From Aquilaria yunnanensis (lineage: Eukaryota > Streptophyta > Magnoliopsida > Malvales > Thymelaeaceae): a stretch of 64,000 nucleotides of DNA. The DNA is taken from assembly GCA_039654915.1 (NCBI GenBank), contig CM077594.1, positions 91,278,893-91,342,892 of the forward strand. The letters are read 5' to 3'. Both the position numbers and the translations under genes were made by a program. The notes under the pieces are model-generated. The model made no database searches. It saw only the letters and a program-made list of their open reading frames with translations, and was not told where the DNA came from. Every line of letters begins with the position of its first letter. Within the stretch, counting starts at the first letter, position 1. Positions 1 through 64,000 of the stretch are shown piece by piece.

Positions 1-402
1 AATAATGAGAGGAGAAACAAAAAGCATAAAATCGGCCTCTCTTTTACTGCCTTTTGGTCTATGAACAAAGAATAGCTTGAATTAAATAGAGAAAGGAGAG
101 TAATCGATGGCTAGGATGTTAAAGGAAAGAACAATTGCGGACACAAGTAGCTGCTGGAAACCAAAACTGAATTGAGGAACAACCAGGTTAAGGTCTTGTA
201 TGTGCAGTTTTGGTCTAGGAAGGTAATGCAAAGGTAAAGGTTCTTCTTGTGGTTGTTGGTTGATGAATTGTTCTTCCTTATTAGTGAAGTCACTGTTATT
301 GAGCTCTGTAACCACTAATCTTTGTCTACATAGACTCAACCAAAAGAATCAAGTGAATAGATTAAGTTATACCAATGTTAGAGTTGCTTTATTGCTATCT
401 TG
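1..402. other. unassigned AT-rich sequence left of CACTA element 1
   Basis: I recognise no gene here. Short open frames on both strands (for example 82-339 minus) have no domain-like pattern. This is the left flank of the CACTA-like end that begins near 403. Confidence 0.4.
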
Positions 403-409
403 CACAACT

Positions 410-640
410 AAAAAAGGGCATTTTACAATGGCCTCACGTTGGAAATTTTCTCGTTTCCAACACGAAGCCATTGGAAACCTAGCCGTTGGTAATCAATACA
501 TTGAAAGTTATAATTCCAACAGCCCAGATGAGAGCCGTTTGAATGAATTAATTTTTTTTAGACATTTCCAATTGCTTTGGCAGTTGGAAATTTATAAATT
601 TTGTTGTTTATTCCAATGCTGTTTGTTTCAACGTTAAACT
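410..640. repeat. left subterminal repeats of CACTA element 1
   Basis: Several imperfect direct and inverted copies of a TTCCAA(C/T)GGC-like motif occur (for example near 427, 448, 468, 484, 520, 570 and 590). In CACTA elements such clustered subterminal motifs bind the element's own DNA-binding protein. They match the cluster at 7455-7880. Confidence 0.65.
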
Positions 641-891
641 GTTACAGTCCAAATGATTGTATCATATGTAGTCAAATATTCGACTGATATTACATAAATG
701 TAGTTATAAATCCATATAAAAATATACAGAATTGAAATTACATAGTTTCATTCTCTTAATAAGTGTCTGTTTGTTGATAAACACACATAGTAGCATGACA
801 TACCTGATCTAGTCTTAATCTGATCCCGAGTCATCTATATCATCTTCAGTAGGCACAGGCGGAAGAATGCTAACTGATTTACATATGTACT

Positions 892-2961
892 TGTAGCAAT
901 GTGATTTTTAGGAGACGCCACCAATCAGTTTACCTAGGTAGATTGGATACCTGTTATGGTCTGCGAGAGATCCTAAGATCGTGAGTCGGTTATGCTAAAA
1001 TAACCTTATTAAAGCGCCCAGAAATTGGTACCATGGGGTTCAGTTTTATCTTTTCTTAAATTTTGTTCTTAACCTAATCTTCGATTAAAAAATATATTTT
1101 AATGAATTTTAATTCATTTAATTCCAAACCGTGAATCTTATCAGACCAACCGGATATGGAATCCTAGACGTCCTTGAAATCTCAGAAATTTATCAAATCC
1201 ACCAAGAATTTAAAAGGAACATCTTGTTCAACCCGTGAGTCTTATCAGACCAACCGGATTCGAACGAATGATCGTCTTGAGATTTTATCAAATCACCAAG
1301 AACGACCCTTTGAAGGTCTACTAAATATCTTGTAATTTGCCTTAATTTAATCTCTTTCTAATCTCTAGGAATTTAAATTACCTAGCATAACAAATAATTC
1401 TTTTGTGTGTTATCAAATTTTAAGATGCATTATGTAAATCAAAATAAAAATAAGATGAAACTATTCTAAGAAAACTTAAAAGGAAATAAAAGAGAAACAA
1501 AGAAAAAAAATAAATATAGAAAAAAAAATTTAAATGTTAAAAAGAATTAACTTTAATTTAATTTCTTTCTAGGTGATGATGAGGTCAATAAAAATATCTG
1601 TGCAATAAAATAACCAATTGTTTTTGTGTATTATTACTTTTTAGTAACATTATGAGAATTAAAATTAACTATTCTAAAATTAAAAATAAAGAGACAAACC
1701 GAGTTAATATCCTACATTGGAATCCTGTACAAATTTAATGGCGAAGTCTAATGCATAGTCAAACGAACCAAAAAACAAACAATAAAAAAACTTGTTGTTA
1801 ATGGCCTATCTGCAAAAAGAGAAACATGTTAGTGATTTAATCAGTTAAATAAAAGATCAGAGGACTGAAGAGCAGTTTTACCCAGAAAGTCGTTTGACTG
1901 GGTCGGATGAAGCTATAAACGGGTCGGGTTCGCGGGTCACGGTCCGGATCTGGCCCGTCTCCTTCGATTCGATGGGCAGCGGTGGCGTGGCTCTGCTCGG
2001 CAGCGACGCAGCGGCCACCAGGAGGGGTTGACGGAGAGTGGAGCGGCAGCTGGGGACGCGCGGCGTCGGCGACTGGGGAGGATGAGGGGCGACGGTAGCG
2101 GCGACGGGGGCAGCTGTTACGGCAGAGCTACGAGGACGGGAAGCTGAGGTGTCAGGAGACGAAGCGTTGGGGGGCGGAAGACCAAACGTCGGCTGGAAGA
2201 AGGGAAGGCGAAGCGTCGGCAGCAGAGGGGACAAGGGTGACGGCGGTGGAGGAAGGAGTTTAGGGCTTTTTGGGGAGCTGTGCTAAAAATCAGGGGCTTG
2301 AAGCTGCAGTTTTACTTTTTTCGATGGGAGCTTAGGGTTTTCGTTTTTCCTCTCTCTCGAAATTTGGACCTATATTTATACTAGTGAGACTTTAAAAAAC
2401 GTGATTAACAATGTTTTTAGAGTTTAAACTTCATCCAAATCAAATTTGAAGAAGTTTGAATCAATTAGGATGCAATCTGGTAAAATTACTACTTTCAGTC
2501 CAACAAAACTCCCCAGCTACCTATTCTGCCCTAAGTTCTGTACGAATTTCAATTTGACCCAAAACTTCTAGGGATAGTTAGATTAGCCCAAAACTTTGCA
2601 AAAATCCCCTGATTTTCCTAGAATTCCATAAAATCGCCAGATTTGGCTCAAACTCTCTAAAATTGACAGATTTGCTATAAACTTTCGAATTTTGCTCAAA
2701 ACTTTCTAAAAATTCCCAGTTTCCTCCCAAACTTTCATTTTTTTCCCAATTTGACCCTACCAAACCTTTAAGATGTCGAATTAGTACCTAAACTAAACTA
2801 ATTCCTATTCCTACCCTAAATAAACACTTTAAACTAAAAAAAAAATCAACAACACCTCAAAAGACCAAACTACCCCTGTAAAACCAAAATGCTCCTAAAC
2901 TAATTTTCCTAATCTAAAACTTAGACAAAAGTCAATGCCCGAACAAAATTGGGTGTCAACA
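892..2961 (-). mobile_element. solo LTR (Tat/Ogre-like), flanked by GTACT duplication
   Basis: The sequence starts TGTAGCAATGTG and ends GGGTGTCAACA, with the identical pentamer GTACT immediately outside both ends (887-891 and 2962-2966). Its first 150 bp (GGAGACGCCACCAATCAG, then AAGCGCCCAGAAATTGGTACC) and its last 15 bp match the LTRs of the large element at 12111-29123, so it is a diverged relative. No internal region is present, as expected after LTR-LTR recombination. In the minus orientation the LTR begins TGTTGACACCC. It contains a GC-rich block (1890-2260) downstream of a TATA box at 2371-2380, in the right order for a promoter followed by R/U5. The 118-codon minus ORF in the GC block is probably not a gene. 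Confidence 0.9.
2371..2380 (-). promoter_or_regulatory. TATA box of the solo LTR
   Basis: On the minus strand the sequence reads TATAAATATAGG. It lies inside the LTR about 100 bp upstream of the GC-rich block, consistent with the element's own RNA polymerase II promoter and with a minus-strand orientation. Confidence 0.5.
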
Positions 2962-3299
2962 GTACTCCAGCTCAGCTAGTTGTCTCCTCTTAAGATGATC
3001 CAGCTTCCGCTCATAATATGATACTTGTTGTGCGGTATGCTCCGCTACCATTCGCTCTATTTGTTCAGTAAACTCTCGTGTCTGAATGACATCAACATGT
3101 GCTGCAGGAGTATTCCCCGGTCGTCGTTGTCCAACCACAACATGTTGTTTGATCTAAGGCCAAATACACGCTCTTTCTTCCTGCCACCAGCAGCTGTACT
3201 CATAATCGCAACCTCATCAATGTCATGTGTGCCTCCTTCCTCATTCATTTACTACGTTTGTTCCTTGATCTTAGCAGTATAGTATATAAAGAAAAAAAT

Positions 3300-5830
3300 G
3301 TATTATTATTATAGTAAAGTATATAAAGAAAATAGGTGTTATGGCTCTTATTCGAGAAACAGCTTCATCTCCTTATAATTTAGTAAGACATATACAGTAG
3401 CGACCCTCATTTCATTATCATCAAGATATCGATATCTTAATACACTATATGGACGACCCGAGTATCTAAAGATAGACCACAATGATTCATCATATGGTCT
3501 TGGTTTGTCATCATCATTCCGAGGTACTCTAGTTGCCATATGTGGAATATAAGATTCAAAGTAATGAGAGCAAAATATAGAGGTCTCCTTAATTAGATAG
3601 GCTTTACAAATTGAACCCTCTACATGAACCTTATTTGATACCTTCATTTTGAGGTCATGCATACAACGCTCAAATTTGTACTTCTACCTATATTGAACGG
3701 GGCCTCTAACCCTTACTTTGTAAGGCAGGTGAACCAGCAAATGTTCCATCGAATCAAAAAAAGTAAGTGGAAAAATTCTTTCCAACTTGTAGAGTATGAC
3801 AAGAATATTGGCTTCCAACTGGACCATGTGATTCACATCTAACTCTGGAGAGCATAAATCTCAGAAGAATTGGCTTAACTCGGTCAACGGTTTTCATATA
3901 TTTTCAGGTATCGCTTTAAGGGCTATTGGGAGGATCCTATACATCATTACATAACAATCATGGCTTTTCATACCAAACATATGACTTACATTACTGTCAA
4001 CACACCTCCTAAGGTTCGATGTATAACCGTCTGAGAGTCTAAGTGTTTTAACCCAATTTAGCACAGCAGATCTCTGCTGTGTGTTTAATGTAAAATTGGC
4101 TTTAGGTTTGAATGCTCAGCTGTCGACTTGAGGAATTAAATTTAGCTTTGATCGATTGCACAGCATCTCAGGTCCTTACGAGCCTTCATGTTGTCCTTAG
4201 TTTTATTCCTCACATCCATCACTGTATTCCATATATTGTCAAACACATTCTTCTCTATATGCATCACATCCAAATTATGCGGATTAAATTATTCTTCCAG
4301 TAAGGCAACTCCCACAAAATACTTTGTTTTGTCAAATTATAAGTTCTACTATAACCTGGTATGGTAAAAACCTGTGCATTGTGAACTACAGATGGCAAAT
4401 TTGAGATACATTCAAATATTGTTTTAGGCGGAAAACGCTCAGGAAGCAATGATTTCTCAACTTTTCCTTTCTTAAAGGCAACTCTGTTTCTTCTATTTGG
4501 GTGATCCAACTCAAGAAATTGCCAATGACAATCAAAGAAGGAAGTTTTCCTCCTGTGCTCAAGCTGGAAGGCTTTACTATAATCAATGCAAATAGGGCAC
4601 GATAACTTCCCATGAGTCATCCATCTAGACAACATCCCATAAGCCGGGAAGTCATTTATGGTCCACAAAATTGAAGCTCGGAGCTGAAAATTTTGTTTCA
4701 GTGAAACATCTCATGTTTCAACACCATCCTCCCACAACTGATTCAATTAATCAATAAGAGGTTGTAAATACACATCAATATTTTGACGTAGACTCCGAGG
4801 GCTCGGTATCTATGCAGTTAAAAACATATATGGTTTCTTCATACACATCCACGGTGGCAAATTATACGGAGTAACAATGACCAGCCAACATGAATATTGT
4901 TTACCAGAGTTTCCAAATGGAACAAAGCTATCAGAACAAACTCCAAGGTGAACATTTTGAGGCTCCGCAGCAAACCACGGATACGTGGAATCAAAATGCT
5001 TTTATGCCTCCACATTTGAAGGATGTTTTAAAACATTTGGCTCGGATCGATGCTCACTGTGCCACCTCATGTGCTCTGCAGTTGAAAGTGAAGCATATAG
5101 TTGCTAAAGGCGAAGAGTTAGTGGTAAATGGTGCATGGTCTTTCTTGCTCTATCTTTACCCCTTCCAACTTTTCTCAGCTTAAACCGAGATTCACCGCAA
5201 AACTTGCAGTATGTAGCATCTTTATCATTATTCCAAAACAACATGTAGTCGTTAACACAAGCATTAATTTCAAGATGCGCAAGACCAAGTTGTGAAACTA
5301 ATTTCTTCATCTCATACCAATTGGATGGCATCTTGTTGTCACTTAGCTGTGTCTCTTTCATTAAGGCCGCGATACCATCAAAACATCCTTTTGGTATGTG
5401 ATATTCTGCTTTAAGATTTAACAAACGAACTGCAGCAGACAGTTCAAAATACGTATCACATTTATCCCATAGCGGTGTAGTCGCCGAGTACAATAAATTA
5501 GCAAATCGTCTAAAAGCTTCATTAGGTTGTTCATTGACTTTAGTGAAATTCTGATGGAAACTTGGTCCGACTGCATCAAATACCATTCGAGTGTATGGGT
5601 TTACATTTGAACTATACTCATATTGCTCATACCAATCATAATTATGAAACGGCTAATGCGGAGGGTCATTAAACGGCTCCATATGAGCTGTCCAGTTGGT
5701 ATAATAAGGCATGAAACCCCATTTGTATAAATGAACTCTAACGTCAGCACAATCCTTAAACCTTAAATTTTTACATCTCCTACATGGGCAACGTATTTTG
5801 TTTCCATCCATATGGCCTGGATTACTACAG
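3300..5830 (-). pseudogene. CACTA TNP2-type transposase, multiply interrupted
   Basis: Minus-strand fragments in order match plant En/Spm TNP2 (Transposase_21 family). 5586-5104 carries the N-terminal part (AFRRFANLLYSATTPLWDKC, then INACVNDYMLFW and YCKFCG). 5090-4680 carries segments such as EHMRWHSEHR, YPWFAAEPQNV and VIVTPYNLPPWMCMK. 4668-4264 carries WTINDFPAYGMLSRWMTHGK and FDCHWQFLELDHP. 4260-4140 reads LDVMHIEKNVFDNIW. 3662-3348 is the C-terminal region with VEGSICKAYLIKE. In-frame stops are visible near 5000, 4815, 4745 and 4710, and the frame changes between blocks, so no functional protein can be made. The start codon and any introns are not resolved. Confidence 0.88.
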
Positions 5831-5839
5831 GCAAATGTT

Positions 5840-6120
5840 ATGAACTGCTCAACCCCTGTCTCTCACTTCTCTTTGTACCCAACTCGCCCAGGTAAAAAAT
5901 GAGTACTATATATCCAACTATGTTCTTGTTCCATAAAGTCCTACCAATGCAAATTATATATTTACCTTTATGACATCTTGAAAAGCATGAACAATTAAAA
6001 TTAATTTCATAAATTAAAAAAATTAAAACTTAAATCCACGAATTGCATATATCAATAGCCAACATATTATTTTCAAATGCATGCATTAGTATTTCACTTA
6101 ATTAAACAATGTAAGTTAAA
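5840..6120. other. non-coding CACTA interior
   Basis: AT-rich sequence upstream of the transposase pseudogene. It probably holds the 5' exon or leader, because GGAAACAAAATACGTTGCCC-like cysteine-rich coding potential fades out near 5830. No further feature seen. Confidence 0.35.
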
Positions 6121-6129
6121 ACTAACAAT

Positions 6130-6385
6130 GCATATTTAGGATTTAGGGTTTAGCTAGGGTTAATATTACTTAGGTTTAAGGTTTCGAGTTTAGGGGAATA
6201 TAATTAGAGTTTAGGGTTTATAGGCTGTTTAAGGATATGGGTTTAGGGTTTGTATTTAAGGTTTAGGGTTTATGCTTTAGGGATATAGATTTAGTGTTTA
6301 GGGTTTAGGGTTTAGCGGTATAGAATTAGAGTCTAGAGTTAATGCTAGTTAGGCTTAAGGTTAATTAATTAGAGTTTAGGGATAT
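6130..6385 (+). repeat. degenerate telomere-like (TTTAGGG)n tract
   Basis: GGGTTTAGGG, TTTAGGGTTTA and related heptamer variants recur more than a dozen times over about 250 bp, interspersed with point changes and short insertions. The unit equals the plant telomere repeat TTTAGGG. It is internal to the CACTA element and heavily mutated. Confidence 0.7.
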
Positions 6386-6566
6386 AATGTATCATATATT
6401 ATAACGTATGTATCATTTATAGTATAATGTATCATATATAATCAAACATATTATTATTATTACATATATGATATATTATTATTAATATATAAATAATTTA
6501 TATATCCCTAACACATTAACTAGTTTTGGTATTAATACATATTGTAAGCGTGGATCTCCTTAATGA

Positions 6567-6567
<1 letters not shown>

Positions 6568-6604
<37 letters not shown>

Positions 6605-6631
6605 TACTACTACTACTGCTGCTGCTGCTAT

Positions 6632-6669
<38 letters not shown>

Positions 6670-6675
6670 TACTAC

Positions 6676-6709
<34 letters not shown>

Positions 6710-6712
6710 TAC
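6568..6712 (+). repeat. compound trinucleotide microsatellite
   Basis: A run of about 12 TTA units is followed by (CTA)n, (CTG)4, (CTA)n and (TTA)n. The long leucine/tyrosine reading frame over it is an artefact of the trinucleotide period. Confidence 0.95.
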
Positions 6713-7454
6713 ATATATTATATTAAAATTCAAACTTAATCAAACAAACTTATTTAAATATAACAATATTGTACCTTTATATTAATTCCATAACTTAAAA
6801 AATTTTAAAAATAAATCCAATTAAACAATGTTAGTTAAACTAACAATATACTAATTTCACACATAAATATACTACCCAATTAAGCAACTGAAATAAAAAT
6901 AATTATATCGTAATTTTAATTTAATCCCGAAATTCCAAAAATTAACAAAATCGGAAAAAATTCTAGACTTTAATGGGTAACCTAAATACTTCACTTCCAA
7001 CCATCAACAACTACAAATCACATACATTTCACATATTTCAAACCAAATTAACATTACATGGCTCGTATTTAATGCATTTTTTTATTAAAAAATTAAAAAA
7101 ATGAGAAAATAAGTATTATACCAACTTATCTCAAATCTGAAAATTAGCTTCGTTCAAATGCGTGGGAATGCCTTTCAATCTGGCACAACAAGCAAAATCT
7201 TGCACCCATTATCATGGTAAACTTCAAAGCATAAAAAAACCCAAAAATCCGACACGAAAAAGAAAAAAAATAAGAGAAACTAACCAACAGATCTACAAGT
7301 TTAATCCCCAGAAAAGACGATGCAGACGTCGATCCAGCTGCTTCTACCATGCCTTAAGCTAGAAACGTGAAGTGTGTGCGTGTGGGAGACGAAGAGAGAT
7401 GAAGGAGTGAGCACAAATGAAATGAATCAGATCTAGAGGAAGGAGGCGATTTAA
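6713..7454. other. non-coding CACTA interior
   Basis: AT-rich sequence followed at about 7370-7450 by a purine-rich GAAGAGAGATGAAGGAG-like stretch next to the subterminal repeats. In a CACTA element with a minus-strand transposase this is where the promoter and leader would lie. No TATA box can be singled out. Confidence 0.3.
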
Positions 7455-7880
7455 AATGTTACTTTCCAACGGCCTAGGTTATTGAAAAAAAGAATCAATA
7501 CGCAACGTTTAACTTAATGAGTTTCCAACGGCCTAAGCCGTTGGAAATTGGAAACAGCTAACTAATGATCTTAAATATTTTCCAACGGCTTAAGCCATTG
7601 GAAACATGAAGCAATAGAATTAAAAGTTTTTCAATGGCTGAAGTTGTTGGAAAAAAAACTACTTTCCAACGACTACAGCAGTTGGAAACACTAAGTATGA
7701 ATTGTCCATCTCAAACATATATTTTCCAACGGCTCAAGCCATTAGAAAGAGCATATCCATAACACATAATTTAATTTCGGAATTGTTCCAACGGTTGGAC
7801 CGTTGGAAATTTTTTTGGATTTTCTCCAGCAGCCTTGTGCATTGGAAATTTTCAACGGTTTGGCCGTTGGATACCTATAT
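7455..7880. repeat. right subterminal repeats of CACTA element 1
   Basis: About ten imperfect copies, in both orientations, of TTTCCAACGGCNNAAGCCGTTGG-type units. Many are near-palindromes (for example GGCCTAAGCC at 7530-7539 and CGGTTTGGCCG at 7856-7866). They correspond to the left cluster at 410-640. Confidence 0.8.
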
Positions 7881-8847
7881 AATATTAGCTTTTAAATAAA
7901 ATTGGTTATAGGTGAAAAAAATTTAAAAATAAAAGTAAATTATTTTAAATTAATTTAATTTAAATTAAAACGAATTGGGGGCGTAAATTTGATCTGAGAT
8001 AAGTTTATTATCAAATCCCTTTCATCTCTAAGACAGAGAGAGTACGAGCATTGCATGTCGACCATTTAGTTCTTAGCCGATAAAACAACAGTAATGCTGT
8101 TGTGGTACACAGTCTCCATTTATTGTACTGTCACTAGCTTTATGGCCTAACATGTTTACATTTGCAGGGAGATCAAACTCACGCGCTTATGACTGAATTC
8201 CTGGGTCCAGTCAGCTTGAATATACAGCAATAAAGCAGAACCAGGAAAAGGCATTCGAGTAAATTTTTCAGAAATCATTTGTTTTCTGAACCTCTAAATT
8301 CTGGTTTCGATATTTCTACACATGTATGATATATAGGAGCTGCTAGTACATGATAGATAATATGGTTTTTTTTATTTTCTTTTTTCATAAGTTTGGTATT
8401 TAATTAAGCCCATCGATAAAGCTGTTATCCAAAACCTATAGACCTACAAGAAGAATAAATTTGTTAATATAAGCAAGCAAGATTTGGAGCTTGGTTAGTT
8501 TTATGATTCTTATTCTAAACTTGTAACTCTTTGTTGTTATATTTAAATGCAAAATAAAGCCATGTATAGCCATGTTTGGTATTTGAGCGAAGCATTAGTT
8601 GGAAATGATAGACTTCTTTATGAGTTTATTTTCTTACTTGTCTTGATATTCTTAAATGAGCAAACACTTGGGTATAAATATTCAAAACATTTTCTTATTA
8701 TTTTTTTATAAATGTATTGTATTCCTATAAGCTAGTTACTTAGCTATTCTGGATGACTAAGAGGAAATCCATTTGCAATAGATTCCTGATGCTTTGAGTG
8801 ATTAAAATGGTTCTCTTGAAGGTTTGCAGTGATCCCTAATAGCTGAT
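7881..8847. other. unassigned sequence between two CACTA elements
   Basis: Around 8161-8235 a TTTGCAG acceptor-like site is followed by a 21-codon open stretch (GDQTHALMTEFLGPVSLNIQ) ending in TAA. This could be the last exon of an old gene on the plus strand, but I cannot identify it and see no upstream exons. The rest is AT-rich without visible structure. Confidence 0.25.
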
Positions 8848-8867
8848 CACTTCTAAAAAAATATTAT

Positions 8868-9800
8868 TTAGCGACGGTTTAATTAGCAACGGCTAAAAAT
8901 AATCACAAATTAACGACGGCAAATAGTCATTAAAAGTCAGATGAAAGTTTAGCAGCGGTTGACGGTCGTTAATCAAGCTGTCGCTAATTTTAGCGAGGGG
9001 TTCAAAAATTACATACAGCTTGCCTTTGGCAATATTCCAAAGACCAGCGACGACTAACTATTACTATCTTTTAATGAGATTTTTATTCCATTTTCTTTTC
9101 ATTTGTTTCGATAATGATAAATTTCAATTGCTTTTGGTTTCTTTTTCGATGAAAATGTATGGATCAATGGATCCATGTGTGTATAAAAAAATATTATAAT
9201 TTAAGATAAATTTTTGTTTTATGGTTAAAAAATTTATTACTTTGGTTATTTTTCTAAAAATGAACGAACAAAGTTTTAAAAGTGATGGCTAGCTATCACA
9301 AACTTATGGAGACGGCTTGCTGCCCTCACTAAGTTAGCGAAGGTTAGCCGTCATAAAATTATGATTATAATTAGTAAAGGCTTGCCGTCACTAAATTTAC
9401 TGACGGCTTACCCTCGCTTATTTAGCAAAGGCTAGTCGTCATTAAATTATAGATAGTACTAGTGATAGCTTACCCTCGCTAATTTAGTGACGGCTTGCCC
9501 TCACTAATTTAGCGAAGGCTAGCCGTCACTAAATTATAGATAGTGCCAGTGATTGCTTATCTTTGCTAATTTAGTGACGGTTAATCATCACTAAATTTAG
9601 TGACGGTTTGCCCTCACCAATTTAGCGATGGTTAGTCATCGCTAAAATTTAGTAATGATTTACCATCGCTAAAATCCTAAATATTAGTGATGGTTAGCCT
9701 TCGCTAAATTTAGTGACGATTTACCATCGCTAAAATCCTAAATATTAGCGACAGTTAGCCTTCGCTAAGTATCAGTCAGATTTTGCGACACGTAGCCCTC
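8868..9800. repeat. left subterminal repeats of CACTA element 2
   Basis: More than twenty copies, alternating in orientation, of a roughly 20-30 bp unit built on TTTAGTGACGG / CCGTCACTAAATT. Variants read TAGCGAAGGCTAGCCGTCAC and TTTAGCGATGGTTAG. A flanking segment with ATGGATCAATGGATCCATGT near 9160 recurs in altered form near 9846, indicating a local duplication. Confidence 0.85.
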
Positions 9801-12110
9801 ACTAATATATATGAGTTCCAACTCTTAGGGTTTTTTTATTCAGATATATGGATTAATGGATCTATGTGTTTATGGAAAAAAAAATTATAATTTAGGTTAA
9901 AAATTAATTTATCTCAATTATTTTTCTAGAAAAGAAAAAAGAGAAGTGAAAATCTCTTAAATTTCAACTGATTTTTGCCAAGCCTTAGCAATATTAATTT
10001 CTTGATTAGTGATCATAATATTAGTTATTTATATATAAAAAGAACCTTAAATAAAATTTATAATTTTTTTCATAAAAAAATACATGAACAAAATTTAAAA
10101 AATAATGGCCAAGTAGTGCAAGTGAGTAGTGACGGCTCCCCCTCGGTTTATCTTCAGGCAACGATTGAGCCGTCGCTTAGTTAAAAAAGTTTTAAAGTCT
10201 CGCTGGCTTTCTCATTGCCAAACAAAATGCAACTCTCTTTCATAAAAACAATGCCAAATTGCCATGCCCTTGAAGACCTTGGATGGGGATTTCAAAATTA
10301 GAGAGGCTAATGTGATAATGGGAGTGAGTTGATCTTCTTCGCACACTCGACAGTGGCCTAGGAAACACCGGGAAGTTCCAATCTACTTGACCGGTTGGGG
10401 ATTTATCTTCAATTATTCTTCGATTTGTAATCAATTTGTTATTGACTTCTCTTCGATTTTTCTTCGATTTGTGTTCAATTAGAGTGAGCATCGGATTCGG
10501 AAAAGAAATCAAAGTTTCTTAACGACCAGAAAGAAAATGATCAAGATTGCAAATGCTGAGCAGCCATAGTCTTCTCTTCAGATGAGGTAGGGGAATTCGA
10601 TTCCTGGCACATCCATCTCTCCTCCACTATAAACCAAATCCGCACCCTACTACCATTTCTGGGTTTCGGTTGAACTCGAAACCCATCGCTGCTAATTTCA
10701 ACATCTCTGAGCTGTGGAGCTTTCTAGGTACTACAGTTACATCATCGTCTCTGACAGGCCTTTTGTGGGTTTCCAAGATACTTGTACCCTCAAAATCCTC
10801 AAAGGGGATTTAGTGGTCCATCGATGGCTCATCTGATGCTATTGTCAATTCTCTCGCTTTCCTTCTATCTCGCCTCTATGTTTTTGCGCAATGGTTGTTC
10901 TTGTCTTGCGTTTTATATTCTAGGAATTCAAATAGCTAAACTGGTAAATCTGTCGTAGAAACTAGAACCTGGATTTTGTACTTCTATTGTTATTATTTGT
11001 TAAATTTGTTTTTCCGTGGTACACATTATAAGGACTTAGGCGCATCTTTCTACATTTAATTTGCAATGGATTCTCAACTAGTTATGTTTATTTTAGTTTA
11101 GTAGTTCTACCAACACTTAGTCAGGCTGTTGAATCCATAACAAAATTACCGTCTGGCTATAATAACTAGGCTCTATGCTAAATGCATTGCTTTTGGTATT
11201 TGTTGAATTTCTCATCTTAAGTGCTGCTGACCCTTTGGTGTTAATGTTTTTCTATTGAATCTGGAATTCCTATCCGCCTTTAATTTGAAAGCTGTTGTCT
11301 TGGAGTAGGACACTGCTGTCATTGGCAACTGATTACTTCTAAATTTATAATGTTATACTCCCTCTGTCCCATAAATTTTGATACATTTGAATTTTTGTTG
11401 TATTTTGACTCAATTTTATTCATATTATTGTTTATTAAAAAATATATATTTAGAAACTACATATCTTGAATTATCATTCATATATAAAAATTTTGTATTT
11501 ATATATTAAAATATTAAAAATAAAAAATTATAGATTAATTTCAAAAAACAAGTTGAGCAAAATTTTTGGGACAGAGGGAGTAACTGATTTTCTGACATTG
11601 ACGTGATCAAATTACTGTCTTCCTATAGTAATTATGCTGTATGCTAAATGCATTGCAGTTAAGTTGGCATCTGTACAGCAGGTGTGATATATTATTATTG
11701 TAATTCTGTATTATTATTATTCTTTATCTTTTATCATAGTACCAACCATGTGGCCCTCATGATATTAATTATGTTCATCCAAGAAAGCAGTTGCTGCCAA
11801 TGAGTAAAATCTTTTGGCTGAATTGCCAATGGCATCCCTATGGCAAGCAAGTGGGAAGACTCTACCAACTGCACCAAAGTCTAACAGTTAGGTACTATTC
11901 ATCACCGAACTAGGTGACATTAGGAAAGTATTTTCTAACATGTACTTGTATTACTACTATTAAGACTGTACATTTGTGAAAATACATTCTGATACTGTAT
12001 GCGTGTGTATGTGTAAAATATTTCAGATTAATGGAAATAACTTATGTTTATGGTTTTCAGAAGTGTATGGTATTACTTTGGATTAATGGGAACTAATTTT
12101 GTTTCTGGTT
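9801..12110. other. interior of CACTA element 2, possible captured host DNA
   Basis: From about 10200 the base composition becomes more genic. Stretches such as 10230-10560 and 10600-10880 look like former exon sequence, but every frame is short and I recognise no protein. It also contains one more subterminal-type motif (10128-10180, GTGACGGCTCCCCCTCGG) and the MITE at 11358. No function assigned. Confidence 0.3.
11358..11580. mobile_element. Stowaway-type MITE with TA duplication
   Basis: Terminal inverted repeats CTCCCTCTGTCCCATAAATTT and TTTTGGGACAGAGGGAG enclose 223 bp of AT-rich sequence, flanked by TA on each side (11356-11357 and 11581-11582). This is the standard structure of a Tc1/mariner-derived Stowaway element. 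Confidence 0.92.
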
Positions 12111-13710
12111 TGTGGCAACATCGGGTTTTCTGGGAGTCGCCACCAATCAGTTTTCGCTTAGGTCGATTGGACACCTAAAATATTGGTCTGCAAGAGTTCG
12201 GGGGTTCGGGAGTACGGTTACGTTAAAACAACTTTGTTAAAACGCCCAAAAATTGGTACCTTAGTTGATTTCAATTTTGTCTTGCTTTGCTTTAAAAATA
12301 TTCAGTTAATGTTCTAAACAGAAATTTTAACTGAATTAGTCGGATGTGGATTTTTGGTAATTAATTTGTATAGAATTTTATACTTCCGAACCATGGACTC
12401 TGCCGAGTCATTTGGACACGGAAGATTTGATTCCGAACCATGGACTCTGCCGAGTCATTTGGACACGGAATTTGGTGAAATTTTAAATAATTTAATCCAT
12501 ATTGTAAACATGGATTTTTATCTTTGTATTTATTTAATTTATTTAATTAAAAAGGTTGATATTTTTCCAAACCGTAGATCCTGCCGGATCATCCGGATAT
12601 GGAAATTAATTTAAATTTAATTTATTATTAATTATTTAATTAATTATTATTAAATGGTACACATAGACTATATTTTTCAAAAATGTAATTTTTTATTAAT
12701 TATGTCAAAACTAATTTTATATTTATTAAAAAAAAGGGCTATTTAATTTAATCATATAATTAAGCTTAGCATTAATTTCTAAACTAATTCATAACTTTAA
12801 TATTCCAAACAAAACAAAAAAAGTAAAACAATGGCTAATTTGTAAATCAGAACAATATTAGAGTTTTGAATAGACAAATCAAATAAATCCAGGGGTAAAT
12901 TATTTATTAAAAATGTTTATCTAACCTAATCATGCAATTATACTTAATCTTATTTTTTTTGTTTCTTCATGCTCATAATCAAATGAACAAAATAATAAAT
13001 AAATAAATAAATAAATGAAAATAAACATTGGTGACCAAATTGTAAATCAAAACAACCTCAAAGTCTCAGACTAACAAATCAAATAAATCCAAGGACAAAT
13101 TATTTATTAAAATTACCTATCTAACTTAATCATATAATTAAGCTTAATGTCAATTCCTAAGTTAATTTATGCCTTTAATTAGCTGAGCAAACAAAAAGTA
13201 TAATAGAAAATAAGTAAATTAATGACTTAATTGTAAATTAAAACAAATTAAAGTCTCAATTAGACAAATCAAATAAACCCAGAAGCACAAATTAAAATTA
13301 TGTCGAAATTATGGACTTTCATAACTGGGTCAATAACGAGCCGATTTGCGATCCGGGTTTCGTTATTCAATTTTAATTTTGGTTTATTTATTTATTTTAA
13401 ATAAAATCCAAACCATGGATTCTAACCGAACCATCTGGATATGGACTTTTGTGATTTACTACTGTCCTAAATTCATTTTTAGAATTTTATTAAATCCACG
13501 CGGAATGATTTTTTTAGATGCATCGTGAATATTAAATAATAATTAAACTATCCCAAAATTAAATAGATAAACAAACTAAGAAAAAAAAATTCAGATTATA
13601 TTCCTACATCAATTTTATGGCTAAATTTAAATGAATGGTCAAAATAGACAAAATAAACAAAGGAACTTAAAGCAAAGAAAACAATAAAACTTGCTGAGTG
13701 GTTAATCTGC

Positions 13711-13742
<32 letters not shown>

Positions 13743-14627
13743 ATATGTTAGTGACTTACATGATCAAAATAAAGAAAAGCTAAGGTCTAAACAGAATTTT
13801 ACCAAAAAAAAAAAACGTAAAAGAATAGTCTTTGACTTCTGGTCAAAAATTAAAATAAAAAAAAAATAAATAAAAAACGTATGGCGTTTACTGCCTTCTT
13901 CTTTCTTCAGGCATCGTCCGACGAGCACGGCAGAGGACGACGGCTAGGGGGCGCTGGAGCTGGGTGGCTGGTGGCGCGACGCAAGGGTGATCTGGCTGGC
14001 GGGTGAAGGCGAAGCTGGTGGCGAAGGCGAAGCTGGCGGTGGCTGTCGGCAGCTGGAGACGGCTGGAGGTGTGATCGACGACGGCGAGCTCGGACGGGCC
14101 GTCGACGCAGAGGAGGAGGCCCATCCAGCAGAGGAAGGGCATCGGGCTGGAACAGAGGGGGCGAAAGGGAAGAGAGAGGGAAGAAAAGGGAGAGATGAGA
14201 GAATGAGCGAAGATAGGGAGAAGCCGAGAGAGAAGAAGAGAGAAATTTTTTTTTTTCGAAGAGAGCCCCCGTGAGAGGGAGAGAAGATAAGATTTTCTCT
14301 CCAATGATAGAGGCCTAGAGCCTTCTAAAAATATCCCAGCCTTTCCCCAGGATGGCTCAGCTGGGGAAGGAATTTTTTTGTTTTTAATTTTAATTTTTTT
14401 AATTAATTAATAATTAGTTAAGAAATAATTAATAATTAATTAATATTTCTAATACACACATACAGATATATATGTATACCTATATATATATTTTAACTAA
14501 CACCATATGACAAAAATGTCCCCCACTAAACTAATAATATATTATTTTTGTTAAATTAATTTTTTTAGTTAATAATTTTTAATTAATTAATTTTTTTTTA
14601 ATAGTCGGACGAAATTGGGTGTCAACA
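12111..14627 (-). repeat. 3' LTR of the 17-kb element (left copy)
   Basis: 2517 bp. It contains several copies of a hairpin motif (12386-12470, 12566-12603, 13408-13441), long AT-rich stretches, an A-run at 13713-13738, and a GC-rich block at 13900-14280. By eye it differs from the right LTR by roughly a dozen substitutions plus length changes in homopolymers and short AT tracts. Open frames in the GC block (138 codons minus, 95 codons plus) are kept in both LTRs but look like by-products of composition. Confidence 0.95.
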
Positions 14628-14640
14628 GCTGCCCCCCTTT
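14628..14640 (-). other. polypurine tract
   Basis: On the minus strand AAAGGGGGGCAGC abuts the TGTTGACACCC start of the 3' LTR. This is the expected position and composition for the plus-strand DNA primer of an LTR retrotransposon and fixes the element's orientation as minus. Confidence 0.85.
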
Positions 14641-14731
14641 GCATGCTTCATGGGACATGATGTATGCAAAGTCGTTATCAAATTTCGTCCGGCTTAGCTA
14701 GGCATTGAGAATTTTCTCGTCGCCTAAACTC

Positions 14732-16205
14732 AGAGGTTAAGGAATCTTCCTTAGAGCCTCTGCGATAGGAACTCTCCTATCATTAAAGGGAAAATTTGAT
14801 AATTTTGAGGTTAAGGGTCCTACCTTAGAACCTCGACGATAGGAACTCTCCTATCGTTTGAAGGAAAATTGATGATTTTGAGGTTAAGGGTCCTACCTTA
14901 GAACCTCGACGATAGGAACTCTCCTATCGTTTGAAGGAAAATTGATGATTTTGAGGTTAAGGGTCCTACCTTAGAACCTCGACGATAGGAACTCTCCTAT
15001 CGTTTGAAGGAAAATTGATTGTTTTGAGGTTAAGGGTCCTACCTTAGAACCTCGACGATAGGAACTCTCCTATCGTTTGAAGCAAAATTGATGATTTTGA
15101 GGTTAAGGGTCCTACCTTAGAACCTCGACGATAGGAACTCTCCTATCGTTTGAAGGAAAATTAATTATTTTGAGGTTAAGGGTCCTACCTTAGAACCTCG
15201 ACGATAGGAACTCTCCTATCGTTTGAAGGAAAATTGATTGTTTTGAGGTTAAGGGTCCTACCTTAGAACCTCGACGATAGGAACTCTCCTATCGTTTGAA
15301 GGAAAATTGATTGTTTTGAGGTTAAGGGTCCTACCTTAGAACCTCGACGATAGGAACTCTCCTATCATTTGAAGGAAAATTGATTGTTTTGAGGTTAAGG
15401 GTCCTACCTTAGAACCTCGACGATAGGAACTCTCCTATCGTTTGAAGGAAAATTGATTGTTTTGAGGTTAAGGGTCCTACCTTAGAACCTCGACGATAGG
15501 AACTCTCCTATCGTTTGAAGGAAAATTGATTGTTTTGAGGTTAAGGGTCCTACCTTAGAACCTCGACGATAGGAACTCTCCTATCATTTGAAGGAAAATT
15601 GATTGTTTTGAGGTTAAGGGTCCTACCTTAGAACCTCGACGATAGGAACTCTCCTATCGTTTGAAGGAAAATTGATGATTTTGAGGTTAAGGGTCCTACC
15701 TTAGAACCTCGACGATAAGAACTCTCCTATCGTTTGAAGGAAAATTGATTGTTTTGAGGTTAAGGGTCCTACCTTAGAACCTCGACGATAGGAACTCTCC
15801 TATCGTTTGAAGGAAAATTGATGATTTTGAGGTTAAGGGCCCTACCTTAGAACCTCGATGAATGAAAATTGATAATTTTGAGGTTAAGGGTCCTACCTTA
15901 GAACCTCGACGATAGGAACTCTCCTATCGTTTGAAGGAAAATTGATGATTTTGAGGTTAAGGGCCCTACCTTAGAACCTCGACGATAGAAACTCTCCTAT
16001 CGTTTGAAGGAAAATTGATGATTTTGAGGTTAAGGGCCCTACCTTAGAACCTGGACGATAGGAACTCTCCTATCGTTTGAAGGAAAATTGATGATTTTGA
16101 GGTTAAGGGTCCTACCTTAAAACCTTGATGAATGAAAATTGATGATTTTGAGGTTAAGGGCCCTACCTTAGAACCTCTAACGATAGGAAAGGTTCTATCG
16201 TTGTA
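14732..16205. repeat. tandem array A, 73-bp unit
   Basis: About twenty copies of a 73-bp unit, many nearly identical. Each unit holds two dyads: GATAGGAACTCTCCTATC, and GAGGTTAAGG...CCTTAGAACCTC. Shortened units occur near 15850 and 16125 where the first dyad is lost. The array lies in the element's 3' untranslated region, between LOG and the polypurine tract. Confidence 0.97.
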
Positions 16206-16780
16206 AGATGGACTGAATGATTGATTGATCTCGAGGCAAAGGTTCCATCCTTAAAACCTCGGATTGATTGATTGATCTCGAGGCAAAGGTTCCATCCTTA
16301 AAACCTCGGATTGATTGATTGATGTCGAGGCAAAGGTTCCATCCTTAAAACCCCGGATTGATTGATTGATGTCGAGGCAAAGGTTTCATCCTTAAAACCC
16401 CGGATTGATTGATTGATGTCGAGGCAAAGGTTCCATCCTTAAAACCCCGGATTGATTGATTGATGTCGAGGCAAAGGTTCCATCCTTAAAACCTCGAATT
16501 GATTGATTGATGTCGAGGCAAAGGTTTCATCCTTAAAACCCCGGATTGATTGGTTGATGTCGAGGCAAAGGTTCCATCCTTAAAACCTCGAATTGATTGA
16601 TTGATGTCGAGGCAAAGGTTCCATCCTTAAAACCTCGGATTGATTATTGATGTCGAGGTAAAGGTTCCATCCTTAAAACCCCGGATTGATTGATTGATCT
16701 CGAGGCAAAGGTTCTATCCTTAAAACCTCGGATTGATTGATTGATTTCGAGGCAAAGGTTCCATCCTTAAAACCTCGATG
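16206..16780. repeat. tandem array B, 47-bp unit
   Basis: About twelve copies of GGATTGATTGATTGATGTCG followed by a GAGGCAAAGG...CCTTAAAACC(C/T)C dyad. The dyad is homologous to that of array A, so B appears to be a shortened derivative of the same ancestral unit. Confidence 0.95.
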
Positions 16781-18510
16781 ATGAAAATTGATTGTTTTTG
16801 AGGCAAAGGTTCCATCCTTAAAACCCAGATAATGAAAATTGATTGTTTCGAGGCAAAGGTTCCATCCTTAAAACTCCGATAATGAAAATTGATTGTTTTC
16901 GAGGCAAAGGTTCCATTCTTAAAACCCTGATAATGAAAATTGATTTTTTTCGAGGCAAAGGTTCCATCCTTAAAACCCCGATGGTGAAAATTGATTATTT
17001 TCGAGGCAAAGGTTCCATCCTTAAAACCCCGATGATGAAAATTGATTGTTTTCGAGGCAAAGGTTCCATCCTTAAAACCCCGACAATAGGAGCAGTCCTA
17101 CTGTTGATTGTTTTCGAGACAAAGGTTCCATCCTTAAAATCCCGACGATAGGAGCAGTCCTACCGTTGATTGTTTTCGAGACAAAGGTTCCATCCTTAAA
17201 ACCCCGATGATGAAAATTGATTATTTTCGAGGCAAAGGTTCCATCCTTAAAACCTCGGATTGATTGATTGATCTCGAGGCAAAGGTTCCATCCTTAAAAC
17301 CCCGATGATGAAAATTGATTATTTTCGAGGCAAAGGTTCCATCCTTAAAACCCCGATGATGAAAATTGATTGTTTTCGAGGCAAAGGTTCCATCCTTAAA
17401 ACCCCGATGATGAAAATTGATTATTTTCGAGGCAAAAGTTCCATCCTTAAAACCCCGATGATGAAAATTGATTATTTTTGAGGCAAAGGTTCCATCCTTA
17501 AAACCCCGATGATGAAAATTGATTGTTTTCGAGGTAAAGGTTCCATCCTTAAAACCCCGATGGTGAAAATTGATTATTTTCGAGGCAAAGGTTCCATCCT
17601 TAAAACCCCGATGATGAAAATTGATTGTTTTCGAGGCAAAGGTTCCATCCTTAAAACCCCGACAATAGGAGCAGTCCTACTGTTGATTGTTTTCGAGACA
17701 AAGGTTCCATCCTTAAAATCCCGACGATAGGAGCAGTCCTACCGTTGATTGTTTTCGAGACAAAGGTTCCATCCTTAAAACCCCGATGATGAAAATTGAT
17801 TATTTTCGAGGCAAAGGTTCTATCCTTAAAACCTCGGATTGATTGATTGATCTTGAGGCAAAGGTTCCATCCTTAAAACCCCGATGATGAAAATTGATTA
17901 TTTTCAAGGCAAAGGTTCCATCCTTAAAACCCCGATGATGAAAATTGATTGTTTTCGAGGTAAAGGTTCCATCCTTAAAACCCCGATGATGAAAATTGAT
18001 TATTTTCGAGGTAAAAGTTCCATCCTTAAAACCCCGATGATGAAAATTGATTATTTTTTAGGCAAAGGTTCCATCCTTAAAACCCCGATGATGAAAATTG
18101 ATTGTTTTCGAGGCAAAGGTTCCATCCTTAAAAGCCCGACAATAGGAGCAGTCCTACTGTTGATTGTTTTCGAGACAAAGGTTCCATCCTTAAAATCCCG
18201 AGGATAGGAGCAGACCTACCGTTGATTGTTTTCGAGACAAAGGTTCCATCCTTAAAACCCCGATGATGAAAATTGATTATTTTCGAGGCAAAGGTTCCAT
18301 CCTTAAAACCTCGGATTGATTGATTGATCTCGAGGCAAAGGTTTCATCCTTAAAACCCCGATGATGAAAATTGATTATTTTCGAGGCAAAGGTTCCATCC
18401 TTAAAACCCCGATGATGAAAATTGATTGTTTTCGAGGTAAAGGTTCCATCCTTAAAACCCCGATGATGAAAATTGATTTTGAGGCTAAAGAGCTTTCCTT
18501 AGGACCTCGA
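16781..18510. repeat. tandem array C, 51-bp unit with higher-order structure
   Basis: About thirty copies of a 51-bp unit (GATGATGAAAATTGATTGTT, then the GAGGCAAAGG...CCTTAAAACCCC dyad). A distinctive pair of variant units with ACAATAGGAGCAGTCCTACT recurs at about 17082, 17662 and 18138, showing larger segments of several hundred bp were duplicated. Because 51 is divisible by three, the array yields long open frames on the plus strand that are not genes. Confidence 0.95.
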
Positions 18511-19026
18511 GCGAAATTTATATGAAAGCAATTGAAATTGGAATAATTTTCTTCGAAAGTGTGAATTTTCATAATAGGTGAGTGCAAAAATTTAAACTTC
18601 GATAAGATGAGTGAATCTTGATGTTAACAATAACACTGACAAATTATGTAAAGGGAACGGATGTTTGGAATCAATATTCAAGGTTCATCTAATATTTTCT
18701 TCAGTAAATATAGATTCCCTTATGAGATATGTCATCCAAATAAGGTTAAAGCTTAACTAGCCCAAAATGTTATGCCTAGTAGACCTAATAGGATGCGTCT
18801 CAAGAGTAATAAAAATTACTCTTTACTCAGCCATTCCAACCTAAAGGCATTGTCCCATGGTTTTAATATCAGCATGGACGAAACTATCTTATAAGATAAC
18901 GAAATTCCCTGAAAATAAAAACTGAAATACGGAAGAAAATGCTGATAATTAAAACTAAAGGATAAGAAAAACGGATCAGATCGCTTCTTTCTTCCACAAT
19001 ACTTCAACAGGGTGAGTAGAGGACCA
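18511..19026. other. LOG 3' flank
   Basis: Non-repetitive sequence between the LOG stop codon (minus strand) and the tandem arrays. It should hold the 3' untranslated region and polyadenylation signal of LOG if LOG has its own transcript. No gene seen. Confidence 0.4.
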
Positions 19027-19656
19027 TTATGGGAGTGAACTGGTCGGGAAAGACTGTCGTGTCCAGTCTATCTGAATCATTGCTGGATCTGGTTCAGGAA
19101 CAAAAGCTTGTATTTTATCTAGCAATTCTTCAGCAGTTGTTGCGGATATTATGATTCGCCGTGCCACTCTTGATATGAAATTCTTTTGCATAGCATAATC
19201 CATAAAAGCTATCAGACCTGTAAAGAAATTGTTAACATTTAAAAGCCCAATGGATTTCTTATGCAAATTAAGTTGGGCCATGGAAGCAATTTGAAAGACT
19301 TCTCCCAATGTGCCAAAACCACCTGGTAGAGCGATAAAAGCATCAGCATTTAAAAGCATTTGTAACACACGCTCTTGTAAATTTTTAACCACTAATTCTT
19401 CTCCAATCGTGCCCCCAGAAATAAATTTCAGAGGTCCAGGGATAATGTCCAGAACTTGACTTCCTCCTAGAGATGCTGCTGATGCTACACCTCCCATTAA
19501 TCCGACACTACCTCCTCCATAAACTAAATGTATTTTTCGCTCAGCTAATACTCTACCCAAATGGTTGGCTGCCTTTAAATACTCTTCATCTTTTCCAGGA
19601 AAAGCCCCAGAAAATACACAAATACTTCGGGATTTACGAGTTGGGGTTTTCTCCAT
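19027..19656 (-). CDS. LOG-like: LOG-like cytokinin riboside 5'-monophosphate phosphoribohydrolase, intronless, inside LTR element
   Basis: LOG enzymes release active cytokinin bases from their nucleoside monophosphates in one step, in the cytosol and nucleus. The 209-residue ORF shows ICVFSGAFPG near the N-terminus, the nucleotide-binding VYGGGSVGLMGG (about residues 46-57), a conserved Arg in NLQERVLQM, and the hallmark PGGFGTLGE (PGGxGTxxE), followed by a typical LOG C-terminal half (KSIGLLNVNNFF, FISRVARRIIISA). Length is normal for the family. An upstream ATG at 19743 lies beyond the TATA element at 19686-19695, so the Met at 19656 is preferred. Cellular plant LOG genes usually have several introns and this copy has none, which suggests capture through an RNA intermediate. 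SGA replaces the usual CGS near the start. It is on the element's coding strand, downstream of the three cysteine-rich genes. Activity is unproven. Confidence 0.88.
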   Translation of the reverse strand: MEKTPTRKSRSICVFSGAFPGKDEEYLKAANHLGRVLAERKIHLVYGGGSVGLMGGVASAASLGGSQVLDIIPGPLKFISGGTIGEELVVKNLQERVLQMLLNADAFIALPGGFGTLGEVFQIASMAQLNLHKKSIGLLNVNNFFTGLIAFMDYAMQKNFISRVARRIIISATTAEELLDKIQAFVPEPDPAMIQIDWTRQSFPTSSLP

Positions 19657-19685
19657 TCCTATCCTTACCCTTGTGAGAAAAGAGG

Positions 19686-19695
19686 ATATATTTAT
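19686..19695 (-). promoter_or_regulatory. TATA box of LOG cassette
   Basis: Minus strand CTCTATAAATATATCC, 30 bp upstream of the ATG at 19656. The surrounding sequence (CTCTTCATCTCTATAAATA) is homologous to the segments upstream of the cysteine-rich genes at 20860 and 21685. The 5' leader would be only a few bases long unless transcription starts elsewhere. Confidence 0.65.
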
Positions 19696-19734
19696 AGAGA
19701 TGAAGAGATAAGGCAATAATTTTATTTTCAAGAA

Positions 19735-20210
19735 TGGATACATTATTGCCAGCTATTCACAGTAGTCACGAGTATGACTTTGGTCAGGTATGGGTACACT
19801 ATCGTTAAAAGAGGAGGAAAATTTTCAAAATAGCTGCTAGCATGTACAGTAGTCATTACTGTAGCTTACGTCAAGAGTAGGTACGTGATTGTTGGAAGAA
19901 AAGGAAAATTTTAAAAAGTGGCAACTATATACAGTAATCATAACTGTATCTCATGTCAGGAGTGGGTACATTATTGGGAGGATAATTTCAAAAGCGACAG
20001 CTAGCATGTACAGTAATCGTGACTTTGGTTCACGTCAGGAGTGAATACATTATTACCAAAAGGGGAGGAAAATTTCAAAAGCGACAGCTAGCGTGTACAG
20101 TAATCGTGACTTTGGTTCACGTCAGGAGTGGATACATTATTACCAAAAGGGGAGGAAAATTTCAAAAGCGACAGCTAGCATGTACAGTAATCGTGACTTT
20201 GATCCTCGTC
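19735..20210 (-). repeat. amplified upstream repeat (about 87 bp, five units) with TGACG motifs
   Basis: Units start near 19782, 19869, 19955, 20033 and 20120. Each holds a GTCAGGAGTGGGTACATTAT-like start, a GGAGGAAAATTTCAAAAGCG-like middle and a CTAGC(A/G)TGTACAGTAATCGT end. Read on the minus strand the unit junctions give TGACGTAA (19866-19873) and CCTGACGTG (20031-20039, 20118-20126), the core bound by TGA-class bZIP factors in as-1-type elements. The same sequence type occurs singly upstream of the cysteine-rich genes at 20880-20960 and 21700-21810, so this looks like an upstream promoter segment multiplied in front of LOG. Function is inferred. Confidence 0.72.
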
Positions 20211-20249
20211 TTCCACTGGCTTTGCGTCCAGTAATGGCTTCAATGCTTT

Positions 20250-20798
20250 CTATGAATCGGTGATTTGCATCTCATCTAGCTTTCTCACAAACTGGCAAAC
20301 AGGGTCGTTTAAGGTTAGATTCCCAAGACTGTAACGTTCTCGTTCTTTTTGGAGAATTATCCATAATCCAACAACCTCAAATTGCACTATTCCGCAAGAA
20401 TGCGCTTCAAGAACCTCTCGAATATCTTCTAGAGATTCCTTACGCAAGCCATTCTTAATGAATCTTATTCTATCATTACGATTTCTGGTGATCACTCCTG
20501 GAGAACGACATTTATTGCCGCAAATCCACCATCCACAATTATGACAAACGCCTAGCCTCTTTGCTCTTCTTTTTTTGGCATAAGCGCTTTTACCAAAGCC
20601 GGGCATACGGGGAAAGAACGCTTCTGAAACTTCACCAGCTGAACGAACCTTAGCTTCAATTAGCCACCGCACATTATCAGGAATGCCTTTGTGCATAAAT
20701 ACTCTGAATCGTTCACATCTAGCTTGATAAATCTTTTTAAGAACATTTATTGGGAAGGAAGGAAAATACTTTCGTAGGGCGGAAAGAGAAGACTCCAT
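20250..20798 (-). CDS. virus-like cysteine-rich nucleic-acid-binding protein, copy 1
   Basis: 182 residues. The N-terminal 70 residues are helical-looking (ALRKYFPSFPINVLKKIYQA). The centre has GKSAYAKKRRAKRLGVCHNC, an arginine/lysine-rich stretch running into a C-x2-C-x4-C-x3-C knuckle. The C-terminal 80 residues are novel to me (ends VCQFVRKLDEMQITDS). The central pattern is that of the cysteine-rich nucleic-acid-binding proteins encoded near the 3' end of carlavirus and vitivirus genomes, which act in nuclei, bind nucleic acid, and in some viruses suppress silencing or alter host transcription. An upstream Met at 20813 exists; 20798 is chosen because it aligns with the starts of copies 2 and 3. 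Copy 1 has Trp and Gly at two knuckle positions where copy 2 has Arg and Asp. A plant zinc-knuckle protein of independent origin is the alternative. Confidence 0.72.
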   Translation of the reverse strand: MESSLSALRKYFPSFPINVLKKIYQARCERFRVFMHKGIPDNVRWLIEAKVRSAGEVSEAFFPRMPGFGKSAYAKKRRAKRLGVCHNCGWWICGNKCRSPGVITRNRNDRIRFIKNGLRKESLEDIREVLEAHSCGIVQFEVVGLWIILQKERERYSLGNLTLNDPVCQFVRKLDEMQITDS

Positions 20799-20853
20799 TG
20801 ATGAAGGAGGCAAAGAAAGAAATTAGTGATTGTAGGAAACGAAAATAACTAAC

Positions 20854-20866
20854 ACATATTTATAGT
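20854..20866 (-). promoter_or_regulatory. TATA box of cysteine-rich gene copy 1
   Basis: Minus strand CACTATAAATATG, about 60 bp upstream of the ATG at 20798 and preceded by TTATCCCTTTCAT. Homologous to the LOG promoter segment and to that of copy 2. Confidence 0.6.
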
Positions 20867-21014
20867 GATGAAAGGGATAATGCGTTAATTACACTTACAG
20901 AAGCAAGTACATTATTGTCAAAAGAAAAGACAAATGACAGCTTATATGTACAGGAATCATGACCGTGGCTCTCATCTTCCACTGATTTATGTCCAGTAAT
21001 GGCTTCAATGCCTT

Positions 21015-21563
21015 CTATAAGTCGGGGATTTGCTTCCCATCCAGTTTCCTTACAAACTGACAAACAGGGTCGTTTAAAATCACATTCCCAAGACTGTAAC
21101 GGTTTCGTTCTTTATGGTAAGTTCTCCATAAACTGATAATTTCATATTGCACAAATCCGCAAGAATGCGCTTCAAGAGTCCCCCGGATATCCTCCAGAGA
21201 TTCATTACGCAGGCCACTCTTGATGAATTTTCTTTTATCTTCGCGATTTTTGGTGATCATCCTTGTGGACCGGCATTTAGTGTCGCAAATCCATCGTCCG
21301 CAATTATGACAGACACCTAGCCTCTTTGCTCTTCGCTTCTTGGCATAAGCGCTTTTACCAAAGCCGGGCATACGGGGAAAGAACGCTTCTGGAACTTCAC
21401 CAGCTGAACGAACCTTAGCTTCAATTAGCCACCGCACATTGTCAGGAATGCCTTTGTGCATAAAGACTCTAATCCTTTCACATCTAGCTTGGTAAATCAT
21501 TTTAAGAACATTTATTGGGATGGAAGGAAAGTATTTTCGCATGGCGGAAAGAGTAGAATCCAT
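21015..21563 (-). CDS. virus-like cysteine-rich nucleic-acid-binding protein, copy 2
   Basis: 182 residues, collinear with copy 1 without gaps and clearly its closest relative (the central block FPRMPGFGKSAYAKKRRAKR is identical). The knuckle reads CHNCGRWICDTKC. Arg/Lys-rich KKRRAKR is a probable nuclear localisation signal and RNA/DNA contact. Spacing to copy 1 (start to start) is 765 bp, and the duplicated unit includes the upstream promoter segment, so gene and promoter were copied together. No stop or frameshift. Differences from copy 1 are scattered substitutions that preserve length, which is what selection on the protein would leave, though a recent duplication would also do so. Confidence 0.72.
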   Translation of the reverse strand: MDSTLSAMRKYFPSIPINVLKMIYQARCERIRVFMHKGIPDNVRWLIEAKVRSAGEVPEAFFPRMPGFGKSAYAKKRRAKRLGVCHNCGRWICDTKCRSTRMITKNREDKRKFIKSGLRNESLEDIRGTLEAHSCGFVQYEIISLWRTYHKERNRYSLGNVILNDPVCQFVRKLDGKQIPDL

Positions 21564-21680
21564 TGATAAAAGAAGAATTTGAGAGAAGAGATGAAGAAAT
21601 CAGTTATTGTAGGAAACTGAAATAACCGATTATGAGAGTCAGAGAGTATTGCATCCGCTACTTAACCGGAAAGAAGAACA

Positions 21681-21693
21681 CGCATTTATAGCG
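21681..21693 (-). promoter_or_regulatory. TATA box of cysteine-rich gene copy 2
   Basis: Minus strand TCGCTATAAATGCG, preceded by TTATCCCTTTCA as in copy 1. It lies about 120 bp upstream of the ATG at 21563, farther than in copy 1, because of an insertion-like segment (21600-21670) containing TTAACCGGAAA. Confidence 0.55.
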
Positions 21694-21851
21694 ATGAAAG
21701 GGATAACGTGTCGATTACACTTAGGGGAGCATGTACATCTGTCAAAAGAAAATGCAAACTTTTCCAAATATAACAAACTGTATGTACAGTAATTGTGACT
21801 GTGACTCACATCTTCCACTGGCTTTACATCTAGTAACGGCATTAACGGCTT

Positions 21852-22400
21852 CTATGAGTCGAGGATTTGCTTCCCATCCAGTTTTCTTACAAGCTGGCAA
21901 ACAGGGTCATTTACAGTCAGATTTCCGAGACTGTAACGGTTTCGTTCTTCATGAAAAATGCTCCATAAACCAAGAAGTTCACGTTGCACAGATCCACAAG
22001 AATGCGTCTCAAGAGTCAATTGGATATCATCCAACGAGTCCTTACTCAGGCCATTCTTAATGAATCGTATTTTATCTTCTCGATTATCAGAGATCATCCC
22101 TAAAGAACGACATTTAGTATTACAAGTCCACCGTCCACATTTATGGCAGACTTGTAACCTTTTCGCTCTTCGCTTTTTGGCATAAGAGCTTTTGCCTATA
22201 CCAGGCATGTGAGACACAAATGCCTCTGGGATTTCACCTGCCAGACGAACCTTGGCTTCGATTAACCACCGCACATCTTCAGGGATTCCTTTGTGCATCA
22301 GAACTCTTAATCGTTCACAGCGAACTTGGTAGATCTTTTTGAGAATGTTCATTGGGAGATAAGGGAAATACTTTCGCAAGGCGGAAAAAGTAGGATCCAT
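21852..22400 (-). CDS. virus-like cysteine-rich nucleic-acid-binding protein, copy 3
   Basis: 182 residues, the most diverged of the three but still gap-free against the others. The conserved core reads GKSSYAKKRRAKRLQVCHKC with the same C-x2-C-x4-C-x3-C spacing. The C-terminal motif NDPVCQLVRKLDGKQI is shared. It is the copy nearest the 5' LTR. No clear TATA box lies within 150 bp upstream, so it may be expressed from the LTR or from a weaker promoter. The strong retention of cysteines, basic stretch and exact length across three diverged copies argues that all three were maintained as proteins. Relationship to carlavirus/vitivirus proteins is by motif only. Confidence 0.7.
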   Translation of the reverse strand: MDPTFSALRKYFPYLPMNILKKIYQVRCERLRVLMHKGIPEDVRWLIEAKVRLAGEIPEAFVSHMPGIGKSSYAKKRRAKRLQVCHKCGRWTCNTKCRSLGMISDNREDKIRFIKNGLSKDSLDDIQLTLETHSCGSVQRELLGLWSIFHEERNRYSLGNLTVNDPVCQLVRKLDGKQILDS

Positions 22401-25400
22401 TTTCTAGGAGGAAGTAAAAGAAAGAAGGGGTGAAGAAATCAGTTATTATGGGCAACTGAGAAAACCGACTTGAGAGTCACGAAGTACCGTATCTGCCGTT
22501 TAACCGGAAAAGTGGATCCTACTTCATTTTGATGTGATAGATATTTTTTATATTCCATCGAGCTGACGTCGATCCAGTCCTCGATTATTAAATCCATTGT
22601 CCGCTTTTGACAAATTTTCAACGACAATATTTCTTGATGTCTGCCTTATCTTTGACTATCTCTTATCTTGGATGCTGCTAAGCTGGCATCAATCCTGTCC
22701 TTCCAGGTGTAGCCTCAATTATTGAATCAATTGCCGGGCTTTTGACATATTGTCTACCTTATCCTTGAATTCCTGATGCGGGTTGGTCCCGCATATTAGC
22801 TGTGTATCCAGTGATAGATTGGTAAGAGCTGATGACATTGAGATCTCAGCTTATACTGCTGTAACTGTGCTGTGAATGTGATTCCTGTTTGGTCATTGTC
22901 ATGTAAAAGCCATGCATGCATGATGTGAAATGCATGAATGCAAAGCATGTGTAATTGATGGTTCTTTTTTATTTTTATTTTTATTTTATTTTTTTTATTT
23001 TTATTTTTGGATTGATCTAGTTCTTTATGTCTTTGCTTTACTGGATCTTCTTTGTGATTGCCTTCTTGGACTATCATTGAATCTCTTTATGCTTTCCAGC
23101 TTTTGTTCACTGCCTCAAAAGCCCAACTCTTTTCAAAATCCTCTTTCTTTGACTTGTTCTTTGAATTTTGGCCTCAATTTCTTTAAAGTTGTCCCACCTC
23201 ATAATTTATATCTCTTTTGAATACTCATCCTTTGTCATGGATTTCATACTATCAGAGGCTTAACTTTCAATGTTTCATTGTCCCTTTTCTTGTGGCCGTG
23301 TCGACACTTGTTTACCCCCATGTTACAGTCCGAATGATTGCTCTTCCTTAGACTCAGGTTCTGATCCATAAGACTTGCCCCCTTGTCTATTGAGCTTCTT
23401 TCTTGGCAGTACTTTTCTTGCGCTTAGTAGAGACTACTTTGCCCCCTTGATTATGGTGTTTATGTGGAAAGAGATATCATCTCGCCTTTGATTTAACAGA
23501 AGGTTGAGGATTTCTAGACCTTTGTGATGGCACTTGATCGTAAATTTCTCTTACAAGAACCACATCTTATTAAAGAAAGACTCAAGCTATCTCCTTACTT
23601 TTAAGTCTACATACATTAATGAATAATGGTTTGGCCTTAAAGAAAAACTTTCATCAATTTTCAAAGCTTGACAAAGTAATTTACGGTCTTTGTTTTCAAT
23701 TAAAATGTCCTGCCATTCTTCCCTTTCCAACTCGAAGACATAAACTGTGCAAGGCAATAAGGTAGAAACATGATTCACAATAATAGCCTTTTAACTGAAT
23801 GAGGATGATATCGAGAGGTAACTGTTAGGCGTGAGGAAAATTAAGTTTGAATATTTTTTTTTGTTGCAGTCTTTTAACTGAATGAGAATGATATTAAGAG
23901 GTAAATATTAGATCTGAGTAAAGTTAAGTTTGAGTGGTGTGAAAGAAGGGTCTTTTAATACTACTCGTGAGCAGATCTGATTATGGTAAAAAAATTAATA
24001 GTGATGACCTCAAACTTGCCACGTTTTCTAGAAAGTTGGACCTCATCTGTTGCCCCCCAACTATCGTAATCTTTATGTACACTTGGTTTGAGGGTTACTT
24101 TTGTTTTCTAAACCGCCTTTGCAGGTTTTCAGTCTAGAATCCATAGCTCACTTTTTTCTTTTTTTCTTTTTTTTTTTTTACTTTTGCTCTAGTTTGAGCC
24201 CTTTTTCCTTTTTTTTTTTTGTTTTTTTTTTTTTTAGCTATGGTGATGACATACTTGATAACTCTCTTGAAGTGAGATGACTCAAGTGGCCTTGCTTGCT
24301 CGTGCTTGTTCTCAGTTCTTTTTGGTTTTGAATTTTTCCTTGTTGGCTTTTTGATGGAAGGGATGAACTTTTTCCTTTTCGGAGTTTTTGTTACAGAGAA
24401 CCGAGATCATAGCCTTCTTGAAATGAGATGATTCAAGTGGCCTTACTTGCTTGTGTTTACTCTCAGTCTCTCTTTTTTTGGTTTTGAATTTTCCCTTTAA
24501 TGGCCTTTGATGGAAAGCATGAACTTCTTTCCTTTGTTGGAATTTGTGTTGCGGAAAACTGAGAATCTTTTTTTTTGTATTGAGCATTTGTGAGAATTGG
24601 GAGGCCACTGAAGTCATTTAATATGAGAGCTACCTTGTTTGGAAGCTAACCCCAGACTTCTTGCAAGGATGTTGATAACCACTATGAATTCTTTTTTTTT
24701 TAGAGTTGGGGTGCAACATATGAAATCCTTCTTACTAGATTTGACAGCACTTTCAAGATCGCCACTATTAAATCTCCCTTAACTTTTTTATTTTCACCCA
24801 CGAGTAGTATCGTTTTCAAAGCAAAGTATGATAGCAATAATGGATAGTATAATGGAAAGGAGTGAGAGATGGATGTAAAAACGGAATTTTTTGTAAGAAG
24901 TGGTAGAATGTGTAGGTGTAATAATTGAATTTTTGGTAAAAATTGGTAGAATGTGTAGAAGTAATAATGGGATTGAAAAGTGGTAGAATGCACACGCAAC
25001 ATCTTTTTGTTAGAGAACAAAAAGAATTACCGGTTGTCAAAAAGTAAAGTGTGATGGCAATAATGGATAGTATAATGGCAAAGAGTGTAAAAATGGAAAG
25101 TAGTAGAATGCACGCATTACATCTTTTTGTTGTACCAGAAAAAGAATAGCAGGTGTCCATTTAACAAAGACTACACCCTAGATTCTGGACTAAATCTAGG
25201 AGATTTTTACTATTAAATTACTTTTGCAAGCTTTCAAAGATACAAGTTTATTCAAAGGATTCCCTGTCATTCAAAAGTGTGTGCGGACTGTTAGGTCAGA
25301 TCTGACTTGGAGCCCTTCCAAAATTAATGTAATTCCAGCTCAAAATCTTCACTTTCAATTACCAATCACATCATGGCCTAGCAACTTAGACTCGACCAAC

Positions 25401-26573
25401 TGTTGGACCTTGAGTTTCAGCACCACAGACTTTTCAGTTACATTTGGGATTTGGGTCACACCAACTTGGAAGAGAAGGTCACTTGGTCTTTGCTACTATT
25501 GATATAGATGATAGCAGAATGCCTTCTTCAGCAAAGACTGTGATTAACTTTCCTTCAAAAATGAATTTCATTTTTTTGGTGTAATAAGGAGGGAATTGCT
25601 CCGGCCATATTTTCTATTTTGGACTCTATATCTATGAGACGTCCTTCGGTTTGTTCTGCCATTAGTCTTGTTTGGAGCCGAGTTGGATATCGGTGTTAAG
25701 GTCCAATTTTACCTTTTTAAAGGAATATTTATTTTATTAAATTCTACATGTATGTGATTGATGCAATGAATGCATGCATGCAAAATAAGATTATGTTTTT
25801 ATCAGACTTTGTATGTACGTGATTAATGCAATGCATGCATGCAATGAGTGAGTTTGCTTATCCATTATCGTGGAACTTCAAAACTTTTAGTTGTCATTAT
25901 AAAGACCAAAAAGTTAGCATAATTTGATGCGTGGTTTTGATGCATGAAGAATAATTGCACAGAACGGAAGTATAACAAAAGAAAAATAAGGTTATTAACA
26001 AGTTAAATAGTAATTAACAATTCATGAAGAATTATGGATAAACAAGTTAAAACCATACGAAGAAAAGTGTATAGTAACAACACAGCATAACAAGGATATG
26101 CTTATGGTGTTGGTAAAAATGGTAGAAATTCTATGGTCAGTTCTATGGTTAAGTGGGGAGTTCTATATGCATAAGGTGGCTTATCAAAAAGGCAAGGGAT
26201 AGTTCCCGAATCCCGTCACTAAATCATAGTGACGGCCCGATTCCTTACCCTCTAGGGTTAATGTAAGGAATGGATTAATTCGAGTCGTAGCTTTTCGTGG
26301 GCCCATGCAGAGACTAACCGTCTCAGAAGGCAATACACTACTTTGCTACTTTGAAACCGGTGAAGGCTTGGAGACCATGGCCTCACAAGGACAACAACAC
26401 CAATTCCGCTTAGAAGGAATCCTGTTCGATTTGAGGAAGCTCGGGTATAGAGCTTCATTTTGTGAATGCATAATGCATGTTTTCGCTAAGTAAATATAGC
26501 ATATAAAAATCCACATAAAAAGAAGCAAAGCAAAACAAAACAAATCAAGTTTTAGGCTCGACTCACTAACCGT
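22401..26573 (-). other. 5' leader/interior of the LTR element without recognisable genes
   Basis: 4.2 kb between the primer-binding site and the first cysteine-rich gene, where gag-pol would lie in an autonomous element. Frames are short and none shows gag, RT or integrase motifs. Local duplications are visible: 23785-23935 (about 87 bp, twice, TTTTAACTGAATGAG), 24300-24560 (about 170 bp units, TTGGTTTTGAATTTTCC), 24830-25110 (TGGTAGAATG repeats) and 25745-25850 (about 78 bp, with GCATGCATGC). Long T-rich runs occur at 24150-24235. A minus ORF of 101 codons at 24312-24617 is only lysine-rich repeat translation. It may be a decayed gag/intron region or unrelated filler. Confidence 0.5.
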
Positions 26574-26593
26574 GTCCCCAGTGGAGTTGCCAA
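26574..26593 (-). other. primer-binding site
   Basis: Two bases after the 5' LTR end (minus strand ...GTTGCCACA) the sequence reads TTGGCAACTCCACTGGGGAC. It starts with the TGG complementary to a tRNA CCA tail. From memory this type resembles the tRNA-Arg-like site of Tat/Ogre elements. The exact tRNA should be checked against a tRNA set. Confidence 0.78.
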
Positions 26594-26595
26594 GC

Positions 26596-29123
26596 TGTGG
26601 CAACGTCGGGTTTTCTGGGAGTCGCCACCAATCAGTTTTCGCTTAGGTCGATTGGACACCTAAAATATTGGTCTGCAAGAGTTCGGGGGTTCGGGAGTAC
26701 GGTTACGTTAAGACAACTTTGTTAAAACGCCCAAAAATTGGTACCTTAGTTGATTTCAATTTTGTCTTGCTTTGCTTTAAAAATATTCAGTCAATGTTCT
26801 AAACAGAAATTTTAACTGAATTAGTCGGATGTGGATTTTTGGTAATTAATTTGTATAGAATTTTATACTTCCGAACCATGGACTCTGCCGAGTCATTTGG
26901 ACACGGAAGATTTGATTCCGAACCATGGACTCTGCCGAGTCATTTGGACACGGAATTTGGTGAAATTTTAAATAATTTAATCCATATTGTAAACATGGAT
27001 TTTTATCTTTGTATTTATTTAATTTATTTAATTAAAAAGGTTGATATTTTTCCAAACCGTAGATCCTGCCGGATCATTCGGATATGGAAATTAATTTAAA
27101 TTTAATTTATTATTAATTATTTAATTAATTATTATTAAATGGTACACATAGACTATATTTTTCAAAAATGTAATTTTTTATTAATTATGTCAAAACTAAT
27201 TTTATATTTATTAAAAAAAAGGGCTATTTAATTTAATCATATAATTAAGCTTAGCATTAATTTCTAAACTAATTCATAACTTTAATATTCCAAACAAAAC
27301 AAAAAAAGTAAAACAATGGCTAATTTGTAAATCAGAACAATATTAGAGTTTTGAATAGACAAATCAAATAAATCCAGGGGTAAATTATTTATTAAAAATG
27401 TTTATCTAACCTAATCATGCAATTATACTTAATCTTATTTTTTTTGTTTCTTCATGCTCATAATCAAATGAACAAAATAATAAATAAATAAATAAATAAA
27501 TGAAAATAAACATTGGTGACCAAATTGTAAATCAAAACAACCTCAAAGTCTCAGACTAACAAATCAAATAAATCCAAGGACAAATTATTTATTAAAATTA
27601 CCTATCTAACTTAATCATATAATTAAGCTTAATGTCAATTCCTAAGTTAATTTATGCCTTTAATTAGCTGAGCAAACAAAAAGTATAATAGAAAATAAGT
27701 AAATTAATGACTTAATTGTAAATTAAAACAAATTAAAGTCTCAATTAGACAAATCAAATAAACCCAGAAGCACAAATTAAAATTATGTCGAAATTATGGA
27801 CTTTCATAACTGGGTCAATAACGAGCCGATTTGCGATCCGGGTTTCGTTATTCAATTTTAATTTTGGTTTATTTATTTATTTTAAATAAAATCCAAACCA
27901 TGGATTCTAACCGAACCATCTGGATATGGACTTTTGTGATTTACTACTGTCCTAAATTCATTTTTAGAATTTTATTAAATCCACGCGGAATGATTTTTTT
28001 AGATGCATCGTGAATATTAAATAATAATTAAACTATCCCAAAATTAAATAGATAAACAAACTAAGAAAAAAAAATTCAGATTATATTCCTACATCAATTT
28101 TATGGCTAAATTTAAATGAATGGTCAAAATAGACAAAATAAACAAAGGAACTTAAAGCAAAGAAAACAATAAAACTTGCTGAGTGGTTAATCTGCAAAAA
28201 AAAAAAAAAAAAAAAAAAAAATTGAATATGTTAGTGACTTACATGATCAAAATAAAGAAAAGCTAAGGTCTAAACAGAATTTTACCAAAAAAAAAAAAAA
28301 CGTAAAAGAATAGTCTTTGACTTCTGGTCAAAAATTAAAATAAATAAAAAATAAATAAAAAACGTATGGCGTTTACTGCCTTCTTCTTCCTTCAGGCGTC
28401 GTCCGACGAGCACGGCAGAGGACGACGGCTAGGGGGCGCTGGAGCTGGGTGGCTGGTGGCGCGACGCGAGGGTGATCTGGCTGGCGGGTGAAGGCGAAGC
28501 TGGTGGCGAAGGCGAAGCTGGCGGTGGCTGTCGGCAGCTGGAGACGGCTGGAGGTGTGATCGACGACGGCGAGCTCGGACGGGCCGTCGACGCAGAGGAG
28601 GAGGCCCAGCCAGCAGAGGAAGGGCATCGGGCTGGAACAGAGGGGGCGAAAGGGAAGAGAGAGGGAAGAGAAGGGAGAGATGAGAGAATGAGCGAAGATA
28701 GGGAGAAGCCGAGAGAGAAGAAGAGAGAAATTTTTTTTTTTCGAAGAGAGCCCTCGTGAGAGGGAGAGAAGATAAGATTTTCTCTCCAATGATAGAGGCC
28801 TAGAGCCTTCTAAAAATATCCCAGCCTTTCCCCAGGAAGGCTCAGCTGGGGAAGGAATTTTTTTGTTTTTAATTTTAATTTTTTTTTAATTTTTTTAATT
28901 AATTAATAATTAGTTAAGAAATAATTAATAATTAATTAATATTTCTAATACACACATACAGATATATATGTATACCTATATATATATTTTAACTAACACC
29001 ATATGACAAAAATGTCCCCCACTAAACTAATAATATATTATTTTTGTTAAATTAATTTTTTTAGTTAATAATTTTTAATTAATTAATTTTTTTTTAATAG
29101 TCGGACGAAATTGGGTGTCAACA
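26596..29123 (-). repeat. 5' LTR of the 17-kb element (right copy)
   Basis: 2528 bp, near-identical to 12111-14627. Differences seen include A/G at position 10 of the LTR, single substitutions near 26708, 26792, 27077, 28391, 28398, 28467, 28610, 28669 and 28753, a shorter A-run near 28196 and an added T-run near 28880. At roughly 0.5 percent divergence the insertion is recent. Confidence 0.95.
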
Positions 29124-29185
29124 TGATTGTTGGAGTTGTATGGAATGAATGCGTATAGTGGAGGTTTGGTGACGGAATTGTGCTA

Positions 29186-29691
29186 GACAAGAGTTTTTGA
29201 AGTAACGATGGCTATTAGTCACAAATTATTACTAAGTAGCGACGGCCATGTGTCACTACTTGTTATGCGTCACTAATTAGCGACGGTCATTCATCACTAA
29301 CTAGCGATAGTTATCCGTCACTAACTAACGACAACCATTTGTTACTAACTGGCGATGGCCATGCGTCACTAACTAGCAACGGTCATGCGTCAATTAACAA
29401 TGGTCGTGCGTCACAAATTAGCAATAGGCAACCGTCACTAAGTTAATGACAGCTAACTGTCACTATGTAGTGACTTCCAACCATCGCTAAATCTCCGGTA
29501 ACTCACCTGTGCTGAAAAATTAGTGACCATCACTATTGCGATTGTTCGACATCGCTAATTTGCAAGGCAGCCGTCGTTAGGAAATTTGCTGTGAGGGAAT
29601 TAAAAACGGACTGATTAGTGATGGCCTGCCATTGCTAAAACCAAATTAGTGACGCCAATGTCTGTTGCTAAATCAACTTTTTCTTATAGTG
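29186..29691. repeat. right subterminal repeats and terminus of CACTA element 2
   Basis: About fifteen copies of AGCGACGGNCATNCGTCACTAA-like units, then TTTTTCTTATAGTG as the terminal inverted repeat. They match the motif class at 8868-9800 and close the element split by the LTR retrotransposon. Confidence 0.8.
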
Positions 29692-31239
29692 GGTGTATAT
29701 GGTAAAGATGAGGATGAATCTAAAGAAGAGTATGCTCTCAAGCTTCCACCTCTATTCTGTTGCTTTAATGGGATGCTTATTTTTTTTTTTACTTCCATTT
29801 TTTTCGTGTCTAATACTTTGATTATGTTTAGCCTAGGCTTTAATTGTTTGCGTCTTCTTCAATAATAATCCAATAATTTTCTAAAAAAATGTATTGTTCA
29901 ATTTTTATATATATTCACCTTTTTTTTATTCCTCGGTTTTCAGCTTTTAGCTATTACCTTTCACTATAAGGAAAAGAGGCAAATAAGCCATTCAGGTTTT
30001 TAGATAAGCAAATCAGCCATCATTGTTTTTTTTGTAATTAAATATATCATTAACATTGTGTGATCAGTGTAATTTCGCCATTTCCGTTACAATTGCCAAG
30101 TTGAACACGAATGTAGAAAATGAAGGCAACATAGCGAACATTTGTAAAGGATGACATGACACATACTATCTTAACTTAGTCCCTAAATTTTTGTCTCTTT
30201 CCCAAAACTTTATTTTTTTCTCTTTTCCACCATCGTCTTCCTCCTTTTCCTCTCTCAACAAGTAGCAAGTGGGATCGTTGTCTACCATATACTTGCCATG
30301 TTACAAGACGACAATATAAATATTCGAAAGTTTGAAACTCTCCCAGAAGCATGCCCTAAAATAGGCTGACATAATCTAAGATTCTAGTGTCAGTGTACAT
30401 TATTGTTTTTCTTTTTTTTTTTTTTCGTTCTCTGATATCAAAGGATGACAATTCATGGTGGCTTTTTGGTATACAATTTTTAACAGCATGCTGATTTATG
30501 TTCAAGAATTCACAGCTGAAATACACCTCAAATATAATCTTTCATGATATTTTATAACTTGCGAGTAGCACAAGAAGTAGGTGAAGTGATCAGTTGATTT
30601 TTATAACTATGCTTATGGAATATGAACTCTGATATCAAGAAAAGACCATAGCAGACATTTGGCTGGGTTCAAGCAGGTTCAGTCGAATAGAGCTAAAGGT
30701 TCCAAAGCTCAGAAAAAGGAAAAGTGAATTTGCCATAATTCCTCTAGCAATTGTTATTTGGACATTGGGCAAGGAACGTATGTTTTCCCCGGGTGGAAAG
30801 TCCAACCATTCTTAAGCATGGATGCATAGAAACTCCAAGGGAAAAATTAAAGTCTCTTTTCTGATGTCACCAAAATTGAGAGATTTTTGAGCTATTCTTA
30901 GAAAGCTTAAAAAGTGTTGGGCAGAAGCATAAAAAACAACAACAAACGAATAAGCCAATTAAAGTGAGTGCTTCATCATCTCACCCTCCACTATATTTAC
31001 ATCACCTTTTTTTTTTTTGTCATTTTTCTTTTCTTATTTTCTTTAAAATTTTTTTTGACGTCCTCTTCTAATTCCAGGGCAAAAATTTTTGATATGCCTC
31101 AAATCATGACAGTATCAGTATTTTGTATTACTCCAACCTTTTCTTATTCTCGAACTTGATCTTCCTCTTGATTCGCTCATTCCTCTCCAACGGTTTTTTT
31201 ATCACTCGACCATGAACATATTATTATTTTCATATTTTT
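29692..31239. other. unassigned region
   Basis: Immediately right of the CACTA end an open stretch (VYGKDEDESKEEYALKLPP, about 29693-29750) looks exon-like, but I cannot assign it. A frame at 30652-30830 (containing SRIELKVPKLRKRKSEFAII) is also open for about 55 codons. Neither has a recognised domain. The remainder is AT-rich with T-runs at 30412-30425 and 31009-31018. Confidence 0.25.
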
Positions 31240-31845
31240 ATTTAAAATCTTCTAATTCGATTATGCTCCAAAAGCGTAGTTGTCACATCTTTAATCTGCA
31301 AAGTATCTCTTCTAACCATTAATGGAGTCATAACCAACTCATAAAATCTTAATAAAGAATTCATCAAGATTATCACCGTATCTTCATCTTCAATCTTCTC
31401 CCTAATACTTTATAATTGTGTAACAAGCTTATTGAACTCATTCAAGTGTACAACTAAGCTAGTTCCATCTTTGATTTTCAAACCACATAATTGTATCTCT
31501 TCACTTCAAGTATAACTTGTTAGTAAAAGACTTTGCCATATACTTAGCTTCAAGCTTATCCATCAATTCTTTTAGAGAGGTATTGTTCAATATATCATAC
31601 TTGAGTTATGGTACAAGAGTTAATCTAATTATAATCACCACAATTTGCTCTGTCTCCTTCCACTTTGAATCCATTATTGATCCTAGCTTTATTCCAAAAC
31701 ATATAACCAAGTTTTTGTTGAATTATTGCATCCTTCACTATTCACTTTTAAAAACTAAAATCTTCATATCCATCAAAATGATCAATCTCAAGACTAAATG
31801 CCCAAGCTATTTCATACCAAGTTTTGATACCACTTTTTTGGTGGA
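31240..31845 (-). pseudogene. Copia-type gag remnant with PBS-like site
   Basis: Minus-strand reading gives, from about 31700 down, fragments resembling Copia gag (LKELMDKLEAKYMAKSFTNK, then DTLQIKDVTTTLLEHNRIRR) with many intervening stops. Near 31825-31840 the minus strand reads AGTGGTATCAAAACTTGG, close to the Copia primer-binding site TGGTATCAGAGC. This places the element on the minus strand with its LTR to the right. Confidence 0.65.
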
Positions 31846-31931
31846 AGCATATGTAAGAAACCAAGCCATCTCCCAAACTCTCAATAACCACTCTTCTCCA
31901 AGTCTCACCATACACCACCCCTAAACCTAAG

Positions 31932-32340
31932 AAACAAAGCTCTATTTATAGAACTATAAAACCTAAGCCACATCAAAATAGGCAAATTAAATCATAAACA
32001 AAACCTAAACTCAATCCTAAAACAATTTGGATTAGCAACAACTTCAAATCCTCTTCTTTGAATTTGAGCCAATCACCCCAACAAAAAAGGAAACAAAGAT
32101 GGAGCTAGGGGCTAGAGTTGTCTCAGCCTAAACAAAACCTAAACAAAGCTCTATTTATAGAACTATAAAACCCAAGCCACATCAAAATAGGCAAATTAAA
32201 TCCTAAACAAAACCTAAACTCAATCCTAAAACAATTTGGATTAGCAACAACTTCAAATCCTCTTCTTTGAATTTGAGCCAATCACCCCAACAAAAAAGGA
32301 AACAAAGATGGAGCTAGGGGCTAGAGTTGTCTCAGCCCCC
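31932..32340 (-). repeat. tandemly duplicated Copia LTR segment with TATA
   Basis: Two copies of a roughly 200-bp unit (starts 31932 and 32141, offset 209 bp) are nearly identical through GGGGCTAGAGTTGTCTCAGCC. Each contains, on the minus strand, TTCTATAAATAGAGCTTTG, a good TATA box. The location just upstream of the gag remnant fits LTR U3/R sequence. Confidence 0.75.
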
Positions 32341-33408
32341 TAATATTTTTCTTAATATACATAAATAGTAAAGAAAGTAAAAAAAATATTGATTTTAATT
32401 TTTTCATGTAAAAATTCATACCTAATATTAATCTATTAGCCACATTTTTTTTACTTTCAATTAAAAATTCAATTAATTTTTGGATTTTCTTATTGTTATG
32501 TTAGTCAAGTTGCTTGTTTAAGTCAAATTGGAATTGACTTAGGATGCAAAGAAGAGATAAATGGTCATATTGGTACTTGCACACATATAAAAACCACATA
32601 ATTGACTTTATTTTTGGGGTGTAAGAAATCAAAACAGAGAGATCACACAAAACAACAACAAGAAGAAGATCTTGTGGCAACAGAGAATCGCAAAGTATCA
32701 TGTAGCTATTTGTTATTTTTTCTAATTTTTTTACATGTATATTTATCGATTTTACTAGTAGATTTGATGGTAATTTTTTGTGTTCATTCAAATAGTACAA
32801 AATTACTACAGCTGTGGTTGATAAAAAAAAGTTCCACAGCCACACATCAATTTTTGTAATTTTGAACTGGCAATTGTAACTTCTCTATTATCCACATTGC
32901 TCACTACCCAATTTTTGTGAATTATTTTTTAATTTTTAATTTATTTATCTTTTTATGTATTATTGATTTAAGTGGATTGCATGCTAAATTCCAACATGAC
33001 TATGAAGATTGAACTTATTAAATTTCTATATTTTTAGTTGTAAGGGGTATATTGCAATTTTGAATAAAGTTATTCTTATATAAAATTTAAAATAAAAAAT
33101 TCTAAATCTGTTTTCCCCAGCCTGAAATGGTACAAAATTTGCATCTTTGAAAAAAAAAAGGAAGGTATAAGAAAATATTGACGGGAGGTATTCCAATATA
33201 TTATACTAGTTAAATAAAGTAAACAAACATATGAGATATGGCTCAAATTGAAAATTTGAGGGCTTCCCTTGCCATCGTCCCTTATAAAGCAAATCCATAA
33301 AAGAAAATTATTGCCATACCTTGCAACATAATATACTAGTATTGCATCTCTGTTCCATTGAACTCGTAGTTCATATGCACACCTAATTCATATGCTTATA
33401 CATACATA
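32341..33408. other. AT-rich region, no gene recognised
   Basis: Overlapping frames on both strands at 32501-32859 are short and without motifs. No inverted repeat or duplication stands out. Confidence 0.3.
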
Positions 33409-33989
33409 GGCTTAAATGCATCTGAAGTCCCCAACCTATAAATGTTGTTCCACTGTCATCCTCAACATCACTTTGTTCCACTCTCATCCCTTTTTTGGAG
33501 AGAAAAAGTTACAGAAAATAAAAAAATGCCACATCAGCGCACAATTGTAGGAAAAATGTCAATTTTGATCTATTACAACTTGTCCTTCCTCCCAAAAACC
33601 TTAAAACACAATTTAACAACCACTCCACCTTTCTTATTTTCGAGCTCGGCCGGCGAGATGGACCACCACCACCTGAAATGGCGTGGTAACCCGAGGACTG
33701 GCGGCCCAAGAGGCACCACCTTTATAGCCACCTTCTGTCCTTTAGCCACCAAAACCCCTCTTCCAAACACGGCCCTAAACCCACGGTCCTATTTCTTCAG
33801 CAAATCAAATTTATTCCCAAGCCTCAACGTCGCTGCCATTTCTGTCTTTTTCCGGTAGAAGGGCTTCCCAAAAGTGTTCCGTGTCAATTTGGATCTAATC
33901 AAACATGACGGCAGTCGCCTCACCGAGCTTTTCATCGACGAGTCAAGACGGGATGTCAAGCGATGCAAGGTTGTTCCACTGCCGAGTGA

Positions 33990-34170
33990 GTGTTGGGCCA
34001 GCCTGATCTGACGGTTGTAGACGGCTCCGGTGAAGCCAAGCTCCATCGCCTTGATTACCATTTGACATGATTGATCTTCTGTGTGATGGCCGTTGTGGAA
34101 ATAAATTGTAAATACTGCAATTTTTATTCTGGCAGTCAACCCTCCCCGATGTCTTTGTCTTGCCAAGAAC
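33990..34170 (-). pseudogene. RPP30-like (RNase P/MRP p30 subunit) fragment captured in MULE
   Basis: The minus-strand frame includes QMVIKAMELGFTGAVYNRQI, which resembles the conserved start of the plant RNase P/MRP subunit p30 (a KAMELGYxGIAxNR-type block). Only this block is convincing; the sequence before and after it diverges. It lies inside a MULE without transposase, as expected for a Pack-MULE. Identification rests on about 14 residues. Confidence 0.42.
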
Positions 34171-34759
34171 TCATCGAAATAATTGGGCCTTTTTTCTGTT
34201 CAATTCGGCTTTGATCAAAACCGACTGCGGCGGGGAGTTCAAGAACCCAAAGAGATGAAGACTCCGATCAAACCCGCGTAGTTTTGTGTATCTGTCTGTA
34301 CAGAGCTCAAAATTTCCTAATTTTACAGGAACCCGAAAAGATGAAGGGCCAAGAAAGAAATAGAGAAGAGAAGAAAAATGCGGTTTCATTGTTGTGGCGA
34401 AAGGAGAGTTGACTGCGGGAAGGGAGGAGAGAGGTGTAGGAGGCGGCGAAGGGCTATGAGCATGAGGTTGAGAGGCATCGGGGAGGAAGCCACAGCGTTG
34501 GGAGGGTAGAAGAAGTGTTGAGAGGGACAACAGGGAGAGCAGCGGCTGGAACTGGAAGAGGCGTGGAGAGGGAGCGAGGATAGGCTGTTTAATGATCTCA
34601 GCACAGAAAACAAAATTCTAGGTCTCAAGATAAATAATAAATTGGAGGATAAAAAGTGTAATTTTTCCTACAATTTTTAACTGATGTGGCATCTTTCCAT
34701 CCACCATAAACGTTTTCCGTCCAAGAAGAGGCAAGAATAGAACGTTTTAATGATGTTAG

Positions 34760-35718
34760 CATGGGTTGGGTAAACCCGAAATCGAAACCGAACCACCCCA
34801 TTGGGTTGGGTTGGGTAAACATTGATCATGGTTCTCGGGTTGGTTCCACATATAGGAGAACCGACGGTTTTTGGGTTGGTTCTGGTTTCATATGGAACCA
34901 ACCCGATGTGGAACCGAACCCGAGATATATATATATATATAATTATATAATACAAATTATAGTATTACTAATATATTTATACACACACACACACACACAC
35001 ACACATACACACATATATTTTTTTAAAGTATTATGATGGTTATTTTATGTTTTTATATTAAACTGTTAAACTGATGTTCTAAATTGAAGCAGTATGGAAG
35101 TTGAGATTATTTACGAAATTTCTCCATATTCACTTAAATCACTTTGCTTCATAGACTCACCACTCCTAAGTCATTTTGCTTTTTCCAGACTACTCTTTAT
35201 GACACAATTATGATATTTTTTTCATTTAAGTCATGCAAAATTAAAAATTTATAATGTCAACATATTTTAGGTTTTGATACTGAAGAAGATGATCTTAAAG
35301 GCTCAGTTTTCTATATTGGATGTCATACCAATATTTGAATTACTGGAATGAAGTAAACTAGTTGAGATAAAAGATGCCCCACAAGTAACTCTTTTGAACC
35401 AATTTTGTAAAAACAACATTTTAAATTCTTTTGAATGTATCTAAGTACTTATATTTAAATATTAATTTAATTGTATATTATGTTGAATGTGTTATAAAAC
35501 TGATTATGGATGTAGATTTATTGAATTTTGGTATTGTTATAGGTATATGGTATAAACCGAAAAACCTGAGAACTAGAACCGAGAAACCCAGAACCATGGT
35601 TCTAGTTCTGTTCGATTTTCGGTTCTGGGTTGGGTAGAAAAATTTTGGAACCGAGACCATTTTGGGTTGGTTCGGTTCCACCATAAAACCGAACCAACCC
35701 GACCCATGCTCACCCCTA
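34760..35718. mobile_element. hAT-type element nested in the MULE
   Basis: Perfect 8-bp duplication GATGTTAG at 34752-34759 and 35719-35726. The right end reverse-complements to TAGGGGTGAGCATGGGTCGG, a common plant hAT end. The left end begins CATGGGTTGGG and so lacks about ten terminal bases. Inside are GGTTGGGTT / AACCCAACC-rich termini, an (AT)n run at 34926-34942 and a (CA)n run at 34981-35012. No transposase. Confidence 0.82.
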
Positions 35719-35893
35719 GATGTTAGGGATAAAAGTGATTCAAAGTGGACGTTAGGGATAATAGTGGAACAACATTTAAAGGTTGGGGATCATAGATGCA
35801 TTTAACCTACCTACATACATACATATACCATTAGTCCTTCAACTCTGCAAACTCACATAAGTTAATCCCTTAACTTTGACTCAGTATGACTTA

Positions 35894-36436
35894 CTAGGGA
35901 TGAGCATAAGTCGAGTAGAATCACATATTTACCCAACACAATAGGGGTGGGTTGGGTTGGATAAAAGTTGATCATAGTTTGAAAATTGGTTCCATCTCTC
36001 GAAAAATCATCAATTTTTTTGTTGGTTTTGGTTTTATGTGAAACTAATCTGATGTATATGTATTAATTTATTATAAAATTTATGATTGTACAAATATAAT
36101 TAGTTATTGAAAATTATATTACATGGGTTTTCAGTTTTTTAATTCTAAACATAATCCTAAGTCCTAATTATCTCATTCTCACTCTACAAATATATTCCTA
36201 ATTTCACATACCATCATCGGGGAAACATTGTGTGTGCAATATTATTGAATTTTTATAGGTATATGTTATAAACTGAAAAACCCGATAACTAGAACCGTAA
36301 AATCTAAATCATAGTCCTGGTTTTGTTCAATTCTCAATTCTTGAGTTATGTAGGAAATTTTTGGAATCGAGCTTTTTCGGGTTAGTTCGGTTTCACAATA
36401 AACCCAAAGTAACCCGAACAATGCCCACCTCACCTC
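35894..36436. mobile_element. second, diverged hAT-type element of the same family
   Basis: The left end reads CTAGGGATGAGCATAAGTCG. The right end reads AACCCGAACAATGCCCACCT followed by CACCTC. The flanks TATGACTT (35885-35892) and TATGACAT (36437-36444) match at 7 of 8 bases. The interior has the same AACCCGAAC / GGTTGGGTTGG character as 34760-35718 but is more decayed. Confidence 0.65.
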
Positions 36437-38520
36437 TATGACATAGTCTTCAAACTTTCGAAAAAGATGCAATGTAGTCATCAAATTTTTCAAAATGGCA
36501 AACATAGTCCTTCAATTATCAAGATAAACTACAACCTTAAGTCTGATTTTCAATCTTTTCACAAAATGGCCTTTCCATTTGGAAACTTTCGTTATCACTA
36601 AGCTCGTGGATTAATAAACTTTACTAAATTGTTAATTACATAATTAATTGATTAATTAATTTACAAATGGTAATTCAAAAAATTGTATACAATAATTTTA
36701 AAATTTTCTAATTATCCAATAATTTATATTTTACTTATTTTCAGATACAATTTTGTTTGATTTATTGGAAAGCTAAAAAAACTTTTATCTATTCTACTTT
36801 TACATTGATTATTTATTTTTCCTAAATATTTTTATCTTTTTTTTTTGTTGCAAAATGCACACATATTAGTGATTTATGAATTTAAAGAGATCATTTTATT
36901 GGAGGTGCTTTTTTTTTTTTTCTAATTAGTCTTAGTTTTCAAATAATTTTCTGAATTAGACTTTTTAGTATTAATATTTTTGTGATTTAGACCTAATATG
37001 TCCCAAAATCACAAAACTAATTCATCACTTGCATTTTTCATGTTAATTAAGATGATACTACAATTTCCTTGACTTTTATCACTTGTTTTCAATGAAAATT
37101 TGAAAGATAAATAGTAAAATTTACCAACTTTTATCAAAGTATTAGCCATGAGTGGAAATGAGCTAAGCCTTTTATCAAATAGTTCAAACTCGAGCTTAAT
37201 TTGTTTGTTATTTAGCTAAGCTTTGAGCTGCATTTTAAGTTCAAACTCTTAACGGGCTGAGTTTTGCGCCTGATATTATTCGATTCAAACTCTTATTGAG
37301 CCTAATGAGCATAATATTTTTTAAAATAAAAATAATATTATTTTTATTTTTAATATACCTAAAATCAAAAATTCTATTTTTATTACTCAAGTTGAGCTCA
37401 AACATCAAATCAAGCTCAAATCTTGAATTGAGTTTCGAGCCTATCGAGCTACCAAGCTGTACCCGAACTTTTTTTAGCTTAACTTCGAACCTTGTCTTTT
37501 GAGCTCAAGCTAAGCCAATCCTTAATGAGCTGAGCCCTGAACCTACGATGTTTGGCTCAGTTCGATTCATTTATAACCTTAGTATTATTTAAAAATCTTA
37601 CACGTGATCTTTGAACTTATTGATTCTGCAAAAAGTTATTACATAAATCAGTCAAATAGAAGAAGAAACATAAAGACATGTCCCCCTAATAAAAAAACTA
37701 GAAAAATTATAATATCGAACTTATAGTAGGTGTAATTAAAAACCAAGAAATCTAGTGATTACTAATATGAAATTAGCATCAAATCTCTAAAATGAGTTTG
37801 CATGTTTTTGTTTTTTCTATGAAAAAATCATTATAGATCAATATTAATTTAAAGCTCTGTTTTTGTCATCTTCATTTTTTTGCTTCAATAACTTTCATAC
37901 TGTATTACACAGAGTATTTCATAAAAGATCAATTTTTATTTTTTAATTAATTTTTGAGTGATTCTTGATTTAATTAGCTATAACATTATCTACTCTAACC
38001 AAATACAAATAAAAGTAGCGCACTTGGGAAAAAAATAAAAAAAATTGATTTAACTACTTAATTAGAATATTGATTACTTTTTCTTTTTCTTTTTTGTTTT
38101 GATGGATCCAACTAGTACTTAGAACAAAAAATCCAAATGAAAAAAAAGACATTAATATGCAAGAAATTGAATAAACATTGAAGTAAAGAAAATTTGAGGA
38201 TGAATACTAGGGAAAAAAATTATTGTAAAGTTAATGATTGAATGATTTATTAATGTGGATAAACTATTAATCCACAAGGTTGGTGCAAACAAAAGTTTCT
38301 AAATGCAAGGCTCATATTGCTGAACGGTTGAAAGCTAGAACTAATGTTGTAGTTTATCCAAAGATTCCAAACTGCCAAGGAACTAACTTGTTGCATTTCT
38401 CGAAGTTAAGGAATTAAGTTGTACTAGTTCATACTTAAAGGACTAAGTTGATTGAGTTGATGAAGTTAAGGAACTAATTATGCATTTTGGCCTAAATTTA
38501 TTGCCATACCTTATAACAAA
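36437..38520. other. AT-rich repeat sequence, possibly a larger decayed transposon
   Basis: Sequence near 35830-35880 (AGTCCTTCAACTCTGCAAAC) and near 38390-38480 (reverse complement AGTTCCTTAACTTCATCAAC) resembles opposing MULE termini, so 35820-38510 may be one old element that received the hAT at 35894. Apart from the hAT at 37146-37580 no genes are visible. Confidence 0.35.
37146..37580. mobile_element. small hAT-type element
   Basis: Flanked by AGTATTAG (37138-37145) and AGTATTAT (37581-37588), 7 of 8 matching. Ends CCATGAGTGGAAATGAGCTA and, reverse-complemented, AAGGTTATAAATGAATCGAA are loosely inverted. The interior is rich in GAGCTCAAGCT/GAGCTTAA motifs. Confidence 0.65.
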
Positions 38521-38565
38521 ATATACTAATATATTGCAGCTTTGTTCCGTTGAACTCTTACTACT

Positions 38566-40465
38566 ATACGAGGTTCATTTGTCCTGCACATGGTGGTGGT
38601 TCAATTTGTAGTAGTACTTAATATAAATATAGCAAAATAATTATTGAATAACAAAGTCTTGGGACAAAGAAAGAAAAAAAATTAGAGTTCTAGCATTTAA
38701 AACTAGGTATAACCATTGATGCAAAAAACTTTTCCATGAAATAAAATAAACCTGAGATTTTGAGATATCCTAAAATTATGATCTAATCTTTACAAAATGA
38801 TGTGATTAATAGGGCAAAGGGCGAGATTTTAGTAACTAAAAGTGGTGTTTAACTATTAACATATAAAGAAATAAAGTAGAAAAATAATATAAATTGTAGG
38901 TTTAAATTGAAAAGTCTAAGCATAATCTAGAGACAGTTCAAGTTATGACAAATAAATCATAAGGACCAAATTTTTTCCTTAAGTGATAGAAACAACATTT
39001 CTACAAAAAGTGCTATTTAAGCATTGACATAAAAGTCAAAGTAAAGTTTGGGGATCAGTAGTAAAGTTTAACATTGACTTAATAAAGACAAAAAAAAAAT
39101 AAATAAAATTGCCAACAAATAGAATGTAGGGACTGAAATAAAACAATTGATAGCATAGGGATAGGAATGTATTATAAGCACAAAAATTTTGAGACACAAA
39201 ATCTGGAAAAAGTCCTTGTAGTTGTCCTCTTTGACAGCTATAGTCCCTGAACTTGCCGATTTGTCAACCCCAGCACCAGCCCTGTACTGTCTCACTCTCT
39301 CAAGGTTTAATTGTGAGTGGAATAGTTTAGGAACCAAAATGGAAAGAAAGAAAATCTACATATGATAGAAGATGAGTTAAACCATCACTTGTGAAAAACA
39401 AATAAAAAAAAAGAAAAGTCACAGTTTATGAATAGTGATTTTGTTCCACAATTAATATATAGTATGAGGTTCATTTGTCCCGGGTGTTGTGGCGATTCAA
39501 TTTGTAGTAGTACTTAATATAAATATAGCAAAATAATTATTGAATAACAAAGTTTGAGGATAAAGAGAGGAAAAAAAAAATTAAAGTTCTAGTATTTAAA
39601 ACTGGCTTTAACTATTGAAGCAAAAAAAACTTCCTTAAAATTAAAAAAAACTTGAGATTTGGAGATAGCCTAAAATCATGATCTAATCTTTACAAAATAA
39701 AGTTTTGGGATTAATAGGGTAAAAGGTGATATTTTATAACTAAAAGTGGTGTTTAACTATTGACATATAAAAAAAATAAAGAAAAAAATAGCACGAATTG
39801 TTGTTTTAAATTGAAAAGTCTAAACACAATCTAGGGATAGTATAAGTCATAACAGACAAATCATAATGATCAAATTTTTTCCTTAAATGATAGAAACAAC
39901 ATTTTCCACAAAAAGTGTGAACAAATAAAATTGTGAACAAATAGAATTTAGGGACTGAAAGAAAACGATTGATAACATAGAGACTGGAATGTATTATAAG
40001 CACAAAAATTTTGGGACAAACAAAATTTGGAGAAAGTCTTTGGAATTGTTCTCTTTAACGACTACAGTTCTAAAACTTGCAGATTTGTTGACCCCGGCAC
40101 CAATCTGGTAATGTCACACTCTTTCAAGGTTTGATTGAAAGATGGAATAGTTTAGGTACCGAAAATGGAAAAATAGGATATTTGCATGTGTTAGAAGATG
40201 GGTTAAACCATCACTTGGGGAAAAGCAGAAAAAAAAAATGTTCAAGGTTTGATTGTGGAATGGAATAGTTTAGGAACCAAAATGGAAAGAAAGGAAATCT
40301 GCATATGCTAGAAGATGAGTTAAAGCATCACTTGGGGAAAAGCGAAAAACAAAATTAAAAAAAAAATGGAAAGAAGGAAAATCTAGATGTGTTAGAAGAT
40401 GGGTTAAACTATCACTGGGGGCTACTGTTTATGAACAAAAAATTTTGTTACACAATTAATATATA
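38566..40465. repeat. about 900-bp tandem duplication
   Basis: The segment starting GAGGTTCATTTGTCC at 38570 recurs at 39466, offset about 896 bp, and the two copies align through TTGTAGTAGTACTTAATATA, AACAAAGTTTGAGGA-type and TGATAGAAACAACATTT blocks. A partial third repeat of its end (GTTAGAAGATGGGTTAAAC) occurs at 40390. No gene inside. Probably a tandemly duplicated fragment of an old retroelement. Confidence 0.75.
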
Positions 40466-40832
40466 GTATAATGTAATGCACGCTCGCACGGTAATTATAT
40501 GGAACAAACTTTTATATGGGAATTAGTTTTCCCCAGTATTGCTATATATAGTTTACCCAAAACGGAAACGAATCATGCAAACAACTCAATCAAGAATAAA
40601 ATCTTATGGTTAATCGATTTCTAACCAAAATTTTAAATTAAAAAGCGTACTGAAAAGGTTGAACCATGTTTTTCAAGATCTCTCTTAAGAGTAATTAATT
40701 TTCCAGATGTTAATACGCCTCACATGTTTATAATATACAGACCTACGTGTTTGAATATATCCCTTTCATTCCACTAATGTTAATTTATTTGGTTTGGTAT
40801 AGAGATTAAGAAAGTTGAAAAAAAATTATATA
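40466..40832. other. unassigned sequence
   Basis: AT-rich, with no gene, inverted repeat or duplication seen. Confidence 0.3.
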
Positions 40833-41119
40833 CTCCTTCCGTTACATTTTACTTAAAATATATATATTTTTTTGTGATGTCCAAAAGATTGAAATATTTA
40901 CTCTTTTAGAAAAGTTTAAACAATTAAATAATTATTTTACACAAAATTCAATAATTTTTTTTTAATATTTACTTAATCTCTCACTGCATAAAATAAAAAA
41001 AAATCTTTTCTTTTTTAACCATTATTTAAATTTTTACTACATAAAAAATTAATACAAATTATATACACCTTGACTTCCGTATCCAGAAAAATGTTTTAAC
41101 TTAATTGGGACGGAAGAAG
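40833..41119. mobile_element. Stowaway-type MITE
   Basis: Ends CTCCTTCCGTTACATTTTAC and (right) TTAATTGGGACGGAAGAAG are inverted with a few mismatches. TA flanks both sides (40831-40832 and 41120-41121). 287 bp, AT-rich, non-coding. Confidence 0.8.
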
Positions 41120-41680
41120 TATTATTTTTACTTTTAATTTTACCTTTTTTGCATGTAAATTATAAAAGTTGAAAAAATGAATACTAAAATTATAAATTAA
41201 AGGATAATATGATAAAATAAATTACTATGCACGAAAATATTAGAAAAATCTGAGACTATTTAACAAGGTAGCATATGTTGTAATAGTTTCAAAACTGAAA
41301 AGTAGCACACATAAAGATGGACATGGGCAATGGGATTGAGACGTTTACTTGATGAAATGTACGGCTTCCGATGATTGGCCCAGCAAGAAAGGCAAAGTAC
41401 TGCTTTGTTTGCTTCAAAATCACGTGTTACTGGTGCTGGATGCATACATCTGCGTCAAAACTTATACATCGATTCTTTACGAATATCTGACCATCAAATC
41501 ATGAACTCTAATTCACGTTTGAATATAAATTTTAAGAAGGCAAGCTTCTGTTTTTCCTTTTCCTTTCTTTTTTCTTCGTTTCTCGCGGACGAATTCTGCG
41601 ATGGCCAGGAATTTTTTTGAGAATTTACGAGCATCGCAAATTGCACCCACGAACTTATAAGTCAAAATCTGTCGGTTGAA
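41120..41680. other. unassigned sequence
   Basis: A frame at 41375-41620 (plus) is open for 81 codons but has no recognisable pattern. Nothing else seen. Confidence 0.25.
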
Positions 41681-41690
41681 TGAATCTTTG

Positions 41691-42880
41691 GGGGTAAATT
41701 ACATTATTAGATCATAATATTTAATTATTATTTCAGTTTTAACCTCAACCTTTAATTTACACGTTTTGACTCATTACCTCATTATAATATTTTATTTTAA
41801 ATATTTAGATAATAAAATTTATTAGTTTAAATGAAAATTACCATGTCAACATAGAATTATAGAAAAAATATTAACTTTAAACCTTGAAAACTTTTCCTTT
41901 TATTACAAAATCATTATAACTTTAAAATCTAATAAAAAACTTCTTAAAAAATCTAAGAGAAAATCATCCGGCCTCTACCTTGACCTCCCTCTCCGATCAC
42001 CCTCTCCTCAGTTTGCCACCCTCTCCGTCCACCCCCCGTCCTCTATCCCAGCCCCAGTCCTTCTTCCTCGCGTCTGGCCAGCCTTATCAGCCTCCTTCCC
42101 TTTCACGACTATTGATCTCCCTTCCTTTCCTCTCGGCTTCCTTCTCCCCGCCGTCGTCACTCTCTCCTCCATCTCGCTGGCCAGCCTTATCGCGATTAAG
42201 TCTTGATTTCGTGAAGATTTCCATCGCTCATCTGCCATCGAGATTTCCATCGTGCATCTGCCATCGTGATTCCATTGAGATTTCCATCGCGCATTTGCCA
42301 TTGTGACTTCATCGATATTCCCATCGCGCATCTGCAATCGCGATTAAGTTGCAATTTTGTGCCGATTAGCACATCTGCTATTGCGATTCGTCCCGATTCT
42401 GCCAAGATTTCCCATCCTCGCCGTCGCGATTCTGTCCCGATTCATGTTGCCGTTCTCGTACGTGGAGATTTGGACGGTGTTGACACGAGGAAGAGGGACT
42501 AGGGCTGGAGACAAAGGATCAGGGGTGCTCGGAAAAGGGTGGCAGATTGAGGAGAGGGTTGGCCAGAGAGGGAGGCGGAGAGGGAGGTCAAGATGGGGAC
42601 CGGATGGTTTTCTCTTAGGTTTTTTAGGGGATTTTTTATTAGATTTTAAAGTTTTGAGGAGTTTTTGATAAAGGAAAATTTTGTTAAGGATTAAAGTTAA
42701 TATTGTCCCTATAATTATATGCTACCGTATCAATTTCCATTTAAGCTAATGAATTCTATTACCCAAATGTTCAAAATGAGACATTTTAATGAGGTTAGAA
42801 AATTAAAATATACAAATTACATGCCAGGGTTAAAACTGAAATAATAATTAAAGTCTATGGTTTAATCATGCAATTTATCC
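41691..42880. mobile_element. MULE with long terminal inverted repeats and exact duplication
   Basis: TGAATCTTTG is repeated exactly at 41681-41690 and 42881-42890. Terminal inverted repeats extend about 330 bp: left GGTAAATTACATTATTAGAT..., right reverse complement GGATAAATTGCATGATTAAA..., both with TTATTTCAGTTTTAACC and, further in, CTTGACCTCCCTCTCCG. The interior (42190-42420) is a GC-rich imperfect repeat of ATTTCCATCGCGCATCTGCC. Open frames there reflect the repeats; no cellular gene identified. Confidence 0.92.
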
Positions 42881-42901
42881 TGAATCTTTGTGTAAAGAAA
42901 A

Positions 42902-44090
42902 GGCCTAACTACAGAATCAGCCCTCAAACTTGCCTAACTCATGCGAGTTAGTCCAACACTCAGCATTCAGTAAACTTTGGCCCCTGAACTTAGAAAAGGT
43001 TAACAGTTCAGTCCATTATGCACAATAACAAACTGATGGCTTTCGGGAGAGACTAAAGTGGCATTGAATTGCTAAGGTGGATTTAACGATAGCCCTTCCT
43101 TGTCCTGTTGGTTGTTACTGGGCTTGCCTAACTGCAAAAAAGAGAAGACTTAGGGATTAAAACATTTGAAAACAAAAGATGAGGGACACGATTTGATCAC
43201 CTACTTTCTTCTTCTCCTTCAGGCGATTTTCTGGCGATCTACAGTGGGACTAAAGAAGCAGAGGTCCAAGGTGTACGTTGGAATGCCTATGGTGCTTGAG
43301 GTCCGGGAACAAGTGTCGGCGAGAGCAAAAGCCAGTTTTCATCGTCACCTCCCTCCTCTATTTTCACCGGCAGATTTTTGCCTCCAATTTTGCATTTACC
43401 TCTCGATTGCCTTCGTTGTTGGATCAGCCCCATCGACTCCTCTGCCATTGCATCATCTTCGGCCCCATTGGCCCCGATTGGTACAATAAGCTTCGATTGT
43501 ACAGGGAGAAGAGGAAGAACAAAAGGTTCAAGAACATGATTTGCTACACCTTGCGCAAGACCATAATCAAAAGGCAGTTTGCAAAGCGGATAGAGATGGC
43601 CGAAGATTGGATTTTTGGCTCCAACACAGTTGTGGCGGTGGCTTTTATGGCGGACTCCTACTACAGCATCATCCCGACAACGATGGACAAGTCTTTTGAT
43701 CTCTCAATTGAGCGATTCGTCATCGGAGGAGGTGATTCATCGTCAGATGAGTCGATTAGTCACTGGAGGAAATTGTAGTGACCTTCCTTGTTTCTCTTCG
43801 ACTATTGACAATGGTGGACATGGTTGCGGCAATACGTAGAATGGCCAGCGCTTCTAATTTCTAATTTGTAGCAATATTAGATGTTTTTAGGTTGTTTTAA
43901 TTTCAATTTCGTCACCTCAGCCACTAACTGCCACTTCAGCCTTTCCTAAACGCCAACCATCTATTACTGTAGCACATGGACTAAATTACAAACCTTTTCA
44001 AAGTTGATGGGCCAATTTTCACTGAGTACTGAGTTTTGGACCAACTCACTTGAGTTGGTCAAGTTCAGGGGCTATTTCTGCAATTAGGCC
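42902..44090. mobile_element. Pack-MULE with exact 9-bp duplication, carrying a CCT-domain fragment
   Basis: TAAAGAAAA is repeated exactly at 42893-42901 and 44091-44099. Terminal inverted repeats GGCCTAACTACAGAATCAGC... and (right, reverse complement) GGCCTAATTGCAGAAATAGC... extend about 120 bp, through AGTGAGTTGGTCCAA / GCGAGTTAGTCCAA and AGTCCAT. No transposase. The interior is GC-richer and holds an ORF with a CCT motif (see 43278-43778). Confidence 0.93.
43278..43778 (+). CDS. captured ORF with CCT-like domain (CONSTANS/PRR type)
   Basis: 166-residue open frame. Residues about 71-110 read LRLYREKRKNKRFKNMICYT followed by LRKTIIKRQFAKRIEMAE, matching the CCT motif pattern (LxRYREKRKxRxFxKxIRY...RKxxAxxRPRxKGRFxKR) with a short internal deletion where RPRxKG would be. 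CCT proteins (CONSTANS-like, pseudo-response regulators) act in nuclei in flowering and clock control. Residues 1-65 and the acidic/serine C-terminus (VIGGGDSSSDESISHW) are not recognised. It is inside a MULE with exact duplications, so it is a transduplicated fragment. Whether it is expressed is unknown; it could be a pseudogene that is open by chance. Confidence 0.55.
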   Translation: MECLWCLRSGNKCRREQKPVFIVTSLLYFHRQIFASNFAFTSRLPSLLDQPHRLLCHCIIFGPIGPDWYNKLRLYREKRKNKRFKNMICYTLRKTIIKRQFAKRIEMAEDWIFGSNTVVAVAFMADSYYSIIPTTMDKSFDLSIERFVIGGGDSSSDESISHWRKL

Positions 44091-44099
44091 TAAAGAAAA

Positions 44100-45454
44100 T
44101 CCATGAGTGCTCATTAGGGGTGAGGAAGAGGGAGGCTAGGGAGTCAGTGATGGCGAAGGAGAGGGTTGGAGGGGTTAGAGGAGAGGAACTTGATTTGGGG
44201 AAGAAAATGAAGATGGACTAAATCTATATTTTAAATTCCTAGAATTAAGTACTTGTGTCTATTTTAGCCTAAAATATTTTTATTTTTCTAATTTAATTGT
44301 TTATCATTATAAAAAAGATGAGGTCACGTTACATTTTGAGTCAAGATATTGTGTGTGGGGCTGCCATATTGACATCAAAATCACAATATCATCAAATTTC
44401 ATTTGAGATAATAAAAAAGGGATTAAGATGAAAAGCGTATTAAATAATAAATGACTTGAAGATAAGATAAGTAACTATTTTAAAGCTAGTATTAAAACTA
44501 AGGAACGGTGAATAAATTTTATATCTTTATGTTTAGCAGTTGTGATAACACTCCTTATCCATGACGTCTCATCACTCTAAGTGTCGTTATTTCGTTGGTA
44601 CTCCAACCTCTCCAAAATTTTGATGTGGCATGTGTTCACGAGTCGTCCAGGCCCACTAGTCATTGTTAGAAAGTCATAAAATTTGTAATTTCGACTAGAA
44701 TCGGCTATTATCTTGATAAATGACGCGGGGTACTGTTCTTGCTAAGCATGTGCCAGCCTCAAATTTTCTGGGCGGCAAATTATTGAAAGGGTTTGTCTAT
44801 CTTCGGCTCCATTCTTTCTCTGTCCCATACAAGAAAAAAAAAACACGAAAAGAAGAGTTATAAAGGTAATAAATGATTTAGTAATTTTTTTAAATTAAAA
44901 TTCAACCATCACATTTCTAAAATTTTAAATAAAAAAAAAGATTTTAAGTTCAGATGATATAAAAGAATTCTTGTTCCCATTTTTTTTTCTTGAGATTGTA
45001 CTAACATCATGATAAAAACTCAGATAATATGTCTATTATCATTGAATTTGTTTAAATTGATAAATTATATATTTATGGCACTTCCAACTCAATGAAAAAA
45101 AAAAAGCACAACCCCTAAGTTAAACAAAAATATCAAAATCGATGGATAAACAGATAAATAATTATTAACTGTCTGTAAAAGAAATATAATATAAACAATG
45201 GTCAAACTCTGGCCATTAGTAATTTGCTGATCTTTTATTTTTCTATATATCGTCTAATTTACCAAAAAAAAAATTTGAGAAGGATAATTTGGATATAAAA
45301 AAATATTTAAATTTAATTAATATCATTTTATCATTTCAATAAGAATTAAATATTCATTTAATACTTCTTAAGTGGGGCACATGTTAGACAAACCCTTATT
45401 TTTAAATTATGTTCGAACATGCAGTTTCATATGTAAGAGTTTTAAATTAAATGA
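44100..45454. other. AT-rich region, no gene recognised
   Basis: Purine-rich stretch at 44120-44220, otherwise AT-rich. A stray copy of the repeat motif of the next feature occurs at 45197-45232 (CAAACTCTGGCCATTAGTAA). Confidence 0.3.
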
Positions 45455-46020
45455 CACGGAAAATGGGTAATTTACTAATGCGTTGGACCATTGGTAAATT
45501 ATCAACGTATTTGACAGTTGGTAAATTTTAATTTTTTTTACCAACGGTCTAATGCATTAGTAATTACTAATTATCTGGCTATTAGTAATTACTAACAGTC
45601 TAGTCGTTGGTAATTTGCTTGTTGAAAAATTGGTAATTTACCAACGTGTTGGACCGTTAGTAAATTACCAATGAGTTTGACTGTTACCAACGCATTAAAC
45701 TATTAGGAAAAAAAATTAAAATTTACCAATGGTCAAACTCTGGCCATTAGTAATTTGCCTGTTGAAAAATGAGTAACGCGTTGGACTGTTGGTAAATTAC
45801 CAATATATTTAAACGTTGGTAAAATTTAATTTTTTACCAACAATGTAATATGTTGGTAATTATCAACGGTTTAGCCGTTGGTAATTTTCCATTAAAAAAT
45901 AGATAATTTATCGACATGTTGGATTATTGGTAAATTACCAACGCATTTGACTGTTGATAAATTTTAATTATTTTTACCAACAATCTAACTGGTTAGCCAT
46001 TGGTAATTTGCTTGTTGGAA
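45455..46020. repeat. subterminal-type repeat cluster (TTACCAACG unit), third CACTA family
   Basis: About fifteen imperfect direct and inverted copies of GGTAATTTACCAACGCGTTGGACCG-type units. The pattern is that of CACTA subterminal repeats, but with a motif different from the clusters at 410-640/7455-7880 and 8868-9800. I did not find terminal CACTA sequences beside it, so the element is truncated or its ends are decayed. Confidence 0.6.
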
Positions 46021-46899
46021 AAGCTAGTTTCTTTAGTAGCGTTTAAACATTATTTTTTAAGTTTTTTTTGTCTCTTTGTACGTAACATAGAAATATGTAA
46101 ATTTATGTGGAAACATCATATAAATTTAACTATTAATTTTTTTACCTTTTTTTTAATCTTTTTACAATATCTACTATATATGAGAAAATTTGAATCAAAC
46201 ATGTTAAAGGATAGTGGCAAATAACTTATCTCATGTGGGTGAAAAATGTCCAAAATAAAATACATATATGTGGTGATAGTATATTATCGAAAATTCTTGT
46301 ATCCACCAGGTGGACATACACCCAGTTAAAAAACGTGAAGGAGACGTTTATTTTTGGGAGAATATGGAAATTAGTTTCGGTTAGGATAATTGCCACGATT
46401 AGGTGATAAATGTGATATATTTACCTTTAATAAAATATTTAATGTGGTTATTATCCATACCAATTTTAAATTTAGCGATTCCTTCCTTCTTCACTTATCT
46501 TATACTTTATTCAATCATTATATCAATTTTTATTTTTTATATTTTTTTGAAATAGTTCTATAATTTCTTTCTTTGCATTTCAATAGTTGGTATAACATGA
46601 TTTTTTACTTGAAAAAAATTCTACCAGTTGAAGATAATTCTATTGGTGCTCAGGGCGAGGAACACATTAGGGAGATAAATTGTATATTTGATGAAGATGA
46701 AAGTAGCGGTTTAAACGTTGAAGTTGGAGGATAGGGGAAAGAGGTCAGCGACAATTATGTCAATCCTTTTTCAAATTGTTGAAAATACTCATGCACGCAA
46801 TACCCTGTACTAGCATTGTATTATTTTGTAGTTTGATAGTTTAAAAAAAAAACCACACAACTATATAGATTTCACCAACAATAACACCATACAATTAAC

Positions 46900-47310
46900 G
46901 TATTAATCTAGAAACTCAATGTATTATTTTGGAAATCACATGTATTAATCTGAAAATCCAATGTACCATTATATACATTCATTGTATTAAACTAGAAATT
47001 CAATGTATTACCCTGGAAATCCAATGTATCATTCTGAAAATCCAAAGTATCATTCTATACATTCCTTATATTAAATTGAAAATCCAATGTATTATTCTAT
47101 ACATTCGTTGTATTAATCTTAAAATCTAATGTACTATTATATATATTCCTTGTATTAAACTAAAAATTCAATGTATTACCTTGGAAATCCAATGTATCAT
47201 TCTTAAAATCCAAAGTATCATTATATACATTCATTGTATTAAACTGTAAATCTAATGTATTAATTTAGAAATCCAATGTACTATTCTATACATTTGTTGT
47301 ATTAAACTAT
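46900..47310. repeat. AT-rich minisatellite with higher-order period
   Basis: Short units of the AATCCAATGTATTATTCTG and TATACATTCATTGTATTAAAC types alternate. A block of several units starting near 46969 recurs near 47135, offset about 166 bp. The 66-codon open frame over it is repeat translation. Confidence 0.85.
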
Positions 47311-47401
47311 TCAACCACATGATACATACCATAATCAGACCCAAAACTCTAATAAAAAAGAAGCCATCGACATGGGAGGCAGAGGTGTTGGTTAGAAGGA
47401 G

Positions 47402-47625
47402 AAGGGGAAGGATCTGTTGGGGCTACTGCTGGGGGTGAATAAAGGGGATCAAGAGATGAAGAAGTTGATGACCATGGAGCTGGTGGACGAGTGCAAGACC
47501 TTCTTCTTTGGCGGCCATGAGACGACGGTGCTAGCCCTAACCTAGACACTGCTGCTGCTACTGCTGGCAAAGCGCCCCCGATGGCAGGAAAAGTTGTGGG
47601 AGAAGATTGCAAAGGTTGTAGGTGA
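47402..47625 (+). pseudogene. cytochrome P450 fragment (CYP72-clan, I-helix exon)
   Basis: Reading from 47402 gives KDLLGLLLGVNKGDQEMKK, then ELVDECKTFFFGGHETTVLA, a stop where Trp is expected, and TLLLLLLAKRPRWQEKLW. The GGHETT block is the oxygen-binding I-helix motif (A/G-G-x-E/D-T-T) and the FFFGGHETT context fits CYP72-clan enzymes, a clan that includes CYP735A cytokinin hydroxylases. TGG to TAG at the Trp codon and the absence of the haem-binding region show it is a dead fragment. It lies inside the MULE-like element. Confidence 0.78.
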
Positions 47626-48083
47626 TAGTCTGATTCTCACCTTTGCACAATCGCGACGCCCTGTCATCCATATCGCAACGCCCCGTCTTCCGTATCACAT
47701 CACTTTCCCACCTACGCAACCCCTTCTAGACGCCAATTCCAGCCCAAGGGCTACAATCTCGAACAAGCGGCGGGACGATCTTTGCTTTTCTTTGTGTTTC
47801 AGTGAAGCCAGAGTAAATTTCAGGAACGCATAAATCGTGGGTTTTAGGGTTATCAAACTGCTGGGAAGTTTTTGTATGGAAATAGGACTCTAAAGATGTA
47901 ACTGCTTTATTATATTCCACATATCTCGCGCATTAACTTTATTTTTAAATTTCTTGACGGAAGAGGGGTTTACGTCAGTTGGTGTATATACACCAGGTGT
48001 ATATTCTCTATTCTCATATATTATAGACATGCCTATAGTCATATACGACATTCATTATAGAACGGACAAGTAATTATTTGGTC

Positions 48084-48090
48084 TATAAAA
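48084..48090 (+). promoter_or_regulatory. TATA box of copper amine oxidase 1
   Basis: TATAAAA within GTCTATAAAAGGAG, 42 bp upstream of the ATG at 48132, giving a predicted leader of roughly 15-20 bases. Confidence 0.75.
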
Positions 48091-48131
48091 GGAGAAAGCA
48101 CTAAACCATTTCTCCTAACATTGGAAACAAC

Positions 48132-51100
48132 ATGACCCCGAAATTGAAACGTATTTTTCTCTTCTTCTTTTTGACCTTCCCGTTCTTGACCTCCTCACAG
48201 AAGCCTAGCTTCAAGCACCACCCGCTAGACCCTCTAACCCCAGCGGAGCTTACCTGGGTTCGAGCAATCGTCCTAGCACAGTTCCCTGGAACGAGCCAGG
48301 GTCTCACCTTCCAGTACGTGGGGCTGGACGAGCCAGACAAACCAGTCCTGCTCCAATGGCTCTCCCGCCCCCGGGCCAATCCCCCACCACGCCGAGCCCT
48401 GGCCATCATTCGCCAGAACAAACAAACCCACGAACTAATCGTCGACCTTTCGCGACGAGCAGTCGTTTCCCACCAACTCTACAACGGCTCCGGCTTCCCT
48501 CTACTGACGCTAGAGGAACAAACCGCGGCGGCCGAAATGCCGCTCACGTACGACGCTTTCAAAGAATCGATTGCGAGCAGAGGGCTCAACATATCCGACG
48601 TCGTATGCTCTTGCTTCACGCAAGGGTGGTTCGGAGAAGAGAAGAGCAAGAGGATTTTGAGGGTGAACTGCTATTCCAAAGAAGAGACGGTGAACATTTA
48701 CACGAAACCAATCGACGGGATCACTGTGTACGTTGATTTGGACGAGATGAAGATTGTGGAATATCATGACCGGCTCAAGGCGCCGGTCCCGAACGTCGAG
48801 GAGACGGATTATAGGGCGGCAAAACTAAAGCCACCTTTTGGTCCGCTCCTCAGTGCGGCGACCATCGTGCAGCCTGAGGGTAGAGGCTTCAAGCTAGATG
48901 GACATCTTATCAGGTTCCTGCTCAGTCTTCTTCCATTTTTCCTGTCCAAGTGATCCCCACGACATATAAAGGCTAAAATATTTTTTATGATTTAAGAAAA
49001 ATGAAAATCCATTTCTCTGGTGTGATAATACACACAAACAAATACAAAAAGTATGTGAAATCTTATTTCCTAATATTCTAATGAAATCCCGAAGTGCCCC
49101 AATGAAACTCATGCACATTTAATCCATTTAGCCACATGATGATGTTATTATTTTATATATGTTAAATATTTTTTGACGGATAATCGTTAGATATGTCTGG
49201 AGGTCAATAAATCTTTACATATTAGGCTAGTCTCATCCCCAAATCACCTGCCACCACGAGTCAGTATTCAAATCCAATCATGAGTTATAATTTATTTTTT
49301 TATTTTAACATTTTAGCATATAATTCAATTTTTTATATATAAATGATAGATGAAGATTTAAAGTTTCTAAATATATATTTTTTTAAAAAAATTTTTAAAA
49401 AACATTCTCCGTCTTGTAAATGATGAAACCTTTCTCTAAGCGCTGAGATAAAAGTATATAAAATTTATGATATTTTTTTCTAATTTTTCCACTTATATTA
49501 AAATAAAAATAATTTTTTTTAAATTTTATGCATTGAGTGTTTAAATGATGATAAAAAAAGAAAAAATTTTCTTTTTAAGTCTTATGTACTAAGAGTGTAA
49601 ATGGGTAGTAAACAAATTAGTTGTTAAAAATTTTTAAAAAAGAAAAATAACTCAATTTTTTTGGGCCAGCCAAAAAATAGATTACATTGTCATATTTTTT
49701 TTAAATTGATGAAGTATAATATAAATAAATTTAACTCAAAGGAGTTATATACCAATAATTGACAGACTAACTGCCATCTTTCTCATCAACAGCAAGTCAA
49801 GTTCTTGTCAAAGTTTTAACCTTATTTATGATATCCAGCTCATCACCATCAACTCAAGTTTTTTTCCCAGCTTCAACTTTTTTTATGATATCCAGCTTTT
49901 AGTTCCTTACTCCGTCTCTGCTCTAGCTTCCTCCAATTCATAATTTTTATAATTACTTTTGAGTTTTAGAATTTATATTCGCCTTTGTAATCTTTTTCTA
50001 AATGACATATAAATATATAATATTTATACGTAAATATTAAATACAATCTTATATTTTATCCTTTTTCAATATTATAAACTCACTCCCTATATTAAATCAA
50101 ATGATTCATTATTAAATTAAATAATTCAATGGATATGAGAGAGGACGTGGTTTCTAAATCTTAATAAACAATTTTTACACATGTAATAAGAATAATCAAG
50201 TGAAACTCTGTTGTACAATATTATTTATTGTGTGACTGATAGCGATAGCGACCCTTCAGAGTAATTGAGTACAATAGTCAAATAAATATATACTTGTCGG
50301 ATTGGAAAATTTCTCAATGATATTATTTTGAAACTGCAAATTGTAATTGAGAAAGCGAAACACATGGGACAGGTGGGCGAACTGGGAACTACACATAGGA
50401 TTTGACGTGCGGTCGGGGACCATAATTTCACTAGCGTCAATCTACGATCTCGACAAGCGAAAATACCGACGGGTTCTGTACAGAGGCTACGTCTCGGAGC
50501 TGTTTGTGCCGTATCAGGACCCAACCTTTGAATGGTATTACAAATCCTTCTTCGACGCCGGCGAGTTCGGCTTCGGCCTGTCGGCCGTCTCTCTGGAGCC
50601 TCTGACGGATTGCCCCGCCAACGCCGTCTTCTTGGACGAGTACTACGCCGGCCAGGACGGGAAGCCGGTGAAGATTCCCAACGTGTTGTGTATATTCGAG
50701 CGTTACGGAGGCGACATTATGTGGCGGCACACCGAAGTCGAAATTCCTGGAGAGACGATAAGAGAGGTCAGACCAGACGTGAGCTTGGTGATCAGAATGG
50801 TGGCCACTGTCGGAAATTATGATTATATAATTGATTGGGAATTCAAGCCCAGCGGTTCCATCAAGATGGGGGTAGGGCTAACCGGAATTCTGGAGATAAA
50901 GGGAGTGAACCACACACGCACGTGGGAGATCAAGGAGGACGAGCACGGCACTCTGGTGGCCGAAAATTCGATAGCTGTTTACCATGACCACTACCTGACT
51001 TACCATCTGGATCTGGACATCGACGGCGAGGAAAATTCCTTCGTCGAGACCAGTTTGGTGACCACGAAGGTGACAGACAACAGCATTCCGAGGAGGAGCT

Positions 51101-52042
51101 ATTGGACGACGGAGCAGAAGACGGTGAAGACGGAGGGCGAAGCACGGATAAGGGTTGGGCTGAAGCCTACTGAGCTATCCGTTGTGAACCCCAACAGGAA
51201 GACTAAGCCTGGGCATAGTATCGGGTACAAGCTGATTCCGGGAGCCCTGGCGAACCCACTGCTGTTGGAGGACGATTTCCAGCAAGTCCGAGGCGCTTTC
51301 ACCAATTATAATGTCTGGGTGACTCCGTATAATAAGTCGGAGAAATGGGCCGGTGGGAATTATGTTGATCAGAGCCATGGAGATGACACATTGGCTGTTT
51401 GGACGCTCAGGTACTTGTCTCATAATCTTACTCCATTTCAGTTATTGATAATTTTTTTAAAAAAAATTATACTTATTAAAAAGCCATAATTTTTGTAACT
51501 TATAAGTGTACATTTTTTTCAAAAAAAATTAGCAGATGATAATATAAATAAATTCTATTAGGGATTTAGGGTATGGTGCCCCAAATATAGTAAACAAATG
51601 AATTTGACTTGAAAATGATGCTATATATATATATATATATTATTTTGAAAAGTAAAAAAACAGAGCGAGATTAATTATCACAAATATATCTACACTTGTT
51701 TTTACAATCAACTTGGTAGCATCTTTCCACTTGTGATATATAGTTATACTTTATGATGGAGAAATTTTGGTTTTTTCCCTCTTGTCCTAGAAATTTTGGA
51801 TTGTTTGGCTAATAAAATGTGTGGATTGAATTTGCAGAAATAGGGGAATTGAGAACCGGGACATAGTACTGTGGCATACGATGGGTTTTCACCATGTACC
51901 TTGCCAGGAAGACTACCCAATGATGCCGACACTAAGCGGGGGATTCGAGCTCCGGCCGGTCAATTTCTTCGAGAGGAACCCGGTTCTCAAGACCAAAGCG
52001 TTCAAGATTTCCTTCGCCCCTAATTGCACTGCCAAACCCTAG
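48132..52042 (+). CDS. CuAO: copper-containing primary amine oxidase, three exons, intact
   Basis: Exons 48132-48913, 50373-51410 and 51838-52042 join in frame (both junctions split an Arg codon AG|G or AG|A, GT...AG introns of 1459 and 427 bp) to 674 residues ending at TAG 52040-52042. The family oxidises amines such as putrescine to aldehyde, ammonia and hydrogen peroxide, with copper and a self-made topaquinone. A hydrophobic N-terminus ([17 protein letters not shown]) is a probable signal peptide, suggesting secretion to the apoplast. N-terminal N2/N3-type domains fill exon 1. Exon 2 carries the catalytic Asp in [10 protein letters not shown] (about D322), the topaquinone Tyr in VGNYD (about Y410) and copper ligands in YHDHYLTYH (about H465, H467). 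Exon 3 has the third ligand in [12 protein letters not shown]. Length and motifs are normal, so it is probably functional. A convergent paralogue lies at 63368. Confidence 0.95.
48914..50372 (+). other. intron 1 of copper amine oxidase 1
   Basis: 1459 bp between GTTCCTG donor and CATGGGACAG acceptor. AT-rich, with no coding motif. The long first intron may contain decayed transposon sequence (for example around 49190-49330), which I cannot classify. Confidence 0.8.
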
Positions 52043-54340
52043 TGGTTTGCAATTTTGCATGTCTTCCATGTTCCCCCAGTTGGAGTACGCTATGATGCTA
52101 TTAATAAATTGAGCTAAGGCGCATCCCAGATATATGTCATGTGTTTGAGAAATAAACATGGCAAAATGCTCCTATAAATCGGTAATTAATTTCAATACAT
52201 TGAGAAGGAGCCTATGAATCTAGGCTACACCACCATCCATCTTCTTTACCTGGAGACAAATGTTATTCCAACCAATAACAACCATTCCAGTAGCTCATCA
52301 TACACTCCTACTTCCTACCCCCTCAGCCTGCGATGCCAATGCCATTCCCACAGCCATGCACCATTCTCCCCCCTTCCTCTATCCTTAACCAAACAATTCT
52401 TATGACTCTCTAGAGCAAATAGTTAGGGGTGTTCATCCAACCCGGACAACTTGCAAAAGCGATTGTCCTGAACTGAATTGAACCGATGACAATGTGGGTT
52501 ATGATCAACTCGGGTAGTGAAAAGTGAAACCCGACCATGCATGCAAGTCAGTTCGGTTTCAAATTTCAAAACCCATTTAACCCACACTGACCCACTTCTA
52601 ACCCTCAATTTCTAAATTCTAATTCCTAACATGACATCCTTACAGCATTAATACTACTTAGTAGTTAGAAATTTGCTGTTAAAGTCTCATAATTTGCACC
52701 CTATCAAGTCAGGTAATGTATTTTCTCTATCCAAATGGAGCATTGCTGCATGCATTAAAACTTTAGCATGCATAATAATTTAGTAAAACAAGTATATGGA
52801 AGATCTTTTGATCAAAGTTAAAACAAGATTCTTGTTTGTGTTAATATTAACTTCTTGTTTCTTGAAAACTTATTCCTAATCCATAAGCTATAAAGATTTT
52901 TAGGTGCAACATTCATGTAGATTGTTCGAGGTCCAACGATAAATTTAATAATCTAGTTCCACTTTAAAATTCAAAGGGAAAGACGGCAGAACCATAAACT
53001 TTTCGTACTTTGCATAAATACATTTTGAAGAACCAAATGAGTTTTTCACAAATTTGATAAGTAAAACCAAAAAGAGAAAGATAAACAATAGCACGTAGTG
53101 ACTTCTAAAACCTAGGCATACAAAACTGACCCGAATCGTCTTCTATGAATGTAGGGTTTTAATTAGATTTTTACTCATGCTGGTAGGGTTGGGTATTAAA
53201 ATGTACAACTCGGTCAAGCCAGCAGGGTGAGTTAGGTGTTGTTGGAACTCGGTCAAACTCGCCTCACGAACAACCCTCCAAATAACTTAGGAAACTTTTC
53301 TTCAAACTTACAATCATTCCCCTAGATTCTTTCCAGAATGTCACTTTACTCCTATCCCCTACTTTTTTCCTATCCAATTTAGGAAGGAAACATCTATAGC
53401 TAAACATGTTTTCACAATATACCCAGATTTCCCTGTCGCTCAATTCTCTTCATATATGTTTTTTATCACTCACCCATGATACCTTTTCCTCATTCTTAAA
53501 ACTACCTTCCCTACAATACTAAATTTTTTGCATATAGATTACCCATCCTCACCCCTTAACCTCCAGATTTTTTCCCATCACTTTATAGATATGTTTTATT
53601 TTACATTGATCCGTTAACTAAATTAAATTAACCTCATAAATTATTTATGTAAACAAGTATTCATATCCCTTGCCCTAATCATTAATAGATCAGACCAGCA
53701 ACAATTGAAAAATAGGAAAAAAAAACAAACAAACTTTTACATATGAAAGGACAAAAAAATCAACAAAAAAAATGTCACAAATTCCTCGAGTACATGATAT
53801 AATGCATAAATAGCAGAAGGGCTCACACTACACAGTGGAAGCTATGGCTTGTGACACAATCAATGCGTTACCTATGGTATTAATAGCAAAAACCCAAGGT
53901 GTGCTCCATAACCTCCTAGCAAAAAACCTAAGGAATTTACAACTTCCAAATACAGGGGATACATAGATGTGGACAGAAAAATCACAAAAAAATATAAATA
54001 AATACAAAATAAGGTCAAGATCATTCGAGGTAACATTGAGCACCACATGACCTACCACACGGTTACACTTTTTAGGTATACCTATCACCTCTCTAGCTTT
54101 CTTCTCTTGATCCTCCTCTTCTTCTCTTCGTATCTGCACCCATCACTTCAGTCAATGGGTGGCCCAAACCGTTGCTAGCTCAAATAACTAGTTAATGTGT
54201 AGAAATTCAATAGCTCATTTGTATCCATCCATGTGTCACTGCAAGTTCACCTCCGAAAAGACGTCGATAAAGCTTACCCATGAGGCCACCACATATACCT
54301 TACGAAGAAGAATGGAAATAAGCAAGAAACATTGATGGTA
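52043..54340. other. 3' flank of amine oxidase 1 and repeat-like sequence
   Basis: After the stop codon, possible polyadenylation signals AATAAA occur at 52104 region (TTAATAAATTG) and 52150 (GAAATAAACATGG). A hAT-like remnant begins near 52426 (see next). The remaining sequence to 54340 is AT-rich with no gene recognised. Confidence 0.4.
52426..53278. mobile_element. hAT-like remnant
   Basis: The left end TAGGGGTGTTCATCCAACCC is a standard plant hAT terminus and is followed by CGGGT/ACCCG-rich sequence. A possible right end is CTCACGAACAACCCTCC near 53262-53278. The flanking duplication is not clear, so the right boundary is tentative. Confidence 0.5.
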
Positions 54341-54349
54341 ATGATGGTT

Positions 54350-55060
54350 CTCAAAACTCGGGACATGGGTGGATTAGTTGGATTAAAGAATGCATCACTT
54401 TTGTGTCGGTTTCAATATTGATTAATGGAAGTCTGATATAAGAGTTTTATAAAGAAAAGGGTCTTCTGCAAGGTAATCCCTTGTCACCTTTTCTATTCTT
54501 ATAATTAATAGCAGTGGAGGTTCTTCATTATCTCCTAACGAAGGCGCTAGTTTTGGGGGAGATCAAAGGAGTCCACATAGGTAACAAAAATATTGAAATT
54601 TCTCATCTTTAAGTTGTTGATGATACATTACTTTTTGAAGAATGGCATGAGGAAAATATTTTGTAGTTCTAGGGAATTTTAAGGTGCTTTTAGTTGGTCT
54701 TTGGTTCAAAAATAAATCTTTCAAAGAGTAATTTGATGAGGTTGAATGTAACTGATTGTGAACTTCATATATTGGGTTTTATCATTGGATGCAAATCGGG
54801 CACTTTCCCATTCAAATATCTTAGTATACCTATTGATGATTAAATGAAAAAATCCTTAGCATAGTAGGTTATTGTTGACAGGCTGAAGGCTAAATTATCA
54901 TCTTGGAAAGCTAGAGTGATGTCTTCGGGTGTAAGAATCACTCTCCTTAAATCTTGTCTCCTGAGTTTACCTTTTTTCTTATCCTTTTTGTTTTGTTGCC
55001 CTTCGAGTGTTCTAAAAAAGCTTGAATCTATTAAAAAAAAATTTCATTGAAGCTCTTATT
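54350..55060 (+). pseudogene. LINE (L1-type) reverse transcriptase fragment
   Basis: Plus-strand reading shows RT blocks in order: WIKECI...VSVSILINGS, then GLLQGNPLSPFLF (motif GLRQGDPLSP), then VVDDTLLFEEW (catalytic YADD-type site degraded to VVDD), then SKSNLMRLNV, GCKSGTFPFKYLSIPI and KLSSWKARVMSSGVRITLLK, typical of plant L1 elements after the RT active site. Several in-frame stops are present. Both ends are truncated. Confidence 0.85.
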
Positions 55061-55640
55061 ACACAAAACCCAAAAATAATTTTTTAATTTTAGTTTTTTT
55101 GATAAAAATGAAAAAAAAGTTATCATAAACTATATACACCTTAATCTCTATATCTTGAAAAACATGTCATCCTTTATGAGACAAAGGAAATATATCAGTA
55201 ATTGATCTACGATCTCATTTGTTCATCACATGTTCCGTACATATCTATTACTTGCTTTACATATCATGTTCATACATATTAGTAACTCAATTTCTGTATA
55301 TCTCAAGTTTTAGTGAAAAGTGGGATTTGATGCATTCACATATATTTTTTATGAAATGTTGAATCCATACATACTACTAAATATATCAATTATATATCTA
55401 TGATTTTGTTCGTACATATATTATATATTATTTGTACAGATCACTTACTTCTTTTATATATCGAGCTTGTACATGTCTGGCATCTAATTTTTACATATCT
55501 TCAATTTTTTGAAGCACGATTTTGATGTGTTTACAATTTTTTTTGTATTATGAATGGTAGTATTGAAATACAAATATATATAAATATAAAAGATAAGTTG
55601 CACATTTGACTTACTCAAAGTTGTGTATGTGTGTGTGTCT
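55061..55640. other. AT-rich region, no gene recognised
   Basis: TATATAT-rich with many ACATAT motifs and a GTGTGTGTGTG run at 55625-55639. No coding features. Confidence 0.35.
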
Positions 55641-55648
55641 CTACATAC

Positions 55649-55900
55649 ACTGCTGGAAATAATGTGATTCATGATATAAATTTTTAACAGTTAGCTGTCG
55701 GAAAATGCTATTTCTAATGGAAGCCATCAGAAACCTATTTGTCAGTTTTTTTAATGTTGGGAAATAAATTTCTGACACCATCGGAAAATCCAACGAATAA
55801 CAGCCGTTGAATTTTTTAATTGTCGCCGTTTGTTGTTGGCAAATCCGACAAGTGGTTCGTTTGTTGGATTTTTTTCAATGATTAGCCATCAGAAAAGTCA
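55649..55900 (+). repeat. CACTA-type terminus with subterminal repeats
   Basis: CACTGCTGGAAATAATGTG at 55649 resembles a CACTA terminal repeat and is followed by inverted copies of TCGGAAA / TTTCTGA and GTCGGAAAAT-type units. Similar TTTCCGACAGCATATCAGCC sequence occurs at 61960-61984, so the element may extend to about 62000, but I did not find the opposing terminus. Confidence 0.45.
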
Positions 55901-57100
55901 AAAAAAATTAAAAAAAAAAAAGGAAAAAGCCAAATACTACTAATGTTTACATCTATGCCAACTTTCTACTTCTCTATTAAAAATCCATATGCAAAGTCAA
56001 GCTAAAATTCCATGATAGTTGATTTGATGCAACCATTATCAGATTGTTGTCTCTCTATTAGCAGTGCTTGATGACCTTGCATTTTAGCCCGCTTTTTGTA
56101 CATGGTCAGAAGTTGTTTTGCCCATACTTGGAAAGAAATGTGATACAGTACTTGAGAAACCACATACAAATGGATATCAAATAAGTACTCGATCTCAAAT
56201 GCATGATTTATCTTTTGTTGAATTCCACTTTTAAATCAAATATTGCAATCAATTTTTCTATTTAACTGTGGCTCTTAAAATACAAATTTGGGTTTTGCAC
56301 ATAATTGACAGGTGGTTTGGCAAATGTTTTTGCCTTTTCGTTAACACATATATTAGGTAACTTGCCTGATTTTCATTGTAGGCCCTGTCACTGTAGCTTG
56401 TCCAAGCCATTATTTTTTCAGGATATTTACATGTTTGCCGTGGTCCATCTAACTCACATGTCTTCATGTTTCCTCCACCAACTTAAGGACCCCACTGCCT
56501 ACTTTTGTACTTATTGACCTCTTAAAATATTATGGGCATCCGGCAGTAAAGGTTTCACATATTTGGCTTTGGAAGCAAACCTAAATAAAGCTTGCTTAAA
56601 CTAAAGGTGAAATTGAGGGTCATCAACCCAAGTACTCCGAAGAACTAAGTTCGACAAAGAGAATGCCTCAGCCCAATGTACTCTGATGGTTGTTCCGGTT
56701 GATCAATGACTGTCAAACACACAGCCCAAAGGGAAGAGGTTATAAGGACTTCAAATCCAGTAACAGCATTTCAATTTTGGCCACATTCAGAGCTCCAGTC
56801 AGCTCCAGAATACATCCCATCGCAAATCCCACCATTTTCAGGAGCTGCCACGCTTCTCTCTTCTGTGCAACACGATAAGTTTGAAAGGAAATAACAACAA
56901 AACTTTGTCAATGGTCAGAGCATAAATAAGTGCCTGGTTTAATGACATTCTTCTTTTGACCAAGTGGGTCAGAGAAGCAAAGGTTTAAAAATGTGTTAAT
57001 TGCCCCCAGTTAACTATAAATGAATTGGGCCTGAATCTTTTTGTGAGTTAATGTAATGCTTAATCTACCATGTTGCACTTTAGCAATTGTAACCCAAGTA
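55901..57100. other. unassigned region
   Basis: Non-repetitive sequence with frames up to 70 codons on both strands (for example 56305-56517 plus). None has a recognisable motif. Confidence 0.25.
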
Positions 57101-60100
57101 TAAGTTTTGGCAAGTAGTAAAATCTCAGGAGTTCGAATATTGAACCATAGGAAAGTGAATTAAGAAATACAAACAATAAATGTAAAGAAAGATTTGACAA
57201 AATGTGTGCAAAATTTTGTTCAAAAACTCAATTTCAAGAAAATAGCTAAGGTTAGGGGATCTACTTTTAGTATATCGGTTGTGATTAATTTTAGCCCATC
57301 TTGTCACTCAATTAGGATCCACACATAAATGAGACCCTAATTGGGAAATTTAATAATCAAATTTAAAAAACATTAGGCATGAATTAGTACTAGTTTTTAT
57401 TGATCTTATAACGCCAATACTTGCAAATAAGTTTAAGTATCCATCATGTCAACCTTTGTCCATAATAACTCAAGATTCCAATGATAGTCACATAATGTTC
57501 CTATATATTTCACCATATTTTTATACTAATTTATTGTTAAATTAGCTAGATCTTAGTTGAATTTTGTGTTTTATTAATTTGTAGGTTGCATTGTGTTATT
57601 TGGGGGGATTGAGTGATCAAATTGTGTGAATCTGTGGCAAAATTGCACAAGGGAGTGAAGTTGGAGACCACTCAAAATAGAAATGGAAGACTTGAAGCTA
57701 AAGACAAGTCGATGCTATAGTATGGAAAGTTCATGCAATAACATCGAGGGGCAAAAAAGAGGTGAAAAATGAACAGAAAGTTTTCATGCTATCGCATGGA
57801 ATATTCATGCTACAGTATGAGGGGAGCCTTTAGCTTTTTCTTCAAGATTTCAAGGTCATGCTATAGAATGGAATTTTCGCACAACTGCATTGTGACGTTT
57901 TTAGATATTTCTCTACTTTTTCTAATGGGTTTTGACATTTTTAGGTGGATCATTTTGGACACTTGGCCATTCCTACACATTTGAGGACCCTCATATCTCA
58001 TCTTATTACCTTATGATTGAAGGATTATTGGTAGTTGGAAAAGGATAAGACTAAGGGTTTAAAGGTTCAAATGTATTCTAGCCTAAGTCTTGTATGAAAA
58101 ATCTCTCTTGTTCCTTATAGTTGGTAGCATACAAATACCTTGTTCTTGGATATTTATTCTATTCTTCTTGGAGAAACCATTGAAGACATTAATGGAAGCT
58201 TGTTTGAAGGTGCCAACGGGGAGCTTGAAGGCTAAGGAGACTTAAGTTTTTAAAGGTTTCTTTTGGTTTCTTCTTCTTTTTTTCTTTATTGTATTTCTTC
58301 ATGGTTTACTTGAACTCTAGTTTGATGTTTGTTGCTAGTTTGGATATGAAGTAGATATTCATATCTCTCTAGGATGAAACTCTTTATATTTGTTATCTAA
58401 TGTTTATTTGAGGTTTTTCATAGGTATTGGTTCTTTTATGTTTCCTATTCTTGTGTTTAGTGATTGTGTGTTGATTGGTCACTTCACACAAATCACAATC
58501 TCACTCTTTTCTTGAGAAAGAAATAATAGAGGTGGAAATAAGAAGTAGAGCATGATGAATCTTATGTATTAGAGGTAATCCATGAACTCATTAGGTGATT
58601 GAAATGAGGTTAGGTCTTAATCCATATTAGGTTAATTTATGAGCTTGAGAAATGCTATAGTTAATCTTAGGTGAGCAAAACTTGGTCTTGAGAAAGAGAG
58701 TTTTGAAGGTTGAATCTTCACACTACATAAGAATTTAATACCCTTAAAACTTCATGTGACTTAGGTAACAAGTAAAGGGTGGAATCCTAGGGAAATAGCC
58801 TTGACAATTAAATCACTATCTTTGTTGTTAAATAAGCTAGTTCGAGTTAGCTTAGTCCTCTTTTCAGTATTTCATTTCCATTTGTGACATTTGCATTCAT
58901 TTGGTACTTAGAATTCACTTAGCTTAGATTAGAGTTTAACATTAATCCCTTTTTAACTTAACCTTATTGGTGGGTAGCTAGAACTTGACTCTAGGTAGAA
59001 TCCTTCCTATCCTTTGGGATGACACCCGTATTCACCATTTGCACACAACAATGTAATACACTTGTGGTTAAAAATTTTGTGTTCACAACATCTAGGATAG
59101 CTAGCAGAGCCATGCTTTATAGAAGAAATCAAGTAGCTTTTATGTCAATAATTAAATATGATAAATCAAGACTCCCACTTAACAAGAAGGGTAGCTAAAT
59201 CAATTAAGAAGGTTAGTACAATGATGTTAGGATCCATTCAAATTAGCCATACCCTTTATACCAAAACCTTCACAATTTCACCTTAGTAAAAGAAAGATTA
59301 GTTAGTCATGGTAAGATTAAACAACATATATAAAATGAAATAAGCATATATTGAAAGATTAAAGAAAGAATAAGAAGAAAACACCTTGAACAAAACTTCA
59401 GAATTGAAAACTAAGTATAAAATCAAAGAATAAAAGATAGATTTGATACAAAAACTCTAATTTTCCTTACGCACAAGTTTAATTTCATCATCCTCAAGTT
59501 GCCTATTTATAGAGCCTTGGGTTATGCACAATAGTAAATGGTAGGTTAGAATAGTAAAAGTAGGCAAATACAAATAAAAAAAGATGGTTCAAACTTATTT
59601 TAATTTTTCAACTACCATACACATCTATTTAACTCTTCCTCAAAACACAAGATTTGTATATATCTTGTTTATATTTGAAATGATTACTTGATCATTCAAA
59701 ACCTGCATCTGTAGCCTAAGTTATGATTTTTCTACCAAAATTACTCTTCAGCACACAGTAAAACAAATGGTCTTAATTATAACCAAATTTCGACAATGAA
59801 AATGATCAAACTAGTTCCAAGCATGTGAAGTAGAGTTGAAGATATATGTGTTGCTTTTAGAGGAATTTGGAATCAATCAATTTTGACATCAACAACTCCA
59901 GATATGATTTTTCTCATGAAAAATCGCCAAGTGTGCAAATGTTGGAACTAATTCTGTTTGCGATCCAAATTTGGTCTCCTATATCTCTCAATTAGGTAGG
60001 GTCATGAACTAAAATTTGTAGACATTTGAGACTCTAATCATTGGTCCAAGAATTGTGAGATATCATGATTTTATCCACCAACATAAAAAAATAGTTATTT

Positions 60101-60130
60101 AGCATATTTTGTAAATATGAATAAATAGTA
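57101..60130. mobile_element. possible decayed LTR-retrotransposon derivative
   Basis: No protein is visible. The CTTTGGGATGACACCCGTAT and CAATGTAATACACTTGTGG stretch near 59015-59080 resembles non-coding parts of Athila-like and LARD elements. On the minus strand CTCTATAAATAGGC at 59500-59513 is a good TATA box. I could not define LTRs or a target duplication, so this is a weak call. Confidence 0.3.
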
Positions 60131-61998
60131 ATCCGATGGAATAACTGCTCAAATTACAGAAATTAATTATAGTCAAACTGTATAATAATGATTTAAACCC
60201 TTAATAGCTATATACTTATAGGTATTCGTCATGCCCCATGAAGCAATCATGGGCCCATGTAACATTACAAAGCCATTCATATGATGTATAAGCACTAAAT
60301 AAATTAGCACAAAAAAACATATTTATCTGTAACTTATACAAGTTTCGCCATATTTGTAATCTTTAAAGTAAAGATAAACAGATGTGATAAAAAATGTTTC
60401 ATTATCATAAATGTAATCATGTAAACATGAAAGGCTAAAACTATGTAAATTAAGCATGTAAGCAAAATATATAAAGAGTTGAAGCATGTCTAAACACAGT
60501 TGCTATTGGCATTGACTTTGTGCTTTGATTAACAAAGAAGGTTATTTTGAGATAAATTATGACTATATACAGGTTCAGCAAGTTTCACCAAACAAAACTT
60601 AACTTTGAATTTTGGCTTATTTTGCATTTTAGAGCTAGATTAATGATCTTTTGGTAAATGAAGCTATATGGTAACTTGAGTTTTGTGCTTTTGCTTAGTA
60701 ATAATTGGTTTTTTGCAATAAAATGAGTTAACTACTAATTTTATCCTATTACTACGCAAGAACACCAAGTTTTTTTTTTAGGAAGTATTTTTTCTTTCAC
60801 AATCTGTTTCCTTTGTTTCCTTTGTTCTCTGTTACTTTTGGTTCTCAAATTCAGTCCTGATCCTAAGTTACTTTTGAAATGAGACTATATTTAAATAAGT
60901 GTGCCTTGCCCAACATTTTATTTTCAACTTTAATAATTAAACACGCGTTTAGCTCTTGTGAGTTATGAGGTACTTCTGAAAACAATGTTTTTCATGGACT
61001 AGAAATTCCTTAAGATTATGTTTCTAACTATTTTCTGCCTCCTTAAAGAAAAAGGCAGATACCAGAAAGCAAAAGGTAGAGAACTATAAACAAACAAACA
61101 AATTTATGGATACAATAATGACACAAATCAACATAGATAAGCAAATAGCTAACAATACTCCAAAATATTATAGATATATACTTGTTTTGACTACAAATTC
61201 CCATGGCTAGAACACACAACTATCATTATTCAAAAGTTGAATTATATAAGACACATATTCCTTCACATAATCAATATTTTAGCAAGAAATTAGTTGTTAA
61301 TTCACTAGAAGTGCCCACGCCAAACAACTAGATCATCGAACAATAAGAGTAACTGAACGTTAGGGCAATAAATGAAAGAAAACAATGAAACCAAACCAAG
61401 AAGTCAAATAAACATGGTTTGCATACCATGGCAAGACAAGCAACGAAGCTGCCGATCTTCTAGTGGTGGTGAGTAGCGGCAACCATCACATCCACACTAG
61501 AATGGGGTATGGGTCCCTGCTTGGTTTGAATCTCTTCGTCTTCTCCAATTTCTGGCGATTTGGTGGCAAAGATCAAGACCCTGAGTAGCAAGGAGCAAAC
61601 TTAGATGACTGAGGAAGACGAGCAGCAGTACCAGCAACGGTGGGGTGGAGGCAGGATTGAACCTAAAAGGAAAGCACCCATTTTTTTCTCAAACCCTAAC
61701 TAACAAAAAAAAATTGAAGAAATAGATACAATACCTGAAAAAGTTGCTGATGGGTGTAGATTTGCGTAAGAATGGGTGGATTTTTGTGTGGTTAAATTTG
61801 GGGGCGAAGAAGGACAAAGCATTCCGTTTTTGTGGAGTCTCGTGAAATGGGGGTGGGGATGGTGTGCAGTGTGTAGTTAAAGATAAAATTAGTTTCAACA
61901 AAACGCATAATTTTGCTTAACCTAGTGTGGATAGAAAGTCATCGGTATGACTTGCCGAACATTTCCGACAGCATATCAGCCATTGGAAATCAGCTTCT
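60131..61998. other. AT-rich region, no gene recognised
   Basis: Frames are short. A GC-richer stretch at 61425-61680 has no identifiable coding sequence. TTTCCGACAGC-like subterminal repeat sequence occurs at 61958-61990. Confidence 0.3.
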
Positions 61999-62060
61999 TT
62001 ATATATATATATATATATATATATTGGGGGGGGGAGGGGGGGGGGGGGGGGAGGGAGGGG
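61999..62060 (+). repeat. (AT)n followed by a G-run
   Basis: A TA dinucleotide run (about 61999-62024) is followed by an almost pure G tract with a few A interruptions (62025-62060). Enough G-runs are present for quadruplex folding. Confidence 0.95.
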
Positions 62061-63367
62061 GCATGGATGTGACACTGGAATGTGTTAACATGATTAGCAT
62101 TAACTTTAAAAACCTACTCTTAGGAATAAATTTTGCTGTGCATGACAACCTTTCTACTGCTCTCTGTGGTTTTAGGAGTTGTACTTTTCCCCCCTCATTC
62201 ATCGACACCATTAGTGAATGGTAGAAAAAAGCCTACGTGCCTTTAAGAAAAGTTTATAATTTAAATTTGTTGATAACTATAGCTTATTAAATAATTTAAA
62301 TTTAGTAATAACAGTTAAAAAAGCAAATTAAATTCACTTTTTAATTTCTTTCTATTTAAGAAAAATAATATGTTCATGCTGTTCAATAAGATTTATCAAT
62401 GATGTTAAAGCCTTAGTAGAGAAGCGTAAATAGCCCTTAAATTTTCATATTCCATTTTTTATTATTCTAAGTCTTTGTAAAATTTTCATATTTTTCGTGT
62501 TTTCATATTTAGTAAATTATTTTATCATATTATCTTTTAAACTATCAGCCTAATATAGATTTCCATCTTCATTGATTTATGTATAAAATATTAAGGATAG
62601 AAGTGATAATAACATATAAACTCTTATTTTTTAAAAAAATTTCTATGTCAAGCCCAAATATTTGAACTAATTTTGAATGGAGGAAGTACATAACATTATT
62701 GCAACATGTTTTTCTTAAAGCCAATTATTTTTAACTTAAGTTAGTCTAATCCAAAATGACTTATTTTTATTTTTAAATTTTTTGGCCTCAAATCAATTTT
62801 ATTTGAAAATAAATATTATATAAATACAATAATCCATTTGAAAGTAAATTTTCAGAATGTTATTAATTTTTTTATGAATTTTTTTTCTTTAATACCTAAA
62901 GCTAGAAAAATTCATAAAAATTTAGTAAGATTATAAAAATTATATTTTTAATAAATTATTACATCTAAATAATTTAAAATTTTAAATAAAATTAATTTTA
63001 AATAAAAAAATGTGAAAATAAAAATAAGTTATCTTCCCTGCACCCATGAGGCGTAGTAGTGTAGAGCTAAGCTTCACCAGCAATTTACAGCAAGAAACAC
63101 TATAAGTAGACATGACCAGCTGATATAAAGCACGGCTTTAATAATGCAACCAACGTTGCTACAGGCCACCCTCTATCCAAAATTGGATTGAATTTCTTGG
63201 TAGGCCACAAATAAATTTTGCCCTTTTGCGACCAACGGAATAATTGGTCCCCAACGTAAGATGAATGATATGATTGGAATCATTTTGGGCCTTATGCCCA
63301 GAACACAATCGATGTAACGCATTCAAACACAACCTAACAGAAAGACATTTAAATGAAGAGCTATGCA
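62061..63367. other. AT-rich intergenic region downstream of amine oxidase 2
   Basis: The sequence GAATGGAGGAAGTA at 62677-62690 looks like one end of a Stowaway MITE, but I see no partner end. The 3' untranslated region of amine oxidase 2 (minus strand) should lie just below 63368. No other gene. Confidence 0.35.
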
Positions 63368-64000
63368 CTATTCCATTTGAAGCAATGGATTGCTTTCGAA
63401 AAAATTTGCAGGCCGAAGCTCGAAGCCGCCGTAAAGTGTTGGCATCAACGGAAAATCTTCCTGGTAAGGAATGTGATGGAAGCCCACTGTGTACCACACA
63501 ACTATGTCCCTGTTCTCTATCGCCCTATTCCTGCTCATTTTATCGAAACAAATTAAAACAGCATATTAGCAAATCATCTCGAGCTCGATCGGTTTCTAGA
63601 GGAACTTGGTATAGTAGGTGTATTAGTGAAACTAAATAGGATTATAATTTGATAATTGTTCATAGATGCGATCGGCACATCTAGGCCGCCTATAACTATG
63701 GATCCCATATAAAGCTGAAAGTTCCGATCACTTCTGTAACCAGGCATCTAAGAAGTTACCAACTAGATATATGCTAGGGACCAATATTGAAACTTGGCAT
63801 TTATAATTCATGATTTAGAAAATGGTACCTCATGCTCCAAACGGCTAAGCCATCGTTTCCTTGGCTCCTGTCAGCATAAAACCCACCAGCCCATCTCTCT
63901 GACTTGTTATAGGGAGTCACCCACAGCTGATATTTGGTGTAAGCTACTCTAATTTGGGGGTAATCATCATCAGCTAGCAACGAGGCGACTGGATATCCAG
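63368..64000 (-). CDS. CuAO: copper-containing primary amine oxidase 2, 3' end, cut by window edge
   Basis: The minus strand shows the end of exon 2 at 63829-64000 ([20 protein letters not shown], then [20 protein letters not shown] ending SMR at an AG|GT donor), a 296-bp intron, and the last exon 63368-63530 ([20 protein letters not shown], then [20 protein letters not shown]) with stop TAG at 63368-63370. The exon structure and split Arg codon match amine oxidase 1. The last exon is 14 codons shorter than in copy 1 and has Tyr where the family usually has Cys in PCQEDF. The copper-ligand HH is present. The catalytic part lies outside the window, so integrity is unknown. It is convergent with copy 1, with 11 kb of mostly repeat sequence between them. 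Confidence 0.9.

Follow-up and report, generated by a model that had tools for sequence, protein, structure and literature searches.

Accessory genes in large plant LTR elements

Large elements that have LTRs and no functional gag-pol are known as LARDs, and two Athila-like elements with LOGL4-like ORFs were reportedly described by Steinbauerova in 2011. Elements of the Ogre lineage (Tat clade) are characterized by a 5' ORF, an aRH, very large size, long LTRs and tandem repeats; in the sections of the Ogre survey consulted here, 57% of the elements have a plant mobile domain 5' ORF, and an extra-ORF cut-off of 250 codons was applied, shorter extra ORFs falling outside the survey (PMC6317226). 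Retand, according to PMC11963269, has a long region between pol and the 3' LTR with tandem repeats and accessory ORFs, in which TRP28 ORFs are mostly antisense and the sense ORFs have no known domain. PMC9289625 describes LOG-type (YgdH) domains in gypsy LTR elements of Citrus and Populus (citing Steinbauerova 2011) and a large Ogre-related element of Phalaenopsis that has kept an accessory ORF, an AlkB demethylase with activity in vitro.

The element analysed here lies in a 64,000-nucleotide stretch of Aquilaria yunnanensis contig CM077594.1 (the window). Its family shares with Ogre a 5' ORF, possibly related to the plant mobile domain, gag, protease, RT, RNase H and an aRH before the integrase, as well as very large size, long LTRs and tandem repeats, but differs in carrying three NABP genes and one LOG gene on the sense strand after the integrase, an arrangement not described for Ogre in those sections of PMC6317226. 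The accessory ORFs of Retand are mostly antisense, whereas NABP and LOG are in sense orientation, and the Phalaenopsis element has a single accessory gene of another kind. The Citrus and Populus elements have the LOG-type domain in common with this family, although section 12 of PMC9289625 mentions neither an NABP gene nor a promoter. The literature searched yielded neither an LTR element with an NABP gene nor any pairing of NABP with LOG. The first-pass annotation knew of no described element with this combination, which holds for that literature as far as the pair is concerned; the LOG-type domain in plant LTR elements, by contrast, is already known from the part of PMC9289625 cited above.

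Anatomy of the window copy

The ~17-kb element occupies positions 12111-29123. Its 5' LTR (26596..29123) and 3' LTR (12111..14627), the near-identical ~2.5-kb pair recognized in the first-pass annotation, both have TG...CA ends; across 2515 aligned bases, 14 substitutions separate them, besides a few indels. At this divergence of 0.56%, the window copy is a young insertion that moved recently. A primer-binding-site-like stretch (TTGGCAACTCCACTGGGGACA, 26573..26593), which we take to resemble the Ogre/Tat primer-binding site, lies just inside 26596, and a polypurine tract (14628..14642) adjoins the 3' LTR, which places the element on the minus strand; the features below are on that strand unless stated. 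The window contains no tRNA genes for comparison with the primer-binding site. The 5-base flanks, TGGTT (12106-12110) and TGATT (29124-29128), form a target duplication with one mismatch, completing the set of LTR retrotransposon features. Between LOG and the 3' LTR, most of 14733..18478 consists of tandem-repeat arrays with 73-, 47- and 51-bp units, to which no strand is assigned and which the first-pass annotation of the element leaves unmentioned. A scan of 12000-29300 gave no Rfam hit that reached the gathering score.

Three NABP-type genes, N3 (21852..22400), N2 (21015..21563) and N1 (20250..20798), each encode 182 aa and are intact on the element's strand. All three match Pfam Viral_NABP and Carla_C4 above curated cut-offs, bearing out their initial description as virus-type genes, and the two models match 58 and 56 of 65 aligned NABP members at E <= 0.001; the similarity to viruses is distant, with E values of about 1e-4 to 1e-8. 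Across these 65 relatives, most residues of a Cys cluster are invariant or nearly so, and a basic stretch, KKRRAK, adjoins the cluster. Structure prediction for N3 gave a model of low quality, with a mean pLDDT of 63.8 and a pTM of 0.27, insufficient as input to a fold search. Among viral_contigs, 62 pattern matches yielded 0 confirmed relatives, and none were found in phages or in plasmids. Carlavirus NABPs have a basic-plus-Cys layout. The element's proteins share this layout and both Pfam domains with carlavirus p12/NABP, but they are DNA-borne, 182 aa long, present as a tandem triplicate and located inside a retrotransposon. Carlavirus p12 is credited with nuclear transcription activator and silencing suppressor activities in the passages of PMC7588395 consulted, and by analogy the element's NABPs may act as nuclear transcription activators and/or silencing suppressors.

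The LOG-type gene (19027..19656) is likewise intact and matches Pfam Lysine_decarbox above its curated cut-off. Its start is most likely Met30 (19656), giving a protein of 209 aa; a 238-codon reading from 19743 runs through a TATA block. The ORF noted at first pass is retained with a shifted start. The PGGxGTxxE motif and a conserved Arg define LOG phosphoribohydrolases, and the protein retains both, with an E118G substitution within the motif, and belongs to the TIGR00730 family. It scored 91.9 bits against the NCBIfam LOG equivalog model NF058542, which requires 300 and was made for prokaryotes. The protein may make active cytokinin.

We compared the window copy with a gag-pol-bearing relative, copy C7, and found no match to its RT, RNase H or integrase, in line with the initial observation that no polymerase or integrase is visible. 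What remains is a gag remnant comprising the first 29 codons (25603..25689), fused to a remnant of the protease/G-patch region (25509..25611). The same gag-protease stub junction occurs in copies C3b, C2c and C6, and the gag-stub junction was whole in 40 of 40 scored places in the genome, the window included. Judged by this comparison, the window copy arose from a Tat/Ogre-type element by deletion of gag-pol, with the accessory block kept. It has large size, LTRs and the lack of functional gag-pol in common with LARDs, with only stubs left, but it differs from them in that its interior, rather than being non-coding, holds four intact coding genes from a family under constraint.

The family in Aquilaria yunnanensis and other plants

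Copy C7, on the contig of that name, is 25.6 kb long and contains, in order, a 5' ORF (DUF7745), gag, a protease-like region, RT, RNase H, a second RNase H, integrase, three NABP genes and LOG, with the cargo on the same strand. Its pol ORF matches RT_RNaseH (127-229), RVT_3 (294-404) and H2C2 (494-551) above their cut-offs and rve (570-641) at 28.3 bits, below the cut-off of 32.6; the 5' ORF matches DUF7745 with an E value of 4e-56 and PMD at 34.2 bits against a cut-off of 34.9. An aRH between RNase H and integrase is the mark of Tat/Ogre Ty3/gypsy elements, and on this domain content the family is of Tat/Ogre type, with the NABP-LOG cargo between pol and the 3' LTR on the sense strand. C7 shares its LTR ends and leader with the window copy and so supplies the Tat/Ogre relative for which the first-pass annotation had proposed a search. 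From an element without gag-pol, that annotation had also inferred a cargo-bearing family: the repeated gene order, the many intact ORFs and dN/dS well below 1 support the cargo-bearing part, whereas the family itself possesses gag-pol, which derivatives such as the window copy have lost.

NABP and LOG genes were present in all 8 copies examined, and three NABPs in 7 of them. Copies without these genes, or genes bounded by a separate insertion, had been named at first pass as signs of accidental cargo; neither occurred in these 8 copies, and a nested insertion is further disfavoured by the constant strand and order of N3 and LOG in the pairs listed. Within the same copies, 7 of 23 NABP and 3 of 8 LOG frames are broken, and single copies therefore do not need NABP or LOG. 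Genome-wide, 38 of 40 scored places (query included) had an unbroken integrase-N3 junction. A listed LOG lay within 8 kb of 34 of the 150 listed N3 places, and in all 34 pairs it followed N3 in the same orientation at a distance of 1.76-2.96 kb. Among the best-scoring places listed, 150 of 150 N3 frames and 295 of 300 distinct LOG frames had no stop, and intact LOG frames are dispersed over contigs C1-C8. (Unscored candidates from the initial stage of the genome searches, which are not counts, numbered 8245 for NABP, 4044 for LOG, and 3222 and 3301 for the junctions.) An Arabidopsis LOG query, used to seek host LOG genes, was spanned in one piece by 150 of 150 listed rows, 146 of them without a stop. 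At each of the 8 loci examined from this LOG-only search, LOG is preceded by a full-length NABP gene in the same orientation; these loci are therefore element copies, not host LOG genes. The gene count of a plant genome can thus come to include hundreds of intact LOG-type frames that lie outside ordinary genes.

NABP relatives occur in several plant families. In a tree of 120 listed hits out of 278, together with copies with open frames (those interrupted by stops or frameshifts were left out), the two Sapindales fall close together, as do the two Orobanche and the two Populus. The LOG tree comprised 116 of the 120 best hits, the window LOG and one canonical LOG (P0122, P0123, P0127 and P0203 were left out); Reevesia has many LOG loci of element type. 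We also compared the NABP and LOG hit lists (116 and 97 distinct contig sizes) for contigs of equal size, a match by size alone. Above 2 kb, 4 were shared, namely those of 2128, 4511 and 8723 and one chromosome, whereas 120 shifted offsets gave a mean of 0.22 and a maximum of 2; this suggests NABP-LOG linkage in other plants. Over all sizes, 7 shared contigs against a mean of 2.6 and a maximum of 7 gave no real excess.

Coding constraint, upstream blocks and competing explanations

Pooled dN/dS was 0.29 for LOG (from Met30), 0.31 for N1, 0.33-0.34 for N2 and 0.27 for N3, lowest in the true frame, with dS between copies up to 0.5; single pairs ranged up to 0.86, and one pair had 8 nonsynonymous and 0 synonymous changes. 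The gene block recurs in many copies, including gag-pol-bearing ones, and carries the mark of selection; it therefore looks like a functional component of the element, a selected accessory block retained on loss of gag-pol, rather than an accident. TATA blocks lie upstream of N2 (TTATCCCTTTCATCGCTATAAAT, 21684..21706), N1 (20858..20880) and LOG (19690..19711), the last related to that of N1; upstream of N3, a TATA motif is absent in 7 of 8 copies. LOG and the unrelated gene N1 have in common a 66-column TATA-promoter-like block whose likeness was reached by 0 of 500 shuffles, and the LOG and N2 upstream regions also exceeded 500 shuffles, but across another stretch. The region upstream of N3 showed no clear likeness to that of LOG (equalled by 220 of 500 shuffles) or to that of N1 (18 of 500). 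The related blocks of N2, N1 and LOG probably act as promoters of their own, and the 87-bp repeats that precede LOG (19812..20236), in which ACGTCA/TGACGT motifs occur, could form an enhancer array.

We put slightly better than an even chance on a Tat/Ogre-type family whose accessory block, with its own TATA blocks, favours the element through the state of the host cell. The sequences show the anatomy, the repeated gene order, gag-pol linkage, coding constraint, the shared upstream block and recent movement. A sense-strand block of up to three NABP genes and one LOG lies between pol and the 3' LTR; gag-pol was deleted from the window copy, with the cis-acting ends and the block kept, and proteins of gag-pol-bearing relatives presumably mobilised this recent non-autonomous copy. 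NABP and LOG together might hold the cell dividing with weaker silencing, a state that would favour transcription of the element and its passage to daughter and germ cells. A broader version, which we advance tentatively and below even chance, has an ancient and largely vertically kept NABP-LOG block with private promoters reprogramming host transcription, silencing and cytokinin, like retroviral accessory genes, and being useful in cis, so that derivatives without gag-pol keep it. If true, this would be a high-copy plant retrotransposon bearing, under selection, both an intact enzyme of the hormone-activating kind and a regulator of RNA-virus type. It would parallel the accessory genes of retroviruses in a plant and would make transposon manipulation of host cell fate and silencing directly testable.

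Less probable is a role of the accessory proteins in copying itself, with NABP as a nucleic-acid chaperone or a packaging or nuclear-import factor for element RNA or cDNA, LOG in some other nucleotide-hydrolase use, and retention in copies without gag-pol reflecting a cis-acting benefit. The KKRRAK stretch beside the largely invariant Cys cluster of the 65 aligned relatives and the persistence of the block in derivatives without gag-pol are consistent with such a role, whereas the separate TATA blocks point to expression independent of the genomic RNA, and no packaging role for LOG is known to us. The best N3 and LOG matches are 98-100% alike, which a recent burst would produce, and this, with the broken frames, would suit host and virus sequences captured accidentally and multiplied by a successful master copy. 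We regard such passenger cargo as improbable, given the gene order in 8 copies, the N3-LOG spacing, the low dN/dS at dS up to 0.5, the spread of NABP relatives over plant families with close Sapindales, Orobanche and Populus pairs, and the element-type LOG loci of Reevesia. It is more improbable still that the plant has taken over element-borne LOG and NABP, the constraint being host constraint: the great number of intact LOG frames in this single genome fits that explanation, but these frames are dispersed over contigs C1-C8, and those in the 8 copies sit on young insertions.

The window element and its genes

Comparison of the two LTRs (12111-14627 and 26596-29123) showed that the LTR element proposed in the first-pass annotation is real, as are its ends, which are flanked by the 5-bp sequences TGGTT and TGATT. 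A PBS-like stretch adjoining 26596 and a polypurine tract adjoining 14627 place the element on the minus strand. Over 2515 aligned bases the LTRs show 14 differences (K80 0.0056), which would date the insertion to about 0.2-0.4 million years ago if rates of 1.3e-8 and 7e-9 per site per year are assumed.

As had been claimed, three 182-codon ORFs and a cytokinin-activation-type gene (LOG) lie on the element's strand, in the transcription order N3, N2, N1, LOG. N1, N2 and N3 exceed the curated cut-offs for the plant-virus-type families Viral_NABP and Carla_C4 (hence NABP genes); at E <= 0.001, 58 of 65 aligned members (these three plus 62 relatives) match Viral_NABP and 56 match Carla_C4. The window LOG exceeds the TIGR00730 cut-off and matches the Arabidopsis chains 2a33 (E 1e-49) and 1ydh (E 7e-47); the element LOG retains the conserved Arg and PGGxGTxxE, the motif containing a single substitution (E118G). 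The reported absence of gag-pol holds in that only stubs remain, but the first 29 gag codons are retained, joined directly to a piece of the protease region, and related copies carry gag-pol.

An accessory block within a Tat/Ogre-type family

A genome search with 1390 bases of the window LTR gave 43 matches, comprising 12 pairs 12-29 kb apart and single matches. We examined the window copy (W) and seven other pairs (C7, C3b, C6, C2c, C3a, C2a and C5). Consistent with the idea of a cargo-bearing family, NABP genes and LOG were present in 8 of 8 copies in constant order and strand, with two NABP genes in C3b and three in each of the others. The expectation of intact ORFs was borne out in part: 16 of 23 NABP frames are open end to end, but stops or frameshifts interrupt the other 7, and LOG, read from its likely start at Met30, is intact in W, C7, C3b, C6 and C2c (the last judged on joined pieces) but broken in C3a, C2a and C5. 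LTR K80 values of 0.004-0.014 (for some, from part of the LTR) indicate that all eight insertions are young. An intact N3 also sits between the LTR matches of a further pair (C7:42.09-42.11 Mb).

Each of two LOG searches scored 150 places; the two sets do not overlap and total 300 places. Stops were absent from 149/150 and 146/150 of these best-scoring LOG places and from 150/150 of the best-scoring N3 places; because the lists hold best-scoring places only, they show that the genome has very many intact LOG and N3 genes, not the intact proportion. A listed LOG lies within 8 kb of 34 of the 150 listed N3 places, always on the same strand and 1.76-2.96 kb downstream, and one more listed pair, on contig C37, is 16 kb apart in reversed order. 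Eight loci were retrieved using an Arabidopsis LOG as query, and in every one LOG is preceded by a full-length NABP gene on its own strand.

A search for an autonomous Tat/Ogre element had been suggested, and the C7 copy (33441-33467 kb) carries gag-pol domains upstream of N3 on the shared strand. Its 5' ORF (486 codons, N3 strand) matches DUF7745, with the plant mobile domain just below cut-off. Its gag-pol comprises gag, a weak aspartic-protease match with G-patch, RT, RNase H, a second RNase H (RVT_3 type) and an integrase whose H2C2 match exceeds the cut-off and whose rve match falls short. Both the domains and their order fit the Ogre/Retand branch of Tat, whose members have a second RNase H (aRH) located between RNase H and integrase; a plant mobile domain is reported in 57% of Ogre elements (PMC6317226). 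Stops separate the frames, and we therefore do not claim activity for this copy.

We also searched with 2965 bases that begin in integrase and extend into N3. This query was matched at full length (once from base 2) in 38 of 40 scored places across contigs C1-C8, at 97-100% and with its own locus included; gag-pol and the NABP block therefore belong to one element. A listed LOG is near 4 of the 38, on the same strand in each case and at a distance of 2.8-6.0 kb, counted from where the query match begins. The window's gag-protease deletion junction recurs in C3b, C2c and C6 and is whole in 40/40 scored genome places, window included; C3a, C5 and C2a carry other gag-pol remnants. The loss of gag-pol therefore took at least a few distinct forms, while the block was retained. 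RT matches of 26-36% in C2c belong to another gypsy element inside that copy; this other element has a 1173-codon open gag-protease-RT-RNase H frame (L020:993-4511, minus strand), and its gag-protease portion is present once more within C2c, at L019:3982-6276 (minus strand).

Same-strand pairs of deletion-junction matches 12.5-15.1 kb apart occur at C1:105.008/105.024, C5:23.109/23.122, C5:95.681/95.695 and C7:75.473/75.487 Mb, and at L017:6989 an N3 begins about 150 bp past an LTR; these may be recombinants or tandem copies that have LTRs in common.

Selection, exchange and upstream regions

Pooled pairwise dN/dS was below 1 for every gene, which had been named as a supporting result: 0.32 for the long reading of LOG and 0.29 from Met30, 0.31 for N1, 0.33-0.34 for N2 and 0.27 for N3. 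Values were higher in the two wrong frames (0.49 to 2.38), and third codon positions hold the largest share of changes (48-53%). Single-pair values spread widely, up to 0.86, mainly in close comparisons with few changes; the C3b-C6 pair of N1 has 8 nonsynonymous and zero synonymous changes. Nonsynonymous changes were below expectation in all 12 pairs chosen for testing (p 0.047 to 6e-9), which are non-independent and for which the synonymous share was fixed by hand at 0.235. Divergence between the window and C7 differs by gene (dS 0.07 for LOG, 0.23 for N3), and in C3a the N2 slot is occupied by a gene (L010:627-1175) that is nearest to N1 (88%). Together these point to exchange between subfamilies, and the N1-like gene itself to exchange between slots or subfamilies.

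A TATA motif occurs in a similar setting upstream of N2 (7/7 copies), N1 (8/8) and LOG (8/8), and upstream of N3 in the window copy only (1/8); a lone TATA motif would be common in DNA this AT-rich. LOG and N1 encode unrelated proteins, yet their upstream regions have in common a stretch that spans 66 alignment columns and ends at the TATA box (matched by 0/500 shuffles). The region upstream of N3 showed no clear likeness to that of LOG (220/500 shuffles as good) or N1 (18/500). Across the 64-kb window, a pattern built from the TATA blocks is found at three places, one each before N2, N1 and LOG. We infer that these blocks work as promoters. The longer LOG frame crosses its TATA block and is out of frame there in C3a, C3b and C6; LOG therefore likely starts at Met30. 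Upstream of LOG, 87-bp repeats (19812-20236) contain ACGTCA/TGACGT motifs, which form the core of bZIP sites in plants.

Relatives, prior descriptions and proposed function

The search with N3 yielded 278 relatives at E <= 0.001, and named sources among the 120 listed are Populus, Xanthoceras, Acer and Orobanche. In the NABP tree the two Sapindales proteins pair, as do the two from Orobanche, and the two from Populus group with unnamed proteins. The NABPs of this genome form one clade with two unnamed proteins (0.993), which suggests that the triplication is particular to this lineage and that the family predates it. Among 120 listed LOG relatives, one is at 91% and the rest are at 49-63%; they include many Reevesia loci and some from Paulownia, Diplodiscus, Xanthoceras and Populus. 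Among the listed matches, equal-sized contigs above 2 kb recur in the NABP and LOG lists beyond chance, a hint that the two genes may be linked in other plants too.

The combination had been thought undescribed. In the mostly open-access literature searched, we found neither an NABP gene in an LTR element nor an NABP-LOG pair, but LOG-type (YgdH) domains are already in print for LTR elements of Citrus and Populus (PMC9289625). A review of additional ORFs treats sense ORFs located downstream of pol as env-like, and its searched text contains neither "cytokinin" nor "nucleic acid binding" (PMC7264820). The survey in PMC6317226 counted extra ORFs only from 250 codons upwards, and each of the four genes described here is shorter than that. 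Among non-retroviral sequences integrated in plant genomes is a betaflexivirus replicase in cucumber (PMC3136472). Taken together, our data describe a family of Tat/Ogre-type elements whose accessory block is under selection and unusual in content, and of which the window copy is a young gag-pol-less derivative.

NABP may, like its carlavirus relative p12 (PMC7588395), activate transcription in the nucleus, suppress silencing, or do both. LOG enzymes release active cytokinin. The most likely mechanism is that NABP and LOG would both promote cell division and weaken silencing.

Elsewhere in the window, a CACTA-type transposase fragment (Transposase_21) lies at 4264-4710 on the minus strand, and copper amine oxidase pieces (Cu_amine_oxidN2/N3 plus enzyme domain) at 48105-48953 and 50347-51489 on the plus strand are apparently a host gene with an intron.
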